This document shows, in pieces, positions 1 to 60,545 of a stretch of DNA of 60,545 nt. The translations under genes were made by a program, and so were the position numbers. The stretch is taken from assembly GCA_002897635.1 (NCBI GenBank), contig BDTD01000032.1:1-60545 (forward strand). Reading direction: 5' to 3'. Positions within the stretch are counted from its first letter, which is position 1. Each line of letters begins with the position of its first letter. The notes under the pieces were generated by a model. The model worked only from the letters and a program-made list of their open reading frames with translations. It made no database searches and was not told the origin of the DNA. The DNA is from a bacterium BMS3Abin11. GTDB lineage: Bacteria; Pseudomonadota; Gammaproteobacteria; BMS3Bbin11.

Positions 1-82
1 GCAATTCTTCGTCTGATAGTGCATTAACTGCATCAAGCCGTTTCTGACTTACGTTTGGGCAGTTATCTGGGGTTAATTTCAT
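1..82 (-). CDS. N-terminal fragment of an unidentified protein, cut by the window edge
   Basis: An open frame on the minus strand starts with ATG at 82-80 and runs off the left edge, giving about 27 residues beginning MKLTPDNCPNVSQKRLDAVN. There is no stop in the visible part, but the stretch is short and the upstream bases carry only a weak purine-rich ribosome site. I do not recognise the protein. It could be a chance frame. Confidence 0.35.
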   Translation of the reverse strand, partial: MKLTPDNCPNVSQKRLDAVNALSDEEL

Positions 83-497
83 TTTTACTGCTAACAGTTA
101 TATAGACAGAATCTGTAATACACGTGCAATGCAGAATCTGTATAAATCAATGATGTTTTTATAGATATTCATTCTTAATAGCCTGTTTGTGAAGGGTTTA
201 CAGCCCTGGTTAACAGAATATTGACATTGTGTAATACAGAATCAATATCATCAAGATAAACTTTCTTTTCAGTATATAGATGGACAGGCATTTTAAAAAT
301 TGTGGATAACCCTGATTGTCCGCAGTGGGTTGCGGTAGTTCAATATTAAACAGGTAAAGGTTTCAGCACCGATTTTGACCTTCATCCCTTTTTGGGTTGT
401 CGAGCACTGGAAGGCTGGACCGGAAAAGAGCGGTGCATGTCTGAGGTAGATGAGAAAACAAATAAAAAAGAAATAAACAAACCCTGCGAGGGTGACA
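83..497. other. intergenic region without a supported gene
   Basis: AT-rich stretch between the left-edge fragment and the rhodanese gene promoter. A 10-base direct repeat AGAATCTGTA occurs at 108-117 and 133-142. A 75-codon minus-strand frame at 293-520 has no ribosome site and an unconvincing composition, so I do not call it a gene. Confidence 0.5.
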
Positions 498-527
498 TTG
501 TCACTGTGTATATGTATCACCTAATAC
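498..527 (+). promoter_or_regulatory. candidate sigma-70 promoter for the rhodanese gene
   Basis: TTGTCA at 498-503 and TAATAC at 522-527 are separated by 18 bp, a near-consensus -35/-10 pair. The predicted start near 534 leaves about a 40-nt leader before the ATG at 576, with AGGAGA as ribosome site. Confidence 0.5.
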
Positions 528-575
528 TACAATACCTCCCATATTATCCTTCATGATCAATACAGGAGAAAGAAA

Positions 576-869
576 ATGCTTAACCCTCATAAACGATGTC
601 AGGAAACCCGTCGTCTACTTAACGAAGGCGCACGTCTGGTTGATGTGCGTACTGAAAATGAATACCGCCAGGGCGCCCTACAGGATGCAATCAACCATCC
701 TGTAGAATGGATCAGTGCCGGGTATCATCCGCAGGAAGAAAAGGAAACGCCTCTTATTGTGTACTGTGTATCAGGTAACCGTAGCAGTGCGGCTAAGAAC
801 ATGCTGCTAGCAGCTGGTTTCAAGAATGTCCACGACCTGGGTAGTTATCAGAATATCCAGTTCTGCTGA
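576..869 (+). CDS. single-domain rhodanese-like sulfurtransferase
   Basis: A 97-residue single rhodanese domain. The predicted catalytic cysteine is C64 in the loop YCVSGNRS, the six-residue active-site loop typical of sulfurtransferases rather than the longer loop of Cdc25-type phosphatases. VDVRTENEYRQGAL near residues 22-35 is the usual rhodanese N-terminal signature. No signal peptide is seen, so it is probably cytoplasmic and may carry persulfide sulfur. The ATG is preceded by AGGAGA at good spacing. A TusA-like carrier and a PP-loop enzyme follow on the same strand, suggesting a sulfur-relay neighbourhood; the actual acceptor is inferred, not shown. Confidence 0.85.
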   Translation: MLNPHKRCQETRRLLNEGARLVDVRTENEYRQGALQDAINHPVEWISAGYHPQEEKETPLIVYCVSGNRSSAAKNMLLAAGFKNVHDLGSYQNIQFC

Positions 870-991
870 TTATTCATTATAAGCAATTCCCGGGTCTTCA
901 AAATAGGCTCTGGGATGCTTACAGATGCTGCACCATGTGCTGATGTATATATCAGTACACAAAATCTATGGGGTATGAAAGGCTTTTACGG

Positions 992-1000
992 TGATATAAT
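992..1000 (+). promoter_or_regulatory. extended -10 promoter element before the PP-loop gene
   Basis: TGATATAAT at 992-1000 is a perfect extended -10 element (TGnTATAAT). No good -35 box is seen. Transcription would start near 1007, just before a 15-bp inverted repeat, which would make that repeat the 5' end of the mRNA. Confidence 0.45.
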
Positions 1001-1013
1001 TTGCTAATTCCAG

Positions 1014-1059
1014 ATCTACTAATCCGAACGTTGTTTAGTCGACATTCGGATTAGTAGAT
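1014..1059 (+). repeat. perfect 15-bp inverted repeat in the leader of the PP-loop gene
   Basis: ATCTACTAATCCGAA at 1014-1028 is followed after 16 bases by its exact reverse complement at 1045-1059. It lies between the extended -10 element and the ATG at 1079. It could be an mRNA hairpin protecting or regulating the transcript, or an operator for a dimeric repressor. There is no U-tract, so a terminator is unlikely. Confidence 0.7.
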
Positions 1060-1078
1060 AGCTATTCCCGTAAGTGCA

Positions 1079-2140
1079 ATGACAATAAATTCAAACGACA
1101 ATACCCGACGAAAAGCGGTAGCCCTGGTATCCGGTGGCCTCGATTCCATGCTGGCAGTGAGAGTCATCCAGGAACAGGGAATTCATGTCGAAGGCATCAA
1201 CTTTTTTACCGGCTTCTGTATTGAAGGCCATACCCATGCTATCCGCAAGAAAGGCCGTGACAAGCCCAAACGCAACAATGCCCTGTGGGTCGCTGAACAG
1301 TTAGACATTAAACTTCACATCCTTGATGTTTCTGAAGACTATAAGGACGTCGTCATTAACCCGAAGCATGGCTATGGTGCCAACCTGAACCCATGCCTGG
1401 ACTGCAAAGGTTTTATGGTGAAAGAGGCCATGGCCTGGATGGAAAAGAACGATTTCGATTTTCTTATCACCGGTGAAGTCATGGGACAACGCCCCATGTC
1501 GCAGCGCAAGGACACAATGCCTGTGATCAGTAGGGAATCCGGTGCAGGCGATCTTTTACTGCGTCCTTTGTGTGCGAAGTTGTTACCCGAAACCCTGCCT
1601 GAGCGTGAAGACTGGGTTGATCGTGAACGGCTACTGGATTTTTCCGGCCGCAGCCGTAAACCACAAATGGCCCTGGCAGAAAAGTATGGTTTTAAAGAAT
1701 ATGCTCAACCTGCCGGTGGCTGCTGCTTCCTCACCGATGCCAACTATTCCTCAAAACTGGCTGATTTATGGCGGGCAAGAGGAGAGAAAACCTACGAAAT
1801 CGATGACATCGTTATGTTGAAGGTTGGGCGTCATTTACGACCGAAACCCCATTTTAAACTGATCATTGCACGCGAAGAAGGTGAGAGCAACTTCCTCAGA
1901 GGTTACCGTAAAGACTATATAAGCATGAATACCGTCAGCCACAGTGGCCCTGTCAGCCTGATAGATGGCGAACCTGATGACGAAGATATAGAGCTTGCCG
2001 CACGCCTGGTAGCACGCTTCTGCAGCGGAAGAGATGCAGACTCAGTGACTGTCAGTGTGCTGCAGAAAAACGGAGACACAAAAGACATCGAGGTCAAGCC
2101 TCTAACCGCTGACGAAATACCGCAGGGATGGTATGTCTGA
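1079..2140 (+). CDS. PP-loop ATPase, MnmA/ThiI-like tRNA sulfurtransferase family
   Basis: A 353-residue protein with the N-type ATP pyrophosphatase motif SGGLDS at residues 18-23, as in enzymes that adenylate a tRNA base before sulfur insertion. Cysteine pairs occur in NPCLDCK (about residue 105) and GGCCFL (about residue 215); these could carry persulfide or bind a metal. Relatives are often annotated as tRNA thiouridylation enzymes, but it is shorter than, and different from, classic MnmA. The last 8 bases overlap the tusA-like gene, so the two are translationally coupled. A role in tRNA thiolation with TusA as sulfur donor is an inference from the fold and neighbour. Confidence 0.75.
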   Translation: MTINSNDNTRRKAVALVSGGLDSMLAVRVIQEQGIHVEGINFFTGFCIEGHTHAIRKKGRDKPKRNNALWVAEQLDIKLHILDVSEDYKDVVINPKHGYGANLNPCLDCKGFMVKEAMAWMEKNDFDFLITGEVMGQRPMSQRKDTMPVISRESGAGDLLLRPLCAKLLPETLPEREDWVDRERLLDFSGRSRKPQMALAEKYGFKEYAQPAGGCCFLTDANYSSKLADLWRARGEKTYEIDDIVMLKVGRHLRPKPHFKLIIAREEGESNFLRGYRKDYISMNTVSHSGPVSLIDGEPDDEDIELAARLVARFCSGRDADSVTVSVLQKNGDTKDIEVKPLTADEIPQGWYV

Positions 2141-2366
2141 GAAAATACTCGATGCCCGCAATCTGCTTTGCCCCCTGCCGGTAATCAGAACACAGAATCA
2201 GGTTGAAAGCATGAATAAAGGCGACACGCTATGCGTTCGTTGTACGGACCATGGGGTCATCAATGATATACCTGCCTGGTGCCGGATCAACGGTCACGAA
2301 ATACTGTCGATAGACGAGCAGGAATATGAGATAGTGATCAGGCTGCAGGTTGGGGAACATTGCTGA
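2133..2366 (+). CDS. TusA-family sulfur carrier protein
   Basis: A 77-residue protein of the TusA/SirA family. The family signature CPxP is present as LCPLPVI with the sulfur-carrying cysteine at C13. TusA proteins accept persulfide sulfur from a desulfurase or rhodanese and hand it to thiolation or sulfur-oxidation enzymes. The start overlaps the end of the PP-loop gene by 8 bp. Two rhodaneses flank this pair, so a rhodanese-TusA-PP-loop relay is plausible. Several paralogous TusA branches exist (tRNA thiolation, sulfur oxidation, YedF-like), so I leave the symbol blank. Confidence 0.88.
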   Translation: MSEKILDARNLLCPLPVIRTQNQVESMNKGDTLCVRCTDHGVINDIPAWCRINGHEILSIDEQEYEIVIRLQVGEHC

Positions 2367-2378
2367 GTATGAGCGTTC

Positions 2379-2720
2379 TTAATAGGTGTTAGAAGGCTGT
2401 TCCGGCAATACTGGCTCATAGCCGCTGCGAACCCAGCCAATCATGCCGCCGCGCAGGTTAATAACGTTTTCGTAACCATGTTGTCCAAGGAACATGCAAA
2501 CCTGACCGGAGCGTGCGCCACTGCGGCAGATGAAGATGACTTCTTTGTCTTTCGGGATATCGTCCAGTCGAACAGGAACAGTTGCCATAGGCATTGCGAC
2601 AGCACCCTGAATGGTGCCACGGGAAATTTCATGCATTTCACGTACATCAATGATGACTAAATCATCATTATCATCCATTTTGGACATAAGCTGGGGAGAA
2701 TCAACTTCTTTTATGTACAT
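2379..2720 (-). CDS. rhodanese-like protein (GlpE/PspE-type)
   Basis: A 113-residue rhodanese domain with catalytic C65 in the loop ICRSGARS and the typical VIIDVREMHE motif near residues 22-31. I chose the ATG at 2720 (MYIKEVDSPQ) because the homologous domain begins there and AGGA/AAGG purines precede it. A longer frame starts at 2792 but adds 24 residues without a ribosome site. It is convergent with the tusA-like gene. Cytoplasmic thiosulfate- or persulfide-handling is the family role; the substrate is unknown. Confidence 0.85.
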   Translation of the reverse strand: MYIKEVDSPQLMSKMDDNDDLVIIDVREMHEISRGTIQGAVAMPMATVPVRLDDIPKDKEVIFICRSGARSGQVCMFLGQHGYENVINLRGGMIGWVRSGYEPVLPEQPSNTY

Positions 2721-2855
2721 CCTTGTGTCCTGCATGGGTAAATATAGCCGTTCATTATATAAGAAATTACTTATATAATCAATTCCAGACAATATGGTCA
2801 GGAATACACATTCGAAGAATCACACTGACGATCTGAAACAAAATATTAATAATAA

Positions 2856-3788
2856 ATGAAAGCATTAACAATACAGAATTTGCACAAACAATATGCGGGT
2901 GGTGTAACCGCGCTGAAAGGTATTGATCTGGAGGTGGATAGCGGCGATTTTTTTGCCCTACTCGGCCCTAATGGCGCCGGAAAATCGACGATCATCGGAA
3001 TAATCTCATCGCTGGTAAATAAAACACAGGGAAAAGTTGCTGTCTTCGGGCATGATATCGACAGTGATCTTGAGTCACTGAAATCCTGTATAGGCCTGGT
3101 CCCTCAGGAATTCAATTTTAGTGTATTTGAAAAAGTCATCAATATCGTCACCAATCAGGGCGGATATTATGGCCTGGAGCGAGAGCTTGCCCTGCGGCGT
3201 GCTGAGAAATACCTACGCCGCCTGGAGCTGTGGGATAAACGAGACGGTGTGGCACGAACCCTGTCCGGGGGCATGAAAAGGCGGTTGATGATTGCCCGTG
3301 CGCTGGTACATGAACCAAAGTTATTGATACTCGATGAGCCCACTGCCGGCGTTGATATCGAAATTCGCCGCTCGATGTGGACATTCCTGCGCGATATAAA
3401 TCAACAGGGAACAACGATCATCCTGACCACACACTACCTGGAAGAAGCAGAAAACCTGTGTCGTAATATTGCGATTATTGATCAGGGACTGATCATAGAA
3501 GATACCAGCATGAAAAGACTGTTGAGCCAGCTCCATATTGAAACCTTCTTACTCGACACGCGGGAAGAAATCGTTGATGTACCTGAACTTGACGGTTATA
3601 CCCTGCTTAAAATTGACGCCCATACTCTTGCTGTAGACGTGGCAAAAGAGAAAGGTCTGAACAGGCTTTTCATCCAGTTATCTGATCATGGCATCACCAT
3701 ACTCAGCCTGCGCAACAAGACCAACAGACTTGAGGAATTATTCATGAACATGGTGAATGAAAATAAAAAACCTGATGCTGAATACTAA
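2856..3788 (+). CDS. ABC transporter ATP-binding protein (ABC-2 export type)
   Basis: A 310-residue ATPase with Walker A GPNGAGKST (37-45), Q-loop VPQEF near 82-86, signature LSGGM (136-140) and Walker B LLILDEP (156-162), then a C-terminal regulatory tail. The sequence is of the CcmA/YadG type that pairs with an ABC-2 permease. Its probable partner is the permease at 6359-7132, separated from it by a large MMPL transporter gene. The gene overlaps or nearly abuts the MMPL gene, so all three are likely co-transcribed. The exported substrate is unknown. Confidence 0.88.
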   Translation: MKALTIQNLHKQYAGGVTALKGIDLEVDSGDFFALLGPNGAGKSTIIGIISSLVNKTQGKVAVFGHDIDSDLESLKSCIGLVPQEFNFSVFEKVINIVTNQGGYYGLERELALRRAEKYLRRLELWDKRDGVARTLSGGMKRRLMIARALVHEPKLLILDEPTAGVDIEIRRSMWTFLRDINQQGTTIILTTHYLEEAENLCRNIAIIDQGLIIEDTSMKRLLSQLHIETFLLDTREEIVDVPELDGYTLLKIDAHTLAVDVAKEKGLNRLFIQLSDHGITILSLRNKTNRLEELFMNMVNENKKPDAEY

Positions 3789-3795
3789 AATAATT

Positions 3796-6297
3796 ATGCA
3801 GAGATTGATCGGCTTATATGAGAGTCTGATTCTGGATCGCCCCTGGCTGACCCTTGGGCTATTATTCATTCTAACAGCCTCAATCGGTTACTTTAGTAAG
3901 GACTTCAGACTGGATGCTTCGGGTGATACGCTGGTTCTTGAAAATGACTCTGCCCTACGTTATTACCGCTCCATCTCCGCTCGATATGGCTCTGAAGACT
4001 ACCTGATTATTACCTATACCCCGAAAAAAGGCCTGTTCAGCAAAACAATACTGGCTGACCTGGCTAAATTGAGTCAGCAACTGAAAACCATTAAACGCGT
4101 TCATAGCGTAACAACAATACTTGATGTACCACTGATCAATAGCCCACCTGTTACGCTATCTGAACTGAGCAAAAATATTCGCACCCTGCAATCACCGGAT
4201 ACCATTCCCGGTATGGCCAGAAAAGAACTGATCACCAGCCCTTTTTACAGCAATCTTATAATCAGCCCGGACGGTCGGACTACTGCCCTGCAAATCAAGT
4301 TACACCGTGATGAGACCTGGCACCATCTTTTTAATCGACGAAACAGCTTGCGTGTATTGCGCATGGAAAACACCCTGGCGCCCGAGCAAAAGAAAGAGCT
4401 GGCGCGCGTAACAAAAGAGTTTGATGAATACAGCGACGGCCTGCTGGAACAGGAACGAAAGGACATACAGAAAATTCGTCACATTATGGATAGCCATCGT
4501 GACAGGGCTCAAATGTTCCTTGGCGGCGTTCCGATGATTGTTGCAGACTCTATGGACTTTGTCAGGAGCGACTTAAAATTATTCGGCCTTGCTGTACTGG
4601 TATTATTGATTAGCTTTCTCTATATCGCATTCCGTAAACTCCATTGGGTTTACCTGCCGATACTTACCTGTGGTGCCGCAGGCCTTTCTATGCTGGGTAT
4701 TCTTGGACTGCTGGGCTGGCGTGTTACTGTGGTGTCATCCAACTTTATTTCGCTGCTGTTGATTATCACTATGTCACTGACGGTTCATCTCATCGTTCGT
4801 TACCGGGAACTGCATGCAGACCAGCCGGATAGTGACCAGCGTATACTGGTAGGTCAAACCATCCGCAGTAAATTTCTGCCCAGTTTTTATACAGCGATCA
4901 CCACTATGGTGGCATTTGGCTCCCTGATCTTCAGTGATATACGGCCCGTCATCGATTTTGGCTGGATGATGGTCATTGGCATTTCAGTGGCCTTCTTTTT
5001 TACATTCACCCTGTTCCCTGCAAGCCTGGTATTGATCAAAGCCGGTCAACCGGGAAAACTGCATGACATCACAGGCACTGTTACCCGCTACATTGCAAAC
5101 CTGATCGAGCATCGAAAACTGTGCGTGCTATTTGGCGCATTGATACTGGCAACGGTGAGCGTGATCGGTATTTCAAAACTAACGGTGGAAAATAGTTTCA
5201 TCAACTACTTCAAGTCTTCGACTGAAATTCACCAGGGTATGAAACTAATTGATCAGAAACTGGGTGGTACGACTCCACTGGAAGTTATCATTGATGCACC
5301 AGCCAGCTTTTTTCAGGAAATGGAAGAGGAGAAAAAGGCCCACATGGAAGAAGAAATTTACGGATATCCGGAACAGGCGCAAAGCGGCATTGCCGGATCC
5401 AGCTTCTGGTTTAATTCATACATGCTGGAGGACGTCGACAAGATTCACAACTACCTGGACAGTCTGCCAGAAACCGGTAAGGTGTTATCAATCAGCACGG
5501 CCATGCGTATGCTGCAGTCATTGAAAGGTGGTAAAAATCTGGATGATTTCTTTCTTTCAGTTTTGTTCAGACGTCTTCCTGATGAAGTAAAACAGAGCCT
5601 GTTCACCCCCTACATGTCAGAAGACGGTAATCAGCTGCGTTTCAGTGTCCGGGTTATTGATTCAGATCCGAAGCTGAAACGCGCCGAACTAATACAGAAA
5701 ATCCGCAACCATCTGATCGTTAACATGGGCTTCCAGCCTGAGCAGGTACACCTGACCGGCATGCTGGTACTCTATAACGACATGTTGCAAAGCCTGTTCA
5801 GTTCGCAAATAAAAACTCTCGGTGTTGTTTTCCTTGCCATACTGGCTATGTTTATAGTGCTGTTCCGGTCATTTAAAATGGCGGCACTGGCAATAATTCC
5901 AAATATCCTGGCTGCCACAACAATACTGGGAATAATGGGGCTGGCAGGCATTCCGCTAGATATAATGACTATTACCATTGCAGCAATCACCATCGGTATT
6001 GCCGTAGATGACACCATCCATTATGTCCACCGCTTCCAGGAAGAATACTGGCAGGATGAAAACTACTGGTATGCCATAATGCGCTGCCATAACAGCATTG
6101 GGCGTGCTATGTACTACACCTCAATAATCATCACCCTCGGCTTTTCTATCCTCGCCCTGTCGAACTTCATCCCAACGATCTACTTCGGCCTGCTGACAGG
6201 TGCTGCGATGATCACTGCACTGATCCTGAACCTGACTCTATTGCCTTTATTAATCACTCTGGTTCGACCAATGAGAAAACGTCTTAAAAGCAGTTAA
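3796..6297 (+). CDS. MMPL/RND-superfamily exporter
   Basis: A large inner-membrane protein of about 833 residues with the RND layout: one N-terminal membrane span, a large periplasmic loop, a block of about five spans, then the same pattern repeated. The segment AITIGIAVDDTIHYVHRF is the conserved MMPL transmembrane motif with the paired aspartates used in proton coupling. Relatives export lipids, hopanoids or hydrophobic compounds. I prefer the ATG at 3796, eight bases after the ABC ATPase stop; a longer frame from 3757 would overlap that gene by 32 bp. Its position between an ABC ATPase and its permease is unusual and suggests shared export of one molecule. Confidence 0.88.
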   Translation: MQRLIGLYESLILDRPWLTLGLLFILTASIGYFSKDFRLDASGDTLVLENDSALRYYRSISARYGSEDYLIITYTPKKGLFSKTILADLAKLSQQLKTIKRVHSVTTILDVPLINSPPVTLSELSKNIRTLQSPDTIPGMARKELITSPFYSNLIISPDGRTTALQIKLHRDETWHHLFNRRNSLRVLRMENTLAPEQKKELARVTKEFDEYSDGLLEQERKDIQKIRHIMDSHRDRAQMFLGGVPMIVADSMDFVRSDLKLFGLAVLVLLISFLYIAFRKLHWVYLPILTCGAAGLSMLGILGLLGWRVTVVSSNFISLLLIITMSLTVHLIVRYRELHADQPDSDQRILVGQTIRSKFLPSFYTAITTMVAFGSLIFSDIRPVIDFGWMMVIGISVAFFFTFTLFPASLVLIKAGQPGKLHDITGTVTRYIANLIEHRKLCVLFGALILATVSVIGISKLTVENSFINYFKSSTEIHQGMKLIDQKLGGTTPLEVIIDAPASFFQEMEEEKKAHMEEEIYGYPEQAQSGIAGSSFWFNSYMLEDVDKIHNYLDSLPETGKVLSISTAMRMLQSLKGGKNLDDFFLSVLFRRLPDEVKQSLFTPYMSEDGNQLRFSVRVIDSDPKLKRAELIQKIRNHLIVNMGFQPEQVHLTGMLVLYNDMLQSLFSSQIKTLGVVFLAILAMFIVLFRSFKMAALAIIPNILAATTILGIMGLAGIPLDIMTITIAAITIGIAVDDTIHYVHRFQEEYWQDENYWYAIMRCHNSIGRAMYYTSIIITLGFSILALSNFIPTIYFGLLTGAAMITALILNLTLLPLLITLVRPMRKRLKSS

Positions 6298-6358
6298 CCA
6301 CACGGTTACTCTGTGGTGAATGATTTTAAATTAATAACCAAATAAGTTGGAATATGAT

Positions 6359-7132
6359 ATGAGCAACGCCGTCCACTTTATCGCTTATAAAACCATCGTC
6401 AAACGTGAAATCACGCGATTTATGCGCATTTGGCTGCAAACCATCCTGCCGCCGGCGATTACTATTTCGCTGTACTTCATCATTTTCGGCAATCTTATTG
6501 GCAAGCGCATTGGTACCATGGACGGTTTCAGTTATATGGAATTTATTGTTCCCGGTCTGATAATGATGTCGGTTATTACCAGTTCCTATGCCAATGTTGT
6601 GTCATCCTTCTTCAGCATGAAATTTCAGCGATCTATTGAGGAAATACTGATCGCCCCAGTCCCCAATTTCATTATCCTTGCCGGTTTTGTTACTGGCGGT
6701 GTGGCACGTGGCCTGATAGTGGGTGCTATCGTAACCATCATTGCGCTACTCTTCACCGGCCTGTCTATTGATAACTATCTGATCACTTTTAGTGTGATCC
6801 TGATGACTGCAATTCTATTTTCACTTGCTGGTATGATTAATGCCGTGTTCGCTCAGAATTTTGACGATATTTCAATCATTCCCACCTTTGTACTCACTCC
6901 GCTCACCTACCTCGGCGGTGTTTTTTATTCCATCAAACTGTTACCTGAGTTCTGGCAGCATGTTTCACTGAGCAACCCAATCCTGTATATGGTTAACGCC
7001 TTTCGTTATGGTGTGCTGGGTCAATCAGACCTCAATATTGGCGTTGCATTTATTATCATTCTCGGCTTCATTGCTACGCTAACAGCCACTACACTCTATT
7101 TACTAAAAAAAGGCATTGGGATACGAAATTAA
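6359..7132 (+). CDS. ABC-2 type transporter permease (YadH-like)
   Basis: A 257-residue integral membrane protein with six predicted spans and ABC-2 permease features, including the FIVPGLIMMSVI segment and the conserved PLTYLGGVFY motif near residue 185. I use the ATG at 6359, preceded by GTTGGA; an in-frame TTG at 6347 is less likely. It should form the membrane channel for the ATPase at 2856. Such pairs export lipids, polysaccharides or drugs; nothing here specifies which. Confidence 0.87.
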   Translation: MSNAVHFIAYKTIVKREITRFMRIWLQTILPPAITISLYFIIFGNLIGKRIGTMDGFSYMEFIVPGLIMMSVITSSYANVVSSFFSMKFQRSIEEILIAPVPNFIILAGFVTGGVARGLIVGAIVTIIALLFTGLSIDNYLITFSVILMTAILFSLAGMINAVFAQNFDDISIIPTFVLTPLTYLGGVFYSIKLLPEFWQHVSLSNPILYMVNAFRYGVLGQSDLNIGVAFIIILGFIATLTATTLYLLKKGIGIRN

Positions 7133-7149
7133 GGATAAGATAGCGAACC

Positions 7150-8628
7150 ATGACAACCATGAAAAATAATTGCAGCGCGACCTGTTCGATAGATGTAACA
7201 GATAAACAGGATTCAGCACAAAACCTGTCTGAAAAACAAAGAATCGTACTGATCAGTCCATACGACCTCGGCCGTCAACCTTTTGCTCTGGCAGAACCTG
7301 CCGCGCTGTTCAGCCAGGCGGGTTACGAGGTTAAATGTCTGGATTTATCGCAACAAAAACTAACAACTGAGGTGCTGGCTCCTGCAACAACGATTTTTTT
7401 ATACCTCAGCATGCTTACTGCCACACGCATCGCCATCGAGGCCATGCCACGTATAAAGAAAATGGCACCACAGGCAAGAATAGCTGTGTTTGGCTGGTAT
7501 GCACCAGTCAATGAACAGTACCTGAGAGAGCTGGGTGTAGATGCAGTATTTGGCGGTGAATCAGAGGACGACATGCTAGCCTATATTGCCTCAATTACCG
7601 ATGAAGACGATCATCCTGCACGTACAGAAACAGTCGTCAATCTAAAACGAATTAATTTTTTAGTCCCTGACCGGAAATTACTACCTGCTTTAGAAAAGTA
7701 TGCACAACTAGTACTACCGGACGGGTCTAAACGTATCATGGGCTTTACGGAAACAACCCGCGGTTGCAAACATCTGTGCCGTCATTGTCCGGTAGTGCCT
7801 GTATATAAAGGTCGCTTTTATGCGGTACCGGCTGGCATCGTCCTCGAAGACATCCGGCAACAGCTGGCAAAGGGCGCCGAGCATATATCATTCGGTGACC
7901 CGGACTTCCTTAACGGCCCGCGACATGCCCGACGCATAATCAAGGCCATGCATGAAGAGTTCCCTAAATTAAGCTACGATGCGGTCATCAAAATTGAACA
8001 CATTATCAAATATCCGGAATTTCTTCTCTTACTGCGGGACAGCGGCTGTATTCTGGTGACCACAGCGGCGGAATCGGTTGATAACAGAATTCTCGAACGT
8101 CTCGAAAAAGGACATACTGCAGAAGATTTTGAGAAAGTCGTTACTATGATGGATGAACATAATATCGCACTGGCACCAACTTTCATTCCTTTTACACCCT
8201 GGACCACAATCGATAACTATATCAATCTACTGAACAAGATTGCAGAGTTAAAATTAATCATGAGCGTCAATCCTGTACAACTCTCTCTGCGCCTGTTAAT
8301 ACCCAATGGCTCCCGCTTACTCGAGCTGCCAAAAGAAGAAACCTGCATCACCGACTTCAAACCTGCATCGCTGGGTTATACATGGGTCCACAATGACCCT
8401 CAGTTGGATCTGTTGCAGGAAAACATAAGACACTGGACCGAAAAGGCTGAAAATGACGGTCTTAGCAGGCTGCAGATTTTTAATGGTATACGTCGTATCG
8501 CACTAAAAGTCGCTGGCAGAAACGCTGTGGATGTAGCTGAGGCTCATTGTGGAAACACCATCCCCACGCACTCGGAATCCTGGTACTGTTGTGCCGAACC
8601 GACTGAACAGCAGTTGACCAGCTTCTAG
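7150..8628 (+). CDS. cobalamin-type radical SAM protein with CCAEP tail
   Basis: A 492-residue protein. Residues about 30-155 resemble a B12-binding Rossmann domain. The radical SAM cluster motif is CKHLCRHC with C206, C210 and C213. The C-terminus carries YCCAEP (residues 479-484) close to the end, the hallmark of the family called CUAEP/CCAEP-tail radical SAM protein, in which some members have selenocysteine at this place; here both codons are TGT (8587-8592). Ribosome site AAGGATAAG precedes the ATG. The gene follows an ABC/MMPL exporter set and its stop overlaps the next gene's GTG by one base. The chemistry is unknown; a role in making or modifying the exported compound is inference. 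Confidence 0.85.
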   Translation: MTTMKNNCSATCSIDVTDKQDSAQNLSEKQRIVLISPYDLGRQPFALAEPAALFSQAGYEVKCLDLSQQKLTTEVLAPATTIFLYLSMLTATRIAIEAMPRIKKMAPQARIAVFGWYAPVNEQYLRELGVDAVFGGESEDDMLAYIASITDEDDHPARTETVVNLKRINFLVPDRKLLPALEKYAQLVLPDGSKRIMGFTETTRGCKHLCRHCPVVPVYKGRFYAVPAGIVLEDIRQQLAKGAEHISFGDPDFLNGPRHARRIIKAMHEEFPKLSYDAVIKIEHIIKYPEFLLLLRDSGCILVTTAAESVDNRILERLEKGHTAEDFEKVVTMMDEHNIALAPTFIPFTPWTTIDNYINLLNKIAELKLIMSVNPVQLSLRLLIPNGSRLLELPKEETCITDFKPASLGYTWVHNDPQLDLLQENIRHWTEKAENDGLSRLQIFNGIRRIALKVAGRNAVDVAEAHCGNTIPTHSESWYCCAEPTEQQLTSF

Positions 8629-9413
8629 TGCAACTCTCAGGCGTCCGCTTTTTACTGATTGACGGCCCAAATCTTATCCGCCGCATCCATGCTGCCATTC
8701 CCGCCGATAATCAAAACCAGATCATCGAACAGACCATCACATCATCACTGCAATCTCTTTCCCGTGCTCTAAAACAACATGCGCCTACGCATACTTTATG
8801 TGCCTTCGAATGTGACGGCCCGACATGGCGACATGAGCTCTTTCCTGACTACAAAAAAGATCGCCCTGTTATGCCAGAGGAACTGGTTGAGATTTTTTCC
8901 CGGCTTAAACAGGAGATTCAGCATAACGGTGTTTTCACATTGAATATTGCTGGCATGGAAGCCGATGATATCATCGCTAGCGCCGCGGTAAAGGCCTCCG
9001 CACAAGGTGCAAAAGTCACAATATTATCGACTGATACGGGGCAGGCACAATTATTACGACCAGGAATCAGGCAATATAATCATTTCAAACAGGAACCGAT
9101 CACCGCAGAAACCATCCAGCAGCGTTTTACGGTTAAAACCACGCAGTTGAACGATTATCTGGCGATGGTCGGTGATAAATCGCATTCTTTACCGGGTGTA
9201 CCCGGTATTGGAGCAAAAAACGCTGCACGGCTGCTTGGTTCCTATTCAGATCTGGAGGAGATACTCGATGCTGCAGATGAAATAGGTGGCCGTACCGGTA
9301 AGTCATTAACAGAATATCGCGAGACGGCACGACTGATCAAAAACCTGCTGGCACTGCGAACTGATATCAGTTTGGGTCACACATTCCGCTCCTTTCGTTA
9401 TACCGGCCAGTAA
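8628..9413 (+). CDS. 5'-3' exonuclease / flap endonuclease, Xni-type
   Basis: A 261-residue protein with the PIN-like 5' nuclease fold: LIDGPNLIRR near the start supplies the first acidic residue, EADDIIAS near residue 112 supplies further metal ligands, and GVPGIGAKNAARLLG near 190 is the helix-three-turn-helix DNA-binding motif. The size and lack of a polymerase domain fit the Xni/ExoIX group or the free-standing 5' nuclease of PolI type. It starts with GTG at 8628, sharing one base with the radical SAM stop codon (TAGTG), so translation is coupled. Why a DNA repair nuclease sits behind this cluster is unclear; it may just be operon drift. Confidence 0.85.
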   Translation: MQLSGVRFLLIDGPNLIRRIHAAIPADNQNQIIEQTITSSLQSLSRALKQHAPTHTLCAFECDGPTWRHELFPDYKKDRPVMPEELVEIFSRLKQEIQHNGVFTLNIAGMEADDIIASAAVKASAQGAKVTILSTDTGQAQLLRPGIRQYNHFKQEPITAETIQQRFTVKTTQLNDYLAMVGDKSHSLPGVPGIGAKNAARLLGSYSDLEEILDAADEIGGRTGKSLTEYRETARLIKNLLALRTDISLGHTFRSFRYTGQ

Positions 9414-9488
9414 CCCGCCCATGAGCTGATTTGACAGCGGGAATCACAATACATATATTTTCGAAAAATAAAGGAAACCAGTCTCCGA

Positions 9489-9854
9489 ATGGGCATCAAT
9501 TACAACACAGAAAATAAGAAAAATTTTTTCTTTGTCAAAAGCCACGGTAAGGGCGATGGTCTGGATGAAGTCAGTAGCTATGCACGCGAAATAGCTGAGC
9601 TTTGCAAAAAACAGGGCCACTGCAATAGGCTGATAGATGAAACAGATCGTCAGTATGTCATGGGTGAAGTGCTTGATCTGTACAAACTGGCGAATTTCTT
9701 CAAAACTCTGGATCTATCCAGCTTTCATATAGCCATTATCTGCCCACCTAAGTATATTGAGCATATCCGTTTTCTTGAAACGACGGCCAATAATCGTGGG
9801 ATGAACATAAAATTTTTCCTTGAATCTAGCAGTGCTGAGCATTGGCTACTGTAG
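9489..9854 (+). CDS. STAS/SpoIIAA-like small protein
   Basis: A 121-residue soluble protein. The pattern of alternating beta strands and helices, with a central RLIDETDRQY segment, IAIICPP and a terminal AEHWLL, resembles the SpoIIAA-like (STAS/SEC14-type) family of small proteins of unknown function. No catalytic motif is seen. It overlaps the following Nudix gene by 13 bp. Assignment is by pattern only. Confidence 0.5.
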   Translation: MGINYNTENKKNFFFVKSHGKGDGLDEVSSYAREIAELCKKQGHCNRLIDETDRQYVMGEVLDLYKLANFFKTLDLSSFHIAIICPPKYIEHIRFLETTANNRGMNIKFFLESSSAEHWLL

Positions 9855-10801
9855 CGAAGAACCCATTTAGCAGGCATATAAACGTTGCCGTTGCCGTCAT
9901 CAAACGTGAAGATGGCAAGGTACTGTTCGCTGAAAGACCTGCGGGAAAGGCCTGTGCAGGAGAATGGGAATTTCCCGGTGGAAAAATCGAAGCAGGTGAA
10001 TCGGCCCGACAGGCACTGGATAGAGAAATCAGGGAAGAATTGGCGATCAGTATCACAGAGGCCAGGCCCTGGATCACCCTGTCCCACAGCTACCCGCATG
10101 CATCAGTGTTACTGCGCTTCTTCATTGTCAGTGGCTGGACAGGCCACGAGCACGGTGAAGAGGGTCAGAGACTTTCATGGCAGAATCTTTCAGAGCTAAC
10201 AATATCTCCCCTGCTGGCGGCTAACGGGCCTGTCATTCGTGCCTTGCTGCTGCCCGATACCTATGCCATATCCTGTGCAGGCGAAATCGGTGAAGAAGAA
10301 TTTCTGCGGCGCTTGCCTGTAGCAATAGGAAATGGACTGCAACTTCTTCAGATAAGAGAAAAATCTCTGAGCAAGTCTCAATTGCGACGCCTGATCGATC
10401 AGATGCTGCCCATCACAATGTCAGCTGGAGTAAGAATTCTAATCAACTCCTCTATGCCTGCCGAACAGCAAAAACGATTTTCCGGCTTACACCTGACCAG
10501 TAAACATTTGATGCAACTGGATCATCGCCCTGATTTCAAACTCGTCGCTGCCTCCTGTCACAACCGCCAGGAACTGGAATACGCCATTAAACTCAGACTG
10601 GATTTCGTAGTACTATCACCGGTATTAAAAACAGCATCACACCCCGAAGCAATACCCATGGGAATTAGCGGCATGAGTAAAATCATTGCTGAATGCCCGA
10701 TTCCAGTGTACGCCCTGGGTGGTATGACACACGATCAGCTGACAGAGATACAATCGCATGGCGCGCATGGTATCGCCATGATGAGAAACGTCTGGAAATA
10801 A
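9842..10801 (+). CDS. Nudix hydrolase fused to a thiamine-phosphate-synthase-like domain
   Basis: A 319-residue two-domain protein. Residues 12-130 are a MutT-type Nudix domain with the complete Nudix box at about 46-68 (GGKIEAGES...REIREEL). Residues about 140-319 resemble TMP synthase (ThiE), with LQIREKSL, GLHLTS and the phosphate-binding YALGGM segment. This fused architecture is known in gammaproteobacteria. MutT removes oxidised dGTP from the nucleotide pool; the second domain's role in the fusion is not settled. The frame begins with TTG at 9842 inside the upstream gene; no ATG or GTG lies close to the domain start. Confidence 0.85.
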   Translation: MATVAKNPFSRHINVAVAVIKREDGKVLFAERPAGKACAGEWEFPGGKIEAGESARQALDREIREELAISITEARPWITLSHSYPHASVLLRFFIVSGWTGHEHGEEGQRLSWQNLSELTISPLLAANGPVIRALLLPDTYAISCAGEIGEEEFLRRLPVAIGNGLQLLQIREKSLSKSQLRRLIDQMLPITMSAGVRILINSSMPAEQQKRFSGLHLTSKHLMQLDHRPDFKLVAASCHNRQELEYAIKLRLDFVVLSPVLKTASHPEAIPMGISGMSKIIAECPIPVYALGGMTHDQLTEIQSHGAHGIAMMRNVWK

Positions 10802-10837
10802 TTATCCACTACTAAGAAAAATGAAGGGCAATAATAT

Positions 10838-10909
10838 GTAGGTTCGAATTCATTCGCACAATAATATTTCAGCAGGCTCAAAACCATGTTCGAATGAATT
10901 CGAACCTAC
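10838..10909. repeat. REP-like palindromic repeat (GTAGGTTCGAATTCATTCG family)
   Basis: GTAGGTTCGAATTCATTCG at 10838-10856 recurs as its reverse complement at 10891-10909, separated by about 34 bases. The same unit occurs three times near 47.73-47.84 kb. This looks like a dispersed intergenic palindromic element; it lies downstream of the Nudix gene. Confidence 0.7.
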
Positions 10910-10942
10910 AGACAGAATTTTTACAACTTGCTGTAGTGAAAT

Positions 10943-11109
10943 TTAAGGAACCTCTGATTAATTCTGGACGAAGTAGATTGCGATCTAAAATATTCAGGTT
11001 TGAGGCGTAAATTGCACGTAATAGCTAGCTATTGCGAAGATTTACAACGAAAAAACTGGATATTTTAGGCGTAAGATACGAGTTCATGAATTGATCAGAG
11101 GCTCCTTAA
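10943..11109. mobile_element. MITE-like palindromic element, copy 1
   Basis: A 167-bp element nearly identical to 15574-15740. Ends are TTAAGGAACCTCTGATTAATTC and its inverted counterpart (two mismatches here). The interior is itself an imperfect palindrome around AATAGCTAGCTATT at 11020-11033. It encodes nothing. It lies between the Nudix gene and tpm. Confidence 0.85.
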
Positions 11110-11169
11110 ATACCCTGGCGATTGAATTCGCCATAAACATGGGCATAAACACAAAACACAGGAGTATCT

Positions 11170-11832
11170 ATGCAATCCGATTTCTGGCATCGACGCTGGC
11201 AAGCCGGAAAAATCGGCTTCCACAAACACGAATACAACCCCCAGATGATGCGTTTTATAGATCTGCTGGGCATTGAGCAAGGAGACCATATTCTTGTCCC
11301 CCTGTGCGGCAAATCTCTCGACATGATCTGGTTACGTGAACAGAACTTCCGCGTAACCGGCATAGAGATTAGCCAACTTGCCGTAGACGGGTTCTTTGCC
11401 GAAAATAATATGGAACATGTCATCAGCAAACATGAGTGGGGGCTGATGTACCAGGCGGATGGCATAAACATCTTCTGCGCAGACTTCTTCGACATACACT
11501 CAGCTGACCTGCCACAAATTGATGCAGTGTATGACCGCGCATCCTTAATTGCCCTGCCGCAAGACATGCGGCCCGACTATGTAGCGCACCTGGCGACGCT
11601 GATGCCGGACACCACGCGCTCGTTATTAATCACACTTGACTACCCGCAGCAGGAAATGGATGGGCCACCTTTTTCTGTCAGTGAGGCTGACGTTAGGCAG
11701 TTATTCGGGCAGCAGTTCATCATTGAACCAATAATCGCTGAAGACTGCCTGGCCAATGAACCTCGGTTCCTGGCAAAAGGACTTAGCCGGCTTGATGAGC
11801 GGGTTTTTCTGCTGATCAGAAACATTCCCTGA
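11170..11832 (+). CDS. tpm: thiopurine S-methyltransferase
   Basis: A 220-residue SAM-dependent methyltransferase. The start MQSDFWHRRWQAGKIGFH is the diagnostic N-terminus of bacterial Tpm, and VPLCGKSLDMIWL (about residues 43-55) is the SAM-binding motif I region. Bacterial Tpm methylates thiopurines and has been linked to selenium and tellurium oxyanion methylation. Length matches the family. It is monocistronic, with MITE copy 1 directly upstream, which may influence its promoter. Confidence 0.92.
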   Translation: MQSDFWHRRWQAGKIGFHKHEYNPQMMRFIDLLGIEQGDHILVPLCGKSLDMIWLREQNFRVTGIEISQLAVDGFFAENNMEHVISKHEWGLMYQADGINIFCADFFDIHSADLPQIDAVYDRASLIALPQDMRPDYVAHLATLMPDTTRSLLITLDYPQQEMDGPPFSVSEADVRQLFGQQFIIEPIIAEDCLANEPRFLAKGLSRLDERVFLLIRNIP

Positions 11833-11896
11833 ACCCACTTGTACCATACTAAAAATAAGTGAATTTTCAGTCAGGGAAATAATCGGTCTACTTTGA

Positions 11897-11998
11897 GAAA
11901 GCTACTCCGATGCGGAGGATGTTATTACTAAGGATGTTTATCGTGTGCGTGATGAGTTTATTGCGGAAGATATAAACAAGTTACGAACTGAAGTTTGA
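11897..11998 (+). pseudogene. possible C-terminal remnant of a lost gene
   Basis: A frame of 33 codons reads ESYSDAEDVITKDVYRVRDE and continues to a TGA at 11996-11998. The composition looks like real protein but a stop (11894-11896) precedes it directly and there is no start or ribosome site. It may be the decayed tail of a gene; I do not recognise the family. Confidence 0.25.
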
Positions 11999-12018
11999 AG
12001 TTATATGACTCCCTGCTC

Positions 12019-14205
12019 CTACAACCGCTCTATAACCGGCAGGCTTATCACATCACCCGGCTGTAACTGTGTGGTAAATAACTTTGGATTGTAGCGTTTC
12101 AGCAGCCACAGCGGAACGCGTTGCTTAATAGAAATACTCCACGCGCTGTCGCCAAAGCGTATCTTGTATGTTTCAACACTCGAGATCTTAAATCGCGATC
12201 TAAATTCATCCTGCAGTTCACGGTGATAATCCAGACGTTGCTGGTTAAATTTTTCCCGCTGTGCAGTGCTTTTAACCGGCAAAAATATTACCTTGCCTAT
12301 ACGGACTTTACGTGATTTCTTTATGTTATTCTTTTTCCGGATACGGCTGGTATATCTTATGCCCATCCAGTTGGCAAAAAGGCCCAGTGACTCATCCGGT
12401 TCAACGACAATAGAGTAGCGGGTTTTACCGGCTTTCTTAGACAGCTGGATTAACAGGTCATCACCCACACCAAAGATTGATTCAGGGACATTGGGGATTG
12501 ACTTGATCACCGGTTCCGGTCTATGTGGGATGGGACTGACTGCAACCGCAGCCAGCTGCTTATTTTCTATTTGCTTTTCTGGCTCTATACGGATTTTATT
12601 TTTAGCAAGCACCACTTTAACCGGCTGCTTTTCAGCCTTTTTTACAGTCTTCTTTGCCGGCTTGCGGGCCTTCTTTTTAGCCACTTTTGTTGGCATACCA
12701 GGAATGATAATAATCTGTCCCGCACGTATAAAGGCGCGACGACCCAGGTTATTCAACAGAATAAGTTCACGACAGGAAACTGACTCCTTTCTCGCAATAC
12801 CGCAGGCCGTATCTCCCCGCCGTACCCGGTAGGAGTACTCTGCATATTTTGGTTCTTCCGCCCTCATACTGTTCAATTTTGCCACCTGTTCACTGCGTCC
12901 ATCGGTAGATTTTGGCAACTTGAGTTTGTAACCCCTGGGTACAAATCGCCGGCCTGACCACACCAGACGCATCAATGAGGTATTATATTTTCTCAGTGTA
13001 CTCTCTGAAACTGAAAAAACAGTCATCAGCCGATCTGTTGAAACCGCTGTTTTGATCGTTACGACATCCATTGCTAATGGCTGCCCTATCTTGTGATCGG
13101 GATAGTATTTGTCCACGTTCTGAGCGACATGCCGCGCAGCAAGAAAGCTGGCATAAAAATTCTTTACCGCTGTCTGAAACCCACGGGCTTTATATTTGTT
13201 CAGCACGTCCATGTAATCCACGCCAACCTTATCCATGGCCCGTAGCATCCCTGCAGCGCCATAATTGTAGGAGGTGATGACATAGGGATACAGGCTGTAT
13301 TTTTTCGAAGACTTAATACTGCGCGCCTTGTCCCCCAACTTCTTCCGGCTGTTGAGAAAATAACGTGTTGCAGCACCAGAGGCGAGTACTGGATCGAGTC
13401 GCTCATCAACGGTAGAAGAAATCTTCAAACCCAATATGCGTGCCGTGCGCGGCATAATCTGCCACATACCAGCCGCCCCAACCCGGGAGTAGGCTGTCGG
13501 TCGGTAAGAGGACTCAACAAAAGGCAGGTACTGGATATCTGTTGGCAGGCCCGCCTGCTTCAGGGTTTTAACAACCATTGGCCCATATTTATCGTGCCGC
13601 TCAAGAGCCTCATGAAACTGGTCAGCCACCCCTCCCTGGCATCTTATTCGCTTTGCGGCCTTACGAATCTCTGACGGTTTATCATTTTTGAGCAACTCAG
13701 CCAGGTGCTTTTTCTCGCCGCTGAATGTCGTTATGCCTTTGGCGCGTTTATCCGCAATCTCTAAAATCTGTTTTCGTAACTTGCTTTTTGCATTCTTGAT
13801 TGAGTGTGGTTCGTGTCGGCGTGAACATTGAGCGCTGGTCTTGATTACCTTGTAAACACGATCTGGATTACGCGAATCATGCAGCACGATGGTGTCATCA
13901 TCGTATTGTGTAAACACATCAATCCAGAAAGAGACCCGTTGTTTGAGTTCGTCAGGACAGGGAAATATTTTATCGCATTGTAAATCATGCTGACCCAACA
14001 GGTGATCAGCACTCGCTGCCTGGGGGAAAACCCACAGCACGAATAAAGCAGGTACTAAAAACCTACCGTATTCACTAAGAAAAATAAAGAAACGGCGTGA
14101 AAGACAACGAAGTCTGGTGCAAAATAGGCTATGTGACGGGAGCATTTTCCGATTATTATTATCATTGCTACATGGGCGAGGTAGAGTCCGTACTATACTC
14201 GACAA
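12019..14205 (-). CDS. membrane-bound lytic murein transglycosylase with LysM domains (MltD-type)
   Basis: A 728-residue protein with an N-terminal hydrophobic segment ending in PQAASA, a probable signal peptide. The SLT catalytic domain lies around residues 210-340, with FVESSYRPTAYS supplying the catalytic glutamate and GAAGMWQIMPRTARILGL as the typical SLT motif. LysM-like segments follow (for example YRVRRGDTACGIARKE near 465 and YKIRFGDSAWSIS near 690), separated by a lysine-rich linker. It should cleave peptidoglycan in the periplasm. The true start may be the ATG near 14145 (MLPSHSLF) rather than 14205. It is divergent from yajQ. Confidence 0.88.
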   Translation of the reverse strand: MSSIVRTLPRPCSNDNNNRKMLPSHSLFCTRLRCLSRRFFIFLSEYGRFLVPALFVLWVFPQAASADHLLGQHDLQCDKIFPCPDELKQRVSFWIDVFTQYDDDTIVLHDSRNPDRVYKVIKTSAQCSRRHEPHSIKNAKSKLRKQILEIADKRAKGITTFSGEKKHLAELLKNDKPSEIRKAAKRIRCQGGVADQFHEALERHDKYGPMVVKTLKQAGLPTDIQYLPFVESSYRPTAYSRVGAAGMWQIMPRTARILGLKISSTVDERLDPVLASGAATRYFLNSRKKLGDKARSIKSSKKYSLYPYVITSYNYGAAGMLRAMDKVGVDYMDVLNKYKARGFQTAVKNFYASFLAARHVAQNVDKYYPDHKIGQPLAMDVVTIKTAVSTDRLMTVFSVSESTLRKYNTSLMRLVWSGRRFVPRGYKLKLPKSTDGRSEQVAKLNSMRAEEPKYAEYSYRVRRGDTACGIARKESVSCRELILLNNLGRRAFIRAGQIIIIPGMPTKVAKKKARKPAKKTVKKAEKQPVKVVLAKNKIRIEPEKQIENKQLAAVAVSPIPHRPEPVIKSIPNVPESIFGVGDDLLIQLSKKAGKTRYSIVVEPDESLGLFANWMGIRYTSRIRKKNNIKKSRKVRIGKVIFLPVKSTAQREKFNQQRLDYHRELQDEFRSRFKISSVETYKIRFGDSAWSISIKQRVPLWLLKRYNPKLFTTQLQPGDVISLPVIERL

Positions 14206-14319
14206 CCCCAGTATTGAAAAGGTAAAGATCCTCTAAAACACCTACATTTCGTGAAGAAGAACACCTTGATAAATGCTATGATTACATGCACTTATAACAT
14301 AACCGTTAATGGAGGAGAG

Positions 14320-14802
14320 ATGCCAACTTTCGATATTGTTTCCGAATATGACTCACACGAAGCATCAAATGCCGTCGATCAGGCCAACCGTGAAATTGGC
14401 ACCCGCTTCGATTTTCGTGGCAGCAATGCAAGTTTTACGCTGGAGGATCAAACCATCACGCTGGAATCTGATAATGATTTCCAGTTGCAGCAGATGATTG
14501 ATATCCTTAACAATAAACTAGTTAAACGCGGTATTGATATCGCCTGTCTTGAAATTGGTGAGGCCGAATTGCGGGGGCAACGGGCAAAACAGAGCATTAT
14601 CCTGAAGGAAGGAATTGACCAGCCGACAGCAAAAAAGATCGTAAAGATGGTGAAAGATAAAAAGATGAAAGTACAGGCGGCCATACAGGGTGAGAAAGTT
14701 CGTATTACAGGCAAAAAACGCGATGATCTGCAGACAGTTATGGCCATGCTAAGAGAAGAAAAGCTGAACGTGCCGCTGCAGTTCAACAATTTCCGGGACT
14801 AA
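14320..14802 (+). CDS. YajQ family cyclic-nucleotide-binding protein
   Basis: A 160-residue protein starting MPTFDIVSEYDSHEASNA, the canonical YajQ N-terminus. GGAGGAGAG lies just upstream, which decides this start over a frame opening at 14251. Known relatives bind nucleotides, and a Xanthomonas homologue binds cyclic di-GMP. Length matches the family. A small membrane-protein gene follows 28 bp downstream. Confidence 0.93.
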   Translation: MPTFDIVSEYDSHEASNAVDQANREIGTRFDFRGSNASFTLEDQTITLESDNDFQLQQMIDILNNKLVKRGIDIACLEIGEAELRGQRAKQSIILKEGIDQPTAKKIVKMVKDKKMKVQAAIQGEKVRITGKKRDDLQTVMAMLREEKLNVPLQFNNFRD

Positions 14803-14830
14803 GCACATCAGCCCTCTGTCAAAAGTCAGG

Positions 14831-15466
14831 TTGTTGGCGAAAAAGGCTGATAGCAACGCTCGTTTTCTAGCCACATTACTGACAGTAACGCTGATCGTTT
14901 TACTTTGGTCAAACATCGCCCCGAAAGACCGTACGACCTGGTTTATGGAAATCGTGCCGGTACTGATCGCGCTACCCATACTGACATATACCTGGCAAAG
15001 TTTCCCTCTAACTCGTCTATTATATCTTTTGATATTTATTCACGGACTAATCCTGATGGTTGGGGGCCACTATACCTACGCCGAAGTCCCTGTGGGTTCC
15101 TGGTTTCAGGAAGTCTTCGACTTACAACGCAATAATTATGACCGTCTCGGGCATTTTGCGCAGGGCTTTGTGCCTGCCATCCTCGCACGAGAAATATTGC
15201 TCAGAAAAACAACCCTGTTACCAGGTAAAATGCTCTTTTTCATTGTTGTCTCAATCAGCCTGGCCATCAGCGCTTTCTACGAACTGATCGAATGGTGGGC
15301 CGCTCTATTATACGGTGGCAAAGCCGATGCCTTTCTTTCCACACAGGGTGATATCTGGGATACACAGTGGGATATGTTTTTAGCATTGATCGGCGCCATC
15401 ACCGCACAACTGTCTCTTACCAGGCTTCATGACAGGCAGTTAGAAAATCTCGACAGCAAGCGATAG
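14831..15466 (+). CDS. DUF2238 (YjdF-like) inner-membrane protein
   Basis: A 211-residue protein with about six membrane spans. The conserved DUF2238 block is present: YTYAEVPVG..WFQEVFDL, RNNYDRLGHFAQGFVPA and FYELIEWW, followed by QGDIWDTQWDM. The conserved acidic and histidine residues suggest a membrane-embedded site, but no function is known. The start appears to be TTG at 14831 (or the adjacent TTG). Confidence 0.8.
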   Translation: MLAKKADSNARFLATLLTVTLIVLLWSNIAPKDRTTWFMEIVPVLIALPILTYTWQSFPLTRLLYLLIFIHGLILMVGGHYTYAEVPVGSWFQEVFDLQRNNYDRLGHFAQGFVPAILAREILLRKTTLLPGKMLFFIVVSISLAISAFYELIEWWAALLYGGKADAFLSTQGDIWDTQWDMFLALIGAITAQLSLTRLHDRQLENLDSKR

Positions 15467-15520
15467 AAATACGTGTTACGGGAAACCGTAAACCGTAAAA
15501 GATTAAAAGTAAAAGGGGAA
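15467..15520. repeat. partial TTTACG-type intergenic repeat
   Basis: Contains CCGTAAACCGTAAAAG and a short TTACGG/CCGTAA hairpin. The same motif family occurs in fuller form at 17151-17193 and 43481-43524. It follows the DUF2238 gene and may end its transcript. Confidence 0.4.
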
Positions 15521-15573
15521 AGGATCTTAACCAACAATAAAAATATAATATTTTTATCTTTTGTCCTTTATCT

Positions 15574-15740
15574 TTAAGGAACCTCTGATTAATTCTGGAC
15601 GAAGTAGATTGCGATCTAAAATATTCAGGTTTGAGGCGTAAATCGCACGTAATAGCTAGCTATTGCGAAGGTTTGCAACGAAAAAACTGGATATTTTAGG
15701 CGTAAGATACGAGTTCATGAATTGATCAGAGGTTCCTTAA
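15574..15740. mobile_element. MITE-like palindromic element, copy 2
   Basis: A 167-bp element matching 10943-11109 almost base for base. Terminal inverted repeats are TTAAGGAACCTCTGATTAATTC and GAATTGATCAGAGGTTCCTTAA (one mismatch). The centre AATAGCTAGCTATT lies at 15651-15664. It ends 33 bp before the SDR start codon and so sits in that gene's promoter or leader. Confidence 0.88.
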
Positions 15741-15772
15741 CCTTTAACCTAATCTTCTCTTCAGGAAAATAC

Positions 15773-16453
15773 ATGAACGTCCTAATAACAGGCACCGGCC
15801 GTGGTATCGGACTTGGCTTCGTCGAATACTATCTTATGCACGATCATACAGTGTATGCCTGTTACCGTACTGAATCGCTGAAGCTGGCCACTCTGGCCGG
15901 CCGATATAATGACCTGAATCTCCTGCAATGGGATGTTACCGGCCCGGTATCGGATTCATTGCTGCAGTCACTACCCAACCACATTGATTTGATTATCAAT
16001 AACGCCGGCATCTACGGCCCGAAAAAAGATAGTCAGTCGCTGCTGAAAATAACACCTGAAGCAATGCATGAGGTCTACGATGTAGATTGTGTCGCCCCTC
16101 TCGGTGTGGTTCAGACCTTGCAGGAAAAGCTCAGCAGGCCGGGTGGAATCATTGCCAATATTAGCTCAAAAATGGGCTCTTCGGGGGACAATACAAGTGG
16201 CGGTACCTATGCCTATCGGGCGGCCAGGGCAGCACTGGTCATTATCTCAAAATCAATGGCGGTGGACCTGCAGCCGGAGGGGATCAGTGTCATCACTTTA
16301 CACCCCGGCTGGGTACGCACCGAGATGACTGGTTTTACCGGCCTGATCGATGTTTCCGAATCCGTTGCTGGCATGGCAAGCATTATTGAAAACATTGATA
16401 ATTATGAGCCAGGAGCGTTTGTGGCCTTTGATGGTCAAATAGTACCTTATTGA
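15773..16453 (+). CDS. short-chain dehydrogenase/reductase, C-factor-like
   Basis: A 226-residue Rossmann protein. TGTGRGIG near residues 7-14 is the NAD(P)-binding glycine motif and NNAG at about residue 75 is the second SDR motif. The catalytic Ser-Tyr-Lys pattern is altered: the expected YxxxK reads Y148-R-A-A-R152, with AGG at 16226-16228. The ATG at 15773 has AGGA upstream; a longer frame opening at 15722 begins inside the MITE and is an artefact. The PAP2 gene follows after 3 bp. Substrate unknown. Confidence 0.82.
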   Translation: MNVLITGTGRGIGLGFVEYYLMHDHTVYACYRTESLKLATLAGRYNDLNLLQWDVTGPVSDSLLQSLPNHIDLIINNAGIYGPKKDSQSLLKITPEAMHEVYDVDCVAPLGVVQTLQEKLSRPGGIIANISSKMGSSGDNTSGGTYAYRAARAALVIISKSMAVDLQPEGISVITLHPGWVRTEMTGFTGLIDVSESVAGMASIIENIDNYEPGAFVAFDGQIVPY

Positions 16454-16456
16454 AAC

Positions 16457-17149
16457 ATGAAAAAACTAAAAGACGTTCTGGCGAAAAAAAGTCTGCTCGA
16501 ATACTCAACCGAGATTAGCATCATACTGGCATCGCTAGGACTGCTAGCTTTTTTTAAACTGACCGAGAAAGTTATTGAAGGTGATACCTCGGGATTCGAT
16601 CAACGCGTGCTGCTCTGGTTTCATAACTCAGCCGGTTTATCGGAGCCGATTGGACCTGCATGGCTTGAAGTAGTGATGCGAGACATAACAGCACTTGGTG
16701 GACTGCTGGTTCTGGGCTTGCTGACAGTCGCAGCCTGCGGTTATTTATGGTTAAGCCAGCGACATAAGCTGGCTCTATTTGTGGCCCTGTCAATTCCTGC
16801 AGGCTCATTGCTAAATAGTCTTTTAAAAGGTTTCATCGAACGCCCTCGCCCTGACATAGTGCCTCATGCAACAGGTGCTGCATTGAGTAGTTTCCCGAGC
16901 GGTCATGCGATGATGTCAGCCGTAGTTTTTCTAATCCTTGGCGCCTTGCTGTCCCTTTCCACCGATGACAAGCGGATAAAAATCTACATTCTGTGCTGGT
17001 CAGTGTTACTAACTATACTGGTAGGCATCAGCAGACTGTATCTTGGTGTCCACTGGCCAACTGACGTCATCGCAGGCTGGATTATCGGGGCAACCTGGGC
17101 GTTGATATCCCTGCTGATTTATCATCGATTCATCCGAACAACTGAATGA
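16457..17149 (+). CDS. PAP2-family phosphatase
   Basis: A 230-residue membrane protein with about six spans and the three-part PAP2 active site: KGFIERPRP, SFPSGHAM and SRLYLGVHWPTDV. These supply the conserved Lys, Arg, Ser, His, Arg, His and Asp. Such enzymes dephosphorylate phosphatidic acid, phosphatidylglycerophosphate or undecaprenyl pyrophosphate at the inner membrane. It follows the SDR gene by 3 bp. Confidence 0.88.
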   Translation: MKKLKDVLAKKSLLEYSTEISIILASLGLLAFFKLTEKVIEGDTSGFDQRVLLWFHNSAGLSEPIGPAWLEVVMRDITALGGLLVLGLLTVAACGYLWLSQRHKLALFVALSIPAGSLLNSLLKGFIERPRPDIVPHATGAALSSFPSGHAMMSAVVFLILGALLSLSTDDKRIKIYILCWSVLLTILVGISRLYLGVHWPTDVIAGWIIGATWALISLLIYHRFIRTTE

Positions 17150-17150
17150 T

Positions 17151-17193
17151 GGTTTACGGTTTACGTAAAACCTAACACGTAAACCGTAAAACT
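17151..17193. terminator. bidirectional terminator made of a TTTACG-type inverted repeat
   Basis: GGTTTACGGTTTACGT (17151-17166) pairs with ACGTAAACCGTAAAAC (17178-17193) with one mismatch, followed by TTTTATTA. It sits exactly between the convergent PAP2 and rhlE-like genes. A related repeat lies between another convergent pair at 43481-43524. Confidence 0.6.
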
Positions 17194-17200
17194 TTTATTA

Positions 17201-18679
17201 CTATTCCCCAAACAAAGCCGCCACTTCTTCACCATTCCTGCGACGATTAGCAGAGTTCCCGCCGCGACGAATGTTGCCATTTACCTGCCTTTTACTGTTG
17301 GATTTTTGTCCATAAGGTGAACTACTGCGACTGGTGCTTCGCTGCTCGCCATCTTCCGAAATATTCCCTGATCGATTTTCATTCTTATTTGTTGAATTTG
17401 CGCTGTTTCGTGATCGTGGCTGACCACTTTTTTGTTGCCCGGTTTTCTTCTGACGAATTCTTTGCTGACCATTGCGCTGATGGCCGCCTCTCCCAGTGGA
17501 GCGACCCTGACGACGTGGTTCACAGGATCGTTCATCAGAGGCAGTCCCCTGATCAAAACCTTCGATCTCCTTACGTGGGATCTTCTTACCCAGTAATTTC
17601 TCAATGTCCCGCAGAAAACTGTTTTCATCCGGCGATACCAGAGAGATTGCTTCACCGTCACTGCCTGCACGACCGGTACGACCAATACGGTGTATATAAT
17701 CCTCCGCTATATTGGGCAATTCAAAATTCACCACATGCGGCAGTAATTCAATGTCCAGGCCACGCGCTGCAATATCGGTGGCGACCAACACCCGAACCTT
17801 GCCGGATTTAAACTCGGCAAGCGCACGGGTGCGTGCACCCTGACTCTTATTACCATGGATTGCCGAACTGGTCAGTCCATCGCGTTCCAGTTGCTGAGAC
17901 AATCGATTGGCACCATGCTTGGTACGGGTAAACACCAGCACCTGACGCCAGTCATTCGAACCAATCAGGAATGACAGCAATGCGCGTTTACTGCTTTTTT
18001 CGACGGGATGAACTAATTGGGTAATTCTCTCGGCTGTGGTATTGCGTGGAGCGACATCGATGTTTTCAGGATTATGTAACAGGCCTTCCGAAAGACGCCG
18101 AATCTCGTTGGAAAAGGTCGCCGAGAACAGCAGCGTCTGGCGTTTCTTTGGCACCAGCTTGATGATACGACGAATATCGTGAATGAACCCCATGTCGAGC
18201 ATACGGTCGGCTTCGTCAAGCACCAGTATCTCGATTTTTGACAGATCAATGTTGCCCTGCTGCACATGATCCAGCAGGCGACCCGGTGTCGCCACAATGA
18301 TGTCAACGCCCTGGCGCAAGCGCTGTACCTGCGGACCGATTTTAACACCGCCAAAGATGACTGTGCTGCGCAATGGCAGGTGCAGGCCATAGGCCTTCAC
18401 GCTTTCTTCGACCTGTGCGGCGAGTTCACGGGTCGGGGTTACAATCAGTGCCCGCACATGACGGTGATTGCGCTCGTGCGGGTGGAGGTTAAGCTGCTGC
18501 AATATAGGCAGCGCAAAGCCAGCAGTCTTGCCGGTACCCGTCTGTGCGCCAGCAAGAATATCGCGGCCGGCCAGAATAGTGGGTATTGCCTGCTGCTGGA
18601 TAGGTGTGGGTTCTGTATAACCCTGTTCAGCGATCGCACGCAAAAGTGCGGCGTTCAGGCCGAGTGATTCAAAAGTCAT
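17201..18679 (-). CDS. rhlE: DEAD-box ATP-dependent RNA helicase (RhlE-type)
   Basis: A 492-residue helicase starting [20 protein letters not shown], the RhlE-like Q-motif region. Motif I is AQTGTGKT (45-52), motif II is DEAD in [14 protein letters not shown] near 155, motif III SAT and motif [12 protein letters not shown] are all present. The tail of about 100 residues is rich in Arg, Gly, Asn and Ser, as in RhlE proteins, and probably binds RNA. An in-frame start at 18727 adds 16 residues without support. An RRM protein gene lies just upstream on the same strand, fitting an RNA-remodelling pair. Confidence 0.9.
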
Positions 18680-18831
18680 TTGTTCGGGTGCTCCGTGATT
18701 GTGTTTAGTAACAAACGGCAGTATCACGCAGGTCAGTTGACACCTTGATGTGCCTGTCCGTACCCGGGTAGTGCCGAAAAAAATAGATGTTTAGTTGTGC
18801 AGGGTTTCTCTACGGTAGTGCAAATGCAAAT

Positions 18832-19107
18832 TTAGCGACGACGTCCGCGTCCCTTACCTTTGCTACGTGTAGTGTCTTCAAAACGGACTTTAAGTGGAGC
18901 GTTATTGTGCATCCGTCCATCAAGAGCCTCAATAGCTGCACGTGCTTCATGACCTTCCATCTCAATAAAACCAAAACCACGACAACGGCCGGAAAAGACG
19001 TCTGTCACCAGTTTGATGGAACGAACCTTGCCGTATTTCGAGAAAAGCTCGGTAACACTTGCTTCATTCGCATCCTGTGGTAAACCACCGACAAAGATTT
19101 TTTTCAA
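18832..19107 (-). CDS. small RRM-type RNA-binding protein
   Basis: A 91-residue protein made of one RNA recognition motif. RNP2 is IFVGGL (4-9) and RNP1 is RGFGFIEM (43-50). A basic tail KGKGRGRRR follows. Proteins of this type in bacteria are often cold-induced. It lies upstream of the rhlE-like gene on the same strand, but a 150-bp gap suggests separate transcription. Confidence 0.9.
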   Translation of the reverse strand: MKKIFVGGLPQDANEASVTELFSKYGKVRSIKLVTDVFSGRCRGFGFIEMEGHEARAAIEALDGRMHNNAPLKVRFEDTTRSKGKGRGRRR

Positions 19108-19277
19108 GATTGTATCCTGCAGAGAAGTTAAAAAAGAAATAAGAGCCAGACAGGGCGAAACAAAGAAGATAAAGCAAAACTACTTCAGGAATCTAACTAC
19201 CAATGAAGCACTGTACGAAAATCGCATTCTTGTGTACATATTACACGAATACACGATGTCGCGCTATCTATTCCCCA

Positions 19278-19832
19278 TTACCACATCAGATCATCCGGCA
19301 CCTGATAATCGGCATATGGGTCGTCCACATCGCTTTCCACAGGCTCGGTAGCGGCACAATGCATCACACATGATGGGTCACGCAATATAATTTTTTCTGC
19401 AATGCCCGCAGGCACCAGATTGTAGCTACTTTCCAGCTTAACGATTACCAGGTGCCCCCGTATCAGTTGCTCCTGTAATTTCTCTGTCACATAAAACCGC
19501 TGGACATTTTTGCCATCAACAAAATTGAAGGCAATCTCTGCATTACTCTCTGTCTCATCTGCTTCTATACGGTTCATCTCGATCAGTTGCTTTATCTGTG
19601 CAGCGATTGCTTTTTTCTCTGCTGCCTGTTTTCGCTGCTGATTAAGTTCACGATCCCGCTGCGCTTTCTCAGTCTGCACCTGCTGCGCCCGCAGCTTACT
19701 TTTATCCAATGGCTTCGTCTGTCTGCCTTTATGTTTTTTGGCCTGCCGGTGCTTTTCCTTTTTGGCCTGCTTTGCCTTATTTTTATCCACCAGCCCGGAT
19801 TTATTCAGCTGGTCGAACAGGGAATTACCCAT
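19278..19832 (-). CDS. DUF2058 protein (YaiL-like)
   Basis: A 184-residue protein. The N-terminus MGNSLFDQLNKSGLVDKNKA followed by a highly charged Lys/Gln-rich coiled coil, then a compact C-terminal part ending DPYADYQVPDDLMW, matches the DUF2058 family widespread in gammaproteobacteria. Function is not known; ribosome association has been suggested for relatives. Confidence 0.82.
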   Translation of the reverse strand: MGNSLFDQLNKSGLVDKNKAKQAKKEKHRQAKKHKGRQTKPLDKSKLRAQQVQTEKAQRDRELNQQRKQAAEKKAIAAQIKQLIEMNRIEADETESNAEIAFNFVDGKNVQRFYVTEKLQEQLIRGHLVIVKLESSYNLVPAGIAEKIILRDPSCVMHCAATEPVESDVDDPYADYQVPDDLMW

Positions 19833-19896
19833 ATGTTGTTCCTCAAATATAATTATTCACTATATTGTGGCATAAGTGTTTATTCTGGTCTGTTCC

Positions 19897-20526
19897 CTAT
19901 TCCCCACCCGGTCGGATCAGTTGAAAGCAGATCCAAATCTCCCACACCAGGAAAACCAGAAGTGCTGTGCGCTCAGCCAGGCCTGGCGCCACGTCCACCT
20001 GAATAGCGAGAAAAAATGTCGCCAGGGCTATGGCCGCAGTCACCGACAATGCCATAGAGACCGTTTGATGTCGTTGCCAACGACGCTGGCGGCCAAATAC
20101 AAACGAAAACATGAACAGTGCGGCAAGTTCTAACATAAAGGTGGCACTGGCGGCCGCGAGGTGTACACGCCCCGTTATGCTACGTACCTGCCCGGGGGGA
20201 TCGATAGGAAACAGTGTCGCCACTATAATACCCACAGCGGCCAGGCCGAGCAGAACAACGGCCCATACACACAGCCGTTCTGGCTGGAGCGCACGGCGCA
20301 GACCCAAACTAACGGCCAGATTACCAAGGCCATGCACAAAGCCACCACCGGCAAAGAGCCAACCGTACGGCTCATTGGCCAGATTGCTGACAAAATCGCG
20401 CACCCAGTCGATGTCGCTGTTCACTCGGTGCAGAACAATGAGCGATGTCATAAACACCACGATACCGAGCAGGCCCAACAGTCCATAAAGCCTGACCGGC
20501 AACGGGAAAGCGTCCACTCTCGTCAC
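19897..20526 (-). CDS. DUF998 integral membrane protein
   Basis: A 209-residue protein with about six membrane spans. The pattern DWVRDFVSNLANEPYGWLF and FPIDPPGQ are typical of DUF998. No function is established. It is followed on the same strand by the DUF2058 gene with a 64-bp gap. Confidence 0.75.
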   Translation of the reverse strand: MTRVDAFPLPVRLYGLLGLLGIVVFMTSLIVLHRVNSDIDWVRDFVSNLANEPYGWLFAGGGFVHGLGNLAVSLGLRRALQPERLCVWAVVLLGLAAVGIIVATLFPIDPPGQVRSITGRVHLAAASATFMLELAALFMFSFVFGRQRRWQRHQTVSMALSVTAAIALATFFLAIQVDVAPGLAERTALLVFLVWEIWICFQLIRPGGE

Positions 20527-20665
20527 GTTCGAAGCAACCTCAATGTATAAGACTCTGACCTGACCACAGGGCGTGGTCTGGCAATATGTCGCGTCATCCG
20601 TTCATCGTCCCCTTTTACTCAATCATGCTGTGAGCTGCCTGCCCGTCTCACTGATAATTGCCTCT

Positions 20666-21688
20666 TTATACACGGCGTGTAATGAGGCCTATTATGAGTT
20701 TTGTGGCGATGATCAGCATCATGATGGTAGCTACACCCACAATGAGATAAGCAGCAATAGTAGACAGTAGTGGTATATCACGCCAGACACTTAGCTGTTT
20801 TAATGCAACACTGACTCCGGCAAAAAAGAGGGTTATCGCAAAGTATAAACGCACCCGCATACCACGTACATGCTGAGTGGCATAACTGCCGACTTGTACA
20901 CCAATAGAGGCACCGATAAATAAAACCATTGCCGCCACCAGATATACTTTGCCCTCAATGGCATATAAAAAGGTACCCAGTGCTGATGAGAATATAATTT
21001 CAAACAGGTCCGTACCCACAGCAATCGTTGTTGGTATCCCCATGCCGTAGATCAATGCAGGCATGCGAATAAATCCGCCGCCAACACCAAGAAATGCGGC
21101 GAGAAATCCGGTTAAGACACCAACACCTATTGGGATCCATACTGATATTTGCTTAATGCCCGATACTGGTAGTTCAACCATTGGCTTTATCTTTAACTGA
21201 CGTAATCGACGAGACAGGGGCGTGCTGTGTGTTTCGGTCTCAGGTTTATGTTTTTTAAAATAGGGGCGACTGATAAATAAAATATAGTCGTAAACCATAA
21301 AACTGGATACTGTGAATAACTATAAAATATAAATTAAGCGGATAACTGTTTCCGCTTCGCCACTGGCAAGCAGGATAAACACCAAAGACTTGCCAAGCCA
21401 TACCCCGACCGTGGTCCCAAGTAACATATATATTCCCAGTCGGATATCGACATTGCCAAACTTGAAATGTCTGACTGTCGCCAATATCGAAGTACCTAAC
21501 ATCAGCGCCAGATCAGTGCCAATGGCGTAGACTATTGGAAAGCCCAGGATATTAAGTGCCGGTGTCATGATAAATGCGCCTCCAACACCAAAAAATCCAC
21601 TCAGGGTGCCAACAATAAAACCCAGTAATATCAGGAGCCAGGCTATTGACGTGATGTCTTCAAATAGCACAAGAGATACCTCGAGCAA
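20666..21688 (-). pseudogene. TauE/SafE-family anion permease interrupted by an in-frame amber codon
   Basis: One continuous frame of 341 codons on the minus strand is interrupted by a TAG at 21322-21320. The upstream part (122 residues) holds the first TauE repeat with GTLSGFFGVGGAFIMTPAL. The downstream part (from the ATG at 21298, 210 residues) holds the second repeat with GFLAAFLGVGGGFIRMPAL. No frame change is needed to join them, and the seven codons between the stop and the ATG read LFTVSSF, fitting a membrane helix. The family exports sulfite, sulfoacetate or similar anions. It may be a recent pseudogene, two half proteins, or read through; a base-call error is also possible. Confidence 0.8.
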
Positions 21689-21865
21689 GAGTTTTTGAAG
21701 GGTCTATTGAATACTCATCATAAAATTGACGGTATCATGAATCAAGCAAAAATCGCAGGATCAGGCAGACTGCAGGTTTTACCCTTCCTGTTTTTGCTTA
21801 TACATCAACGATGTCTGCTTCAGCCAGAAATTCGTCAACAGTTTGATTCATCTCAACCTGAAACG

Positions 21866-21985
21866 TCAGCACACCTGTGCTACTGGAACATTAATCAGGC
21901 GCATTGCCAAACGAATCAGGCGGTCAAACCGTTCCTCTGGTGGTGTATCCAGAATGTCGAGTGGTTTATCCTCGATTGATCTGGA
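21866..21985 (-). pseudogene. remnant of a GAF-domain sensor protein
   Basis: A short minus-strand frame reads KPLDILDTPPEERFDRLIRL followed by AMRLINVPVAQV and then a stop. This is the well-known start of GAF domains in diguanylate cyclases and sensor kinases. The rest of the domain is missing. It is a decayed fragment in a stretch with several broken frames (21.7-22.5 kb). Confidence 0.6.
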
Positions 21986-22007
21986 AGTGCTATGTCGTCC
22001 GGAAAAG

Positions 22008-22485
22008 TCAGGCCATATTCAACCAGTCTGTGGTGATGCGGCTCATCTGCGGGTGTATCAAATATCCCGTGCCATGATGTGGGTTCGAGTTGTCCCAACG
22101 AATTGCCATGTTGTAAATATGCCTGTCTGTGATACTGGACGTTAGTCCAAGTCGCACTATTTTCCTAAAATCATTCGCCAGAGTAGGGTCATGCGCGATG
22201 TAGTCATCTTCGGCAGCAAAATTTATCCAGTGCTTCCTTACGATCAGTAATATCATCGGCTTCGCGTTTTTTGGTCCAGCGTTTGCCGGTGTGCTTTCCG
22301 AGAAAGGTATTAGTGAGATCACCATAATAAGCCATAGTCTTACGGGCTTTCTTAAACTTGTTTAGCGCACGCTTTCCATGGTCTCGTTCGATTCCATATG
22401 CCAGAGCACCTACCCAGTTTCTCTTTAGGCTTACAGCATTCGGCTTATAACTGCGACCGTGGATCAGAATTATGTGTTTTGCCAT
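22008..22485 (-). pseudogene. frameshifted alpha/beta-hydrolase-like gene
   Basis: The first frame (22485 down to about 22220) begins MAKHIILIHGRSYKPN and reads through a conserved YYGDLTNTFLG segment to EALDKF. The next frame continues with AAEDDYIAHDPTLANDFRKI and ends at 22008. The switch lies at a run of four A on the plus strand (22218-22221); three would restore one frame. The start resembles a family of bacterial proteins with an LIHG oxyanion motif, but the catalytic Ser region is missing, so the gene is also shortened. A sequencing error at the homopolymer cannot be excluded. Confidence 0.6.
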
Positions 22486-22507
22486 GCGCTATCTCCTTTA
22501 CTTATTA

Positions 22508-23902
22508 TTAAGTGTGGCGTAGCAAGGTCAAGGTGGCTTTAAGTCCACCTTCCTTGCGATTGACAAGTTGCAAATCACCACCATGTGACAGGGCAATATT
22601 GCGCGCAATACTCAAGCCTAATCCGTTACCACCGGTTTTGCGACTACGTGATGTTTCCAGACGAAAGAATGGTTCAAAGACGGTATCGAGTTGCTGTTCG
22701 GGGATGCCCGGCCCGGTATCACAGATGCTGATCAGTATGGTGTTGTCACTTTCACTGGCGGTTATAACAGCATTACCGGCATATTTGATGGCATTCTCAA
22801 CCAGATTTACGATGCAGCGTTTTAATGCCAGCGGTCGTCCCGGGTAGGGACTTAACTGGCAGGATTCAATTTCAACTTGTTGGCCAAGTTCGGCAGCATC
22901 ATCTTTTATTGTTTCTAAAAGTGCACAGATATCAATGGCCTGCACGTTTTCACGGGCATCGTCAGCGCGCAAAAAATCCAGTGTCTCACTTGCTATGGCC
23001 TGCATTTCATCAAGATTGCGGGTGAAGTTGTCGCGTTGCTCGGCATCATCGAGCATTTCGGCACGCAAGCGCATACGTGTGATCGGTGTTTTCAGATCGT
23101 GCGAGATGGCGGTCAATAAGCGACTTCGATCTTCAATAAAGCGCTGCAGTCGAGATTGCATGGTATTGAAGGCATGGCTGGCATGGCGCATTTCGGTCGG
23201 CCCGGTTTCTGCCATGGGTGGCTGATTAATGTCACTGCCCAGCTTGTCGGCCTGTTTTGCCAATAATGTAAGTGGCCGGGTTGCCACGCGCACAGCAATC
23301 AATGACACCAGTAGCACTATAATAATTAACACTGCCAGGTTTACTAGCAGGGTTGTTGAGCTTGCGAAAATTTTATCATCAATCCGGTTTTCAAATGTCA
23401 CCCAGGTACCATCGCCTAATTGCACCTGGGCAAAAAAGACCAGTGCCTCGGGCGCGGTCATCCCCATTCTTATTCTCATGTCATCCATGTTCATCATGTG
23501 GCCGCTGTCATCGTGCAGGGTATTCATCACGGGTTGATCACTAACGGCAACACGTAAGGGATAATCCTTACCCAACTGCTCTTGCAGGCGGTCATGAAAT
23601 TCAGCGCTGGGTGATTCTGCAATGACAGGTTGCTGGTCTGGCCAAACCGGTGTGGATAACGAGACCTTTAGTGGTGGTACATTCAGGATGGCGATCAGTC
23701 GTTGCCTTTCTGCATCGCCTTCATCATCAAGCAGGCGCACAATTTCGGCGATACGTTCTGCGCTTTGCATACCGCTAGCCTGGAATAGCCGTTGGCCACT
23801 ATCATGAAACTGTAGCAGGGTACTCAAAAATTGTGCCAGCAACAAACCGGACAATAAGATAAGTGCCAGTCGACCGAATAATGATTGCGGTAACAAACGC
23901 AT
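22508..23902 (-). CDS. sensor histidine kinase with Met/His-rich periplasmic loop
   Basis: A 464-residue inner-membrane kinase. Spans lie at about 10-32 and 183-205, framing a periplasmic sensor of about 150 residues, followed by HAMP, HisKA with H268 in ISHDLKTPITR, and an HATPase domain with NLVENAIKYA, DTGPGIP and GNGLGLSIA. The sensor contains HDDSGHMMNMDDMRIRMGM at about 130-148, rich in Met and His, which suggests a Cu(I) or Ag(I) ligand set. Its start overlaps the regulator's stop by one base, so the two are coupled. Architecture is of the EnvZ/CpxA class. Copper sensing is inferred from this loop and the divergent copper genes. Confidence 0.88.
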   Translation of the reverse strand: MRLLPQSLFGRLALILLSGLLLAQFLSTLLQFHDSGQRLFQASGMQSAERIAEIVRLLDDEGDAERQRLIAILNVPPLKVSLSTPVWPDQQPVIAESPSAEFHDRLQEQLGKDYPLRVAVSDQPVMNTLHDDSGHMMNMDDMRIRMGMTAPEALVFFAQVQLGDGTWVTFENRIDDKIFASSTTLLVNLAVLIIIVLLVSLIAVRVATRPLTLLAKQADKLGSDINQPPMAETGPTEMRHASHAFNTMQSRLQRFIEDRSRLLTAISHDLKTPITRMRLRAEMLDDAEQRDNFTRNLDEMQAIASETLDFLRADDARENVQAIDICALLETIKDDAAELGQQVEIESCQLSPYPGRPLALKRCIVNLVENAIKYAGNAVITASESDNTILISICDTGPGIPEQQLDTVFEPFFRLETSRSRKTGGNGLGLSIARNIALSHGGDLQLVNRKEGGLKATLTLLRHT

Positions 23903-24636
23903 CAGCTTTGTTCTTCTACGTTTGTGGTAAAGACATAACCGGCACTACGCACAGTTTTAATCAGTCGTGGTTCGCGGCTGTCATCACCAAGGCGCTTACG
24001 GAGTCGTCCAACCTGCACATCAATGCTACGGTCAAATGGCCCGGCTTCTTTACCGCTAACCAGCTCCAACAACTGGTCACGGCTCATCACGCGGTTTGGG
24101 CGATCCAGAAATACGCGCAACAGGCGGTATTCACCGCCGCTTAGTGGCACGACGATACCTTCAGCAGAAATCAGATGGCGGGCAACTGTATCAAGTGTCA
24201 AACCTGCAAAACGTAATCGTCCTTTGGGTTCTGATTGCACTGCGCTATCGGGCAATGACCGTGTCCGGCGTAATACGCTGTTGATCCGCGCCAGTAGCTC
24301 ACGCGGGTTAAAGGGCTTGGCCAGGTAGTCATCAGCACCCATTTCCAGGCCGACAATTCTGTCCGTCTCTTCACCTAGCGCAGTGAGCATAATAATAGGT
24401 GTATGCGAATCGACACGCAGTTTACGGCACAGGCTCAGGCCATCTTCGCCAGGCATCATCAGATCCATCACGATCAAATCAATGCTCGACTTATTCAGCA
24501 CATCCCACATGGCAGCACCATTCTCGGCGGTGCTGGCGCGTAAACCGTGCTTTTCAAGATAGGTCTTTAATAACTGGCAAATCTCGGTATCGTCATCGAC
24601 GACCAGAATGTGGTCTTTATGTGGTTGATCATCCAT
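23902..24636 (-). CDS. OmpR-family response regulator
   Basis: A 244-residue regulator. The receiver domain has the acidic pair VVDDD near residue 14, the phospho-acceptor aspartate in LIVMDLMMP near residue 57 and the conserved lysine in LAKPFNPREL. The C-terminal winged helix is of OmpR type (DVQVGRLRKRLGDD..IKTVRSAGYVF). It is co-transcribed with the histidine kinase and divergent from a Met-rich repeat protein and a multicopper oxidase, so copper response is a likely role. Confidence 0.9.
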   Translation of the reverse strand: MDDQPHKDHILVVDDDTEICQLLKTYLEKHGLRASTAENGAAMWDVLNKSSIDLIVMDLMMPGEDGLSLCRKLRVDSHTPIIMLTALGEETDRIVGLEMGADDYLAKPFNPRELLARINSVLRRTRSLPDSAVQSEPKGRLRFAGLTLDTVARHLISAEGIVVPLSGGEYRLLRVFLDRPNRVMSRDQLLELVSGKEAGPFDRSIDVQVGRLRKRLGDDSREPRLIKTVRSAGYVFTTNVEEQS

Positions 24637-24679
24637 AGTTACTTTTTAGCGCCTCAAGCATGGCATGTCAGTATAATTT

Positions 24680-24756
24680 TGTAACGTATTGTAACAGCAC
24701 CCCGGCCAGATAAAGTACGTTACAAAAAGCCCTGTCACTGACACTCGCCAGTTACA
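24680..24756. promoter_or_regulatory. candidate response-regulator binding sites (TGTAAC repeats)
   Basis: TGTAAC occurs at 24680-24685 and 24690-24695, a direct repeat with 10-bp period as favoured by OmpR-type dimers. The inverse GTTACA occurs at 24719-24724 and 24751-24756. They lie between the divergent regulator and Met-rich genes. The link to this regulator is inference. Confidence 0.4.
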
Positions 24757-24827
24757 AACAAATGTTTAAATAATAACCGAGCAACAAAGAAATTTTTATT
24801 ACATTCTTAAACAACAGGAGAAGTATC

Positions 24828-25301
24828 ATGAAAAACAAAACAGTATCTACATATATTATCGGCGCAGTGGCTGGCATCGGACTGGCAGTCGGCTCAGTAG
24901 CCTTTGCACAGGGTGGTATGATGGGACAAACAACCCAGAGGCCTACACAGTATGGCATGCCCGGGGGCGGTATGATGGGCAATATGATGGGGCAAACAAC
25001 CCAGAGATCCGCACAAAATGGTATGCACGGACAGACCACACAGGGTGGAATGATGGGGCAAACAACCCAGAAATCCATACAAAATGGTATGCGCGGACAG
25101 ACCACACAGGGTGGAATGATGGGACAAACAACCCAGAAATCTGCACAAAATGGTATGCACGGACAGACGACCACACAGGGTGGTATGCATGATCAAAATC
25201 AAACGGTGAAAAAGAATGTTCGAGGCAGCATGCATGACAGCGCTGCAGCACAACAGGCAATGGAGGCAATGTCTGATCATCACAATAGCATTAAACGCTG
25301 A
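24828..25301 (+). CDS. exported Met/Gln/Gly-rich repeat protein, probable periplasmic copper binder
   Basis: A 157-residue protein with a signal peptide ending VAFA about residue 27. The mature part holds three near-identical 22-23-residue repeats (about 53-119), unit MMGQTTQKSAQNGMHGQTTQ plus GG, and a diverged first unit. Met, His, Gln and Gly dominate, so the chain is probably disordered. Met-rich motifs of this kind bind Cu(I) in CopB/PcoA-like proteins. AGGAG precedes the ATG. It is divergent from a two-component system and 190 bp ahead of a multicopper oxidase. I do not know a named family. Confidence 0.75.
   Translation: MKNKTVSTYIIGAVAGIGLAVGSVAFAQGGMMGQTTQRPTQYGMPGGGMMGNMMGQTTQRSAQNGMHGQTTQGGMMGQTTQKSIQNGMRGQTTQGGMMGQTTQKSAQNGMHGQTTTQGGMHDQNQTVKKNVRGSMHDSAAAQQAMEAMSDHHNSIKR
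24984..25184 (+). repeat. 66-bp tandem coding repeats
   Basis: Three in-frame units of 66, 66 and 69 bp encode the Met-rich repeats. The DNA copies differ by only a few bases, implying recent duplication and possible copy-number change by slippage or recombination. Confidence 0.8.
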
Positions 25302-25370
25302 AATCTAGTGACTGACAGCAAAGACAGGGAGTCCTGATAATGGGTGATAAAGGACCAGACTGTCGAAACA

Positions 25371-25407
25371 GAACCCGGTCTTCATCATAAGACTTCAGAC
25401 CGGGTTC
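25371..25407 (+). terminator. hairpin after the Met-rich gene
   Basis: GAACCCGGTCT (25371-25381) pairs perfectly with AGACCGGGTTC (25397-25407) around a 15-base loop. The following ATTTCCT is only weakly U-rich, so termination may be partial and allow some read-through into the multicopper oxidase gene. Confidence 0.55.
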
Positions 25408-25490
25408 ATTTCCTGCTGCATAACACCACGCAATGCTATTGTGTATCTACAACGTGAAGAACAAACAACAAACTAAACACAGGATTTATT

Positions 25491-27002
25491 ATGAAACGGC
25501 GTGATTTTTTAATTGGCGGATTAGGTGCAACTGCCGGTGTTACAGCGGTGTCCTTCGCACCCTTTGCCATGAGTCAGATGATGGGACAGCGCGGTTATTA
25601 TCAACCGTCTTTCGGCATGCAGGATTTTGCCGTTCCCGCACTTGATGAAGGTATAACGGTACAGGGTAAACAGGTATTTAAACTTGCATTACAATCGGGT
25701 GAAAGTCGCATACTACCCAATACAAGCACACCAACTATTGGCATAAACCAAAACTTTCTGGCGCCGGTGTTGCGTTTCAAAAAGAATCAGACAGTAAGAA
25801 TGGAGGTCACCAACAAGCTCAATGAAACTGCCGCATTGCACTGGCATGGAATGATCTTGCCTGCCACACAGGACGGTGGCCCGCACCAGGCAATCAAGCC
25901 CGGTGATACCTGGGTTGCAGAGTGGCAGGTCATCAATGAACCTGCAACCTATTTTTATCATTCGCACACGCATAACCATACTGCCGAACAGGTCTGGCGC
26001 GGTTTGGGTGGACAGATGCAAATTGTCGATGAGGACCGCGATGCTCAGTTAGGCATTCCGCATCAATATGGCGTGGACGATTTACCGGTCATTATTACTG
26101 ACCGCGCCTTCAATGAATCTGGCACATTTTATTACAGCAATACCCTCATGCAAAAAATGCAGGGTATGCACGGCAATGTCATTTTAGTGAACGGCGTAGC
26201 CAATTCGGTGCTAAAACCAAAAAAATCATTAATCCGCTTAAGATTACATAACGCGTCAAATGCCCGTTTTTATCATTTACATTTTTCAGATAACCGGCCA
26301 TTTCAACTTGTTGCTACTGATGGTGGATTACTGGGGAAACCGCAAAAATTAAACGATATCCATCTTGCACCTGCAGAACGTGCCGATATCATTGTTGATC
26401 TGTCTGATGGTAAAACCCTGTCACTGCGAAACATGAAAGGTTATGGCAACCTGAATACCGGCATGATGGGGATGATGGGTGGCACCAGTGGTCTGGATAG
26501 TAACTTCGATCTGTTTCATATAGATGCCAGCAAGACCAGTAAAGTGGCTGCATTTAACACTACACAGTTAGTCAGCTTGCCAGACTGGTCAAAGGTAGAT
26601 ATCGCCAAAACCCGTCGACTACAACTGGATATACAAATGGGCCCATCGATGATGTTTGGTTCCGGTGGATTTTTTATCAATAAAAAAGCATATGATTTTA
26701 ATGTCATCAATGAAGTGACCAAAGCCAATACTTTTGAAGTGTGGGAATTAAACAACCCGTCAATCACGCACCATCCGATACATGTGCATAACACCCAGTT
26801 CAGGATTCTCGACCGCAATGGTCGCCCACCTTATAGCTGGGAGAGCGGCTTAAAAGACACAGTAACCGTCCGCGCCAATGAAAAGGTAAGGATCCTTTTA
26901 CCAACCGGGCCTTACAAAGATGCCAAAATGCCCTATATGTACCACTGCCATATTCTGGAACATGAGGACGCAGGCATGATGGGGCAGTTTACGGTGACGT
27001 AG
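25491..27002 (+). CDS. Tat-exported multicopper oxidase
   Basis: A 503-residue oxidase. The N-terminus MKRRDFLIGG has a twin-arginine motif, so it is folded with copper before export. Copper ligands are complete: ALHWHGMIL, FYHSHTHNHT, HHPIHVHNTQF and the C-terminal YHCHILEHEDAGMM with the type 1 copper Cys, His and Met. Organisation is of the CueO/CotA three-cupredoxin type. A short Met/Gly-rich stretch GMMGMMGGTSG lies near residue 325, comparable to the Met-rich part of CueO. It probably oxidises Cu(I) in the periplasm. AGGA lies upstream of the ATG. Confidence 0.92.
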   Translation: MKRRDFLIGGLGATAGVTAVSFAPFAMSQMMGQRGYYQPSFGMQDFAVPALDEGITVQGKQVFKLALQSGESRILPNTSTPTIGINQNFLAPVLRFKKNQTVRMEVTNKLNETAALHWHGMILPATQDGGPHQAIKPGDTWVAEWQVINEPATYFYHSHTHNHTAEQVWRGLGGQMQIVDEDRDAQLGIPHQYGVDDLPVIITDRAFNESGTFYYSNTLMQKMQGMHGNVILVNGVANSVLKPKKSLIRLRLHNASNARFYHLHFSDNRPFQLVATDGGLLGKPQKLNDIHLAPAERADIIVDLSDGKTLSLRNMKGYGNLNTGMMGMMGGTSGLDSNFDLFHIDASKTSKVAAFNTTQLVSLPDWSKVDIAKTRRLQLDIQMGPSMMFGSGGFFINKKAYDFNVINEVTKANTFEVWELNNPSITHHPIHVHNTQFRILDRNGRPPYSWESGLKDTVTVRANEKVRILLPTGPYKDAKMPYMYHCHILEHEDAGMMGQFTVT

Positions 27003-27113
27003 GGACTGGATATTCCTTAAATAAACACAAATTCGCGATTTAGAAACTACTCACTAGAAGACAAAGGTCAGAATTGCCCTGATTTTTAAGTTGTGATTTA
27101 TTCATTAAAATAA

Positions 27114-27190
<77 letters not shown>

Positions 27191-27271
27191 GTGGAGGCCG
27201 TATTATGACCTCTACTCTATGGTTGATACAAGCAACGCAATGCAATGCTGTTGTAGCAGATGGGCACCTCT

Positions 27272-27306
27272 AGGGAACCTCTTCATGAATTGATCAGGGG
27301 TTCCCT
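27272..27306. mobile_element. deletion remnant of the MITE-like element
   Basis: AGGGAACCTCT is joined directly to TCATGAATTGATCAGGGG and TTCCCT. These are the left end and right end of the 167-bp element seen at 10943 and 15574, with the interior lost. It lies just upstream of the tRNA-Arg gene. Confidence 0.7.
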
Positions 27307-27351
27307 GGTATTCGGGATTGTAGATAATGTGTATATGCCGGGTACGATTTG

Positions 27352-27549
27352 TTACTCATCTGCACGCCAGTAGAAAGTGAACAGGAGCGTGCGCACAATT
27401 GTAATTACCGCAAGGATCGCTAACCCCATCCCCAGCAATACAGATTTCTGTTGTACAGGCCATAGAATTGCACTCAGCAACACAGCGACCAGAAAATTAA
27501 CGGGAATTGCCGGGTGGCTGCTAGAACAGTAACTGTAGCTTTTCTGCAC
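27352..27549 (-). CDS. possible small two-span membrane protein
   Basis: A 65-residue frame with two hydrophobic segments (about 17-34 and 38-58) followed by FYWRADE. Composition suits a small membrane protein, but no clear ribosome site precedes the ATG at 27549 and I recognise no family. It stands alone in an otherwise empty region. Confidence 0.35.
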   Translation of the reverse strand: MQKSYSYCSSSHPAIPVNFLVAVLLSAILWPVQQKSVLLGMGLAILAVITIVRTLLFTFYWRADE

Positions 27550-27920
27550 ATACTGATCTGTCTAAGCGCGAACCTGTTTTCTTAACCTCGATTATTTCTG
27601 CCTTCTGTGGCACGCTGAAAATATAAGACTGCCTGACAATATATAAGTATTTCAGCCACCAGAATATTTTCAGTATATTGCGGTTTCGTGTTGAATCATT
27701 ATCCTCTATTCACAAAAAGGTAGTTGTTTTTATGCAACATTTGAAAAAAATATCGCCATACAACTTGTATTCAAATACATAAAGATGTTTAATGAAAAAA
27801 GTTAAAATAATATCTTACGCCAGGATAAGTCAAGAATATAACTTGCCCATCAGGAAAGTAAGGGTGTACATCAATAATAATTAATATAAACAAGAACTTG
27901 ATATCAAATATCATAACATG
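27550..27920. other. AT-rich intergenic region before the YeiH-type gene
   Basis: About 370 bases without a convincing frame. I see no clear promoter or repeat apart from GAAGGAGAAA directly before the ATG at 27935, which is the ribosome site of the next gene. Confidence 0.4.
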
Positions 27921-27934
27921 AAGGAGAAATAACG

Positions 27935-29515
27935 ATGGTCTACACAAAAAAATCGGCTGCTTTGCTCATAATTGGTCTGATTATGCTGGCTATCTGGTAC
28001 TTTGCCAGCTCCGGTATGATGGATGGCTATATTGAGCATCTGGCAGCCGGCAAAAAATACAAATATTTAGGTGAACTCGTCACTTTGGCACTGTATTTTG
28101 GCATCATTAACGTGGTGCTCGGGGCCCTGCAATTGTTTACTACTCCTAAGGAAGGAGAATGGGATTACTTTTTTTCTTCAATAGCCGGTGCTATGTTTAT
28201 CCTGCTGATTACCATGCTGGTACGCTGGTTTGTTGCACCAGAAGTCGCCTGGGTAAGTATACAGATGGGGAAAGTCGGTGATACCGGTAAATACATCCAC
28301 AAATTATTAGGTCTGAATTATGTTGTGCTGGGTATACTAGCCGGTATTATTATTGTCAACTGGTTCAAGATTCCAGATTGGGCTGAGAATGGGGTTCGTC
28401 TGTCCCGCCTGGGCCTCAAGACTGGCGTGATTCTGCTGGGCACGCTATATAGTGCCGCTGAGTTAGTGAACCTGGGTGGCCTTTCCATTATCATGATCGG
28501 CTTCTTCGTACTCGGATCGGTCTGGATGACGTTATGGATGGGTACCTTGATGAAGATTCCAAACTCCATGAGTGGGGTACTCTCGGCGGGAATGGGTGTT
28601 TGTGGAGTATCAGCCACAGTGGCTGCTGCCCCAGTGGTACAGGCCAAATCGGTAGAGATTGCCTATACCATCGGCACCATCCTGCTATGGGGCGTTGGCA
28701 GTTTGTTCGTCTTCCCGATCGTCGGCCAGTTACTGGACATGAGTTATGTGCAGTTTGGTGCCTGGGCCGGTACCGGAATTCTGAATTCAGCACAGGTGGC
28801 TGGTGCTGCACTCGCCTTCCAGCCTGACGGAATTGAAACCCTGAAGGTAGGTGAAATCTTCAATATCACCCGCGTACTGGTGTTACCGATTATCGTATTA
28901 TGGCTAGCCTTGTGGTACGTGAAACGTGAAGAACACGCGACCAAGGTCAACGTCACTGAAGTAATGATTGCAAAATTTCCGATGTTTGTTCTCGGTTTCA
29001 TCCTGTTGTTTGCGCTGTCTACCACTGGTGTTTTCGCCCCGGCAAAACATTACAAGGGTAAGTACTTCGGTAGTACAACCGAAACAGGATTCAAAGAGAA
29101 AAATCTTCTTAAGGATGACCAGGTCGCATTACTCCAGTCAGAAGAGAGCAAGATTCAACGCGCTGATCGAAAAGCAGCGGTAGAACGCCTGATAGAAAAC
29201 CGCAAGCTCGTAACGGAAGCTGATGAAGTTGTAATCCGCGGAGTGTTGAAGGCAAAAATACTTTCGAAAAAAGCAAATAAGATACTGAAAAAAGCACACA
29301 AGGCGGTTCGACACACGTCGAAGAAAATCAAGGCCTTCCGAAAATGGATATACTGGTTATTCGGGTTCGGCCTGACTGGACTTGGTATGCAGATTACTTT
29401 CAGTTCCATGAGGCAGGCTGGAGGAGCACCCGCGGTGATTGGTAGTGTAGTCGGATTTACCAAGGCGGTGCTGTCTCTGATCGTGGTTCTTTGGCTTATC
29501 AGTGGAACTGTTTAA
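27935..29515 (+). CDS. YeiH-type 'putative sulfate exporter' with an unusual basic insert
   Basis: A 526-residue polytopic membrane protein. The core matches the YeiH/UPF0324 family, including GVRLSRLGLKTGVILLGT, the CGVSATVAAAPVVQAK motif and the hallmark GTGILNSAQVAGAAL. The family is annotated as putative sulfate exporter and is frequent in sulfur-oxidising bacteria, but transport has hardly been tested. Residues about 371-468 form a hydrophilic, Lys-rich stretch, probably helical, between the last spans; I do not expect this in the usual 330-350-residue members. A 45-residue membrane protein gene follows at once with its own ribosome site. Confidence 0.82.
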   Translation: MVYTKKSAALLIIGLIMLAIWYFASSGMMDGYIEHLAAGKKYKYLGELVTLALYFGIINVVLGALQLFTTPKEGEWDYFFSSIAGAMFILLITMLVRWFVAPEVAWVSIQMGKVGDTGKYIHKLLGLNYVVLGILAGIIIVNWFKIPDWAENGVRLSRLGLKTGVILLGTLYSAAELVNLGGLSIIMIGFFVLGSVWMTLWMGTLMKIPNSMSGVLSAGMGVCGVSATVAAAPVVQAKSVEIAYTIGTILLWGVGSLFVFPIVGQLLDMSYVQFGAWAGTGILNSAQVAGAALAFQPDGIETLKVGEIFNITRVLVLPIIVLWLALWYVKREEHATKVNVTEVMIAKFPMFVLGFILLFALSTTGVFAPAKHYKGKYFGSTTETGFKEKNLLKDDQVALLQSEESKIQRADRKAAVERLIENRKLVTEADEVVIRGVLKAKILSKKANKILKKAHKAVRHTSKKIKAFRKWIYWLFGFGLTGLGMQITFSSMRQAGGAPAVIGSVVGFTKAVLSLIVVLWLISGTV

Positions 29516-29547
29516 TCAGTGAATCTATTTAATAAGGAGTAATAATT

Positions 29548-29685
29548 ATGAGTGAAGAAGAAAAAGAAGTCGCACGATTTGAACGCGGATCTGCGCTGTC
29601 CATTTTTAGCAGTGATCGCAAAGAAGACTATTTAGCACTGGTGCTTGCCCTGATCATTGCATTATGGGTGTATGTTAGAAACTAG
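29548..29685 (+). CDS. 45-residue single-span membrane protein
   Basis: ATG at 29548 follows AAGGAGTAATAATT. The product starts MSEEEKEVARFERGSALSIF and ends in a single membrane helix LALVLALIIALWVYVRN. The acidic N-terminus contrasts with the basic insert of the YeiH-type protein 32 bp upstream, and the terminator follows directly, so the two probably form a two-gene operon. I know no named family; a small accessory subunit is an inference. Confidence 0.75.
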   Translation: MSEEEKEVARFERGSALSIFSSDRKEDYLALVLALIIALWVYVRN

Positions 29686-29721
29686 ATATGACCAAATAGT
29701 CTATAAGTAGTAGAGTAGTAC

Positions 29722-29750
29722 TGGTGCCCGCATCTGCGGGCACCATTTTT
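29722..29750 (+). terminator. intrinsic terminator after the YeiH-type operon
   Basis: TGGTGCCCGC (29722-29731) and GCGGGCACCA (29736-29745) form a perfect 10-bp stem with a four-base loop, followed by a run of T. Confidence 0.88.
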
Positions 29751-29829
29751 ACCATCATTTACACATAGCATTCGCGAACAAATGGTGATGCTGTGGGTTC
29801 GGTTCATCCACGTATTTTTTTGTCTATCA

Positions 29830-30297
29830 ATGAATTCTCTCAATCACGTACTACTAGCAAGTCATGGCACAGTGGGTGCCCAGGCGGCAGAGCAAATGGC
29901 CATACGCATGTGTTCCAGTGGCGCCAAACTACACCACCTGATTGTTGTCCCCAGTCTATGGAAAGGTATGACAGGTGATGACTGGTTGAACAATGGCTCA
30001 ACACGGGACACCTACCGTCGATATCTTGAAGACGAGCTTGGTCGGGAAGTCGATGAGCACTGCGAACGTGTCAGCAAGCGTGCGGAAGAGAGAAAACTGG
30101 AATACAGTAGTGAAATTGTATATGGCGAACCGGATAAATGCCTGATCAATTCCTGCAAAAAAGAATCCTTTGACCTTGTCATCATGGGTTCACCACGTCC
30201 AAAAAAAGTAAAAGGTCTGCGTTCGCGCATGAAAACCGAATCTCTGACACACACACTGGATATTCCACTACTCATCGTCCCTTACCCAGGCTCCTAG
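29830..30297 (+). CDS. universal stress protein (UspA family)
   Basis: A 155-residue single Usp domain. HVLLASHGTVGAQAAEQMA opens the domain and the nucleotide-binding pattern GxxxxGxG-like segment appears as MGSPRPKKVKGLRSRMKTES near the end, partly altered. I use the ATG at 29830 because the homologous region begins there; an in-frame ATG at 29782 adds 16 hydrophobic residues without a ribosome site. It is followed after 2 bp by an unknown gene. Confidence 0.82.
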   Translation: MNSLNHVLLASHGTVGAQAAEQMAIRMCSSGAKLHHLIVVPSLWKGMTGDDWLNNGSTRDTYRRYLEDELGREVDEHCERVSKRAEERKLEYSSEIVYGEPDKCLINSCKKESFDLVIMGSPRPKKVKGLRSRMKTESLTHTLDIPLLIVPYPGS

Positions 30298-30299
30298 CC

Positions 30300-30923
30300 A
30301 TGAATGATCTGACACTGGACTCTGCTGAAGATGATACGGCATGGGTATCGATACAAACACCCCTGGATGTGGAAAGTCTGACATCCTTCTGTCAGGATGT
30401 CGAAAGACTGTTCCGAATCAACCCTATGCTTACCTTCAAAAGCTGGCAAGCTGACGATGAGAACCGTTTCCAATTTTCAGGCCAGAACATCAGTCAGGAC
30501 GAACCTTTTGATTTTGACCTGACACTTCTGGTCACAAAGTTAGCAGATGGTATTGAGGTGAATTACCAGCAAGGCATTAAATCCAGTACCACCTTCAAGA
30601 TTGAGCCCTTGCCAGACGACTCAGAATGGAAATCAAAATTAACCATCACTGATACCTATGGCGGGATGTCCGAACAGGACCGCAAAGAGCAACTGCATAC
30701 TGTAGACAGAAGTCTCACCGCCTGGGCCAAATATTTACAACAATATTTACTTTACTGGCACCGTTTTTCACGTATTTGGCCATGGCGCTGGTATATGAAG
30801 CGTGTCTGGCAGCCGATGAATCCCTCCGCGCGGCGCATTACTTACATGTTTCTATTAATTTCTGTCATTGAGGTATTCCTTATCGGTTTAGGTGCCGTGA
30901 TTTTTCTCTTTGAATATCGTTAA
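30300..30923 (+). CDS. hypothetical protein with C-terminal membrane anchor
   Basis: A 207-residue protein I do not recognise. Residues 1-170 look soluble and mixed alpha/beta, resembling SRPBCC-type ligand-binding folds in general character (inference). A basic, Trp-rich segment FSRIWPWRWYMKRVW precedes a C-terminal span (about 180-203). It begins 2 bp after the Usp gene and its last 36 bases overlap the convergent allophanate hydrolase gene. Confidence 0.7.
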   Translation: MNDLTLDSAEDDTAWVSIQTPLDVESLTSFCQDVERLFRINPMLTFKSWQADDENRFQFSGQNISQDEPFDFDLTLLVTKLADGIEVNYQQGIKSSTTFKIEPLPDDSEWKSKLTITDTYGGMSEQDRKEQLHTVDRSLTAWAKYLQQYLLYWHRFSRIWPWRWYMKRVWQPMNPSARRITYMFLLISVIEVFLIGLGAVIFLFEYR

Positions 30924-32717
30924 GGATCTTAAATATTCCCTCCAGCTGCCAAACACACTTATTTCTTTAGCATTTTTGACCGCATAGGATTCACAGATGA
31001 ACCCGGGCAGCCAGCGATGATTGATGGTCTCTACCTTTCCTATACCCAGTGGGGCGGCTATGTGGGCAACAAAACTACCGAATTCAGCTGCGGGTATCTG
31101 CCATATTTCGATCTCGATGGCCTTGCCACTGACTTCATCCCGTATCAGGCCGGGCCTTTGTGGTGAGCCATCAATCAAATACATGCGGTAGGTTTCAGAG
31201 GTTAAGGTTTTTTCCTGAAATACAGCACCACGCTCGCTTAGCTGCCAGTTGAATGCCAGTCCATCAAGATGAGCTCCGCATACAATCACGGGTATCGTAT
31301 CCGAAAACGAAATTTCTGCTGCCTGCGACATAGGCAGGTCCTGATCCTGCTTACCGGGGCGTAACTGCAGATGCTGCTGCCAGCGGTTGGCAAAGGATAA
31401 TAATTTCCGATCCTGCATACAGGTACTGACAAGACTGATACCCCAGGGTAAGCCGTTATCCAGAAACCCTGCAGGGACTGCAACAGAAGTACAATCCAGC
31501 AGGTTCATGAAGTTGGTGTAGTATCCAAGATTGATATTGAGCTTTATCGGATCGGCATTAACCTCCTCTATAGTGTAGATAGTGCCTGCGGTCGGCGTCA
31601 TAAGAAAATCAACGTCGGTCAACAACTGTTTTACCTGCGACCGATGTTTCTGCATGCTGTATTCCGCCTTGAAGGCTTCCGTCGCTTTTTTATTTTCCGC
31701 ACTGCCAATGATGGTTTTGATCACGGGAAGCAATTCTTCTGGCTGATTGCTGATAATATTTTCAATAGCAACATAACGTTCCGCCACCCAGGGTCCTTCG
31801 TATAGCAGTTTTGCCGCCTGAAGAAATGGCGTGAAATCCAGTTCATGTTTTTCGCCACCGAGTGCCTGCATAGCGCGGACACTTTGGTCAAATAGTTTCT
31901 GCGCGGAGGTATCGCCAAAAAATTCCAGCTGATCCTGCTGTGGGACTACGAAGGTGAAAGTTTCTGTGGGCAAGCCATACTGCCGCCCGTTATTAGAAAA
32001 TGGGTTTTGTTTTGCGTACTGATCATTAACATCATATACTGCCGCCTGCTCAAACACAGCATCAGCATCATCGCTAGTTAAGGCAAAAATACTGACGCAA
32101 TCCAGACTCCGGCACGCAGGTACCACACCGCTCATGCTCAACAAGCCCTTTGATGGTTTAAAACCAATTAGATTGTTAAAAGATGCCGGCACGCGGCCGG
32201 AACCAGCCGTGTCAGTGCCCAGTGAAAAGCTAACCAGGCCGAGTGCAACTGAAACAGATGAGCCGGAGCTCGAACCACCAGAGATATAATCCTTATTAAA
32301 TGCATTCTTACACGCCCCCCAGGGTGCAGGAGAACGTGTACCAACCAGCCCTGTGGCAAACTGGTCCATGTTGGTTTTACCTACTGGTATCGCCCCTGCA
32401 TTAATCAGCTGTTCTACGACAAAGGCTGATTTTTCAGGTGTGTAGCTAAAAGCCTGACATGCGGCAGTAGTGGGTATGCCTGCCAGGTCAATATTGTCTT
32501 TGATAGCAAACGGAATGCCGTACAAAGGAAATTCCTCAATACCTTTCTTCAGTAAATTATCCAGGTAAGGCTGTAATTCCTGCTGGCTCAACAAATGAAT
32601 CCATATATTGTGATCCACAAGTTGCTCACAGGCCTGCCAGATACTTTCTAGCAGCTGTTCTGGTGTCAGTGTTTTATTTTTATACGCGTCATGTAAATAC
32701 GCTATGTTTAAGTTCAT
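30888..32717 (-). CDS. atzF: allophanate hydrolase
   Basis: A 609-residue enzyme with an amidase-signature domain (about 1-440) and the C-terminal domain typical of AtzF/DUR1. The Ser-cisSer-Lys triad regions are visible: lysine in FAIKDNIDLAG and serines in GGSSSGSSVSVALG with GTDTAGSGRVPA. It hydrolyses allophanate to two ammonia and two CO2. It lies 15 bp after the carboxylase gene and is the last gene of the guanidine operon, converging on the hypothetical gene with a 36-bp overlap. Confidence 0.93.
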   Translation of the reverse strand: MNLNIAYLHDAYKNKTLTPEQLLESIWQACEQLVDHNIWIHLLSQQELQPYLDNLLKKGIEEFPLYGIPFAIKDNIDLAGIPTTAACQAFSYTPEKSAFVVEQLINAGAIPVGKTNMDQFATGLVGTRSPAPWGACKNAFNKDYISGGSSSGSSVSVALGLVSFSLGTDTAGSGRVPASFNNLIGFKPSKGLLSMSGVVPACRSLDCVSIFALTSDDADAVFEQAAVYDVNDQYAKQNPFSNNGRQYGLPTETFTFVVPQQDQLEFFGDTSAQKLFDQSVRAMQALGGEKHELDFTPFLQAAKLLYEGPWVAERYVAIENIISNQPEELLPVIKTIIGSAENKKATEAFKAEYSMQKHRSQVKQLLTDVDFLMTPTAGTIYTIEEVNADPIKLNINLGYYTNFMNLLDCTSVAVPAGFLDNGLPWGISLVSTCMQDRKLLSFANRWQQHLQLRPGKQDQDLPMSQAAEISFSDTIPVIVCGAHLDGLAFNWQLSERGAVFQEKTLTSETYRMYLIDGSPQRPGLIRDEVSGKAIEIEIWQIPAAEFGSFVAHIAAPLGIGKVETINHRWLPGFICESYAVKNAKEISVFGSWREYLRSLTIFKEKNHGT

Positions 32718-32732
32718 GTTAGGCGTCTTCTA

Positions 32733-35700
32733 TTAACTCTCTTGCAAAACCAGCAACGGCTGACCTGCGTTGATCTGGCTGCCCTCGTTACGATTGATGG
32801 CGTAAACAATACCGGCGTGCGGTGCGACTATTTCAATTTCCATTTTCATGGATTCAAGGATGACCATCGGCTGACCCTGTTCAATAATATCGCCCTGCTT
32901 AACCAGCATTTTCCATACATTGCCGGCAACAGGACTTTCAATTGCAACACACAGTTCCGGCAGCGCATCTTCTTCACCGATGTCGCTGGCAAGATCCTGT
33001 GCCGACTCAAAATTGATCTGACCAGATTCAATCCACCTCTGCAGCTCCTCATCGAAGGCTTTTTTACGTTTGCCTGTAAAATTTTCAATATCATTTTTAT
33101 TCAGCTGAAGAAAAGCTAGGTAGTCTTTTAAATTAAACCGTGTTTCTTCGATGTCGATGCTGTAACGGCCCTTGGGAAAGTCATAACGTATCTGTTTCAG
33201 TTCTTCTGCGCTAACTTCATAAAACTTAATTTGATCAAAGAAACGTAATAACCAGGGCTGAGTAAATTCTCTAGTTTTGTTATACCTGTTCCACATTTGT
33301 AGCGTACGGCCAACAAACTGGTAACCACCCGGCCCTTCCATGCCATAGACGCAGAGATAAGAGCCGCCTATGCCTACCGAGTTTTCTGCCGTCCATGTAC
33401 GTGCCGGATTATATTTTGTCGTAACCAAACGATGCCTGGGGTCCATCGGCGTGGCCACTGGGGCGCCCAGGTAAACGTCTCCTAGTCCCATCACCAGATA
33501 ACTGGCATCAAAAACAGTATTTTTGACCTGCTGAATATCATCCAGGCCATTGATACGTCGAATGAATTCAATATTATCCGGACACCAGGGGGCATCTTTT
33601 CGCACTGACTGCATGTACTTTTCAATCGCCAGACGGCAGGCATCATCGTCCCAGCTGAGTGGCAGATGTACTACTCGCGCAGGGATCTCAAGGTCTTCAA
33701 CATCTTTCAATACAGAAAGCGCGTTATCCAGAATAATTAACAGGTCCTTCAGCGAAATGACCTGGCTATCATAATGAATCTGTAAGGATCGAATGCCCGG
33801 CGTCAGCTCTAGCACACCTTCATCTTTGTTCCGCTGAAACCACAGCATTAAGGCATGTACCCTGCAACGATATTCGATATCGAGTTTTAATGCTCCGAAC
33901 TCCACCAGTAAATATTTTTCACCAGAGGGTCGATAGACAATTTGTACGCCGTGTTTCTTCGCATCTATTGATTTGATGATTGGGGTAGCAATCGATGTAG
34001 ATGAAACCCTGGCAGGAACATATTCCAGCCTCTCTATCGTATCTAACTGCGCTTTTTCTATGGCCACGGCATCTTCAATTGTGACTGCTATGAACTTTAC
34101 TTTATACCCTGCTTTTAACTGGCCCAGCTTCCATAAGTCTGCTGTAATGACAGTCGCTGGACAAACAAATCCTCCTAAGGATGGGCCATCCGGACCCAGA
34201 ATTACCGGCATATCACCGGTAAAATCCACTGTGCCAACCGCATAGGCATTATCGTGAATATTTGACGGATGCATACCCGCTTCGCCGCCATCACTTCTAG
34301 CCCATTCCGGCTTCGGTCCGACCAGCCTGACACCAGTACGACTGGAGTTGTAATGCACTTCCCAGTCAAATTCAAAAAATATCTTTATATCTTTTTCAGT
34401 AAAAAAGTCAGGGGCCCCATGCGGACCATAAATAACTCTTAACTGCCATGTATTGCTGATTTTTGGTATCAATTCACTGGGTAAACTGATTCCATCAGAC
34501 TTCTCTTTTTGCTTACTGAAATGCAAAACATCACCGGCACAAAGGGCACGGCCTGCATGGCCACCAAACTGGCCCAGGGTGAATGTGGAACGTGAGCCAA
34601 GATATTTAGGACAGTTAATTCCACCTTTGACAGACAAATAAGCTCGCGCGCCAGCAGAGGTTGTTTTGCCAATGTTTAATGTTTGTCCTGCTTTAACATC
34701 GATGACCTGCCAGAATGGTATTGCTGAACCATCCATATGTACATCCATTGCAGCACCGCTAAGGACGACTTGTGTATCATTATTAAATCTCAGTTTCGGC
34801 CCGTTAAGCGTGATTTCCAGTCCCGCAGCATCAGCGGGGTTGTTCAACAGTCGATTTCCTAAACTAAAACAATATTGATCAAATGGTCCTGAAGGCGGCA
34901 CGCCTATGTCCCAGTAACCGGTACGGGCCGGATAGTCCTGTATGGTGGTTAAGGTGCCGGAACTGATAACATCGATGGTACAGGGATGGCTGGTGAAGCT
35001 ATTTAAATATCGCGTGACTATTTCACCCTGTTTGAAGACATCTGTATTTAGAATTTCACGGACATAATTTATATTGGTTTCTACACCATACAAACTTGTC
35101 TCAGCTAATGCAGAATCCAGTTGTTGAATAGCAGCCGGGCGATCCTCCGCTGTGACAATAATTTTTGCCAGCAAGGGGTCAAATAAGGGAGATACCTCAA
35201 TGCCTGATTCCAACCAGTGATCAATACGCAGATACTCTTTTTCTGGAAATGACACCTCGCTAAGCAGGCCAGCGCAAGGCTGGAAATCCTTATTCGGATC
35301 CTCTGCATAAACGCGAGCCTGAATAGCATGGCCCGTTAACTGAAGCGCACCGCCTAAAACATCAAGATCAGGCAGTTCATTTGCAGCCAGCTTAACCATC
35401 CATTCTACCAGGTCAACATTATATACCTGCTCGGTAACACCATGCTCAACCTGTAAGCGCGTATTAACCTCAAGAAAGTAAAATTCATCTGATTTCTGAT
35501 CATAGACAAACTCTACCGTTCCAGCATTTCGATAATTAACGGCTTTTGCCAGTCGCACTGCCGTCTGATGCAGCTCTGCTCTTACTTGATTAGAAAGATT
35601 TGGTGCAGGTGTTTCTTCAATGACCTTCTGATTGCGTCGTTGCGTCGAGCAGTCACGTTCACCGATAGCAATGGCCTTGCCATTGCCATCACCAAACACC

Positions 35701-36332
35701 TGGACTTCAATGTGGCGGGCATACTCAATAAATTTTTCAATGAACAATCCGTCATTTGAAAAATTGTTTTCGCTTAAACGACGCACCGAGTCAAAGGATT
35801 TTTCCAGCTCCTGCTGATTCCAGCAAAGCTGCATGCCTATGCCGCCGCCCCCGGCTGTGCTTTTCAGCATAATGGGGTAACCAATGTTTTTAGCGGCTAC
35901 TACTGCCTCATTTATATTTTTCAGTAGATCAGTTCCCGGTAACAAAGGAATTTTATTTTCCTCTGCAAGCTTACGTGCCGTGTGCTTTAAGCCAAAGGAA
36001 CTCATCTGCCCGGTAGTCGGACCGATAAAGGCAATGTTATTTTCTTCGCATCTTTTTACAAATTCGGGATTTTCACTTAAAAAACCATATCCCGGATGAA
36101 CAGCTTCAACGCCGGACTTTTTTATAATGTCAAAAATCTTATCCTGGTCAAGATAAGTTTCAGCAGCTCGTCCTTCACCGAGTGAATAACTTTCATTTGC
36201 ATTTTGAACATGTAAAGAATCGATATCCGCTTCGTTATAAACAGAAATAGACTGACAACCCATCTGTTTTAAAGTACGGATGATGCGAGTAGCAATCGCC
36301 CCGCGGTTAGCTATAAGAACTTTAGTGAACAT
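32733..36332 (-). CDS. biotin-dependent urea/guanidine carboxylase
   Basis: A 1199-residue multidomain enzyme. Biotin carboxylase occupies about 1-450, with the ATP-grasp loop [10 protein letters not shown] near 158 and [15 protein letters not shown] near 290. The carboxyltransferase is of the KipA/KipI type ([20 protein letters not shown] near 470 and [14 protein letters not shown] near 790). The biotinyl lysine is in [10 protein letters not shown] near the C-terminus. Classic annotation is urea carboxylase. The guanidine-I riboswitch and the two DUF1989 genes of the same operon point to guanidine as substrate, giving carboxyguanidine. I did not decide the substrate from active-site residues. 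Confidence 0.92.
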   Translation of the reverse strand: [1199 protein letters not shown]

Positions 36333-36366
36333 AAATGTATTTGTTACATGCTACCCAATGATAGCT

Positions 36367-36443
36367 GTAGGAACGTCGCTCGGTGCGATTTTGTACCATC
36401 AATAAGTTAGTATCCGAAACAATCGCACCGAGCGATGCTCCTA
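36367..36443. repeat. REP-like inverted repeat within the guanidine operon
   Basis: GTAGGAACGTCGCTCGGTGCGATT (long arm 36367-36390, core CGCTCGGTGCGATT) recurs inverted at 36421-36443, about 30 bases apart. It lies between the DUF1989 gene and the carboxylase gene and may form a hairpin that stabilises or separates the mRNA segments. The sequence differs from the GTAGGTTCGAATTC family. Confidence 0.6.
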
Positions 36444-36530
36444 TATATTTATTGAGATTTCTATAACACTCCATTATCTGTTACAGGGCGTCCTGCTGAA
36501 ATACTATGGTCGACCGGATCGTTCCGGTGA

Positions 36531-37190
36531 CTACTTGTATAGTGCCTGGTTCCAGACCAGCACTTCTATCGGTGTTGGATTATATGCATTACAGGGGTTA
36601 TTCAGTTGTGGACAGTTTGAAATCAGGACAATAACGTCCATCAGGGCTTTCATCTCCACATATTTTCCAGCATCCGAAATACCGTCCTCAAATGTCAGCT
36701 GTCCGTCAGGGGTCACTGGCACATTCATGAAGAAATTTATATTGTGTGTAATATCCCGTTTTCCAATACCGAATTCCTCATGCTCTGCAACAGCAAGCAT
36801 CCAGCTGTCCCTGCAGGCATGCATGCATTTTTTCTCCAGTGCATAGCGCACGGTATTGCTTTCTGTTGCACAGGCGCCGCCCAGCGTATCGTGGCGACCG
36901 CAGGTATCGGCAATAATCTCGATCATTTCATTACATTGGTTTGATAACAGTTTTGTTCCACTGGTCAGGTATATATTTCCCTGCTCGCGAATGGTATCGA
37001 TAGCACTGTAACGCTCTGCCGGGTCATTGGCATTATAGAATAAGGTATCGGCCGCCTGGTTTCCTTCAAGATCAAGAATACGAAAGATCTGCCTCTGTTT
37101 CACAACATGGATAAAGTAATCACCGGCCAGTACGGTTTGCCGAAAGCTGGCCAGAGAAGAGTCTAGTTTGCTTTCCTTTATCATTTGCAA
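36531..37190 (-). CDS. cgdA: carboxyguanidine deiminase subunit (UAAP1, DUF1989)
   Basis: A 219-residue DUF1989 protein, formerly urea-carboxylase-associated protein 1. The conserved [19 protein letters not shown] and [14 protein letters not shown] motifs, with metal-binding type Cys and Asp residues, are visible. With its paralogue it is reported to deiminate carboxyguanidine to allophanate. It overlaps the upstream paralogue by 10 bp. The assignment of the A and B names is from memory of gene order and may be swapped. Confidence 0.82.
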
Positions 37191-37909
37191 GTACGCTCCG
37201 CATTATAGTGTTCTGTGTTTTTAAAACCGCGTTGGTTTTCCTCGCAAGCGTTCCGGCATAAATCATCGTCACTGACTGGTTTACCAACTGATATCTGATA
37301 AGTCACCGGTTTTTTTGGATATTCTGCCGCCGGGTTCATTGGATGAGGACAGGTATGAAAAATTACCAGTGTATCCATCTCGAAACGTAGTTCGATTGAG
37401 TCACCGGCCTGACTGTTGTTTTCAGCAAAAAGCATATTGCCTGTTTCATCTACCTCGACTTTGCTGAACAAATTCAGGTTAGCCGCCATGTCGCGTTGGT
37501 TCATGCCGTATTTGGCCATTTCAATAAGAAAACTATCATGCCCGTTCAGGGTCCAGTCATTACGATAATCCTGATAATTGTGCTCACCCCATTTTTCTTT
37601 CACACTTTGTTTGTTGCTGTTACCGCCCACTGTATCGTGCCAACTTACACTGTCATCAGTAATAGAACAGAAGATCCTTCCCATATCTGAGTATAGACAG
37701 TGCCCTTTGGTCAGTTTAAACGTATGCTGACATTTCAGAGTATCTGGCGCGTTATAGCGCTCGAGGTAGTTAGACGGGTTAAAAAATAGCATCCCAACAT
37801 TTGCACCACCATGCTGGTCAATCAATCGAAGCACGGTACCCTTGCGCATCTGCATCGACCAGTGTGCCCCACCAGGAATGCTATCTTCATCGATTATGGG
37901 ATTCGTCAT
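37181..37909 (-). CDS. cgdB: carboxyguanidine deiminase subunit (UAAP2, DUF1989)
   Basis: A 242-residue DUF1989 protein beginning [20 protein letters not shown]. The conserved [20 protein letters not shown] and [12 protein letters not shown] motifs parallel those of its partner. I place the start at 37909 because GAGAG lies upstream and the domain starts there; an open frame to 38041 would run into the ABC ATPase gene. Together with the following gene it should convert carboxyguanidine to allophanate plus ammonia. Confidence 0.83.
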
Positions 37910-37934
37910 AATAAAACTCTCACCTGAATTCCAA

Positions 37935-38726
37935 TTATTGCACCAGAAACTTCCGGCTGTCCTCAAGAGAAAGGTCGATATCCTGAAAAAGTGATTGTTT
38001 CGTCTGACCAACATCAATATCGTAAGTGATTGTCGAGCCAAAGCAATTCGGGCATTGGGGATCTAGTCGAATTTTATCAAAGACCCATAGTCGGGTTCCA
38101 AGATAAAAACCTTCTTTTAAATCATGCGTAATCATAAAAATAGTCAGGCCTGTTTCATTCCATAGCCGAAGAATTAAATCATGCATATCAGCACGGATGC
38201 CCGGATCCAGCGCGCCAAATGGTTCATCTAATAATAAAATTTTTGGTTTTCTCATCAAAGCCTGGGCAATAGCAAGCCGCTGCTGCATACCGCCAGAAAG
38301 CTGGTGTGGATATTGCTCAAGTACATGGCTCAGGCCTACAGAATCGAGCATTTCTTTTGCCTGTTCTTCTGCCTGTCTTCTTTTCTGACCGAATAATTTC
38401 CCCAGCAACCGGGATTGATGGAATTCTTCAGCAAGCAGTGTATTTTTCAACACGGTGAGATGCGGAAAAACAGAGTAGCGTTGAAACACTATCCCACGAT
38501 CATCATCTGGTTCAGCAGGAAAAGGCTTTCCATCCAGTAGCAGTTCACCGCGACTGGGCTGTTCTACGCCCAGCAACATCCGTAAAAAGGTTGTCTTGCC
38601 ACAACCGGAAGTACCTACGATAGTGATAAATTCACCTTTTTCAACCTGAACATTCACCTGCTCAAGTACGGTATTATCGCCGTATTCCTTCCACAAACTT
38701 TTTGCTTCTATCTGTGTCACTATCAT
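37935..38726 (-). CDS. ABC transporter ATP-binding protein, guanidine operon
   Basis: A 263-residue ATPase of the nitrate/sulfonate/taurine group: Walker A GTSGCGKT near residue 39, signature LSGGMQQRLAIA near 144, Walker B ILLLDEP near 164. It abuts the permease gene (stop and start adjacent at 38726/38727). In riboswitch-linked operons of this type the transporter is thought to import guanidine or a related compound. Confidence 0.9.
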   Translation of the reverse strand: MIVTQIEAKSLWKEYGDNTVLEQVNVQVEKGEFITIVGTSGCGKTTFLRMLLGVEQPSRGELLLDGKPFPAEPDDDRGIVFQRYSVFPHLTVLKNTLLAEEFHQSRLLGKLFGQKRRQAEEQAKEMLDSVGLSHVLEQYPHQLSGGMQQRLAIAQALMRKPKILLLDEPFGALDPGIRADMHDLILRLWNETGLTIFMITHDLKEGFYLGTRLWVFDKIRLDPQCPNCFGSTITYDIDVGQTKQSLFQDIDLSLEDSRKFLVQ

Positions 38727-39542
38727 TTACTTATCTGAGTGAAACCAGGGGAAAAGCCGTACTGACATAAATTTTAAAAGATAGTCGATTAAAAATGCCA
38801 GAAATGTAATCCATGCCACATAAGGTAATATGATGTCCATTGCAAGATAGCGACGCACCAGAAAGATGCGGTAGCCCAGGCCATCAGTTGAAGCAATTGC
38901 TTCTGCCGCAATCAGGAATAACCATGCAGCCCCGAGTGACAAGCGTAAGGCTCCAATCAATCGCGGTATTATCTGTGGTAGCACTACCCGGACAATAAGC
39001 AGCCAGCTTGAAGCGCCAAGAGTTTGCGCCTTGATTAACTGCTCATCAGGCAGTTCAAGCACCTTGCCCTGCAGGTCACGGATAATATAGGGCGTAATAC
39101 CAAAGGCAATTAGTATAACCTTGGAGAGTTCACCGAGGCCAAATACAATAAAAAGTATTGGCAATAATGCCAAAGGTGGAATAAGGGAAATAACGGTTAT
39201 TAAGGGTGATAAATTTGTGCGGCTATAAGGAATCACACCGTTTAAAACACCAAAGAAAAGCCCAATCAGTGCACTGATGCCGACGCCGAGACCCAGGCGC
39301 GTAAGACTCGACATCGTGTCCTGCCAGAAAAGATATTCACCGGTACGCTTACTGGGTTGCAGCGCAAGCTTTTGCATCGCCTTGCCCATGTTACTAATCG
39401 AAGGCAGTAGCTTATCGTCAAGATTTTCTGCCAGACGCGCATTAGATGCCACGATATAAATGAACAGGAGCAATAAAAAAGGCAACACACCAAGAATGAT
39501 CTTTTGTGTGGTGTCTGGATGCTGGTTTATTAGACGTTTCAT
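38727..39542 (-). CDS. ABC transporter permease, guanidine operon
   Basis: A 271-residue inner-membrane permease of the SsuC/TauC type with about six spans. The EAA-like coupling loop is visible in AQTLGASSWLLIVRVVLPQIIPRLIGALR. It forms the channel with the adjacent ATPase and the periplasmic binding protein upstream. Confidence 0.9.
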   Translation of the reverse strand: MKRLINQHPDTTQKIILGVLPFLLLLFIYIVASNARLAENLDDKLLPSISNMGKAMQKLALQPSKRTGEYLFWQDTMSSLTRLGLGVGISALIGLFFGVLNGVIPYSRTNLSPLITVISLIPPLALLPILFIVFGLGELSKVILIAFGITPYIIRDLQGKVLELPDEQLIKAQTLGASSWLLIVRVVLPQIIPRLIGALRLSLGAAWLFLIAAEAIASTDGLGYRIFLVRRYLAMDIILPYVAWITFLAFLIDYLLKFMSVRLFPWFHSDK

Positions 39543-39598
39543 TTTGCTAAACGAGCTGGCAATGCCAGCCCGTTTTTCCTGCAGCGCTTTATGACGAC

Positions 39599-40660
39599 TT
39601 ATAGCTTGCCGTCAGCAGACATTTGCATATAGGTGGGATCAAAACGCAGCTTGATATTACTCTTGTCACCAAAAATACCAACCGGCGATTCAATACCGAT
39701 GAAACCGGCATTTGGCGCACTGTCACCAAGCAAGCCATGATCGAATGAAAAACCGGCTACCTTAGCCATGGTATCTTTTAATGCAGCGCTATTGGTAAAC
39801 GCAACGGCGTCTTCCGCTCTGTAGAACATTTTGGTCGAGACAAGCTGAGCATCATAACCCTTCAGGTCTGTACCAGATGCTGCACCCATGCTGGTACGTG
39901 CTTCTATCGCTTTTGCTCCGCTTCCCTGCATTAACACCATTGTCTCATACCAGGCACCTGTCAGTGCTTTGCCAAGTTTGGGGTTCTCTTTCAGGGTCTT
40001 TGTATTTACCACCAGGAGGTCAATAATCTCACCGGGTATCTTACTGGAATCAAAAACCTTATAGCTATTCGGCATGGCCAGGATTTCACTCACCAGCGGG
40101 TTCCAGGTCGTAACAGCCGTGACTGAAGACGTAGTGTAAACGGCAACCATGTCAGCATCTGAAGTGTTCACAACTTTGACATCTTTTTCCGTAAGCCCGA
40201 CACTTTCCAGCGCTCTGGCAAGCAGGTAATGTGAGACACTCAGTTCAACCAGGTTGACATTCTGGCCCTTAATGTCTTTGAGTTCTTTTTTACCTTTCAG
40301 GATAACCGCGTCATTGCCGTTAGAAAAATCTCCAACAATCAGCGCAGTACTATCTACACCACTGGCTGCAGGAATGGTTAATGCGTCCATATTGGTCATT
40401 ACAGTGGCATCAAAACCGCCTGAGGTATACTGGTTAATCGATTCTACGTAATCATTAATCTGCACTAGCTCAATTTCGATACCGTATTTATCGGCCCATT
40501 TCTTAAGAACTCCTGAACTGTTGGCATAATCCCAGGGCATCCAGCCGACATAAATGCTCCAGGCAACCTTGAATTTGTCAGCGGCCATAGCAGAAGGTGT
40601 GGCCAGAATTGTTACTGGGATAATAAGAAGGATAAACAGTTTCTTGAATAGCGATTTCAT
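39599..40660 (-). CDS. ABC transporter substrate-binding protein, guanidine operon
   Basis: A 353-residue periplasmic protein with a signal peptide ending PSAMA about residue 26. The fold pattern (FKVAWSIYVGWMPWDYANSSG, then NQYTSGGFDATVMTNMDAL) is of the NMT1/TauA-like type. Relatives are labelled putative urea ABC transporter binding proteins, but the riboswitch in front supports guanidine. GGAG lies 8 bases before the ATG, next to an 8-base segment complementary to part of the riboswitch. It is the first gene of the operon. Confidence 0.9.
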   Translation of the reverse strand: MKSLFKKLFILLIIPVTILATPSAMAADKFKVAWSIYVGWMPWDYANSSGVLKKWADKYGIEIELVQINDYVESINQYTSGGFDATVMTNMDALTIPAASGVDSTALIVGDFSNGNDAVILKGKKELKDIKGQNVNLVELSVSHYLLARALESVGLTEKDVKVVNTSDADMVAVYTTSSVTAVTTWNPLVSEILAMPNSYKVFDSSKIPGEIIDLLVVNTKTLKENPKLGKALTGAWYETMVLMQGSGAKAIEARTSMGAASGTDLKGYDAQLVSTKMFYRAEDAVAFTNSAALKDTMAKVAGFSFDHGLLGDSAPNAGFIGIESPVGIFGDKSNIKLRFDPTYMQMSADGKL

Positions 40661-40672
40661 ACTTACTCCAAT

Positions 40673-40680
40673 GGTTACAC
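40673..40680 (-). promoter_or_regulatory. putative anti-aptamer segment beside the ribosome site
   Basis: On the transcript this segment reads GTGTAACC. It is exactly complementary to GGTTACAC within the riboswitch (40748-40755). The ribosome site TTGGAG follows within a few bases. Alternative pairing could switch translation of the first gene on or off with guanidine. Confidence 0.45.
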
Positions 40681-40723
40681 AGTAGGCTTTTTTGAGAGTT
40701 CAATGCGACACCAATCTGATGCA

Positions 40724-40839
40724 CACCTCCCGGGCTTTTATCCCTCCGTGTAACCTGCGGAGCAGCGAAATAAAACGCCAACAGGTCGACCGCTCTTGGA
40801 CCAGACGCCTTTTTACAGACCGGAACCCTAGCCGCCTTA
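40724..40839 (-). ncRNA. guanidine-I (ykkC) riboswitch aptamer
   Basis: Read on the minus strand, the leader contains the hallmark conserved blocks of ykkC RNA in order: CTAGGGTTCCGG, then CTGGTCCAAGAG, then ACACGGAGGGATAAAAGCCC followed by GGGAGG. These agree with the consensus of the guanidine-I class as I remember it, with one change (CCAAGAG for CCGAGAG). It lies about 65 nt ahead of the ABC binding-protein gene. The riboswitch senses free guanidinium and turns on the operon. Confidence 0.93.
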
Positions 40840-40896
40840 TTCAGTAAATCATGACGATGATGTCATTGAACACTTACTCTTACTCGCAATAGTTGA

Positions 40897-40912
40897 AGCA
40901 AAAACAATGCCA
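40897..40912 (-). promoter_or_regulatory. sigma-54-type promoter of the guanidine operon
   Basis: On the minus strand the sequence TGGCATTGTTTTTGCT fits the sigma-54 pattern TGGCAC-N5-TTGC with GG and GC 12 bp apart. Transcription would start near 40886, about 47 nt before the riboswitch begins. Confidence 0.7.
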
Positions 40913-41015
40913 AATTCAATAGATATATTTAGTGTGTTAAATCAATAACTAATGAGGATGAAGTCAATAATGATGAATGAAGTGAGGGTCATAGTAGTGC
41001 GCCCATTTCAATTAC

Positions 41016-41030
41016 GCACTAAAAAGGTGC
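41016..41030. promoter_or_regulatory. NtrC-like enhancer site
   Basis: GCACTAAAAAGGTGC matches the NtrC pattern GCAC-N7-GTGC. It is centred about 137 bp upstream of the predicted sigma-54 start of the guanidine operon, a typical enhancer distance. Confidence 0.55.
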
Positions 41031-41051
41031 TTTGCGAAGGATCTCAGGCTG

Positions 41052-42107
41052 CTAAGCGGTAACTATTTGTGGGTATTGCTTATCAAGCTTTCGAAATTCT
41101 TTAGACGATTCACCTGTCCATTGCTTGAATGCACGAGAAAAGGAACTCATCTCGGAAAAGCCGAGCATAAAAGAGATTTCTGTAAGAGTTAGTTTACGGT
41201 CATGGATGTACTTCAGGGCTAGATCCTCCCTTACCTCAGTCAGTATGCTTTTAAAGGTAGTGCCTTTTTCACGCAGTTTTCTCTGCAGGCATCGTTTACT
41301 GGTATAGACAGCTTCGGAAACAGAGCCATCCGTAACATTACCAGGAGGCTACTGGTCGAGAATTGCGACTTTTACCTGTTGAATTATGTCATCTTTATCG
41401 TGCCTGGCCAGATAACTGATCATCACCTGATCATTGATCTGTGCCAGTTGCAGGTTGGAGCTGGTAAGGCGTTTATTGACCACATCCAGCGGCAGTATTA
41501 TCTGGTTTTGGCCAGCCCTAAATTCTACTGGACAGCGAAAAAAGCTGTAGTAATCTCCACTACAGAGTGTTGAGCCAGTATGTTTAAAACTAACAAAAAT
41601 GGGGTTCAACTCCTTGCCATAATTTACGCGGCACATGTTAATCAATATCGCTGATGAAGAATCGTCCTGGTAGTAATGAGGAAACTCTCTATCTTCTGAC
41701 GAGATAGTTATGACCAGCGTATTACCATCTTCTTCAAGCTCTACTGTAATAGCATCGTTGATTATACGGACATCGTGAAAGACGATTCAGTGCAGTATAG
41801 AGAGTGGAGCTTGCCAGCCATGCATAACCCAGTGTTGACAGATGTGAAGGATGCCATAAACTGGCAAGTTTTAGTCCCATACATAGGTCAACGAAGTTCC
41901 ATATAGCTCGCTATAAATGGCATCGATTGCCAGCGGGTTAAACCTGGCCTGCGGGTCATTTATCAATTGTGGGTTAATATGGGCTTTGCGAAAAAATGGC
42001 TCAGGATCGAGGCCATAGAACTCGATTACTTTCCATAGCAAACCCGCTGCAGATGCGAGTGTTGTCTGAGCCTTTGTTGTCATATCCGGAGACAATACCT
42101 TATCCAA
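41052..42107 (-). pseudogene. broken AraC-family transcriptional regulator
   Basis: Pieces of one regulator lie in three frames. The N-terminal part (from 42107) ends at 41871 with FNPLAIDAIYSELYG; the next frame continues GLKLASLWHPSHLSTLGYAW and ALNRLSRC; then INDAITVELEEDGNTLVIT and INMCRVNYGKEL follow in the third. A TAG after VAILDQ interrupts the frame before the HTH domain, which reads YTSKRCLQRKLREKGTTFKS and FSEMSSFSRAFKQWTGE to the final TAG at 41054-41052. Two frameshifts plus a stop make it a pseudogene. It may once have controlled the adjacent guanidine operon. Confidence 0.85.
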
Positions 42108-42210
42108 CCATTTTTTTAATAGATTCCAAGAAATATTGTCAATCTAAGCTCTAACCCCATATCATCTACAGGTATTTTAATTGTTTGAATGATGTCAGGA
42201 AAAACAGTTT

Positions 42211-43161
42211 ATGGAATATAAAGATTACTACAAAATCATGGGCGTCAAGCGTGATGCAACACAGGATGAGATCAAGCGTTCCTACCGCAAGCTGGCGCGT
42301 AAGTATCATCCGGATGTCAGTAAGGCATCCAATGCAGAAGAACGTTTCAAGGAGGTTGGCGAAGCCTATGAGGTGTTAAAAGACCCTGAAAAACGCGCGG
42401 CCTATGATCAGTTAGGCTCAAACTGGCAGCAGGGGCAGGACTTCCAGCCTCCACCAGGATGGCAGGATGGGTTTGAATTCAGCGGTGGTGGTTACACGGA
42501 AGCCAATTCAGCACATTTTAGTGATTTTTTTGAGGATCTGTTTGGACGTGCTGGCGGTGCAGGCTTTCAGCAGGGCCGACAGTATAGCTTCCAAATGAAA
42601 GGTGAAGATCACCATGCAAAGGTAGGTGTGTCTCTGGAAGATGCCTACCACGGCGCCACGCGGGCCATCACATTGAAAATGCCCGAAGTCGATGCCTCAG
42701 GCCATCTCGTCACACGTGAACGCAAGTTGAATATAAAAATCCCGAAAGGTGTCACACAAGGGCAAAGAATTCGCCTGCGCGGCCAGGGCGGCCCTGGTAG
42801 CGGTGATGCGCCAGCTGGCGATCTCTATCTGGAAATTGATCTGTTACCCCACTCTATTTACACTGTAGATGGGCGCGATATATATGTAGATCTGCCGGTT
42901 AGTCCATGGGAGGCGGCCCTGGGTGAAAAAGTTTCCATCCCAACACTGGGAGGCAAGGTTGAGATGAAAATACCTGCGGGATCACAGAGCGGCAGCAAGC
43001 TTCGCCTTAAAGGACGCGGCATACCCGCTAAGAAAAAAGGTGATCAATTTGTGGTACTCAAAATTGTAACCCCTGAAGCCAAAACTGAAAAACAGAAAAA
43101 ACTGTATCGCCAGATGCGGGAAGAAATGAACTTTAACCCGCGCAGCCGGTTAGGAGTATAA
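42211..43161 (+). CDS. cbpA: curved-DNA-binding DnaJ-type co-chaperone
   Basis: A 316-residue type II J protein. The J domain (about 1-70) has the HPD motif in KYHPDVSK, a Gly/Phe-rich part follows, then two C-terminal substrate-binding domains (LNIKIPKGVTQGQRIRLRGQG and EMKIPAGSQSGSKLRLKGRG). There is no zinc-binding Cys domain. It stimulates DnaK and can bind DNA. The cbpM gene follows 2 bp downstream. Confidence 0.93.
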   Translation: MEYKDYYKIMGVKRDATQDEIKRSYRKLARKYHPDVSKASNAEERFKEVGEAYEVLKDPEKRAAYDQLGSNWQQGQDFQPPPGWQDGFEFSGGGYTEANSAHFSDFFEDLFGRAGGAGFQQGRQYSFQMKGEDHHAKVGVSLEDAYHGATRAITLKMPEVDASGHLVTRERKLNIKIPKGVTQGQRIRLRGQGGPGSGDAPAGDLYLEIDLLPHSIYTVDGRDIYVDLPVSPWEAALGEKVSIPTLGGKVEMKIPAGSQSGSKLRLKGRGIPAKKKGDQFVVLKIVTPEAKTEKQKKLYRQMREEMNFNPRSRLGV

Positions 43162-43163
43162 AA

Positions 43164-43466
43164 ATGTCCAGGCATACCATGAACATCGAAATCATTGACG
43201 AGCATTTTGAATTCACCCTCGCCGACCTCTGCCAATGCTGTGCGGTGCAGGCAGAAACCATCATCGCCATGGTTGAAGAAGGCATGCTGTCGCCCGCAGG
43301 ATCATCACCCGCTGACTGGCGCTTCACCGGCATCGCCCAACGACATGTAGAAATCACCTTACATCTGCAAAGAGATTTACGCGTAAACCTGCCAGGTGCG
43401 GCACTGGCACTGGAGTTGATGGAAGAGATTGATATGCTGCGGAGACAACTGCAGAGAAAAGGGTAA
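43164..43466 (+). CDS. cbpM: CbpA modulator protein
   Basis: A 100-residue MerR-HTH-like protein with FTLADLCQCCAVQAETIIAMV and DWRFTGIAQRHVEITLHLQRD, typical of CbpM. It binds the J domain of CbpA and inhibits it. Position directly after cbpA supports the call. Confidence 0.88.
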   Translation: MSRHTMNIEIIDEHFEFTLADLCQCCAVQAETIIAMVEEGMLSPAGSSPADWRFTGIAQRHVEITLHLQRDLRVNLPGAALALELMEEIDMLRRQLQRKG

Positions 43467-43480
43467 TGAAAAACGTATTA

Positions 43481-43524
43481 TGTATTACGATTTACGTAAA
43501 ACCTGATACATAAATCGTAAAACT
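43481..43524. terminator. bidirectional terminator-like TTTACG repeat
   Basis: TGTATTACGATTTACGT is followed by the inverted ACATAAATCGTAAAAC and then TTCTTTTT. It lies between the convergent cbpM and ureG genes and resembles 17151-17193. Confidence 0.55.
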
Positions 43525-43529
43525 TCTTT

Positions 43530-44159
43530 TTAAAGCATCCCTTCCCTTTCGATAAACTGGATAATCTCATCTACGCCCTGTGATTCTTTCAGATTGGTCA
43601 TGACATAGGGCCTGTCACCTCGCATGCGTTCGGTGTCGGCTCGCATAACTTCAAGTGACGCACCTACATAAGGTGCAAGGTCGATTTTATTTATGACCAA
43701 CAGGTCAGACTTTGTAATACCTGGACCACCCTTGCGTGGAATTTTCTCACCTCCTGCTACATCGATCACATAGATCATCAGGTCTGCAAGTTCAGGGCTG
43801 AAGGTAGCCGATAAATTATCGCCACCACTTTCTATAAAGATAACATCAAGCCTGGTGAACTTTTGAGTCAGATCATCGATAGCAGCGAGGTTCATTGATG
43901 CATCTTCACGAATGGCTGTATGCGGACAACCACCAGTCTCAACGCCAATGATACGATCTGCTTCAAGCGCCTGGCTATTAATCAGGAAATTCGCATCTTC
44001 CTTGGTATAGATATCATTGGTCACTACGGCGATATCATAATTTTTGCGCATCACCCGGCACACCTTATCGAGCAGTGCTGTTTTACCTGAACCAACGGGG
44101 CCGCCAACGCCGACACGTAAGGGGTTTTGTGATGATTTTTGCCGCAAAGTTTCTGCCAT
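43530..44159 (-). CDS. ureG: urease accessory GTPase
   Basis: A 209-residue SIMIBI GTPase. P-loop [11 protein letters not shown] near residues 18-28, the nickel-binding CPH in [13 protein letters not shown] near 73, ESGGDN near 110 and NKID near 155 are all present. UreG drives GTP-dependent nickel insertion into urease with UreF and UreD. It is the last gene of the urease operon, 13 bp after ureF. Confidence 0.96.
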
Positions 44160-44172
44160 GATTTACCTTATT

Positions 44173-44847
44173 TCAGGAACGGAATAAACGGGTGTACTGT
44201 GTTTCATGTTGAGCACTGGCAATGGCCAGTGCAGGGCTGGAACAGCCCACTTCATCATCGGTCAGCTGTGCAGCCCTTTCGAGTACTTCATCGACCTGAC
44301 TGGAAAGATGCATCAGAATTTTCTGTCCATCTGTTTGTCCCAGCGGTACCAGTTTAACCGCCGCAATAACTAGATTTTCCAGCCAGCTCCAGACATATCC
44401 CAGGCAGGCCTGATGCGGGGGGATATCCCAGGCCACACTGGCAAATGAGTAACCGGCTGCCTGGCTGGATTTTACCAGTGATTCATAGTGTGTGATTTCT
44501 GCTATATCCAGTGAAGACAGTAGACGAAACAGGGCATAAGCACGGTTCTTCTCTTCCATTCGTAACTCGCCCGTCTCACGACTGGCCATGATCAACTCAC
44601 TCCAGCGTTGCAGTGATGCTGTATCGTCGTCTGACCAGGCCTGCATCATGCGCAATAGAATGGGTATTTCCAGATCCTGCATACTGGTCTGAAGTAGATC
44701 ACTTAACCATTGCTTCAGTCTGTCCGCGTCATTCAGCCAGCCGGCTTCTACACACCACTCAATACCCTGAGAATAGGTGAAAGCACCAATGGGTAATGAT
44801 GGGCTGATCAATTGCATCAGCCGCAACAATGCCAGATCAGTGATCAT
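44173..44847 (-). CDS. ureF: urease accessory protein
   Basis: A 224-residue helical protein starting MITDLALLRLMQLISPSLPI and GAFTYSQGIEWCVEAGW, the standard UreF N-terminus. I use the ATG at 44847, which overlaps the end of ureE by 11 bp; a frame open to 44955 would lie fully within ureE. UreF links UreD and UreG during nickel loading. Confidence 0.93.
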   Translation of the reverse strand: MITDLALLRLMQLISPSLPIGAFTYSQGIEWCVEAGWLNDADRLKQWLSDLLQTSMQDLEIPILLRMMQAWSDDDTASLQRWSELIMASRETGELRMEEKNRAYALFRLLSSLDIAEITHYESLVKSSQAAGYSFASVAWDIPPHQACLGYVWSWLENLVIAAVKLVPLGQTDGQKILMHLSSQVDEVLERAAQLTDDEVGCSSPALAIASAQHETQYTRLFRS

Positions 44848-45340
44848 GTTCATGGTCGCCCCTATGCTCGTGACTGTGGGAATGGCCATGTGCGTGGCTA
44901 TGCGAATGTCCCTGTATATGCCCATAGTCACCATAGGCTCCCGGTTCAGGTTCAAATGGCGCTTCTTCGTTGAGCACTTTCAGTCCTAATTTCTGACAGA
45001 GCTCATCCAGTACATGATCCGTCTGATAGCGAATAAATTTCTCTGAGATTTGCAATGCGACATGTCTGTTGCCGAGGTGATAACAGGCGCGTGCTTGCTG
45101 CATTGCATCATCACAATACGCGGTGCTGACGGCTTCTTTCGCGGCCCTTATCATTACCGTGTCACCATCATCTGAGGCCAGACAATCCCCTTCTCTTAGT
45201 ATGATGCCGCGCTCGAGAACCAGGCCGGCTTCTTCACCATTGTCCAGCACCACACGCTGACGACTTTTCTGGCGCAATTCATAACTCAGGGTCAGGGTAA
45301 GATCAGACCCATTCGCCGTTTTATGGGTAAAACATAACAT
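44837..45340 (-). CDS. ureE: urease nickel metallochaperone
   Basis: A 167-residue protein with the UreE peptide- and metal-binding domains; CYHLGNRHVALQISEKF contains the conserved nickel-binding histidine. The C-terminus is strongly His-rich (GHSHSHAHGHSHSHEHRGDH), which can hold several nickel ions. It begins 2 bp after ureC. Confidence 0.94.
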   Translation of the reverse strand: MLCFTHKTANGSDLTLTLSYELRQKSRQRVVLDNGEEAGLVLERGIILREGDCLASDDGDTVMIRAAKEAVSTAYCDDAMQQARACYHLGNRHVALQISEKFIRYQTDHVLDELCQKLGLKVLNEEAPFEPEPGAYGDYGHIQGHSHSHAHGHSHSHEHRGDHEHDH

Positions 45341-45342
45341 GC

Positions 45343-47046
45343 TTAAAACAGAAAGTAGCGTTGTGCCATCGGCAGAACTTTTGCCGGCTCACAGGTCAGT
45401 AGCTCACCGTCTGCACGCACTTCATAAGTTTGCGAATCGACCGAAATTTCCGGCAGGTAATCATTCAACAGCATATCTTTTTTTGTAACTGAACGGCACC
45501 GTTTTACCACACCAATCATGCTTTGCAAATTGAGTTCTTCATGCACCGCCGCGTCGTAGCCTGCCTGAGATAGAAAGGTCATCGATGTGGCATTGCGTGC
45601 CCCACCCAGAGCAGCAAACATGTGGCGATAGTGTACAGGCTGCGGTGTTGGGATGGATGCATTCGGATCACCCATAGGCGCGGCAACGATCATTCCACCT
45701 TTTATGATGACGCCGGGCTTACTGCCGAAAAAGGCCGGTTTCCATAACACCAGATCGGCAAGTTTACCGACTTCTATCGAACCCACTTCATGGCTGATGC
45801 CATGTGCCAGAGCAGGATTGATTGTGTATTTGGCAATATAACGTTTGACCCGGGCATTATCTGAATCTGCCGGGTCACCCGCCAGACTACCGCGCTGCAC
45901 CCGCATCTTGTGAGCGGTCTGCCAGGTGCGAGTAATGACCTCTCCAACACGCCCCATGGCCTGCGAGTCCGAAGCAATCATTGAAAAGGCGCCCAGGTCG
46001 TGCAATATGTCCTCGGCTGCAATGGTCTCTCTTCTAATGCGTGATTCGGCAAAGGCCACATCTTCGGCGATATTCGGATCAAGGTGATGACAGACCATCA
46101 GCATATCCAGGTGTTCATCAATGGTGTTAATGGTGTAGGGACGGGTCGGGTTAGTTGAAGAAGGTAATACATTTTTATAGCCACAGACCTTGATGATGTC
46201 CGGTGCATGGCCGCCACCTGCTCCTTCTGTATGATAGGTATGAATAGTGCGCCCTTTCATGGCAGCAAGACTGTCTTCAACAAACCCGGATTCATTCAGG
46301 GTGTCTGTATGAATCGCAACCTGTACATCGTATTCTTCAGCTACCGCCAGACAATTATCAATGGATGCGGGTGTGGTCCCCCAGTCTTCGTGCAATTTAA
46401 GACCAATGGCACCAGCCATGACTTGCTCCGCCAGCGCCTCGGGTAAACTGGCATTACCTTTCCCGAGATAACCAAGATTCATAGGCAGTTCATCCGATGC
46501 CTGCAACATTCTGTGTATATTCCACGGTCCTGGGGTACATGTAGTGGCATTTGTCCCGGTCGCTGGACCGGTTCCGCCACCCAGCATCGTCGTCACACCA
46601 GACATCAGGGCATCCTCGACCTGTTGTGGACAGATAAAATGTATATGTGAATCTATACCACCGGCGGTCAATATCTGCCCTTCTCCAGCAATCACCTCAG
46701 TGCCCGGTCCAATAACGATGCTAACCGCCGCCTGGGTATCGGGATTGCCTGCCTTGCCTATGCCCGCTATACGTCCATCCTTGATGCCGACATCCGCCTT
46801 AACAATGCCCCAGTGATCCAGAATCAGGGCATTGGTAATGACCACATCAACCACGTCAGCAGAGATTCTTTGACTCTGCCCCATACCATCACGAATGACT
46901 TTGCCACCACCAAATTTCACCTCGTCACCATAGACGGTGTGGTCATCCTCAACGGCAATCCACAAATCCGAATCACCGAGTCGAACACGATCGCCGATAC
47001 TGGGGCCATACATTTCGGCATAGGCCTGTTTACTGATTTTTGCCAT
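45343..47046 (-). CDS. ureC: urease subunit alpha
   Basis: A 567-residue catalytic subunit. DSHIHFICP provides nickel ligands, GLKLHEDWG the carbamylated lysine, [12 protein letters not shown] and [12 protein letters not shown] further ligands, and MVCHHLD the flexible flap catalytic histidine. Length is typical. It follows the fused gamma/beta subunit by 2 bp. Confidence 0.97.
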
Positions 47047-47048
47047 TA

Positions 47049-47687
47049 TTATTCCTCCACAGCGCCCATGACGAGCCCATTGAAACCATAAATTTTTTCA
47101 TCTCCTGCAAACCTGACTAAAACCACTTCGCGAGTCTGCCCTGGCTCAAAACGCACCGCCGTGCCCGCAGGGATGTCCAGCCTGAAACCCCTACTCTTTT
47201 CACGTTCAAATATCAGACCTTTGTTTACTTCATAAAAATGATAATGTGAGCCTACCTGAATTGGTCGATCACCGGTATTTGCGACATTAAGAGTAACAGC
47301 TTCACGATCGACATTAATCTCGCGTTCGCCTTCACCTGCGACTATCTCACCGGGCTGAAATGTATCCACCGCCCCCCCCTCTACTGGCATAATGGGAGAA
47401 TGTACCGTCACCAGTTTTGTGCCATCGGGAAAGGTGGCTTCCACCTGAACATCGTGGATCATCTCAGCAATGCCATCCATCACATCTGCCATCGTCAATA
47501 AGGTGCGACCATGATCCATTAACTGTGCCACCGTCATGCCTTCACGCGCACCTTCCATGATGGCGCCGCTTATATAGGCCACTGCTTCCGGATAATTCAG
47601 TTTTAGACCTTTATCCTTGCGTCGTTCGGCGAGTAGTGCGGCGGTAAACAGTAAAAGTTTGTCTTTTTCACGTGGGGTGAGTTCCAT
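47049..47687 (-). CDS. ureAB: fused urease gamma-beta subunit
   Basis: A 212-residue protein in which the gamma subunit (about 1-100, [20 protein letters not shown] and [15 protein letters not shown]) is joined to the beta subunit (about 105-212, [17 protein letters not shown] and [14 protein letters not shown]). Most bacteria keep these as separate ureA and ureB; the fused form is known, for example in Helicobacter, as UreA. No stop or frame change lies at the junction. Confidence 0.95.
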
Positions 47688-47728
47688 AATTATGTCCTTT
47701 TAATAATCCTTGCTGTCCAATAAATATG

Positions 47729-47840
47729 TTGTAGGTTTTAATTCATTCTGACAAAAACTGTGCGAATGAATTCGCACCTACAAAAATCAAATAACAACCT
47801 TCCCGAAAATATTTTTGTAGGTTCGAATTCATTCGAACAA
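47729..47840. repeat. REP-like cluster (GTAGGTTCGAATTCATTCG family)
   Basis: Three units: 47729-47748 (diverged), 47760-47782 (inverted) and 47813-47840. They match the unit at 10838-10909. The cluster lies between ureD and ureAB inside the urease operon, where hairpins may affect mRNA stability. Confidence 0.7.
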
Positions 47841-47860
47841 TATCGAGGGTAAGTGTAAAT

Positions 47861-48697
47861 TTAAGTATCCCATATTCTTGGCTTACAGGCTTCCAGACCC
47901 AGCGCGCGCGGCCTTGATATCGCCCACAGCTTTCGAAAATAGTTGAGCGCATGCTCGGTTGAACCGCCAAGGTAACGCACGACTATTAATTCAGATTCAA
48001 CACGACTGACACCGGCTATGCCACTTTCTGCCTTCTGAGACTGCAACAACTCCAGCAGTGATTTATTGATCGCCTGGCTATAAATAACAAAGCTGCCATA
48101 TACCCGGCTCCCCTGTAGACCGCAAAGTCTGGCCTGTTCCAGAGAATCAATTTTTAACCTGTCGTGCAGCAACAGCTTTCCGCCCACTTTCAGTTCAGTA
48201 TTCAGCATTACCTTCCCGGCTGTAAAATCCTCACCGTTGGCCGGTAGCCCAAAGCAATGTATTTCCCAGCCGACGAATTTAGCGTCTTCATCAAGATTGA
48301 CAAGAATCTTTGATGAAAGCTCTGCTGCTGGAAAATAGATATTTTCCAGTGGTAAGAACTCCAGCGCCGCATTACAGTAAACATTGAATTTCTGCTGCAG
48401 ACCGGCCGTTTTACCGGCACTTCGGTAGAATTTGCCGGCCCCGGGCGTGGTAATCAGGCCCTGTGCACCAGGTCTTACATCGATATCAAGCTTCAATTGA
48501 TCTCCGCCGACTACACCACCGGGTGGATGTAATACATAGACATGGCAAACCTCGCCTTCGGGATAAAACGGACGCTGAACAGTTAGCGGGCCAATTCTCT
48601 GCAATGGAAGCAGGCAGGTCCTGCCGTCAATTTTTTGCAGTCTGAGTTTAAGCACTGCCTGCCAGCCTTCGTCCTGACAGTCATCTGTGGATAACAT
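47861..48697 (-). CDS. ureD: urease accessory protein
   Basis: A 278-residue protein with the UreD/UreH features VYVLHPPGGVVGGDQLKLDI and LITTPGAGKFYRSAG. It is the scaffold that binds apo-urease and brings UreF and UreG. It follows urtE by 9 bp, so the transporter and urease genes probably share one transcript. Confidence 0.93.
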   Translation of the reverse strand: MLSTDDCQDEGWQAVLKLRLQKIDGRTCLLPLQRIGPLTVQRPFYPEGEVCHVYVLHPPGGVVGGDQLKLDIDVRPGAQGLITTPGAGKFYRSAGKTAGLQQKFNVYCNAALEFLPLENIYFPAAELSSKILVNLDEDAKFVGWEIHCFGLPANGEDFTAGKVMLNTELKVGGKLLLHDRLKIDSLEQARLCGLQGSRVYGSFVIYSQAINKSLLELLQSQKAESGIAGVSRVESELIVVRYLGGSTEHALNYFRKLWAISRPRALGLEACKPRIWDT

Positions 48698-48706
48698 AGA
48701 GGCGCC

Positions 48707-49402
48707 CTATACAGTCAGATATTTGCGAATCAGTTCATCATTCAGATCATTTATTTCTGCCGCAGCCATCATCTGGCCACGGTCCAGAATAATAAATGAA
48801 TCTGCCACGCGGCGTACGAAAGGAAGTTTCTGCTCTACCAGTAAAACTGTCAAACCAATCTCGCGGTTCAGTTTGCGAATCACGTCACCAATCTCCTGAA
48901 CAATATTTGGTTGTATGCCCTCAGTCGGCTCATCCAGTATCAACAGTTCTGGATCTATGACCAATGCCCTGCCTATGGCCAGTTGCTGCTGCTGTCCACC
49001 CGATAAATCCCCGCCGCGACGACCATGCATTTCTTTTAAAACAGGAAACATCTCATATATGAATTCCGGGATAATCTTCAAACCATCACGTCGGGCCTGC
49101 AAACCAATTCGAAGATTCTCCTCCACTGTCAGTAGCGGAAAAATCTGGCGCCCCTGAGGCACATAACCGATACCCATATGGGCCCGCCGTTCTGCAGATA
49201 ATTTCGTCAGGTCTTTGTCCTGATAGTATATTGCTCCTTTCCTCACCGGCAGTGAGCCCATGATGCATTTCAACAGGGTCGTTTTACCGACACCATTACG
49301 CCCCATAAGGCAAGTGCACTCACCTTTTTTTACATCAAAAGAGATATCCCACAGGATATGACTTTCGCCATAGTACTGGTTGATGCCTTCGAGTTTAAGC
49401 AC
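48707..49402 (-). CDS. urtE: urea ABC transporter ATP-binding protein UrtE
   Basis: A 231-residue LivF-type ATPase: Walker A GRNGVGKTTLL near 34, signature LSGGQQQQLAIG near 134, Walker B LLILDEPTEGIQP. The start is a GTG at 49402-49400. That codon lies in CACTAGTG, which is repeated 266 bp further up at the urtD stop; a 258-bp element separates the two copies. The original arrangement was probably a TAGTG overlap. Confidence 0.93.
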   Translation of the reverse strand: MLKLEGINQYYGESHILWDISFDVKKGECTCLMGRNGVGKTTLLKCIMGSLPVRKGAIYYQDKDLTKLSAERRAHMGIGYVPQGRQIFPLLTVEENLRIGLQARRDGLKIIPEFIYEMFPVLKEMHGRRGGDLSGGQQQQLAIGRALVIDPELLILDEPTEGIQPNIVQEIGDVIRKLNREIGLTVLLVEQKLPFVRRVADSFIILDRGQMMAAAEINDLNDELIRKYLTV

Positions 49403-49407
49403 TAGTG

Positions 49408-49665
49408 CTCCTTCAACCTGATAATGACGGGTTCAGTTAGCTTGTCAACGCTCATGGCAAGACGCGCCTCGCAGGCAATGGTTATTCCCTTGTCAAGAGG
49501 CGCAACGTAGTCCATGGGCGTTGACAAGCTAACCCAAAGGGCGCCCCTGTGGTGTCTCGCCGCTTCGTTCCAGTGCTTGCCAAGGGAATAACCATTACCT
49601 TTGCACTGCGCCTTGCTGCGAAACACCACAGGGATGCTGAACCCGTCATTATCAGGTTGAAGAAA
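49408..49665. mobile_element. 258-bp palindromic insertion between urtD and urtE
   Basis: The element has 26-bp perfect terminal inverted repeats (49411-49436 and 49637-49662, starting CTTCAACCTGATAATGACGG). It is flanked by the 8-bp direct repeat CACTAGTG at 49400-49407 and 49666-49673, a probable target duplication. Inside are further inverted pairs: 49436-49451 with 49518-49533, and 49477-49492 with 49581-49596. The insertion falls on the urtD stop/urtE start overlap and restores both. The 88-codon frame inside it is probably not a gene. Confidence 0.82.
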
Positions 49666-49667
49666 CA

Positions 49668-50498
49668 CTAGTGCCCTCCCAGGTAGACGTCAACCACACG
49701 CTGATTATTTTGCACATCTTCCATCGAGCCTTCGGCCAGCACATGTCCCTGATGCAGAACAGTGACCGGACTATCCAGTGAACGAACAAAGTCCATATCA
49801 TGCTCGACGACGATGACAGATTGTTCACCTGCCAGTGTTTTAAGCAACTCTGCAGTACGATCCATCTCCTGATGCGTCATGCCGGCTACTGGTTCATCCA
49901 CCAGTAATAATTCTGGCTTTTGCATTAGCAGCATACCTATCTCCAGCCACTGTTTCTGACCATGGGACAAGACCCCGGCCTCTGCTTTTATCTGTTCGCT
50001 CAAACCGATGACTTCAAGTACTTCATCTATATGATCACGCTGTTCACCAGTTAAACGGGCAAACAGGGTAGGAAAGACCTTTTTGTTGCTGGACATCGCC
50101 AGCTCCAGGTTTTCAAACACACTATGGCACTCAAATACGGTTGGTTTCTGAAATTTCCGGCCTATGCCAGCCTCGGCAATTTCTGCTTCGGACATGCGTA
50201 GTAGATCCATTCTCTGACCAAACCAGGCTGAGCCGGCATCCGGTCTAGTTTTCCCTGTGACAACATCCATCATGGTGGTCTTCCCTGCACCATTGGGTCC
50301 GATTATGCAGCGGAGTTCACCTGCATCAATATATAAATTGAGATCGTCGATTGCTTTAAAACCATCAAAACTGACGGTAATACCCTCAAGGTAAAGAATT
50401 GTTCCATGGCTCAGATCCAGTTCATCCGTAACTTTAGGAATCATGAAATCATATACCTGGGCGCGATCCACCATCGAACGTAGTGTCCGGCGAATCAT
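49668..50498 (-). CDS. urtD: urea ABC transporter ATP-binding protein UrtD
   Basis: A 276-residue LivG-type ATPase with Walker A GPNGAGKTTMMDV near residue 67, signature LSHGQKQWLEIGM (the SHGQ form is typical of UrtD) and Walker B LLLVDEPVAGM. It overlaps urtC by 4 bp. Its stop TAG lies in the CACTAGTG copy that borders the inserted element. Confidence 0.93.
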   Translation of the reverse strand: MIRRTLRSMVDRAQVYDFMIPKVTDELDLSHGTILYLEGITVSFDGFKAIDDLNLYIDAGELRCIIGPNGAGKTTMMDVVTGKTRPDAGSAWFGQRMDLLRMSEAEIAEAGIGRKFQKPTVFECHSVFENLELAMSSNKKVFPTLFARLTGEQRDHIDEVLEVIGLSEQIKAEAGVLSHGQKQWLEIGMLLMQKPELLLVDEPVAGMTHQEMDRTAELLKTLAGEQSVIVVEHDMDFVRSLDSPVTVLHQGHVLAEGSMEDVQNNQRVVDVYLGGH

Positions 50499-51583
50499 GA
50501 GGAAGCTCTCTGGCGATTCAGCACCCCTACCAGGCCTTTAGGCAGATAGAGCGTAGAAAGAACAAACAGCGCACCCAGTGCAAATAACCAGACCTCCGGG
50601 AAAACACCAGTGAAATAGGTCTTGGCATAATTTACCAGCACCGCCCCGGCAGCGGCACCATACAGGGTTCCTCTACCACCAACAGCAACCCATATGACCA
50701 CTTCAATTGAATTCAGAGGTGAGAATTCTCCCGGGTTGATAATTCCTACCTGCGGCACATACAGTGCACCAGCGATACCGGCAAGTGCGGCTGAAAATGT
50801 AAATATGGCCAGTTTCACATATTCGACCCGGTAGCCAATAAAACGAGTGCGGTCTTCCGCATCGCGTATCGCGACAACCACACGTCCCAACTTGGACTTA
50901 ACTATCGCCCGGCAGGCAAGGTAACCGAAGCCCAACGCCAGGGCAGAGGCAATGAACAGGCCTATGCGTGTGCTATCGGTATGTAAATCAAAACCCAGTA
51001 AATCCTTAAAATCAGTCAGACCATTATTACCGCCAAAGCCCATCTCGTTGCGAAAAAATGCCAGCATAAGGGCATAAGTCAGGGCCTGGGTAATAATAGA
51101 CAGATAGACACCGGTTACTCTTGAACGAAATGCCAGCCAGCCAAACACATATGCCAATACCCCCGGCACCAGAACAACCATAATGGTGGCAAACCAGAAC
51201 ATGTCGAAGCCCTGCCAGAACCAGGGCAATTCGCTATAATTCAAAAATACCATGAAGTCCGGTAACACCGGGTTGCCGTAGACACCACGATCACCAATCT
51301 GACGCATCAGATACATACCCATTGCATAGCCGCCTAAGGCAAAAAATGCCGCATGGCCCAGGCTCAGTATACCGAGATAGCCCCAGACCAGATCAACAGC
51401 AATAGCAAGTAATGCATAAGTCAGGTATTTACCCAGCAAGGTGACGGTGTAGGTGGAAAGATGCAGCGCGCTGGATTCCGGTACCACAAGATTTAATACA
51501 GGCACCACAATCAATGCTATAAGTAACAAGCTCATCAAGGTCTGGCCGCCACGATCATTTTTTAGTATTCGCGCGATAAACAT
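50495..51583 (-). CDS. urtC: urea ABC transporter permease UrtC
   Basis: A 362-residue LivM-type permease with about ten spans; DLVWGYLGILSLGHAAFFALGGY is the typical motif and GYRVEYVKLAIFTFSAALAGIAGALY follows the coupling loop. It starts 4 bp after urtB and overlaps urtD. Confidence 0.93.
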   Translation of the reverse strand: MFIARILKNDRGGQTLMSLLLIALIVVPVLNLVVPESSALHLSTYTVTLLGKYLTYALLAIAVDLVWGYLGILSLGHAAFFALGGYAMGMYLMRQIGDRGVYGNPVLPDFMVFLNYSELPWFWQGFDMFWFATIMVVLVPGVLAYVFGWLAFRSRVTGVYLSIITQALTYALMLAFFRNEMGFGGNNGLTDFKDLLGFDLHTDSTRIGLFIASALALGFGYLACRAIVKSKLGRVVVAIRDAEDRTRFIGYRVEYVKLAIFTFSAALAGIAGALYVPQVGIINPGEFSPLNSIEVVIWVAVGGRGTLYGAAAGAVLVNYAKTYFTGVFPEVWLFALGALFVLSTLYLPKGLVGVLNRQRASS

Positions 51584-51587
51584 TCTG

Positions 51588-53195
51588 TTAGCCCTCAGCT
51601 GAACGCCCTTTCTGCGGGAATAAACCGCGTGGACGTTTCTGTATGAACAGAATGATAAAAATCAGGATCAATATTTTGGCAAGTACTGCCCCGACCCAGG
51701 GTTCAAGAAACTGATTGGCAATACCCAAACTGAAACCACTGATCAATGTACCCGCAAGATTTCCCACACCACCGAAAACAACTACCATGAAAGAATCCAC
51801 TATATAGGCTTGGCCCAGATTCGGCCCCACATTGGTCAGCTGTGAAAGGGCAACGCCTGCCACGCCGGCAATACCGGAACCAAGGCCAAAGGTCATTGCA
51901 TCTACCCACGCAGAGCGCACACCCATAGCACGCGCCATGGTACGGTTTTGTGTAACCGCCCGTACCTGCAAGCCTAAGGAAGTCCTCTTCAGGATTAGAA
52001 ACAGGGCGGTAAATACCAGCAAAGAGAAAAAGATAATATAGAACCGGTTGTATGTCAGAGACAGAGCACTGTTTATTTCTAACGAACCTGACATCCAGTC
52101 TGGCGTAATCACTGAACGGTTGAGTGGAGAGAAGATGCTGCGAACGGTTTGTTGTAAAATCAGACTGATCCCAAAGGTCGCCAGTAATGTTTCTAATGGT
52201 CGACCGTATAAATGGCGAATCACAGTTTGTTCAATCAATATACCTACCAGGCCCGAAACAATAAAGGCCACAGGAATAGCAAGCAGTATTGAAACCCCTA
52301 TAAACTCCGGTATGGCCTGCTGTATCACATAGGTTGTGTAAGCACCCAGCATAATGAGTTCACCGTGTGCCATATTAATAACACCCATGACACCAAAGGT
52401 GATCGCCAGGCCAATAGCTGCCAGTACCAGTACCGAACCCAGACTTAAGCCAAAAAATAAGGTTTCAAGAAAGCTGTATAGCTGCAGCTTTGCATTGATA
52501 TTGTTCAATGACGTTTTCGCAGCCATACGCACTTCTTCATCAGGGTCATTAGCAACAATCGACTCAAGCTTACTGCGAACGATAGGCACCAGACTGCCAG
52601 ATACCCTTGCAATTGCAGTTAATCTACCCTCTTTCTTACCACCTTCAAGCCTGGTGATGGCGAGAGCCTGTTCAATGACGTCACGGACTTTCTGATCCTG
52701 CTCTAGTTCAAGGCGGTGCTGTAATTGTTCAATCACGCCAGCATCAGGGTTGCTGAGCATGGTTTTTACAGCCTGATAGCGCACAACAGCATCAGCGCTA
52801 TTCAATTCTTTAGCCGCCAGGACCGTGCGTATTTTCTTTCGTATCGCGTTATTTGAACGAATTTTCTTTATTTCACGCTTTTTAACCATACCAAGTTCGT
52901 CACCCTTCAATGCGTCAGAAATAGAATATTGTCTGCCCTGTTTTTTAGCTATCAGTAAAAGTTTGTCGGATTTCCGATAGTACAGTTCACTATCCAGAAA
53001 GGCCTTCAGAATCTCTACGGTACGGGGATGGGAATGCAATGCCAGTAGAGAAACGGCCTGCGTTTTTTTAGTGAAATTATTACTGATCAACAAAGCCTGA
53101 ATCTGTTCTAGTGAATTGTCATCAGCCATTACCAGGCCAGTCTGCATGATAAGTAAGGAGAGTAGAAAAAATAATATTTTGGGCCAGCGACACAT
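51588..53195 (-). CDS. urtB: urea ABC transporter permease UrtB
   Basis: A 535-residue protein. A signal-like N-terminus (MCRWPKILFFLLSLLIMQTG) and a periplasmic HEAT-like helical region of about 200 residues precede the LivH-type permease part (GVMGVINMAHGELIMLGAYT near 320). This extended N-terminus is usual for UrtB. The start at 53195 is preferred; a frame open to 53342 runs through the terminator hairpin. It is separated from urtA by that hairpin. Confidence 0.92.
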   Translation of the reverse strand: MCRWPKILFFLLSLLIMQTGLVMADDNSLEQIQALLISNNFTKKTQAVSLLALHSHPRTVEILKAFLDSELYYRKSDKLLLIAKKQGRQYSISDALKGDELGMVKKREIKKIRSNNAIRKKIRTVLAAKELNSADAVVRYQAVKTMLSNPDAGVIEQLQHRLELEQDQKVRDVIEQALAITRLEGGKKEGRLTAIARVSGSLVPIVRSKLESIVANDPDEEVRMAAKTSLNNINAKLQLYSFLETLFFGLSLGSVLVLAAIGLAITFGVMGVINMAHGELIMLGAYTTYVIQQAIPEFIGVSILLAIPVAFIVSGLVGILIEQTVIRHLYGRPLETLLATFGISLILQQTVRSIFSPLNRSVITPDWMSGSLEINSALSLTYNRFYIIFFSLLVFTALFLILKRTSLGLQVRAVTQNRTMARAMGVRSAWVDAMTFGLGSGIAGVAGVALSQLTNVGPNLGQAYIVDSFMVVVFGGVGNLAGTLISGFSLGIANQFLEPWVGAVLAKILILIFIILFIQKRPRGLFPQKGRSAEG

Positions 53196-53226
53196 ATCAA
53201 TCACAATGTTCAAAGGAGAAAAAATA

Positions 53227-53258
53227 AAACCGCTCCGACATGATATCCGGAGCGGTTT
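53227..53258 (-). terminator. attenuating terminator between urtA and urtB
   Basis: AAACCGCTCCG (53227-53237) and CGGAGCGGTTT (53248-53258) form a perfect 11-bp stem. On the minus strand it is followed by TATTTTTTCT. It lies after urtA and before urtB, so it should lower transcription of the membrane and urease genes relative to the binding protein. Confidence 0.8.
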
Positions 53259-53374
53259 CAAGGTATGCTTGAATATATGAAATGAAATTGCCGCGCTTCG
53301 GTACTCGTACTCGTGACCGTAGGAAATACTCGAAGGGTGCAATGACGAGATTCTATGATTGACTCAGAACTTCC

Positions 53375-54667
53375 TTAGAAGTTCTGGCCAGAACACTTGC
53401 CTGTTTTAACATTATAGTTACCACAGGATAGTGGCTCGCGCCAGTCAGCGATAATATCCTTAGATCCCGGAAGGTAATCTGACCATGCGTCACCGGCTAC
53501 AAGACCGGGAGTTTCCCAGACAACTTCAAACTGACCATCCGCCTGGATTTCGCCGATGAGGACTGGTTTGGTAATATGATGGTTAGGCATCATCGCTGAC
53601 AATCCGCCGGAGAGATTAGGCACAGCGATGCCTATTATAGCTTTCTGCACGGCAGTAGGATCTGTAGTCCCCGCTTTCTTCACTGCTTTTACCCACATAT
53701 TAAAACCAATATAGGTGGCTTCCATTGGGTCGTTCGTTACGCGCTTCTTATCCTTGATATAAGCATGCCACGTGTCAATGAAGGAATCATTCGCATCAGA
53801 ATCAACGCTCATGAAGTAATTCCATGCGGCCAGATGGCCCACCAGAGGCCTGGTATCAATACCAGACAGTTCCTCTTCACCAACGGAGAACGCCATAACC
53901 GGAATGTTTTCAGCAGATATGCCCTGATTGCCCAGCTCTTTATAGAAGGGAACGTTAGCATCACCATTTACAGTTGATACAACTGCGGTCTTCTTCCCGG
54001 TAGACCCGAACTTCTTAATACGCGCCACTTCAGACTGCCAGTCAGAGAACCCAAAGGGGGTGTAGTTAATAAGGATATCTTTTTCGTCTACACCTTTTGC
54101 CTTCAGATAGGCTTCAAGAATTTTGTTGGTCGTACGTGGATAGACATAATCGGTACCTTCCAGCACCCAACGTTTTACACCGATGTCTTTCATCAGGTAG
54201 TCAACAGCGGGAATAGCCTGCGTGTTTGGTGCGGCACCTGTATAAAAGACGTTTTTGGATGATTCTTCACCTTCATACTGAACCGGATAAAATAATAAAT
54301 TATTCAGCTCTTCAAACACGGGAAGAACTGATTTACGTGAAACAGAAGTCCAGCCACCAAATACTACAGCGACCTTTTCCTTTTCAATTAATTCACGTGC
54401 TTTCTCGGCGAAAAGTGGCCAGTTTGAGGCCGGATCAACAACGATAGCTTCAAGCTTTTTACCGAGCAAACCACCTTTCTTATTCTGCTCTTCAACCAAC
54501 ATTAAGACAGTATCTTTGAGAGTTGTCTCACTAATCGCCATGGTTCCTGACAGAGAATGCAAAACACCTACCTTTATAGTGTTCTCAGCAGCCTGGGTAG
54601 GCGCTGATAGCACCACTGCGACAGCAAAACCGACTGCAGCTTTTTTCAGTGTATTTATGAATAACAT
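53375..54667 (-). CDS. urtA: urea ABC transporter substrate-binding protein UrtA
   Basis: A 430-residue periplasmic protein with a signal peptide ending PTQAA about residue 27. IKVGVLHSLSGTMAISE opens the mature domain, and KVAVVFGGWTSVSRKSVLPV and FYPVQYEGEESSKNVFYTGA are hallmark UrtA segments. AGGAG lies before the ATG. Transcription is predicted from a sigma-54 promoter about 40 nt upstream. Confidence 0.95.
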   Translation of the reverse strand: MLFINTLKKAAVGFAVAVVLSAPTQAAENTIKVGVLHSLSGTMAISETTLKDTVLMLVEEQNKKGGLLGKKLEAIVVDPASNWPLFAEKARELIEKEKVAVVFGGWTSVSRKSVLPVFEELNNLLFYPVQYEGEESSKNVFYTGAAPNTQAIPAVDYLMKDIGVKRWVLEGTDYVYPRTTNKILEAYLKAKGVDEKDILINYTPFGFSDWQSEVARIKKFGSTGKKTAVVSTVNGDANVPFYKELGNQGISAENIPVMAFSVGEEELSGIDTRPLVGHLAAWNYFMSVDSDANDSFIDTWHAYIKDKKRVTNDPMEATYIGFNMWVKAVKKAGTTDPTAVQKAIIGIAVPNLSGGLSAMMPNHHITKPVLIGEIQADGQFEVVWETPGLVAGDAWSDYLPGSKDIIADWREPLSCGNYNVKTGKCSGQNF

Positions 54668-54718
54668 GTAAATCTCCTAAGATTTAGTTTTTAATTGAGT
54701 AATACCAGTCTCAGTCAA

Positions 54719-54734
54719 AGCAACAAACATGCCA
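54719..54734 (-). promoter_or_regulatory. sigma-54-type promoter of urtA
   Basis: On the minus strand TGGCATGTTTGTTGCT matches the -24/-12 pattern with GG and GC 12 bp apart. The start would be near 54709, giving a leader of about 42 nt. Confidence 0.75.
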
Positions 54735-54796
54735 CTTTATTTATTCAATTATTTACAATTACTTATGGTGAATTTGATATTCCTAATTTTGTTTCA

Positions 54797-54813
54797 GGCA
54801 CTACTTAGGTGCA
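54797..54813. promoter_or_regulatory. NtrC-like site 1
   Basis: GGCACTACTTAGGTGCA contains GCAC-N7-GTGC. Its centre is about 97 bp upstream of the predicted urtA start. Confidence 0.6.
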
Positions 54814-54836
54814 TTTTTTACTCTCTGGGATAGATT

Positions 54837-54853
54837 TGCACCATTCGCGACCA
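54837..54853. promoter_or_regulatory. NtrC-like half site
   Basis: TGCACCATTCGCGACCA has one perfect half (TGCACCA) and a poor second half. It lies about 137 bp upstream of the urtA start. Weak on its own; supported by the two neighbours. Confidence 0.35.
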
Positions 54854-54923
54854 ATTTGAATGGACTTCGATATCCTGAACAAAAATAATCAGGCATCCCC
54901 ACCCTCTTAGCCTGCTGATTAAA

Positions 54924-54940
54924 TGCACCAGCAGGGTGCA
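54924..54940. promoter_or_regulatory. NtrC-like site 2, perfect palindrome
   Basis: TGCACCAGCAGGGTGCA has perfect TGCACC and GGTGCA arms with a 5-bp spacer. It is about 132 bp upstream of the porin promoter start and about 224 bp from that of urtA, so it may serve both. Confidence 0.7.
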
Positions 54941-55036
54941 GCTAAGTTCCAAGTAGGCACATTTATCGGTAAATTATTTTCATCGATATAACAACAAAAA
55001 CCCATATCTATTTGATTTATATCATTAATGATAAAT

Positions 55037-55052
55037 TGGCACACATAATGCT
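55037..55052 (+). promoter_or_regulatory. sigma-54-type promoter of the porin gene
   Basis: TGGCACACATAATGCT has TGGCAC and TGC with GG and GC 12 bp apart. Start predicted near 55064, leaving about 84 nt before the ATG at 55148. Confidence 0.65.
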
Positions 55053-55147
55053 AATGATTTTGACATAACTTTTATACAACGATGCGTCTCATTGATACAA
55101 CAGATATCAAATTCCCATAACTATTTCTTACTAACGGAGCTTTAAAC

Positions 55148-55891
55148 ATGAAAACAGCAATTAAGCCACTAGCAATCGCTACTGCCTTTTCTATAGCCAG
55201 TATGGCAGCAATGATCGCACCGGCTCAGGCCGAGTTAACCGGTAACATCGGTGTATTTTCTCAATATATTCTTCGTGGTATCACCAACGCCCCTGAAAAT
55301 GATAATGCCGCTATACAAGGTGGTCTTGATTGGGGACATGACAGTGGTTTCTATGTGGGTTATTGGGGTTCTAATCTGGGTTATGGTGACCCGGGCAGTG
55401 ATACCAAAGGCTTTGAAAACGATTTTTATGCCGGCTGGGGTGGAGAAGCAAATAACCTAAGCTGGGATCTTGGTGCTACCTACTATTACTATCTGAATCT
55501 TACTGATTTCGACGCATTAGAACCTTATGCCTACATTGGCTTTGGCCCAGCTACATTCGGCTTTAAATACCTGGCAAAAGATGTATGGTGGGGAAATACG
55601 GGAGACACCTACTGGACACTCGACGCAGACGGCGAAATCGGTGCTGGCTTCACCCTTGGCGGTTCTCTCGGATACTACACCTATAAAAAGAATGGTGATT
55701 TTATTCCTGATTCTCCAGACGCTACTAGCGGCGGTTTCCGTCACTTAAATATCACACTCTCTCACCCGATTGGCAGCACCGGAGCTGACGCTAACTTTAC
55801 CTATATCATAGGTGGTAAAGACCGCTTCGGCGTTGACCAGGATAACCAGATGGTATTTGCTATAACCTACGGTTTTGACATTCTTGATTAA
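55148..55891 (+). CDS. TorF-family putative outer-membrane porin
   Basis: A 247-residue protein with a signal peptide ending APAQA about residue 28. Mature start ELTGNIGVFSQYILRGITN and the following alternating aromatic/glycine strands, with SGFYVGYWGSNLGYG and a final VFAITYGFDILD, match the TorF-type putative porins. GGAG precedes the ATG. It is divergent from urtA and both promoters look sigma-54-dependent, so it may let urea or related small nitrogen compounds cross the outer membrane; this substrate is inference. Confidence 0.85.
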   Translation: MKTAIKPLAIATAFSIASMAAMIAPAQAELTGNIGVFSQYILRGITNAPENDNAAIQGGLDWGHDSGFYVGYWGSNLGYGDPGSDTKGFENDFYAGWGGEANNLSWDLGATYYYYLNLTDFDALEPYAYIGFGPATFGFKYLAKDVWWGNTGDTYWTLDADGEIGAGFTLGGSLGYYTYKKNGDFIPDSPDATSGGFRHLNITLSHPIGSTGADANFTYIIGGKDRFGVDQDNQMVFAITYGFDILD

Positions 55892-55958
55892 TTTCGCAAG
55901 TAAACTATAGTTTATACGTGTAAGCAGAGAGATTTAGCATTCATCTCAGGCTTCACGG

Positions 55959-55984
55959 AAAAGGCACCTTCGGGTGCCTTTTTT
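55959..55984 (+). terminator. intrinsic terminator after the porin gene
   Basis: AAGGCACC and GGTGCCTT form the stem around a TTCG tetraloop, followed by TTTTTT. The flanking A and T runs extend the stem and allow function in both directions. Confidence 0.9.
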
Positions 55985-56192
55985 CATTTCTAAAGCTAAT
56001 GGATGCCTCCAGGTAATTTCCTTTCAATTGACTGTTGTAACCAGAACCATACTTCACGATAAATGACAAAACAAACCAGCTGGATCAAGCTAAACTTGAT
56101 TTATCACTATTTCATGTTATACCAATAAAGGTTATTTTCACGACATTTTGTTGCAATCTGTCAACCCTGAAACCACTATTCCGGAAAATTCC

Positions 56193-56639
56193 ATGATCAC
56201 CAGAACTGTAGTAAAAACTGCTATAGCTGTTGCTCTTTCAGCTACCGCTATGATCGGCCTGGCAGCCAATGCAGATAACGAGGAAATTGTTGAGCGCGTT
56301 AAACCTGTAGGTCAACTAATTATTACCAAAGATACGTCGCAAAAGGCTACCGATTCTGCCACAAAAGTCGCCACCATTGACTCAGCTCCTGTCACAGCAA
56401 GCAATGGCAAGGCCACCTACGACACCGCCTGCTTTGCCTGTCATGGTACCGGCGCTGCTGGAGCCCCTATAGTCGGTAAAAAGGATGCATGGGCAAGTCG
56501 CATAAGCCAGGGTAAAGATAAACTGTATTCACACGCTATAAACGGCTTTAAAGCTATGCCTGCCAAAGGTGGCAGGGCCTCTCTTAGCGATGAAGATGTC
56601 AAGGCTGTTGTTGATTATATGGTTGGGAAGTCAAGCTAA
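56193..56639 (+). CDS. exported c-type cytochrome (cytochrome c5-like)
   Basis: A 148-residue protein starting MITRTVVKTA with a signal peptide ending about ANA at residue 27. The haem site is CFACH (80-84) and the likely axial Met is M122 in AMPAKGG, the spacing of the cytochrome c5 group. CGGAA lies before the ATG at 56193; a TTG-started frame from 56148 is less likely. It is a periplasmic electron carrier, partner unknown. Confidence 0.87.
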   Translation: MITRTVVKTAIAVALSATAMIGLAANADNEEIVERVKPVGQLIITKDTSQKATDSATKVATIDSAPVTASNGKATYDTACFACHGTGAAGAPIVGKKDAWASRISQGKDKLYSHAINGFKAMPAKGGRASLSDEDVKAVVDYMVGKSS

Positions 56640-56663
56640 ACATTGTTAGTCCTGTCCAAAATG

Positions 56664-56687
56664 CCGGTGATCCGTCATCGGTTTTTT
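56664..56687 (+). terminator. terminator after the cytochrome gene
   Basis: CCGGTGA, loop TCCG, TCATCGG (one G-T pair), followed by six T. Confidence 0.75.
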
Positions 56688-56753
56688 ATTTCCTAAAATA
56701 AGTCGGAGGTCCATAGACTAAAACCAGGATCACAGGGCCGTTGCGTTGACTCA

Positions 56754-57401
56754 CTAAGACTTATTTTTGAATTTCCCCCAAACATCAAAGCGATCTTCTG
56801 TCCCATCCAGTAGATTCCGAATATTAGTTCTATGAGTAAATATCAACAGAGCCGCGCTTACCAGGGTAAAGATACCCAATGGTGAAGAAAAATCACTGGG
56901 ATACCAGATGCCGGCAAACAAAGCAGCGACTACTCCGGATCCGATTGAGGCCAGTCCGACATAGCCCGTCAATAACAGAATAACCACCCAGCCAGCCAGT
57001 CCAGCCAGCAGGATCAATGGTGACAGTCCCAGTAAAACTCCTAACAAAGTTGCCACACCTTTGCCACCTTTGAAGCCGAAAAAGATTGGGTATAAATGAC
57101 CGAAGAATGCCGCGAGTCCGCAGGCAACCTGTAACCATTCGACAGAGAGGATTGTTTGCGCCGATCCCGGCCAGGGAATGTTTGCGACCAGTATTACAGC
57201 TAGCAGGCCTTTCAGTATATCTATAATAAAAACACCCACAGCAAAACCCTTGCCACGTGCGCGTAATGCATTGGTAGCACCCGCACTCATACTGCCGACT
57301 GTGCGAATGTCGACACCGCCAAGCAGCTTACCGAGTATTAAAGCACCCATCAACGAACCGAGCAGGTAAGAGATGAATATTTTTAGTATAATTTCGATCA
57401 T
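56754..57401 (-). CDS. plsY: glycerol-3-phosphate acyltransferase
   Basis: A 215-residue membrane enzyme with about five spans and the three PlsY motifs: [36 protein letters not shown] (phosphate-binding loop, with A where many members have G-N pattern GNPGATN) and [17 protein letters not shown]. It uses acyl phosphate to acylate glycerol-3-phosphate, the first step of phospholipid synthesis. It is divergent from ispG. Confidence 0.92.
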
Positions 57402-57461
57402 TCCAAGCTCTTATATATCATAGGCGAAGCATACACTGGCGGCAGCACCTGTGACCAGACC

Positions 57462-57479
57462 AAAAAAAAGGGGGGGGGG
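57462..57479. repeat. A8-G10 homopolymer tract between plsY and ispG
   Basis: Eight A (57462-57469) are followed by ten G (57470-57479). The tract lies in the 141-bp gap between divergent genes. Such runs slip during replication and can shift promoter spacing; they are also hard to sequence. Confidence 0.75.
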
Positions 57480-57542
57480 ACAGTTCTGAATCACTTCCCT
57501 GAAGCTAGACCTGGCTCTCAGTTTTTTAAGAAAATAACGATT

Positions 57543-58682
57543 ATGGAACTACCGAGAAACCCTACCCGCGCAGTCAATGTTGGCAGCGTCATTATTGGTG
57601 ACAGCAATCCGTTTGCTGTACAGAGCATGTGTGCAACTCGCACACAGGACATTGATGCGACGGTTATACAGACTAATGACCTGCATCAGGCAGGAGCTAG
57701 CATCGTTCGCATTGCAGTTGATAATCGAAAAGATGCGGCAGCACTTGAGAAAATACGTGATCAAACCGAGGCCAATCTGTCGATAGACCTGCAGGAACAC
57801 TACCGCATGGCTGAACTGGTTGCTCCACTGGTGCAGAAGATACGCTATAACCCCGGCCACCTCTACCATCATGAAAGAAAGAAACCCTGGCAGGATAAAG
57901 TACGGTATCTTATCGATATCGCAGGGAAAAACGATTGTGCGATAAGAGTTGGCGTTAATGCGGGTTCAGTAGATCCTGCGATAAAAGACCTGTTCCCAGC
58001 CGATGATTCAATATCGCCAATGCTGGTCAGTGCTGATGAACATTGCGAATTTCTCGATAATATCGGATTCACCCGTTACGTCGTTTCATTGAAAGACTCC
58101 GATCCAGACAAAGTGATAGAGGTTAATCAGCGCTTTGCTGTAATGCGGCCTGATATCCCCCTGCATCTCGGCGTCACCGAAGCAGGACTTCCGCCTGATG
58201 GTATTATAAAAACCCGTATTGCCTTCGAACAACTGATCAGCCAGGGCATAGGCGACACAATACGCGTTTCTCTGACCCTGCCCAATGCACGCAAAGCAGA
58301 AGAAATCAGCGCCGGCAATGAAATCCTGGCTGATATTGCCTCCGGTCGGGTGCGCAGTGTCGTTACCTTTGATCGTACACACCTCAACATCATTAGCTGC
58401 CCTAGCTGCTCGAGAGTAGAAAATGAGGCCTTTATTGACCTCGCCGAGGATGTCAAAAAGATGACGGAATATGCCATTAACTACCCATTCACTATAGCGG
58501 TCATGGGCTGCCGGGTGAATGGCCCGGGCGAAACAGATGATGCTGATCTCGGGCTGTGGTGTGGACCGCGTGCTGTCACACTGAAGAAAGGATCCCAAAC
58601 ACTCGGGCGATATTCTTATGATGAGATTTTGGGGCAACTGAAAGCTCAGCTGGATGAGCTTATTGCTTTGCACTCGGGTTAG
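57543..58682 (+). CDS. ispG: 4-hydroxy-3-methylbut-2-enyl-diphosphate synthase
   Basis: A 379-residue iron-sulfur enzyme of the MEP isoprenoid pathway. The barrel starts [30 protein letters not shown] and HLGVTEAG follow, and the cluster ligands are in ISCPSCSR and [10 protein letters not shown]. The last two segments are diagnostic. No clear ribosome site precedes the ATG; other start codons are not better. Confidence 0.93.
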
Positions 58683-58692
58683 GGGTCAGGTT

Positions 58693-58712
58693 GCACGCCG
58701 TTAACGGCGTGC
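58693..58712. repeat. 20-bp perfect palindrome after ispG
   Basis: GCACGCCGTTAACGGCGTGC lies 10 bp after the ispG stop, between convergent genes. It lacks a T-run, so termination would be rho-dependent or weak. Confidence 0.5.
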
Positions 58713-58756
58713 GGCTTAACCCCCGTCGAAATTCTTAATTCCTTATTGACCTTACA

Positions 58757-60151
58757 TCAGTGCCATGTTTCTCTCCACCTCTGATACTGCGATGGGCGCA
58801 AACGGTAACGTGCAATGTTTCCTTCATGAAGACTCATAACTTCCGTTTCCACCACCTCAATAAAGCGCGCACGATCCGCTTGCGGCACACTTTCTATTGC
58901 ACGCTGCTTGATGAAGGTTGTTGCGGCCTTCTTATCCATACCGCTGCGAACGATCTCAGCAACAATCTCGGTCAACAACATACGATAGCGCAAGCGAAAT
59001 GGATCTGGTTCTCCCAGCGATTGGCGAGCAGCTGAATAACGCTTGCACGAACGTTCATACGCCCAGACGAACAAATCACGCAGTAACTCGATTCGATTAA
59101 GTTCATAAACTCCTAGCATACCTTCTATATAGGCTCGCTCGGACACATCCACGAACGACAGCGGACTCAGATTCTCGCGGATCAGCGGCAGATTCGCGGC
59201 AAGTCGCGAAACACGTTTATTCACATCCTCAAATGGTTGTAAATAGGGAAAATGCACCATAGCGAAAAAGGCCTGTTCGAACGGGTCGGTGATTGCTGCA
59301 GCGGTGTCGAGAATTTGCTGGAAGCATTCATCGATCAATTGCGGCACTTCCAACGGATGGTAGACCGTCCCACCAATCCCAACGGCAATGGTACGCAAGC
59401 GCCCGCAAGCCTGCGGATCTCCGAGCAGGTTATCCGATAACAGGGCATGTAAGTTAAGAATAGTATAACGATTGAAACCGACCTCATCGGCCTGCTCGAC
59501 TAACAACTCGATGGCGGCCTTGTGGTTCAGAATCATCTGCGCTTCCAGGGCATTTTTCCCTTCGGCGGCCTCTCCCAGTTCCAGTAGACGCTCGGTTTCG
59601 AGCAGCGAATAAGTGTTACCTTCCAGACGACTGGAGTTCCAGGACAGATCGATTAGCAAACGATTGAATATTTGTCGCACATACGTTCCCGCCGGGCGCA
59701 GGCTATCCGGCGAACGCCCAATCTCGAGAAGGTGCTGCCGTGTTTCCGCTGAAAGATAGTGTGTATCGTTGGGCCGGTAGTCATCGAGGAAAGCCCGGCT
59801 ATACCCAACCGGACTCCGGTTCTGGATCGGCTCGCGAACTGCTTGTTTAATAGCCTTCCCCTCGGGCGTAACCGGGACATAGACCTCGCCACGCCCTTCC
59901 ACCTTTGCATCGCCCGAAACGAGGCGGCCCTCACCAGTGATAACAGGCAGCCGATAGCGACTCCCCCGGCCACGGCCCTCGACAGCGAGCCGTTTCTGTT
60001 TGACCAGTAATGCCAGACGGCGCTGCAGCATACGGGGTGGAAGGTCAAATTCCAATCCATCACGAATGATCTTAACCTGTACCCCCTCAGGATGCGCCGC
60101 CACAATCGCCACTATGGCCTCAAGTTCTTGTTCGGGAATCTTTTTAGGCAT
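58757..60151 (-). CDS. Fic-family protein with N-terminal winged helix
   Basis: A 464-residue protein. Residues 1-70 look like a winged helix-turn-helix DNA-binding domain. SSRLEGN (173-179) is the inhibitory [S/T]xxxE[G/N] motif. The Fic active loop is H300-FPYLQPFEDVNKRVSR to 316, with the catalytic His and the E, N and R residues, although it departs from HPFxxGNGR. It should transfer AMP or a similar moiety to proteins, or reverse this. The DNA-binding domain and operator-like repeats upstream suggest self-regulation. Target unknown; toxin-antitoxin or stress functions are possible. Confidence 0.85.
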   Translation of the reverse strand: MPKKIPEQELEAIVAIVAAHPEGVQVKIIRDGLEFDLPPRMLQRRLALLVKQKRLAVEGRGRGSRYRLPVITGEGRLVSGDAKVEGRGEVYVPVTPEGKAIKQAVREPIQNRSPVGYSRAFLDDYRPNDTHYLSAETRQHLLEIGRSPDSLRPAGTYVRQIFNRLLIDLSWNSSRLEGNTYSLLETERLLELGEAAEGKNALEAQMILNHKAAIELLVEQADEVGFNRYTILNLHALLSDNLLGDPQACGRLRTIAVGIGGTVYHPLEVPQLIDECFQQILDTAAAITDPFEQAFFAMVHFPYLQPFEDVNKRVSRLAANLPLIRENLSPLSFVDVSERAYIEGMLGVYELNRIELLRDLFVWAYERSCKRYSAARQSLGEPDPFRLRYRMLLTEIVAEIVRSGMDKKAATTFIKQRAIESVPQADRARFIEVVETEVMSLHEGNIARYRLRPSQYQRWRETWH

Positions 60152-60160
60152 GGCTTAGAT

Positions 60161-60230
60161 TATATGACGCAAAAAGCATTATAGCGACATATAAACGCTT
60201 TATTTGTCGCTAATGATTCGTATTTGTCGC
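60161..60230. promoter_or_regulatory. operator-like repeats upstream of the Fic gene
   Basis: TAGCGACA (60182-60189) and TGTCGCTA (60205-60212) form an inverted repeat. TATTTGTCGC is repeated directly at 60201-60210 and 60221-60230, exactly two helical turns apart, and a related TATATGACGC lies at 60161-60170. They fit binding by a dimeric winged-helix protein, possibly the Fic protein itself. Confidence 0.5.
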
Positions 60231-60271
60231 GAAAATAGCGTTAAAATGGGGGGGTAATAAAAGAAAGGGGT

Positions 60272-60545
60272 CTAATATTTTACTAGATATATGACACGCT
60301 CAATTCCTCGAATCTCCTTTTTCCATCCTCCGTCCTCAATTTCCTTTTTTATCCTGTTAATAGGATAGGATGCACTACCAACATTCGACAGTTCAAATCC
60401 TTTGGCAATATCATTATGGCCCCCTATATGCCGCCTGCCGCCTTGTCTGTAATCCAGTTAACATCAAGACTTATCCCGAACTTAAGCTCAGAGCTCGGTT
60501 TTGACAGAATCAGTTGCCATTTCGACACTTCATCGAGGGTTCACT
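60272..60545 (-). pseudogene. frameshifted gene of unknown function, cut by the window edge
   Basis: From the right edge a frame reads DEVSKWQLILSKPSSELKFG and ISLDVNWITDKAAGG to a TAG at 60426-60424. The overlapping next frame continues RRHIGGHNDIAKGFELSNVG and IKKEIEDGGWKKEIRGIERV to a TAG at 60274-60272. Both parts look like real protein, so a frameshift within the GGCGGC-rich stretch near 60430-60445 is likely. I do not recognise the family. Confidence 0.5.

Follow-up and report, generated by a model that had tools for sequence, protein, structure and literature searches.

What does an outer-membrane porin do beside the genes for a urea transporter? The DNA analyzed here (the window, 60,545 nucleotides; contig C32 of a 2.67-Mb genome) carries ureG-ureF-ureE-ureC-ureAB-ureD and urtE-urtA on its minus strand and a porin gene on the opposite, plus strand, with a 480-bp gap separating the urtA start (54667) from the porin ATG (55148). 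The porin belongs to TorF/Gcw_chp, a widespread family that still bears the label ‘unknown function’. The original prediction held that divergent sigma-54 promoters sharing NtrC sites place both genes under nitrogen control, and that the porin may therefore admit urea or other small nitrogen compounds. In the window the porin gene is flanked by urtA and a cytochrome c gene; the window does not show the layout of an nlmA-glnK-amtB type locus, in which the porin lies directly upstream of glnK and amtB. An intrinsic terminator follows the porin gene, suggesting that it is probably monocistronic here (Table 1). Within the urea genes, UrtB (51588-53342, minus strand) has a long N-terminal extension of HEAT-like repeats ahead of its permease domain, and a similar extension is visible in locus L020. 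A match to the 5'-ureB sRNA (46611-46897) was set aside, as it runs antisense to ureC and probably reflects nothing more than conservation of the coding sequence.

The porin scores 115.1 bits against TIGR02001, ‘TorF family putative porin’ (curated cut-off 47.15), and 81.4 bits against PF09694 (cut-off 24), and it is the sole Gcw_chp protein of the genome. A structure model of only moderate confidence (pLDDT 76, pTM 0.74) predicts a signal peptide, as an N-terminal helix, and a 12-stranded beta-barrel, the combination of signal peptide and outer-membrane barrel expected of a TorF-family protein. No sequence relatives of the porin were found among solved structures. By fold, the porin KdgM scored highest of the solved structures listed as matches when TM-scores are taken by target length (0.75, 3.6 Å). 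KdgM and NanC are 12-stranded. Both are monomeric porins (PDB 4fqe and 2wjq), and it is KdgM that the window porin resembles in fold; however, they are channels for oligogalacturonate and sialic acid, share approximately 11–13% identity with the window porin, and offer nothing that points to a common substrate.

Table 1. Features of the window that bear on the porin and on urea or guanidine use; promoters and NtrC sites are predictions.
Feature	Coordinates	Strand	Basis or comment
‘Urea carboxylase’ operon	30888-40660	-	
Full Guanidine-I riboswitch, RF00442	40725-40842	-	80.2 bits; between predicted sigma-54 start (~40886) and the operon’s first gene
NtrC palindrome of urea-carboxylase operon	41015-41031		
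Urease genes ureD-ureG	downstream of urtB-urtE, to 43530	-	
urtB-urtE, remaining urea ABC transporter	48707..53342	-	urtB from TIGR03409, urtC-urtE from position and translation
urtA, urea ABC transporter substrate-binding protein	53375..54667	-	TIGR03407 passed
Sigma-54 promoter of urtA, TGGCATGTTTGTTGCT	54719..54734	-	predicted start ~54708
NtrC palindrome GGCACTACTTAGGTGCA	54797..54813	.	exact GCAC-N7-GTGC; centre -97 from urtA start
Degenerate NtrC site TGCACCATTCGCGACCA	54837..54853	.	half site TGCACCA at 54837-54843; ~-137 from urtA start
NtrC palindrome TGCACCAGCAGGGTGCA	54924..54940	.	all 12 consensus bases; centre -131 from porin start
Sigma-54 promoter of porin, TGGCACACATAATGCT	55037..55052	+	predicted start ~55063
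TorF-family (Gcw_chp, TIGR02001/PF09694) putative porin, 247 aa	55148..55891	+	profiles, fold prediction, motif WGNTGDTYW
Intrinsic terminator after porin, GGCACC-TTCG-GGTGCC-TTTTTT	55960..55985	+	

The elements proposed for the gap are present: a sigma-54-type promoter faces each way, one perfect and one further exact NtrC palindrome lie between them, and the half site is there as well. The two promoters stand approximately 330 bp apart, and each (TGGCATGTTTGTTGCT and TGGCACACATAATGCT) departs from TGGCAC-N5-TTGCW by one mismatch. Neither motif is significant alone, as the window holds 48 matches to the sigma-54 pattern at two or fewer mismatches (43 expected) and 18 NtrC palindromes with one mismatch allowed (24 expected). 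Significance comes from combining the motifs as a spaced pair. The window contains three exact GCAC-N7-GTGC palindromes, two of them in the urtA/porin gap, and each of the three precedes a predicted sigma-54 start, by 97 bp at urtA, 131 bp at the porin and 137 bp at the urea-carboxylase operon (40660); 300 Markov-1 shuffles of the window, which control for composition only, yielded no such pair. The promoter weights were drawn from general knowledge of the consensus and were untrained. A motif scan of the kind first suggested therefore finds pairs far above chance, though not single motifs, and the porin gene has the predicted -24/-12 element and upstream palindrome of an NtrC/sigma-54 regulon member.

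Conservation points the same way. Both promoters and both palindromes are conserved across four congeneric species, and three congeners retain them with urtA and the porin divergent. Across the four species, 24 of the 25 motif-core bases on the urtA side are invariant, against a background of 38/175 (Fisher p 3e-13), as are 18 of 18 on the porin side, against 80/219 (Fisher p 5e-8). The sigma-54 core is invariant at 10/10 positions for the porin and 9/10 for urtA, as are the core of the perfect palindrome and the half site TGCACCA. Shuffles and conservation together strongly support the nitrogen control first proposed for the porin, and on sequence grounds we regard its regulation by NtrC/sigma-54 as very likely.

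The idea that the two promoters share their NtrC sites, in contrast, had to be rejected. In the congener G004, an insertion of approximately 4 kb (L053 ~1380-5420; one MAG contig) separates the half site from the porin palindrome. It carries genes for a sensor kinase and a response regulator, further genes of cytochrome-like type, and the remnant of a DnaJ region, which matches window positions 43106-43323 at 77.5%. Each promoter retains its own NtrC site, the equivalent of palindrome 54924-54940 staying with the porin. Because this split, seen on one MAG contig, leaves both halves complete, the gap is best described as two independent back-to-back units rather than one common control, with palindrome 54924-54940 as the predicted enhancer of the porin promoter and palindrome 54797-54813 as that of the urtA promoter.

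Linkage of the porin to urea genes extends well beyond the genus. In a sample of the class, UrtA and a Gcw_chp protein are encoded within 3 kb of each other in 13 of the 43 genomes that have both, by a count made by hand, and these represent six families. The tail probability is 5e-23 if 0.3% per genome is assumed and 9e-10 when families are counted instead; many of the compared genomes are apparently MAGs. The original prediction raised the question of whether urtA and TorF-family genes stay divergent in other genomes: they do within this genus, but elsewhere the porin and urtA stand in tandem on one strand as ureG-[NtrC/sigma54]-porin-urtABCDE, and the divergent arrangement was seen in this genus only. 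An NtrC/sigma-54 pair lies upstream of 15 of the 16 urt-linked porins (each p<0.05 vs 300 shuffles), whereas a comparable promoter is generally lacking in front of urtA itself in the tandem loci. Between porin and urtA, 8/11 tandem loci (L055, L056, L071, L073, L074, L075, L077 and L020) have a hairpin with a T run behind it, one of them with a 1.6-kb gap, and L054 has a hairpin with no clear T run. These hairpins suggest attenuation, by which the porin product would exceed the transporter.

The linked porins are also related to one another. Of the 16 urt-linked porins, 15 group with three others in one clade of a maximum-likelihood tree built from 50 TorF proteins; the clade has 100/100 support and a long stem, and all 20 proteins from glnK-amtB-linked loci fall outside it. 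A second tree with added Betaproteobacteria recovers the same clade. Every clade member of the first tree carries the motif WGNxGDxYW, which is found in none of the 32 other TorF porins. The window porin falls inside this clade and reads WGNTGDTYW. The proposed tie between the porin and urea uptake is therefore supported well outside the window, as it recurs in several families and in two kinds of gene order and involves a porin subfamily of its own, and we consider it probable that the porin is functionally linked to urea-type nitrogen uptake. Locus L075 (G304:C40) carries two urea-clade porins and two UrtA-type genes inside 12 kb.

A profile search of 369 genomes identified close clade members (E below 1e-80) in 19, and in 14 of these the porin lies beside urea-transport or urease genes (12 urt-linked, 2 urease-adjacent). 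The urease-adjacent members directly follow ureG (G303) or follow ureG and a HupE/UreJ-like gene (G008); in G008 the porin and urtA contigs both end there, so adjacency is possible. Speaking against a urea role, one clade member (G180) precedes glnK-amtB and four (G026, G040, G078 and G240) have no recognized nitrogen neighbors, in a neighbor test whose queries were the window proteins with the GlnK and AmtB of L020 and which may miss other nitrogen genes. In G050, the position between ureG and urtA is taken by a TorF porin that belongs to a different clade, showing that this slot is not strictly tied to the urea subfamily.

Our best reading of these data, which we hold to be reasonably likely, is that the window porin is a 12-stranded porin, induced by nitrogen limitation and belonging to a urea-associated TorF subfamily, that feeds urea, and perhaps guanidine, to UrtA. 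Under nitrogen shortage, phosphorylated NtrC at 54924-54940 would activate sigma-54 RNA polymerase at 55037-55052, and the porin would be made. A parallel NtrC/sigma-54 unit (54797-54853 with 54719-54734) would drive urtABCDE and might also drive the urease genes that follow; the units lie back to back, and each would be switched on independently. The porin would raise the permeability of the outer membrane for urea, possibly also for guanidine or similar small nitrogen solutes, and would thereby supply UrtA at low external concentration; UrtA would capture urea, UrtBCDE would import it, and urease would split it. That urea itself is the main substrate is only slightly favored. The sequence itself shows how the promoters are built and conserved, how often the porin is linked to urea genes, and that its clade is separate and carries its own motif; that NtrC binds, that the porin is induced and sits in the outer membrane, and what it carries are inferences.

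General porins already let urea through, and a dedicated urea channel is therefore not a necessity. TorF porins might instead be general nitrogen-stress channels, made under nitrogen limitation and passing any small solute (ammonium, amines, amides) with no preference for urea, their gene order reflecting regulon clustering only. Many TorF porins outside the urea clade do lie directly upstream of glnK-amtB: 18 of the 30 TorF loci sampled first adjoin glnK and/or amtB, nearly all directly upstream of glnK. (A frame at 17408 in L020, considered as a third TorF gene, was rejected; it is AmtB.) Similarly, 20 of the 34 porins that are not urt-linked have a significant NtrC/sigma-54 pair, the urea-clade member of G180, with the motif WGNKGDAYF, precedes glnK-amtB, and three of the four clade members lacking nitrogen neighbors (G026, G078 and G240) retain the promoter in the absence of urea genes. 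Yet the urea-linked porins form a single long-stem clade with its own invariant motif, and a non-specific porin need not diverge with its neighbors. We consider a general channel unlikely on balance.

Guanidine is also a serious candidate, whether in place of urea or alongside it. The window’s ‘urea carboxylase’ operon has both a Guanidine-I riboswitch and an NtrC/sigma-54 promoter, suggesting that it probably serves guanidine use and is probably under dual control by nitrogen status and guanidine. In Cupriavidus basilensis pRK1-2, a clade porin ends the UAAP1-UAAP2-uca-atzF operon, in which a Guanidine-II riboswitch stands ahead of uca, and in Ideonella a clade porin precedes an ABC transporter distantly related to that of the window’s guanidine operon. 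A channel for guanidine, or for guanidine and urea, could supply the nearby operon as well as UrtA; most clade members, however, adjoin urt or ure genes rather than guanidine genes, and the window porin lies approximately 15 kb from the guanidine operon. We rate this reading as rather improbable. Upstream of the operon, at 41080-42100 on the minus strand, reading by eye revealed a remnant with broken frames that resembles an AraC-type regulator.

It is very improbable that the porin plays no part in nitrogen uptake and is present only by accident of a bidirectional NtrC region, as the closeness of the two promoters in this genome might suggest. This reading is already largely refuted by the tandem loci of other families, in which an NtrC promoter stands in front of the porin, and it is further opposed by the G004 porin, which keeps its own NtrC site and promoter after the insertion, and by the unlinked clade members that retain theirs.

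Returning to a porin that feeds urea to UrtA, we found no TorF subfamily specific to urea loci in the literature searched. We tentatively propose, as a possibility that we would not yet call likely, that the proteins marked by WGNxGDxYW are a previously unrecognized TorF subfamily that serves Gammaproteobacteria, broadly defined, as a dedicated outer-membrane channel for high-affinity acquisition of urea and guanidine, one that co-evolved with urtABCDE/urease and is switched on by NtrC. Many of the sampled gammaproteobacterial members of this family are now tied to nitrogen uptake, and the subfamily with the diagnostic motif goes with urea transport or degradation, including an operon with a guanidine riboswitch. 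If the proposal is true, the scavenging of urea, a process of importance to nitrogen cycling in the sea and in soil, includes a regulated step at the outer membrane, and what an orphan porin family transports can be tested directly.

Such an arrangement has parallels. The nlmA-glnK-amtB operon of Herbaspirillum seropedicae is reported to be NtrC-dependent and raised under nitrogen limitation, NlmA being a membrane protein of unknown function (PMC3023670). By locus layout, nlmA is the first gene of an NtrC-dependent nitrogen-uptake operon, in the same order as the TorF-glnK-amtB loci found here; its partner is an ammonium channel, whereas that of the window porin is a urea transporter. FmdC of Methylophilus methylotrophus is a reported amide/urea outer-membrane porin encoded beside an amide/urea uptake system (PMC10781810). 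Its reported function is comparable to the role proposed for the window porin, but its gene lies in a formamidase cluster and is induced by its substrates. From these reports, nitrogen control of a gene in such a position and a urea porin each have precedent. TorF itself, SO4694 of Shewanella oneidensis, is listed as a TMAO reductase system outer membrane porin (PMC5955497). Compared by name and listing, it shares the name echoed in the NCBI family name and is a putative outer-membrane porin tied to another small neutral nitrogen solute; its context is TMAO respiration rather than nitrogen assimilation.

The genome encodes RpoN and a true, full-score NtrC. A pattern search found 35 exact NtrC palindromes genome-wide. 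Those with a good sigma-54 partner are confined to urtA and the porin, the urea-carboxylase/guanidine operon, the gap between fixA and nifA, and the gene for a NarK-like transporter; at glnA the sigma-54 element that goes with the palindrome is imperfect (the narK, fixA/nifA and glnA identities were read from translations). Double NtrC sites precede the NarK-like transporter gene on contig C15 (L092), and NtrC/sigma-54 sites lie between fixA and a NifA-like gene on contig C18 (L096), which suggests that nitrogen fixation and nitrate use may be among the organism’s abilities.
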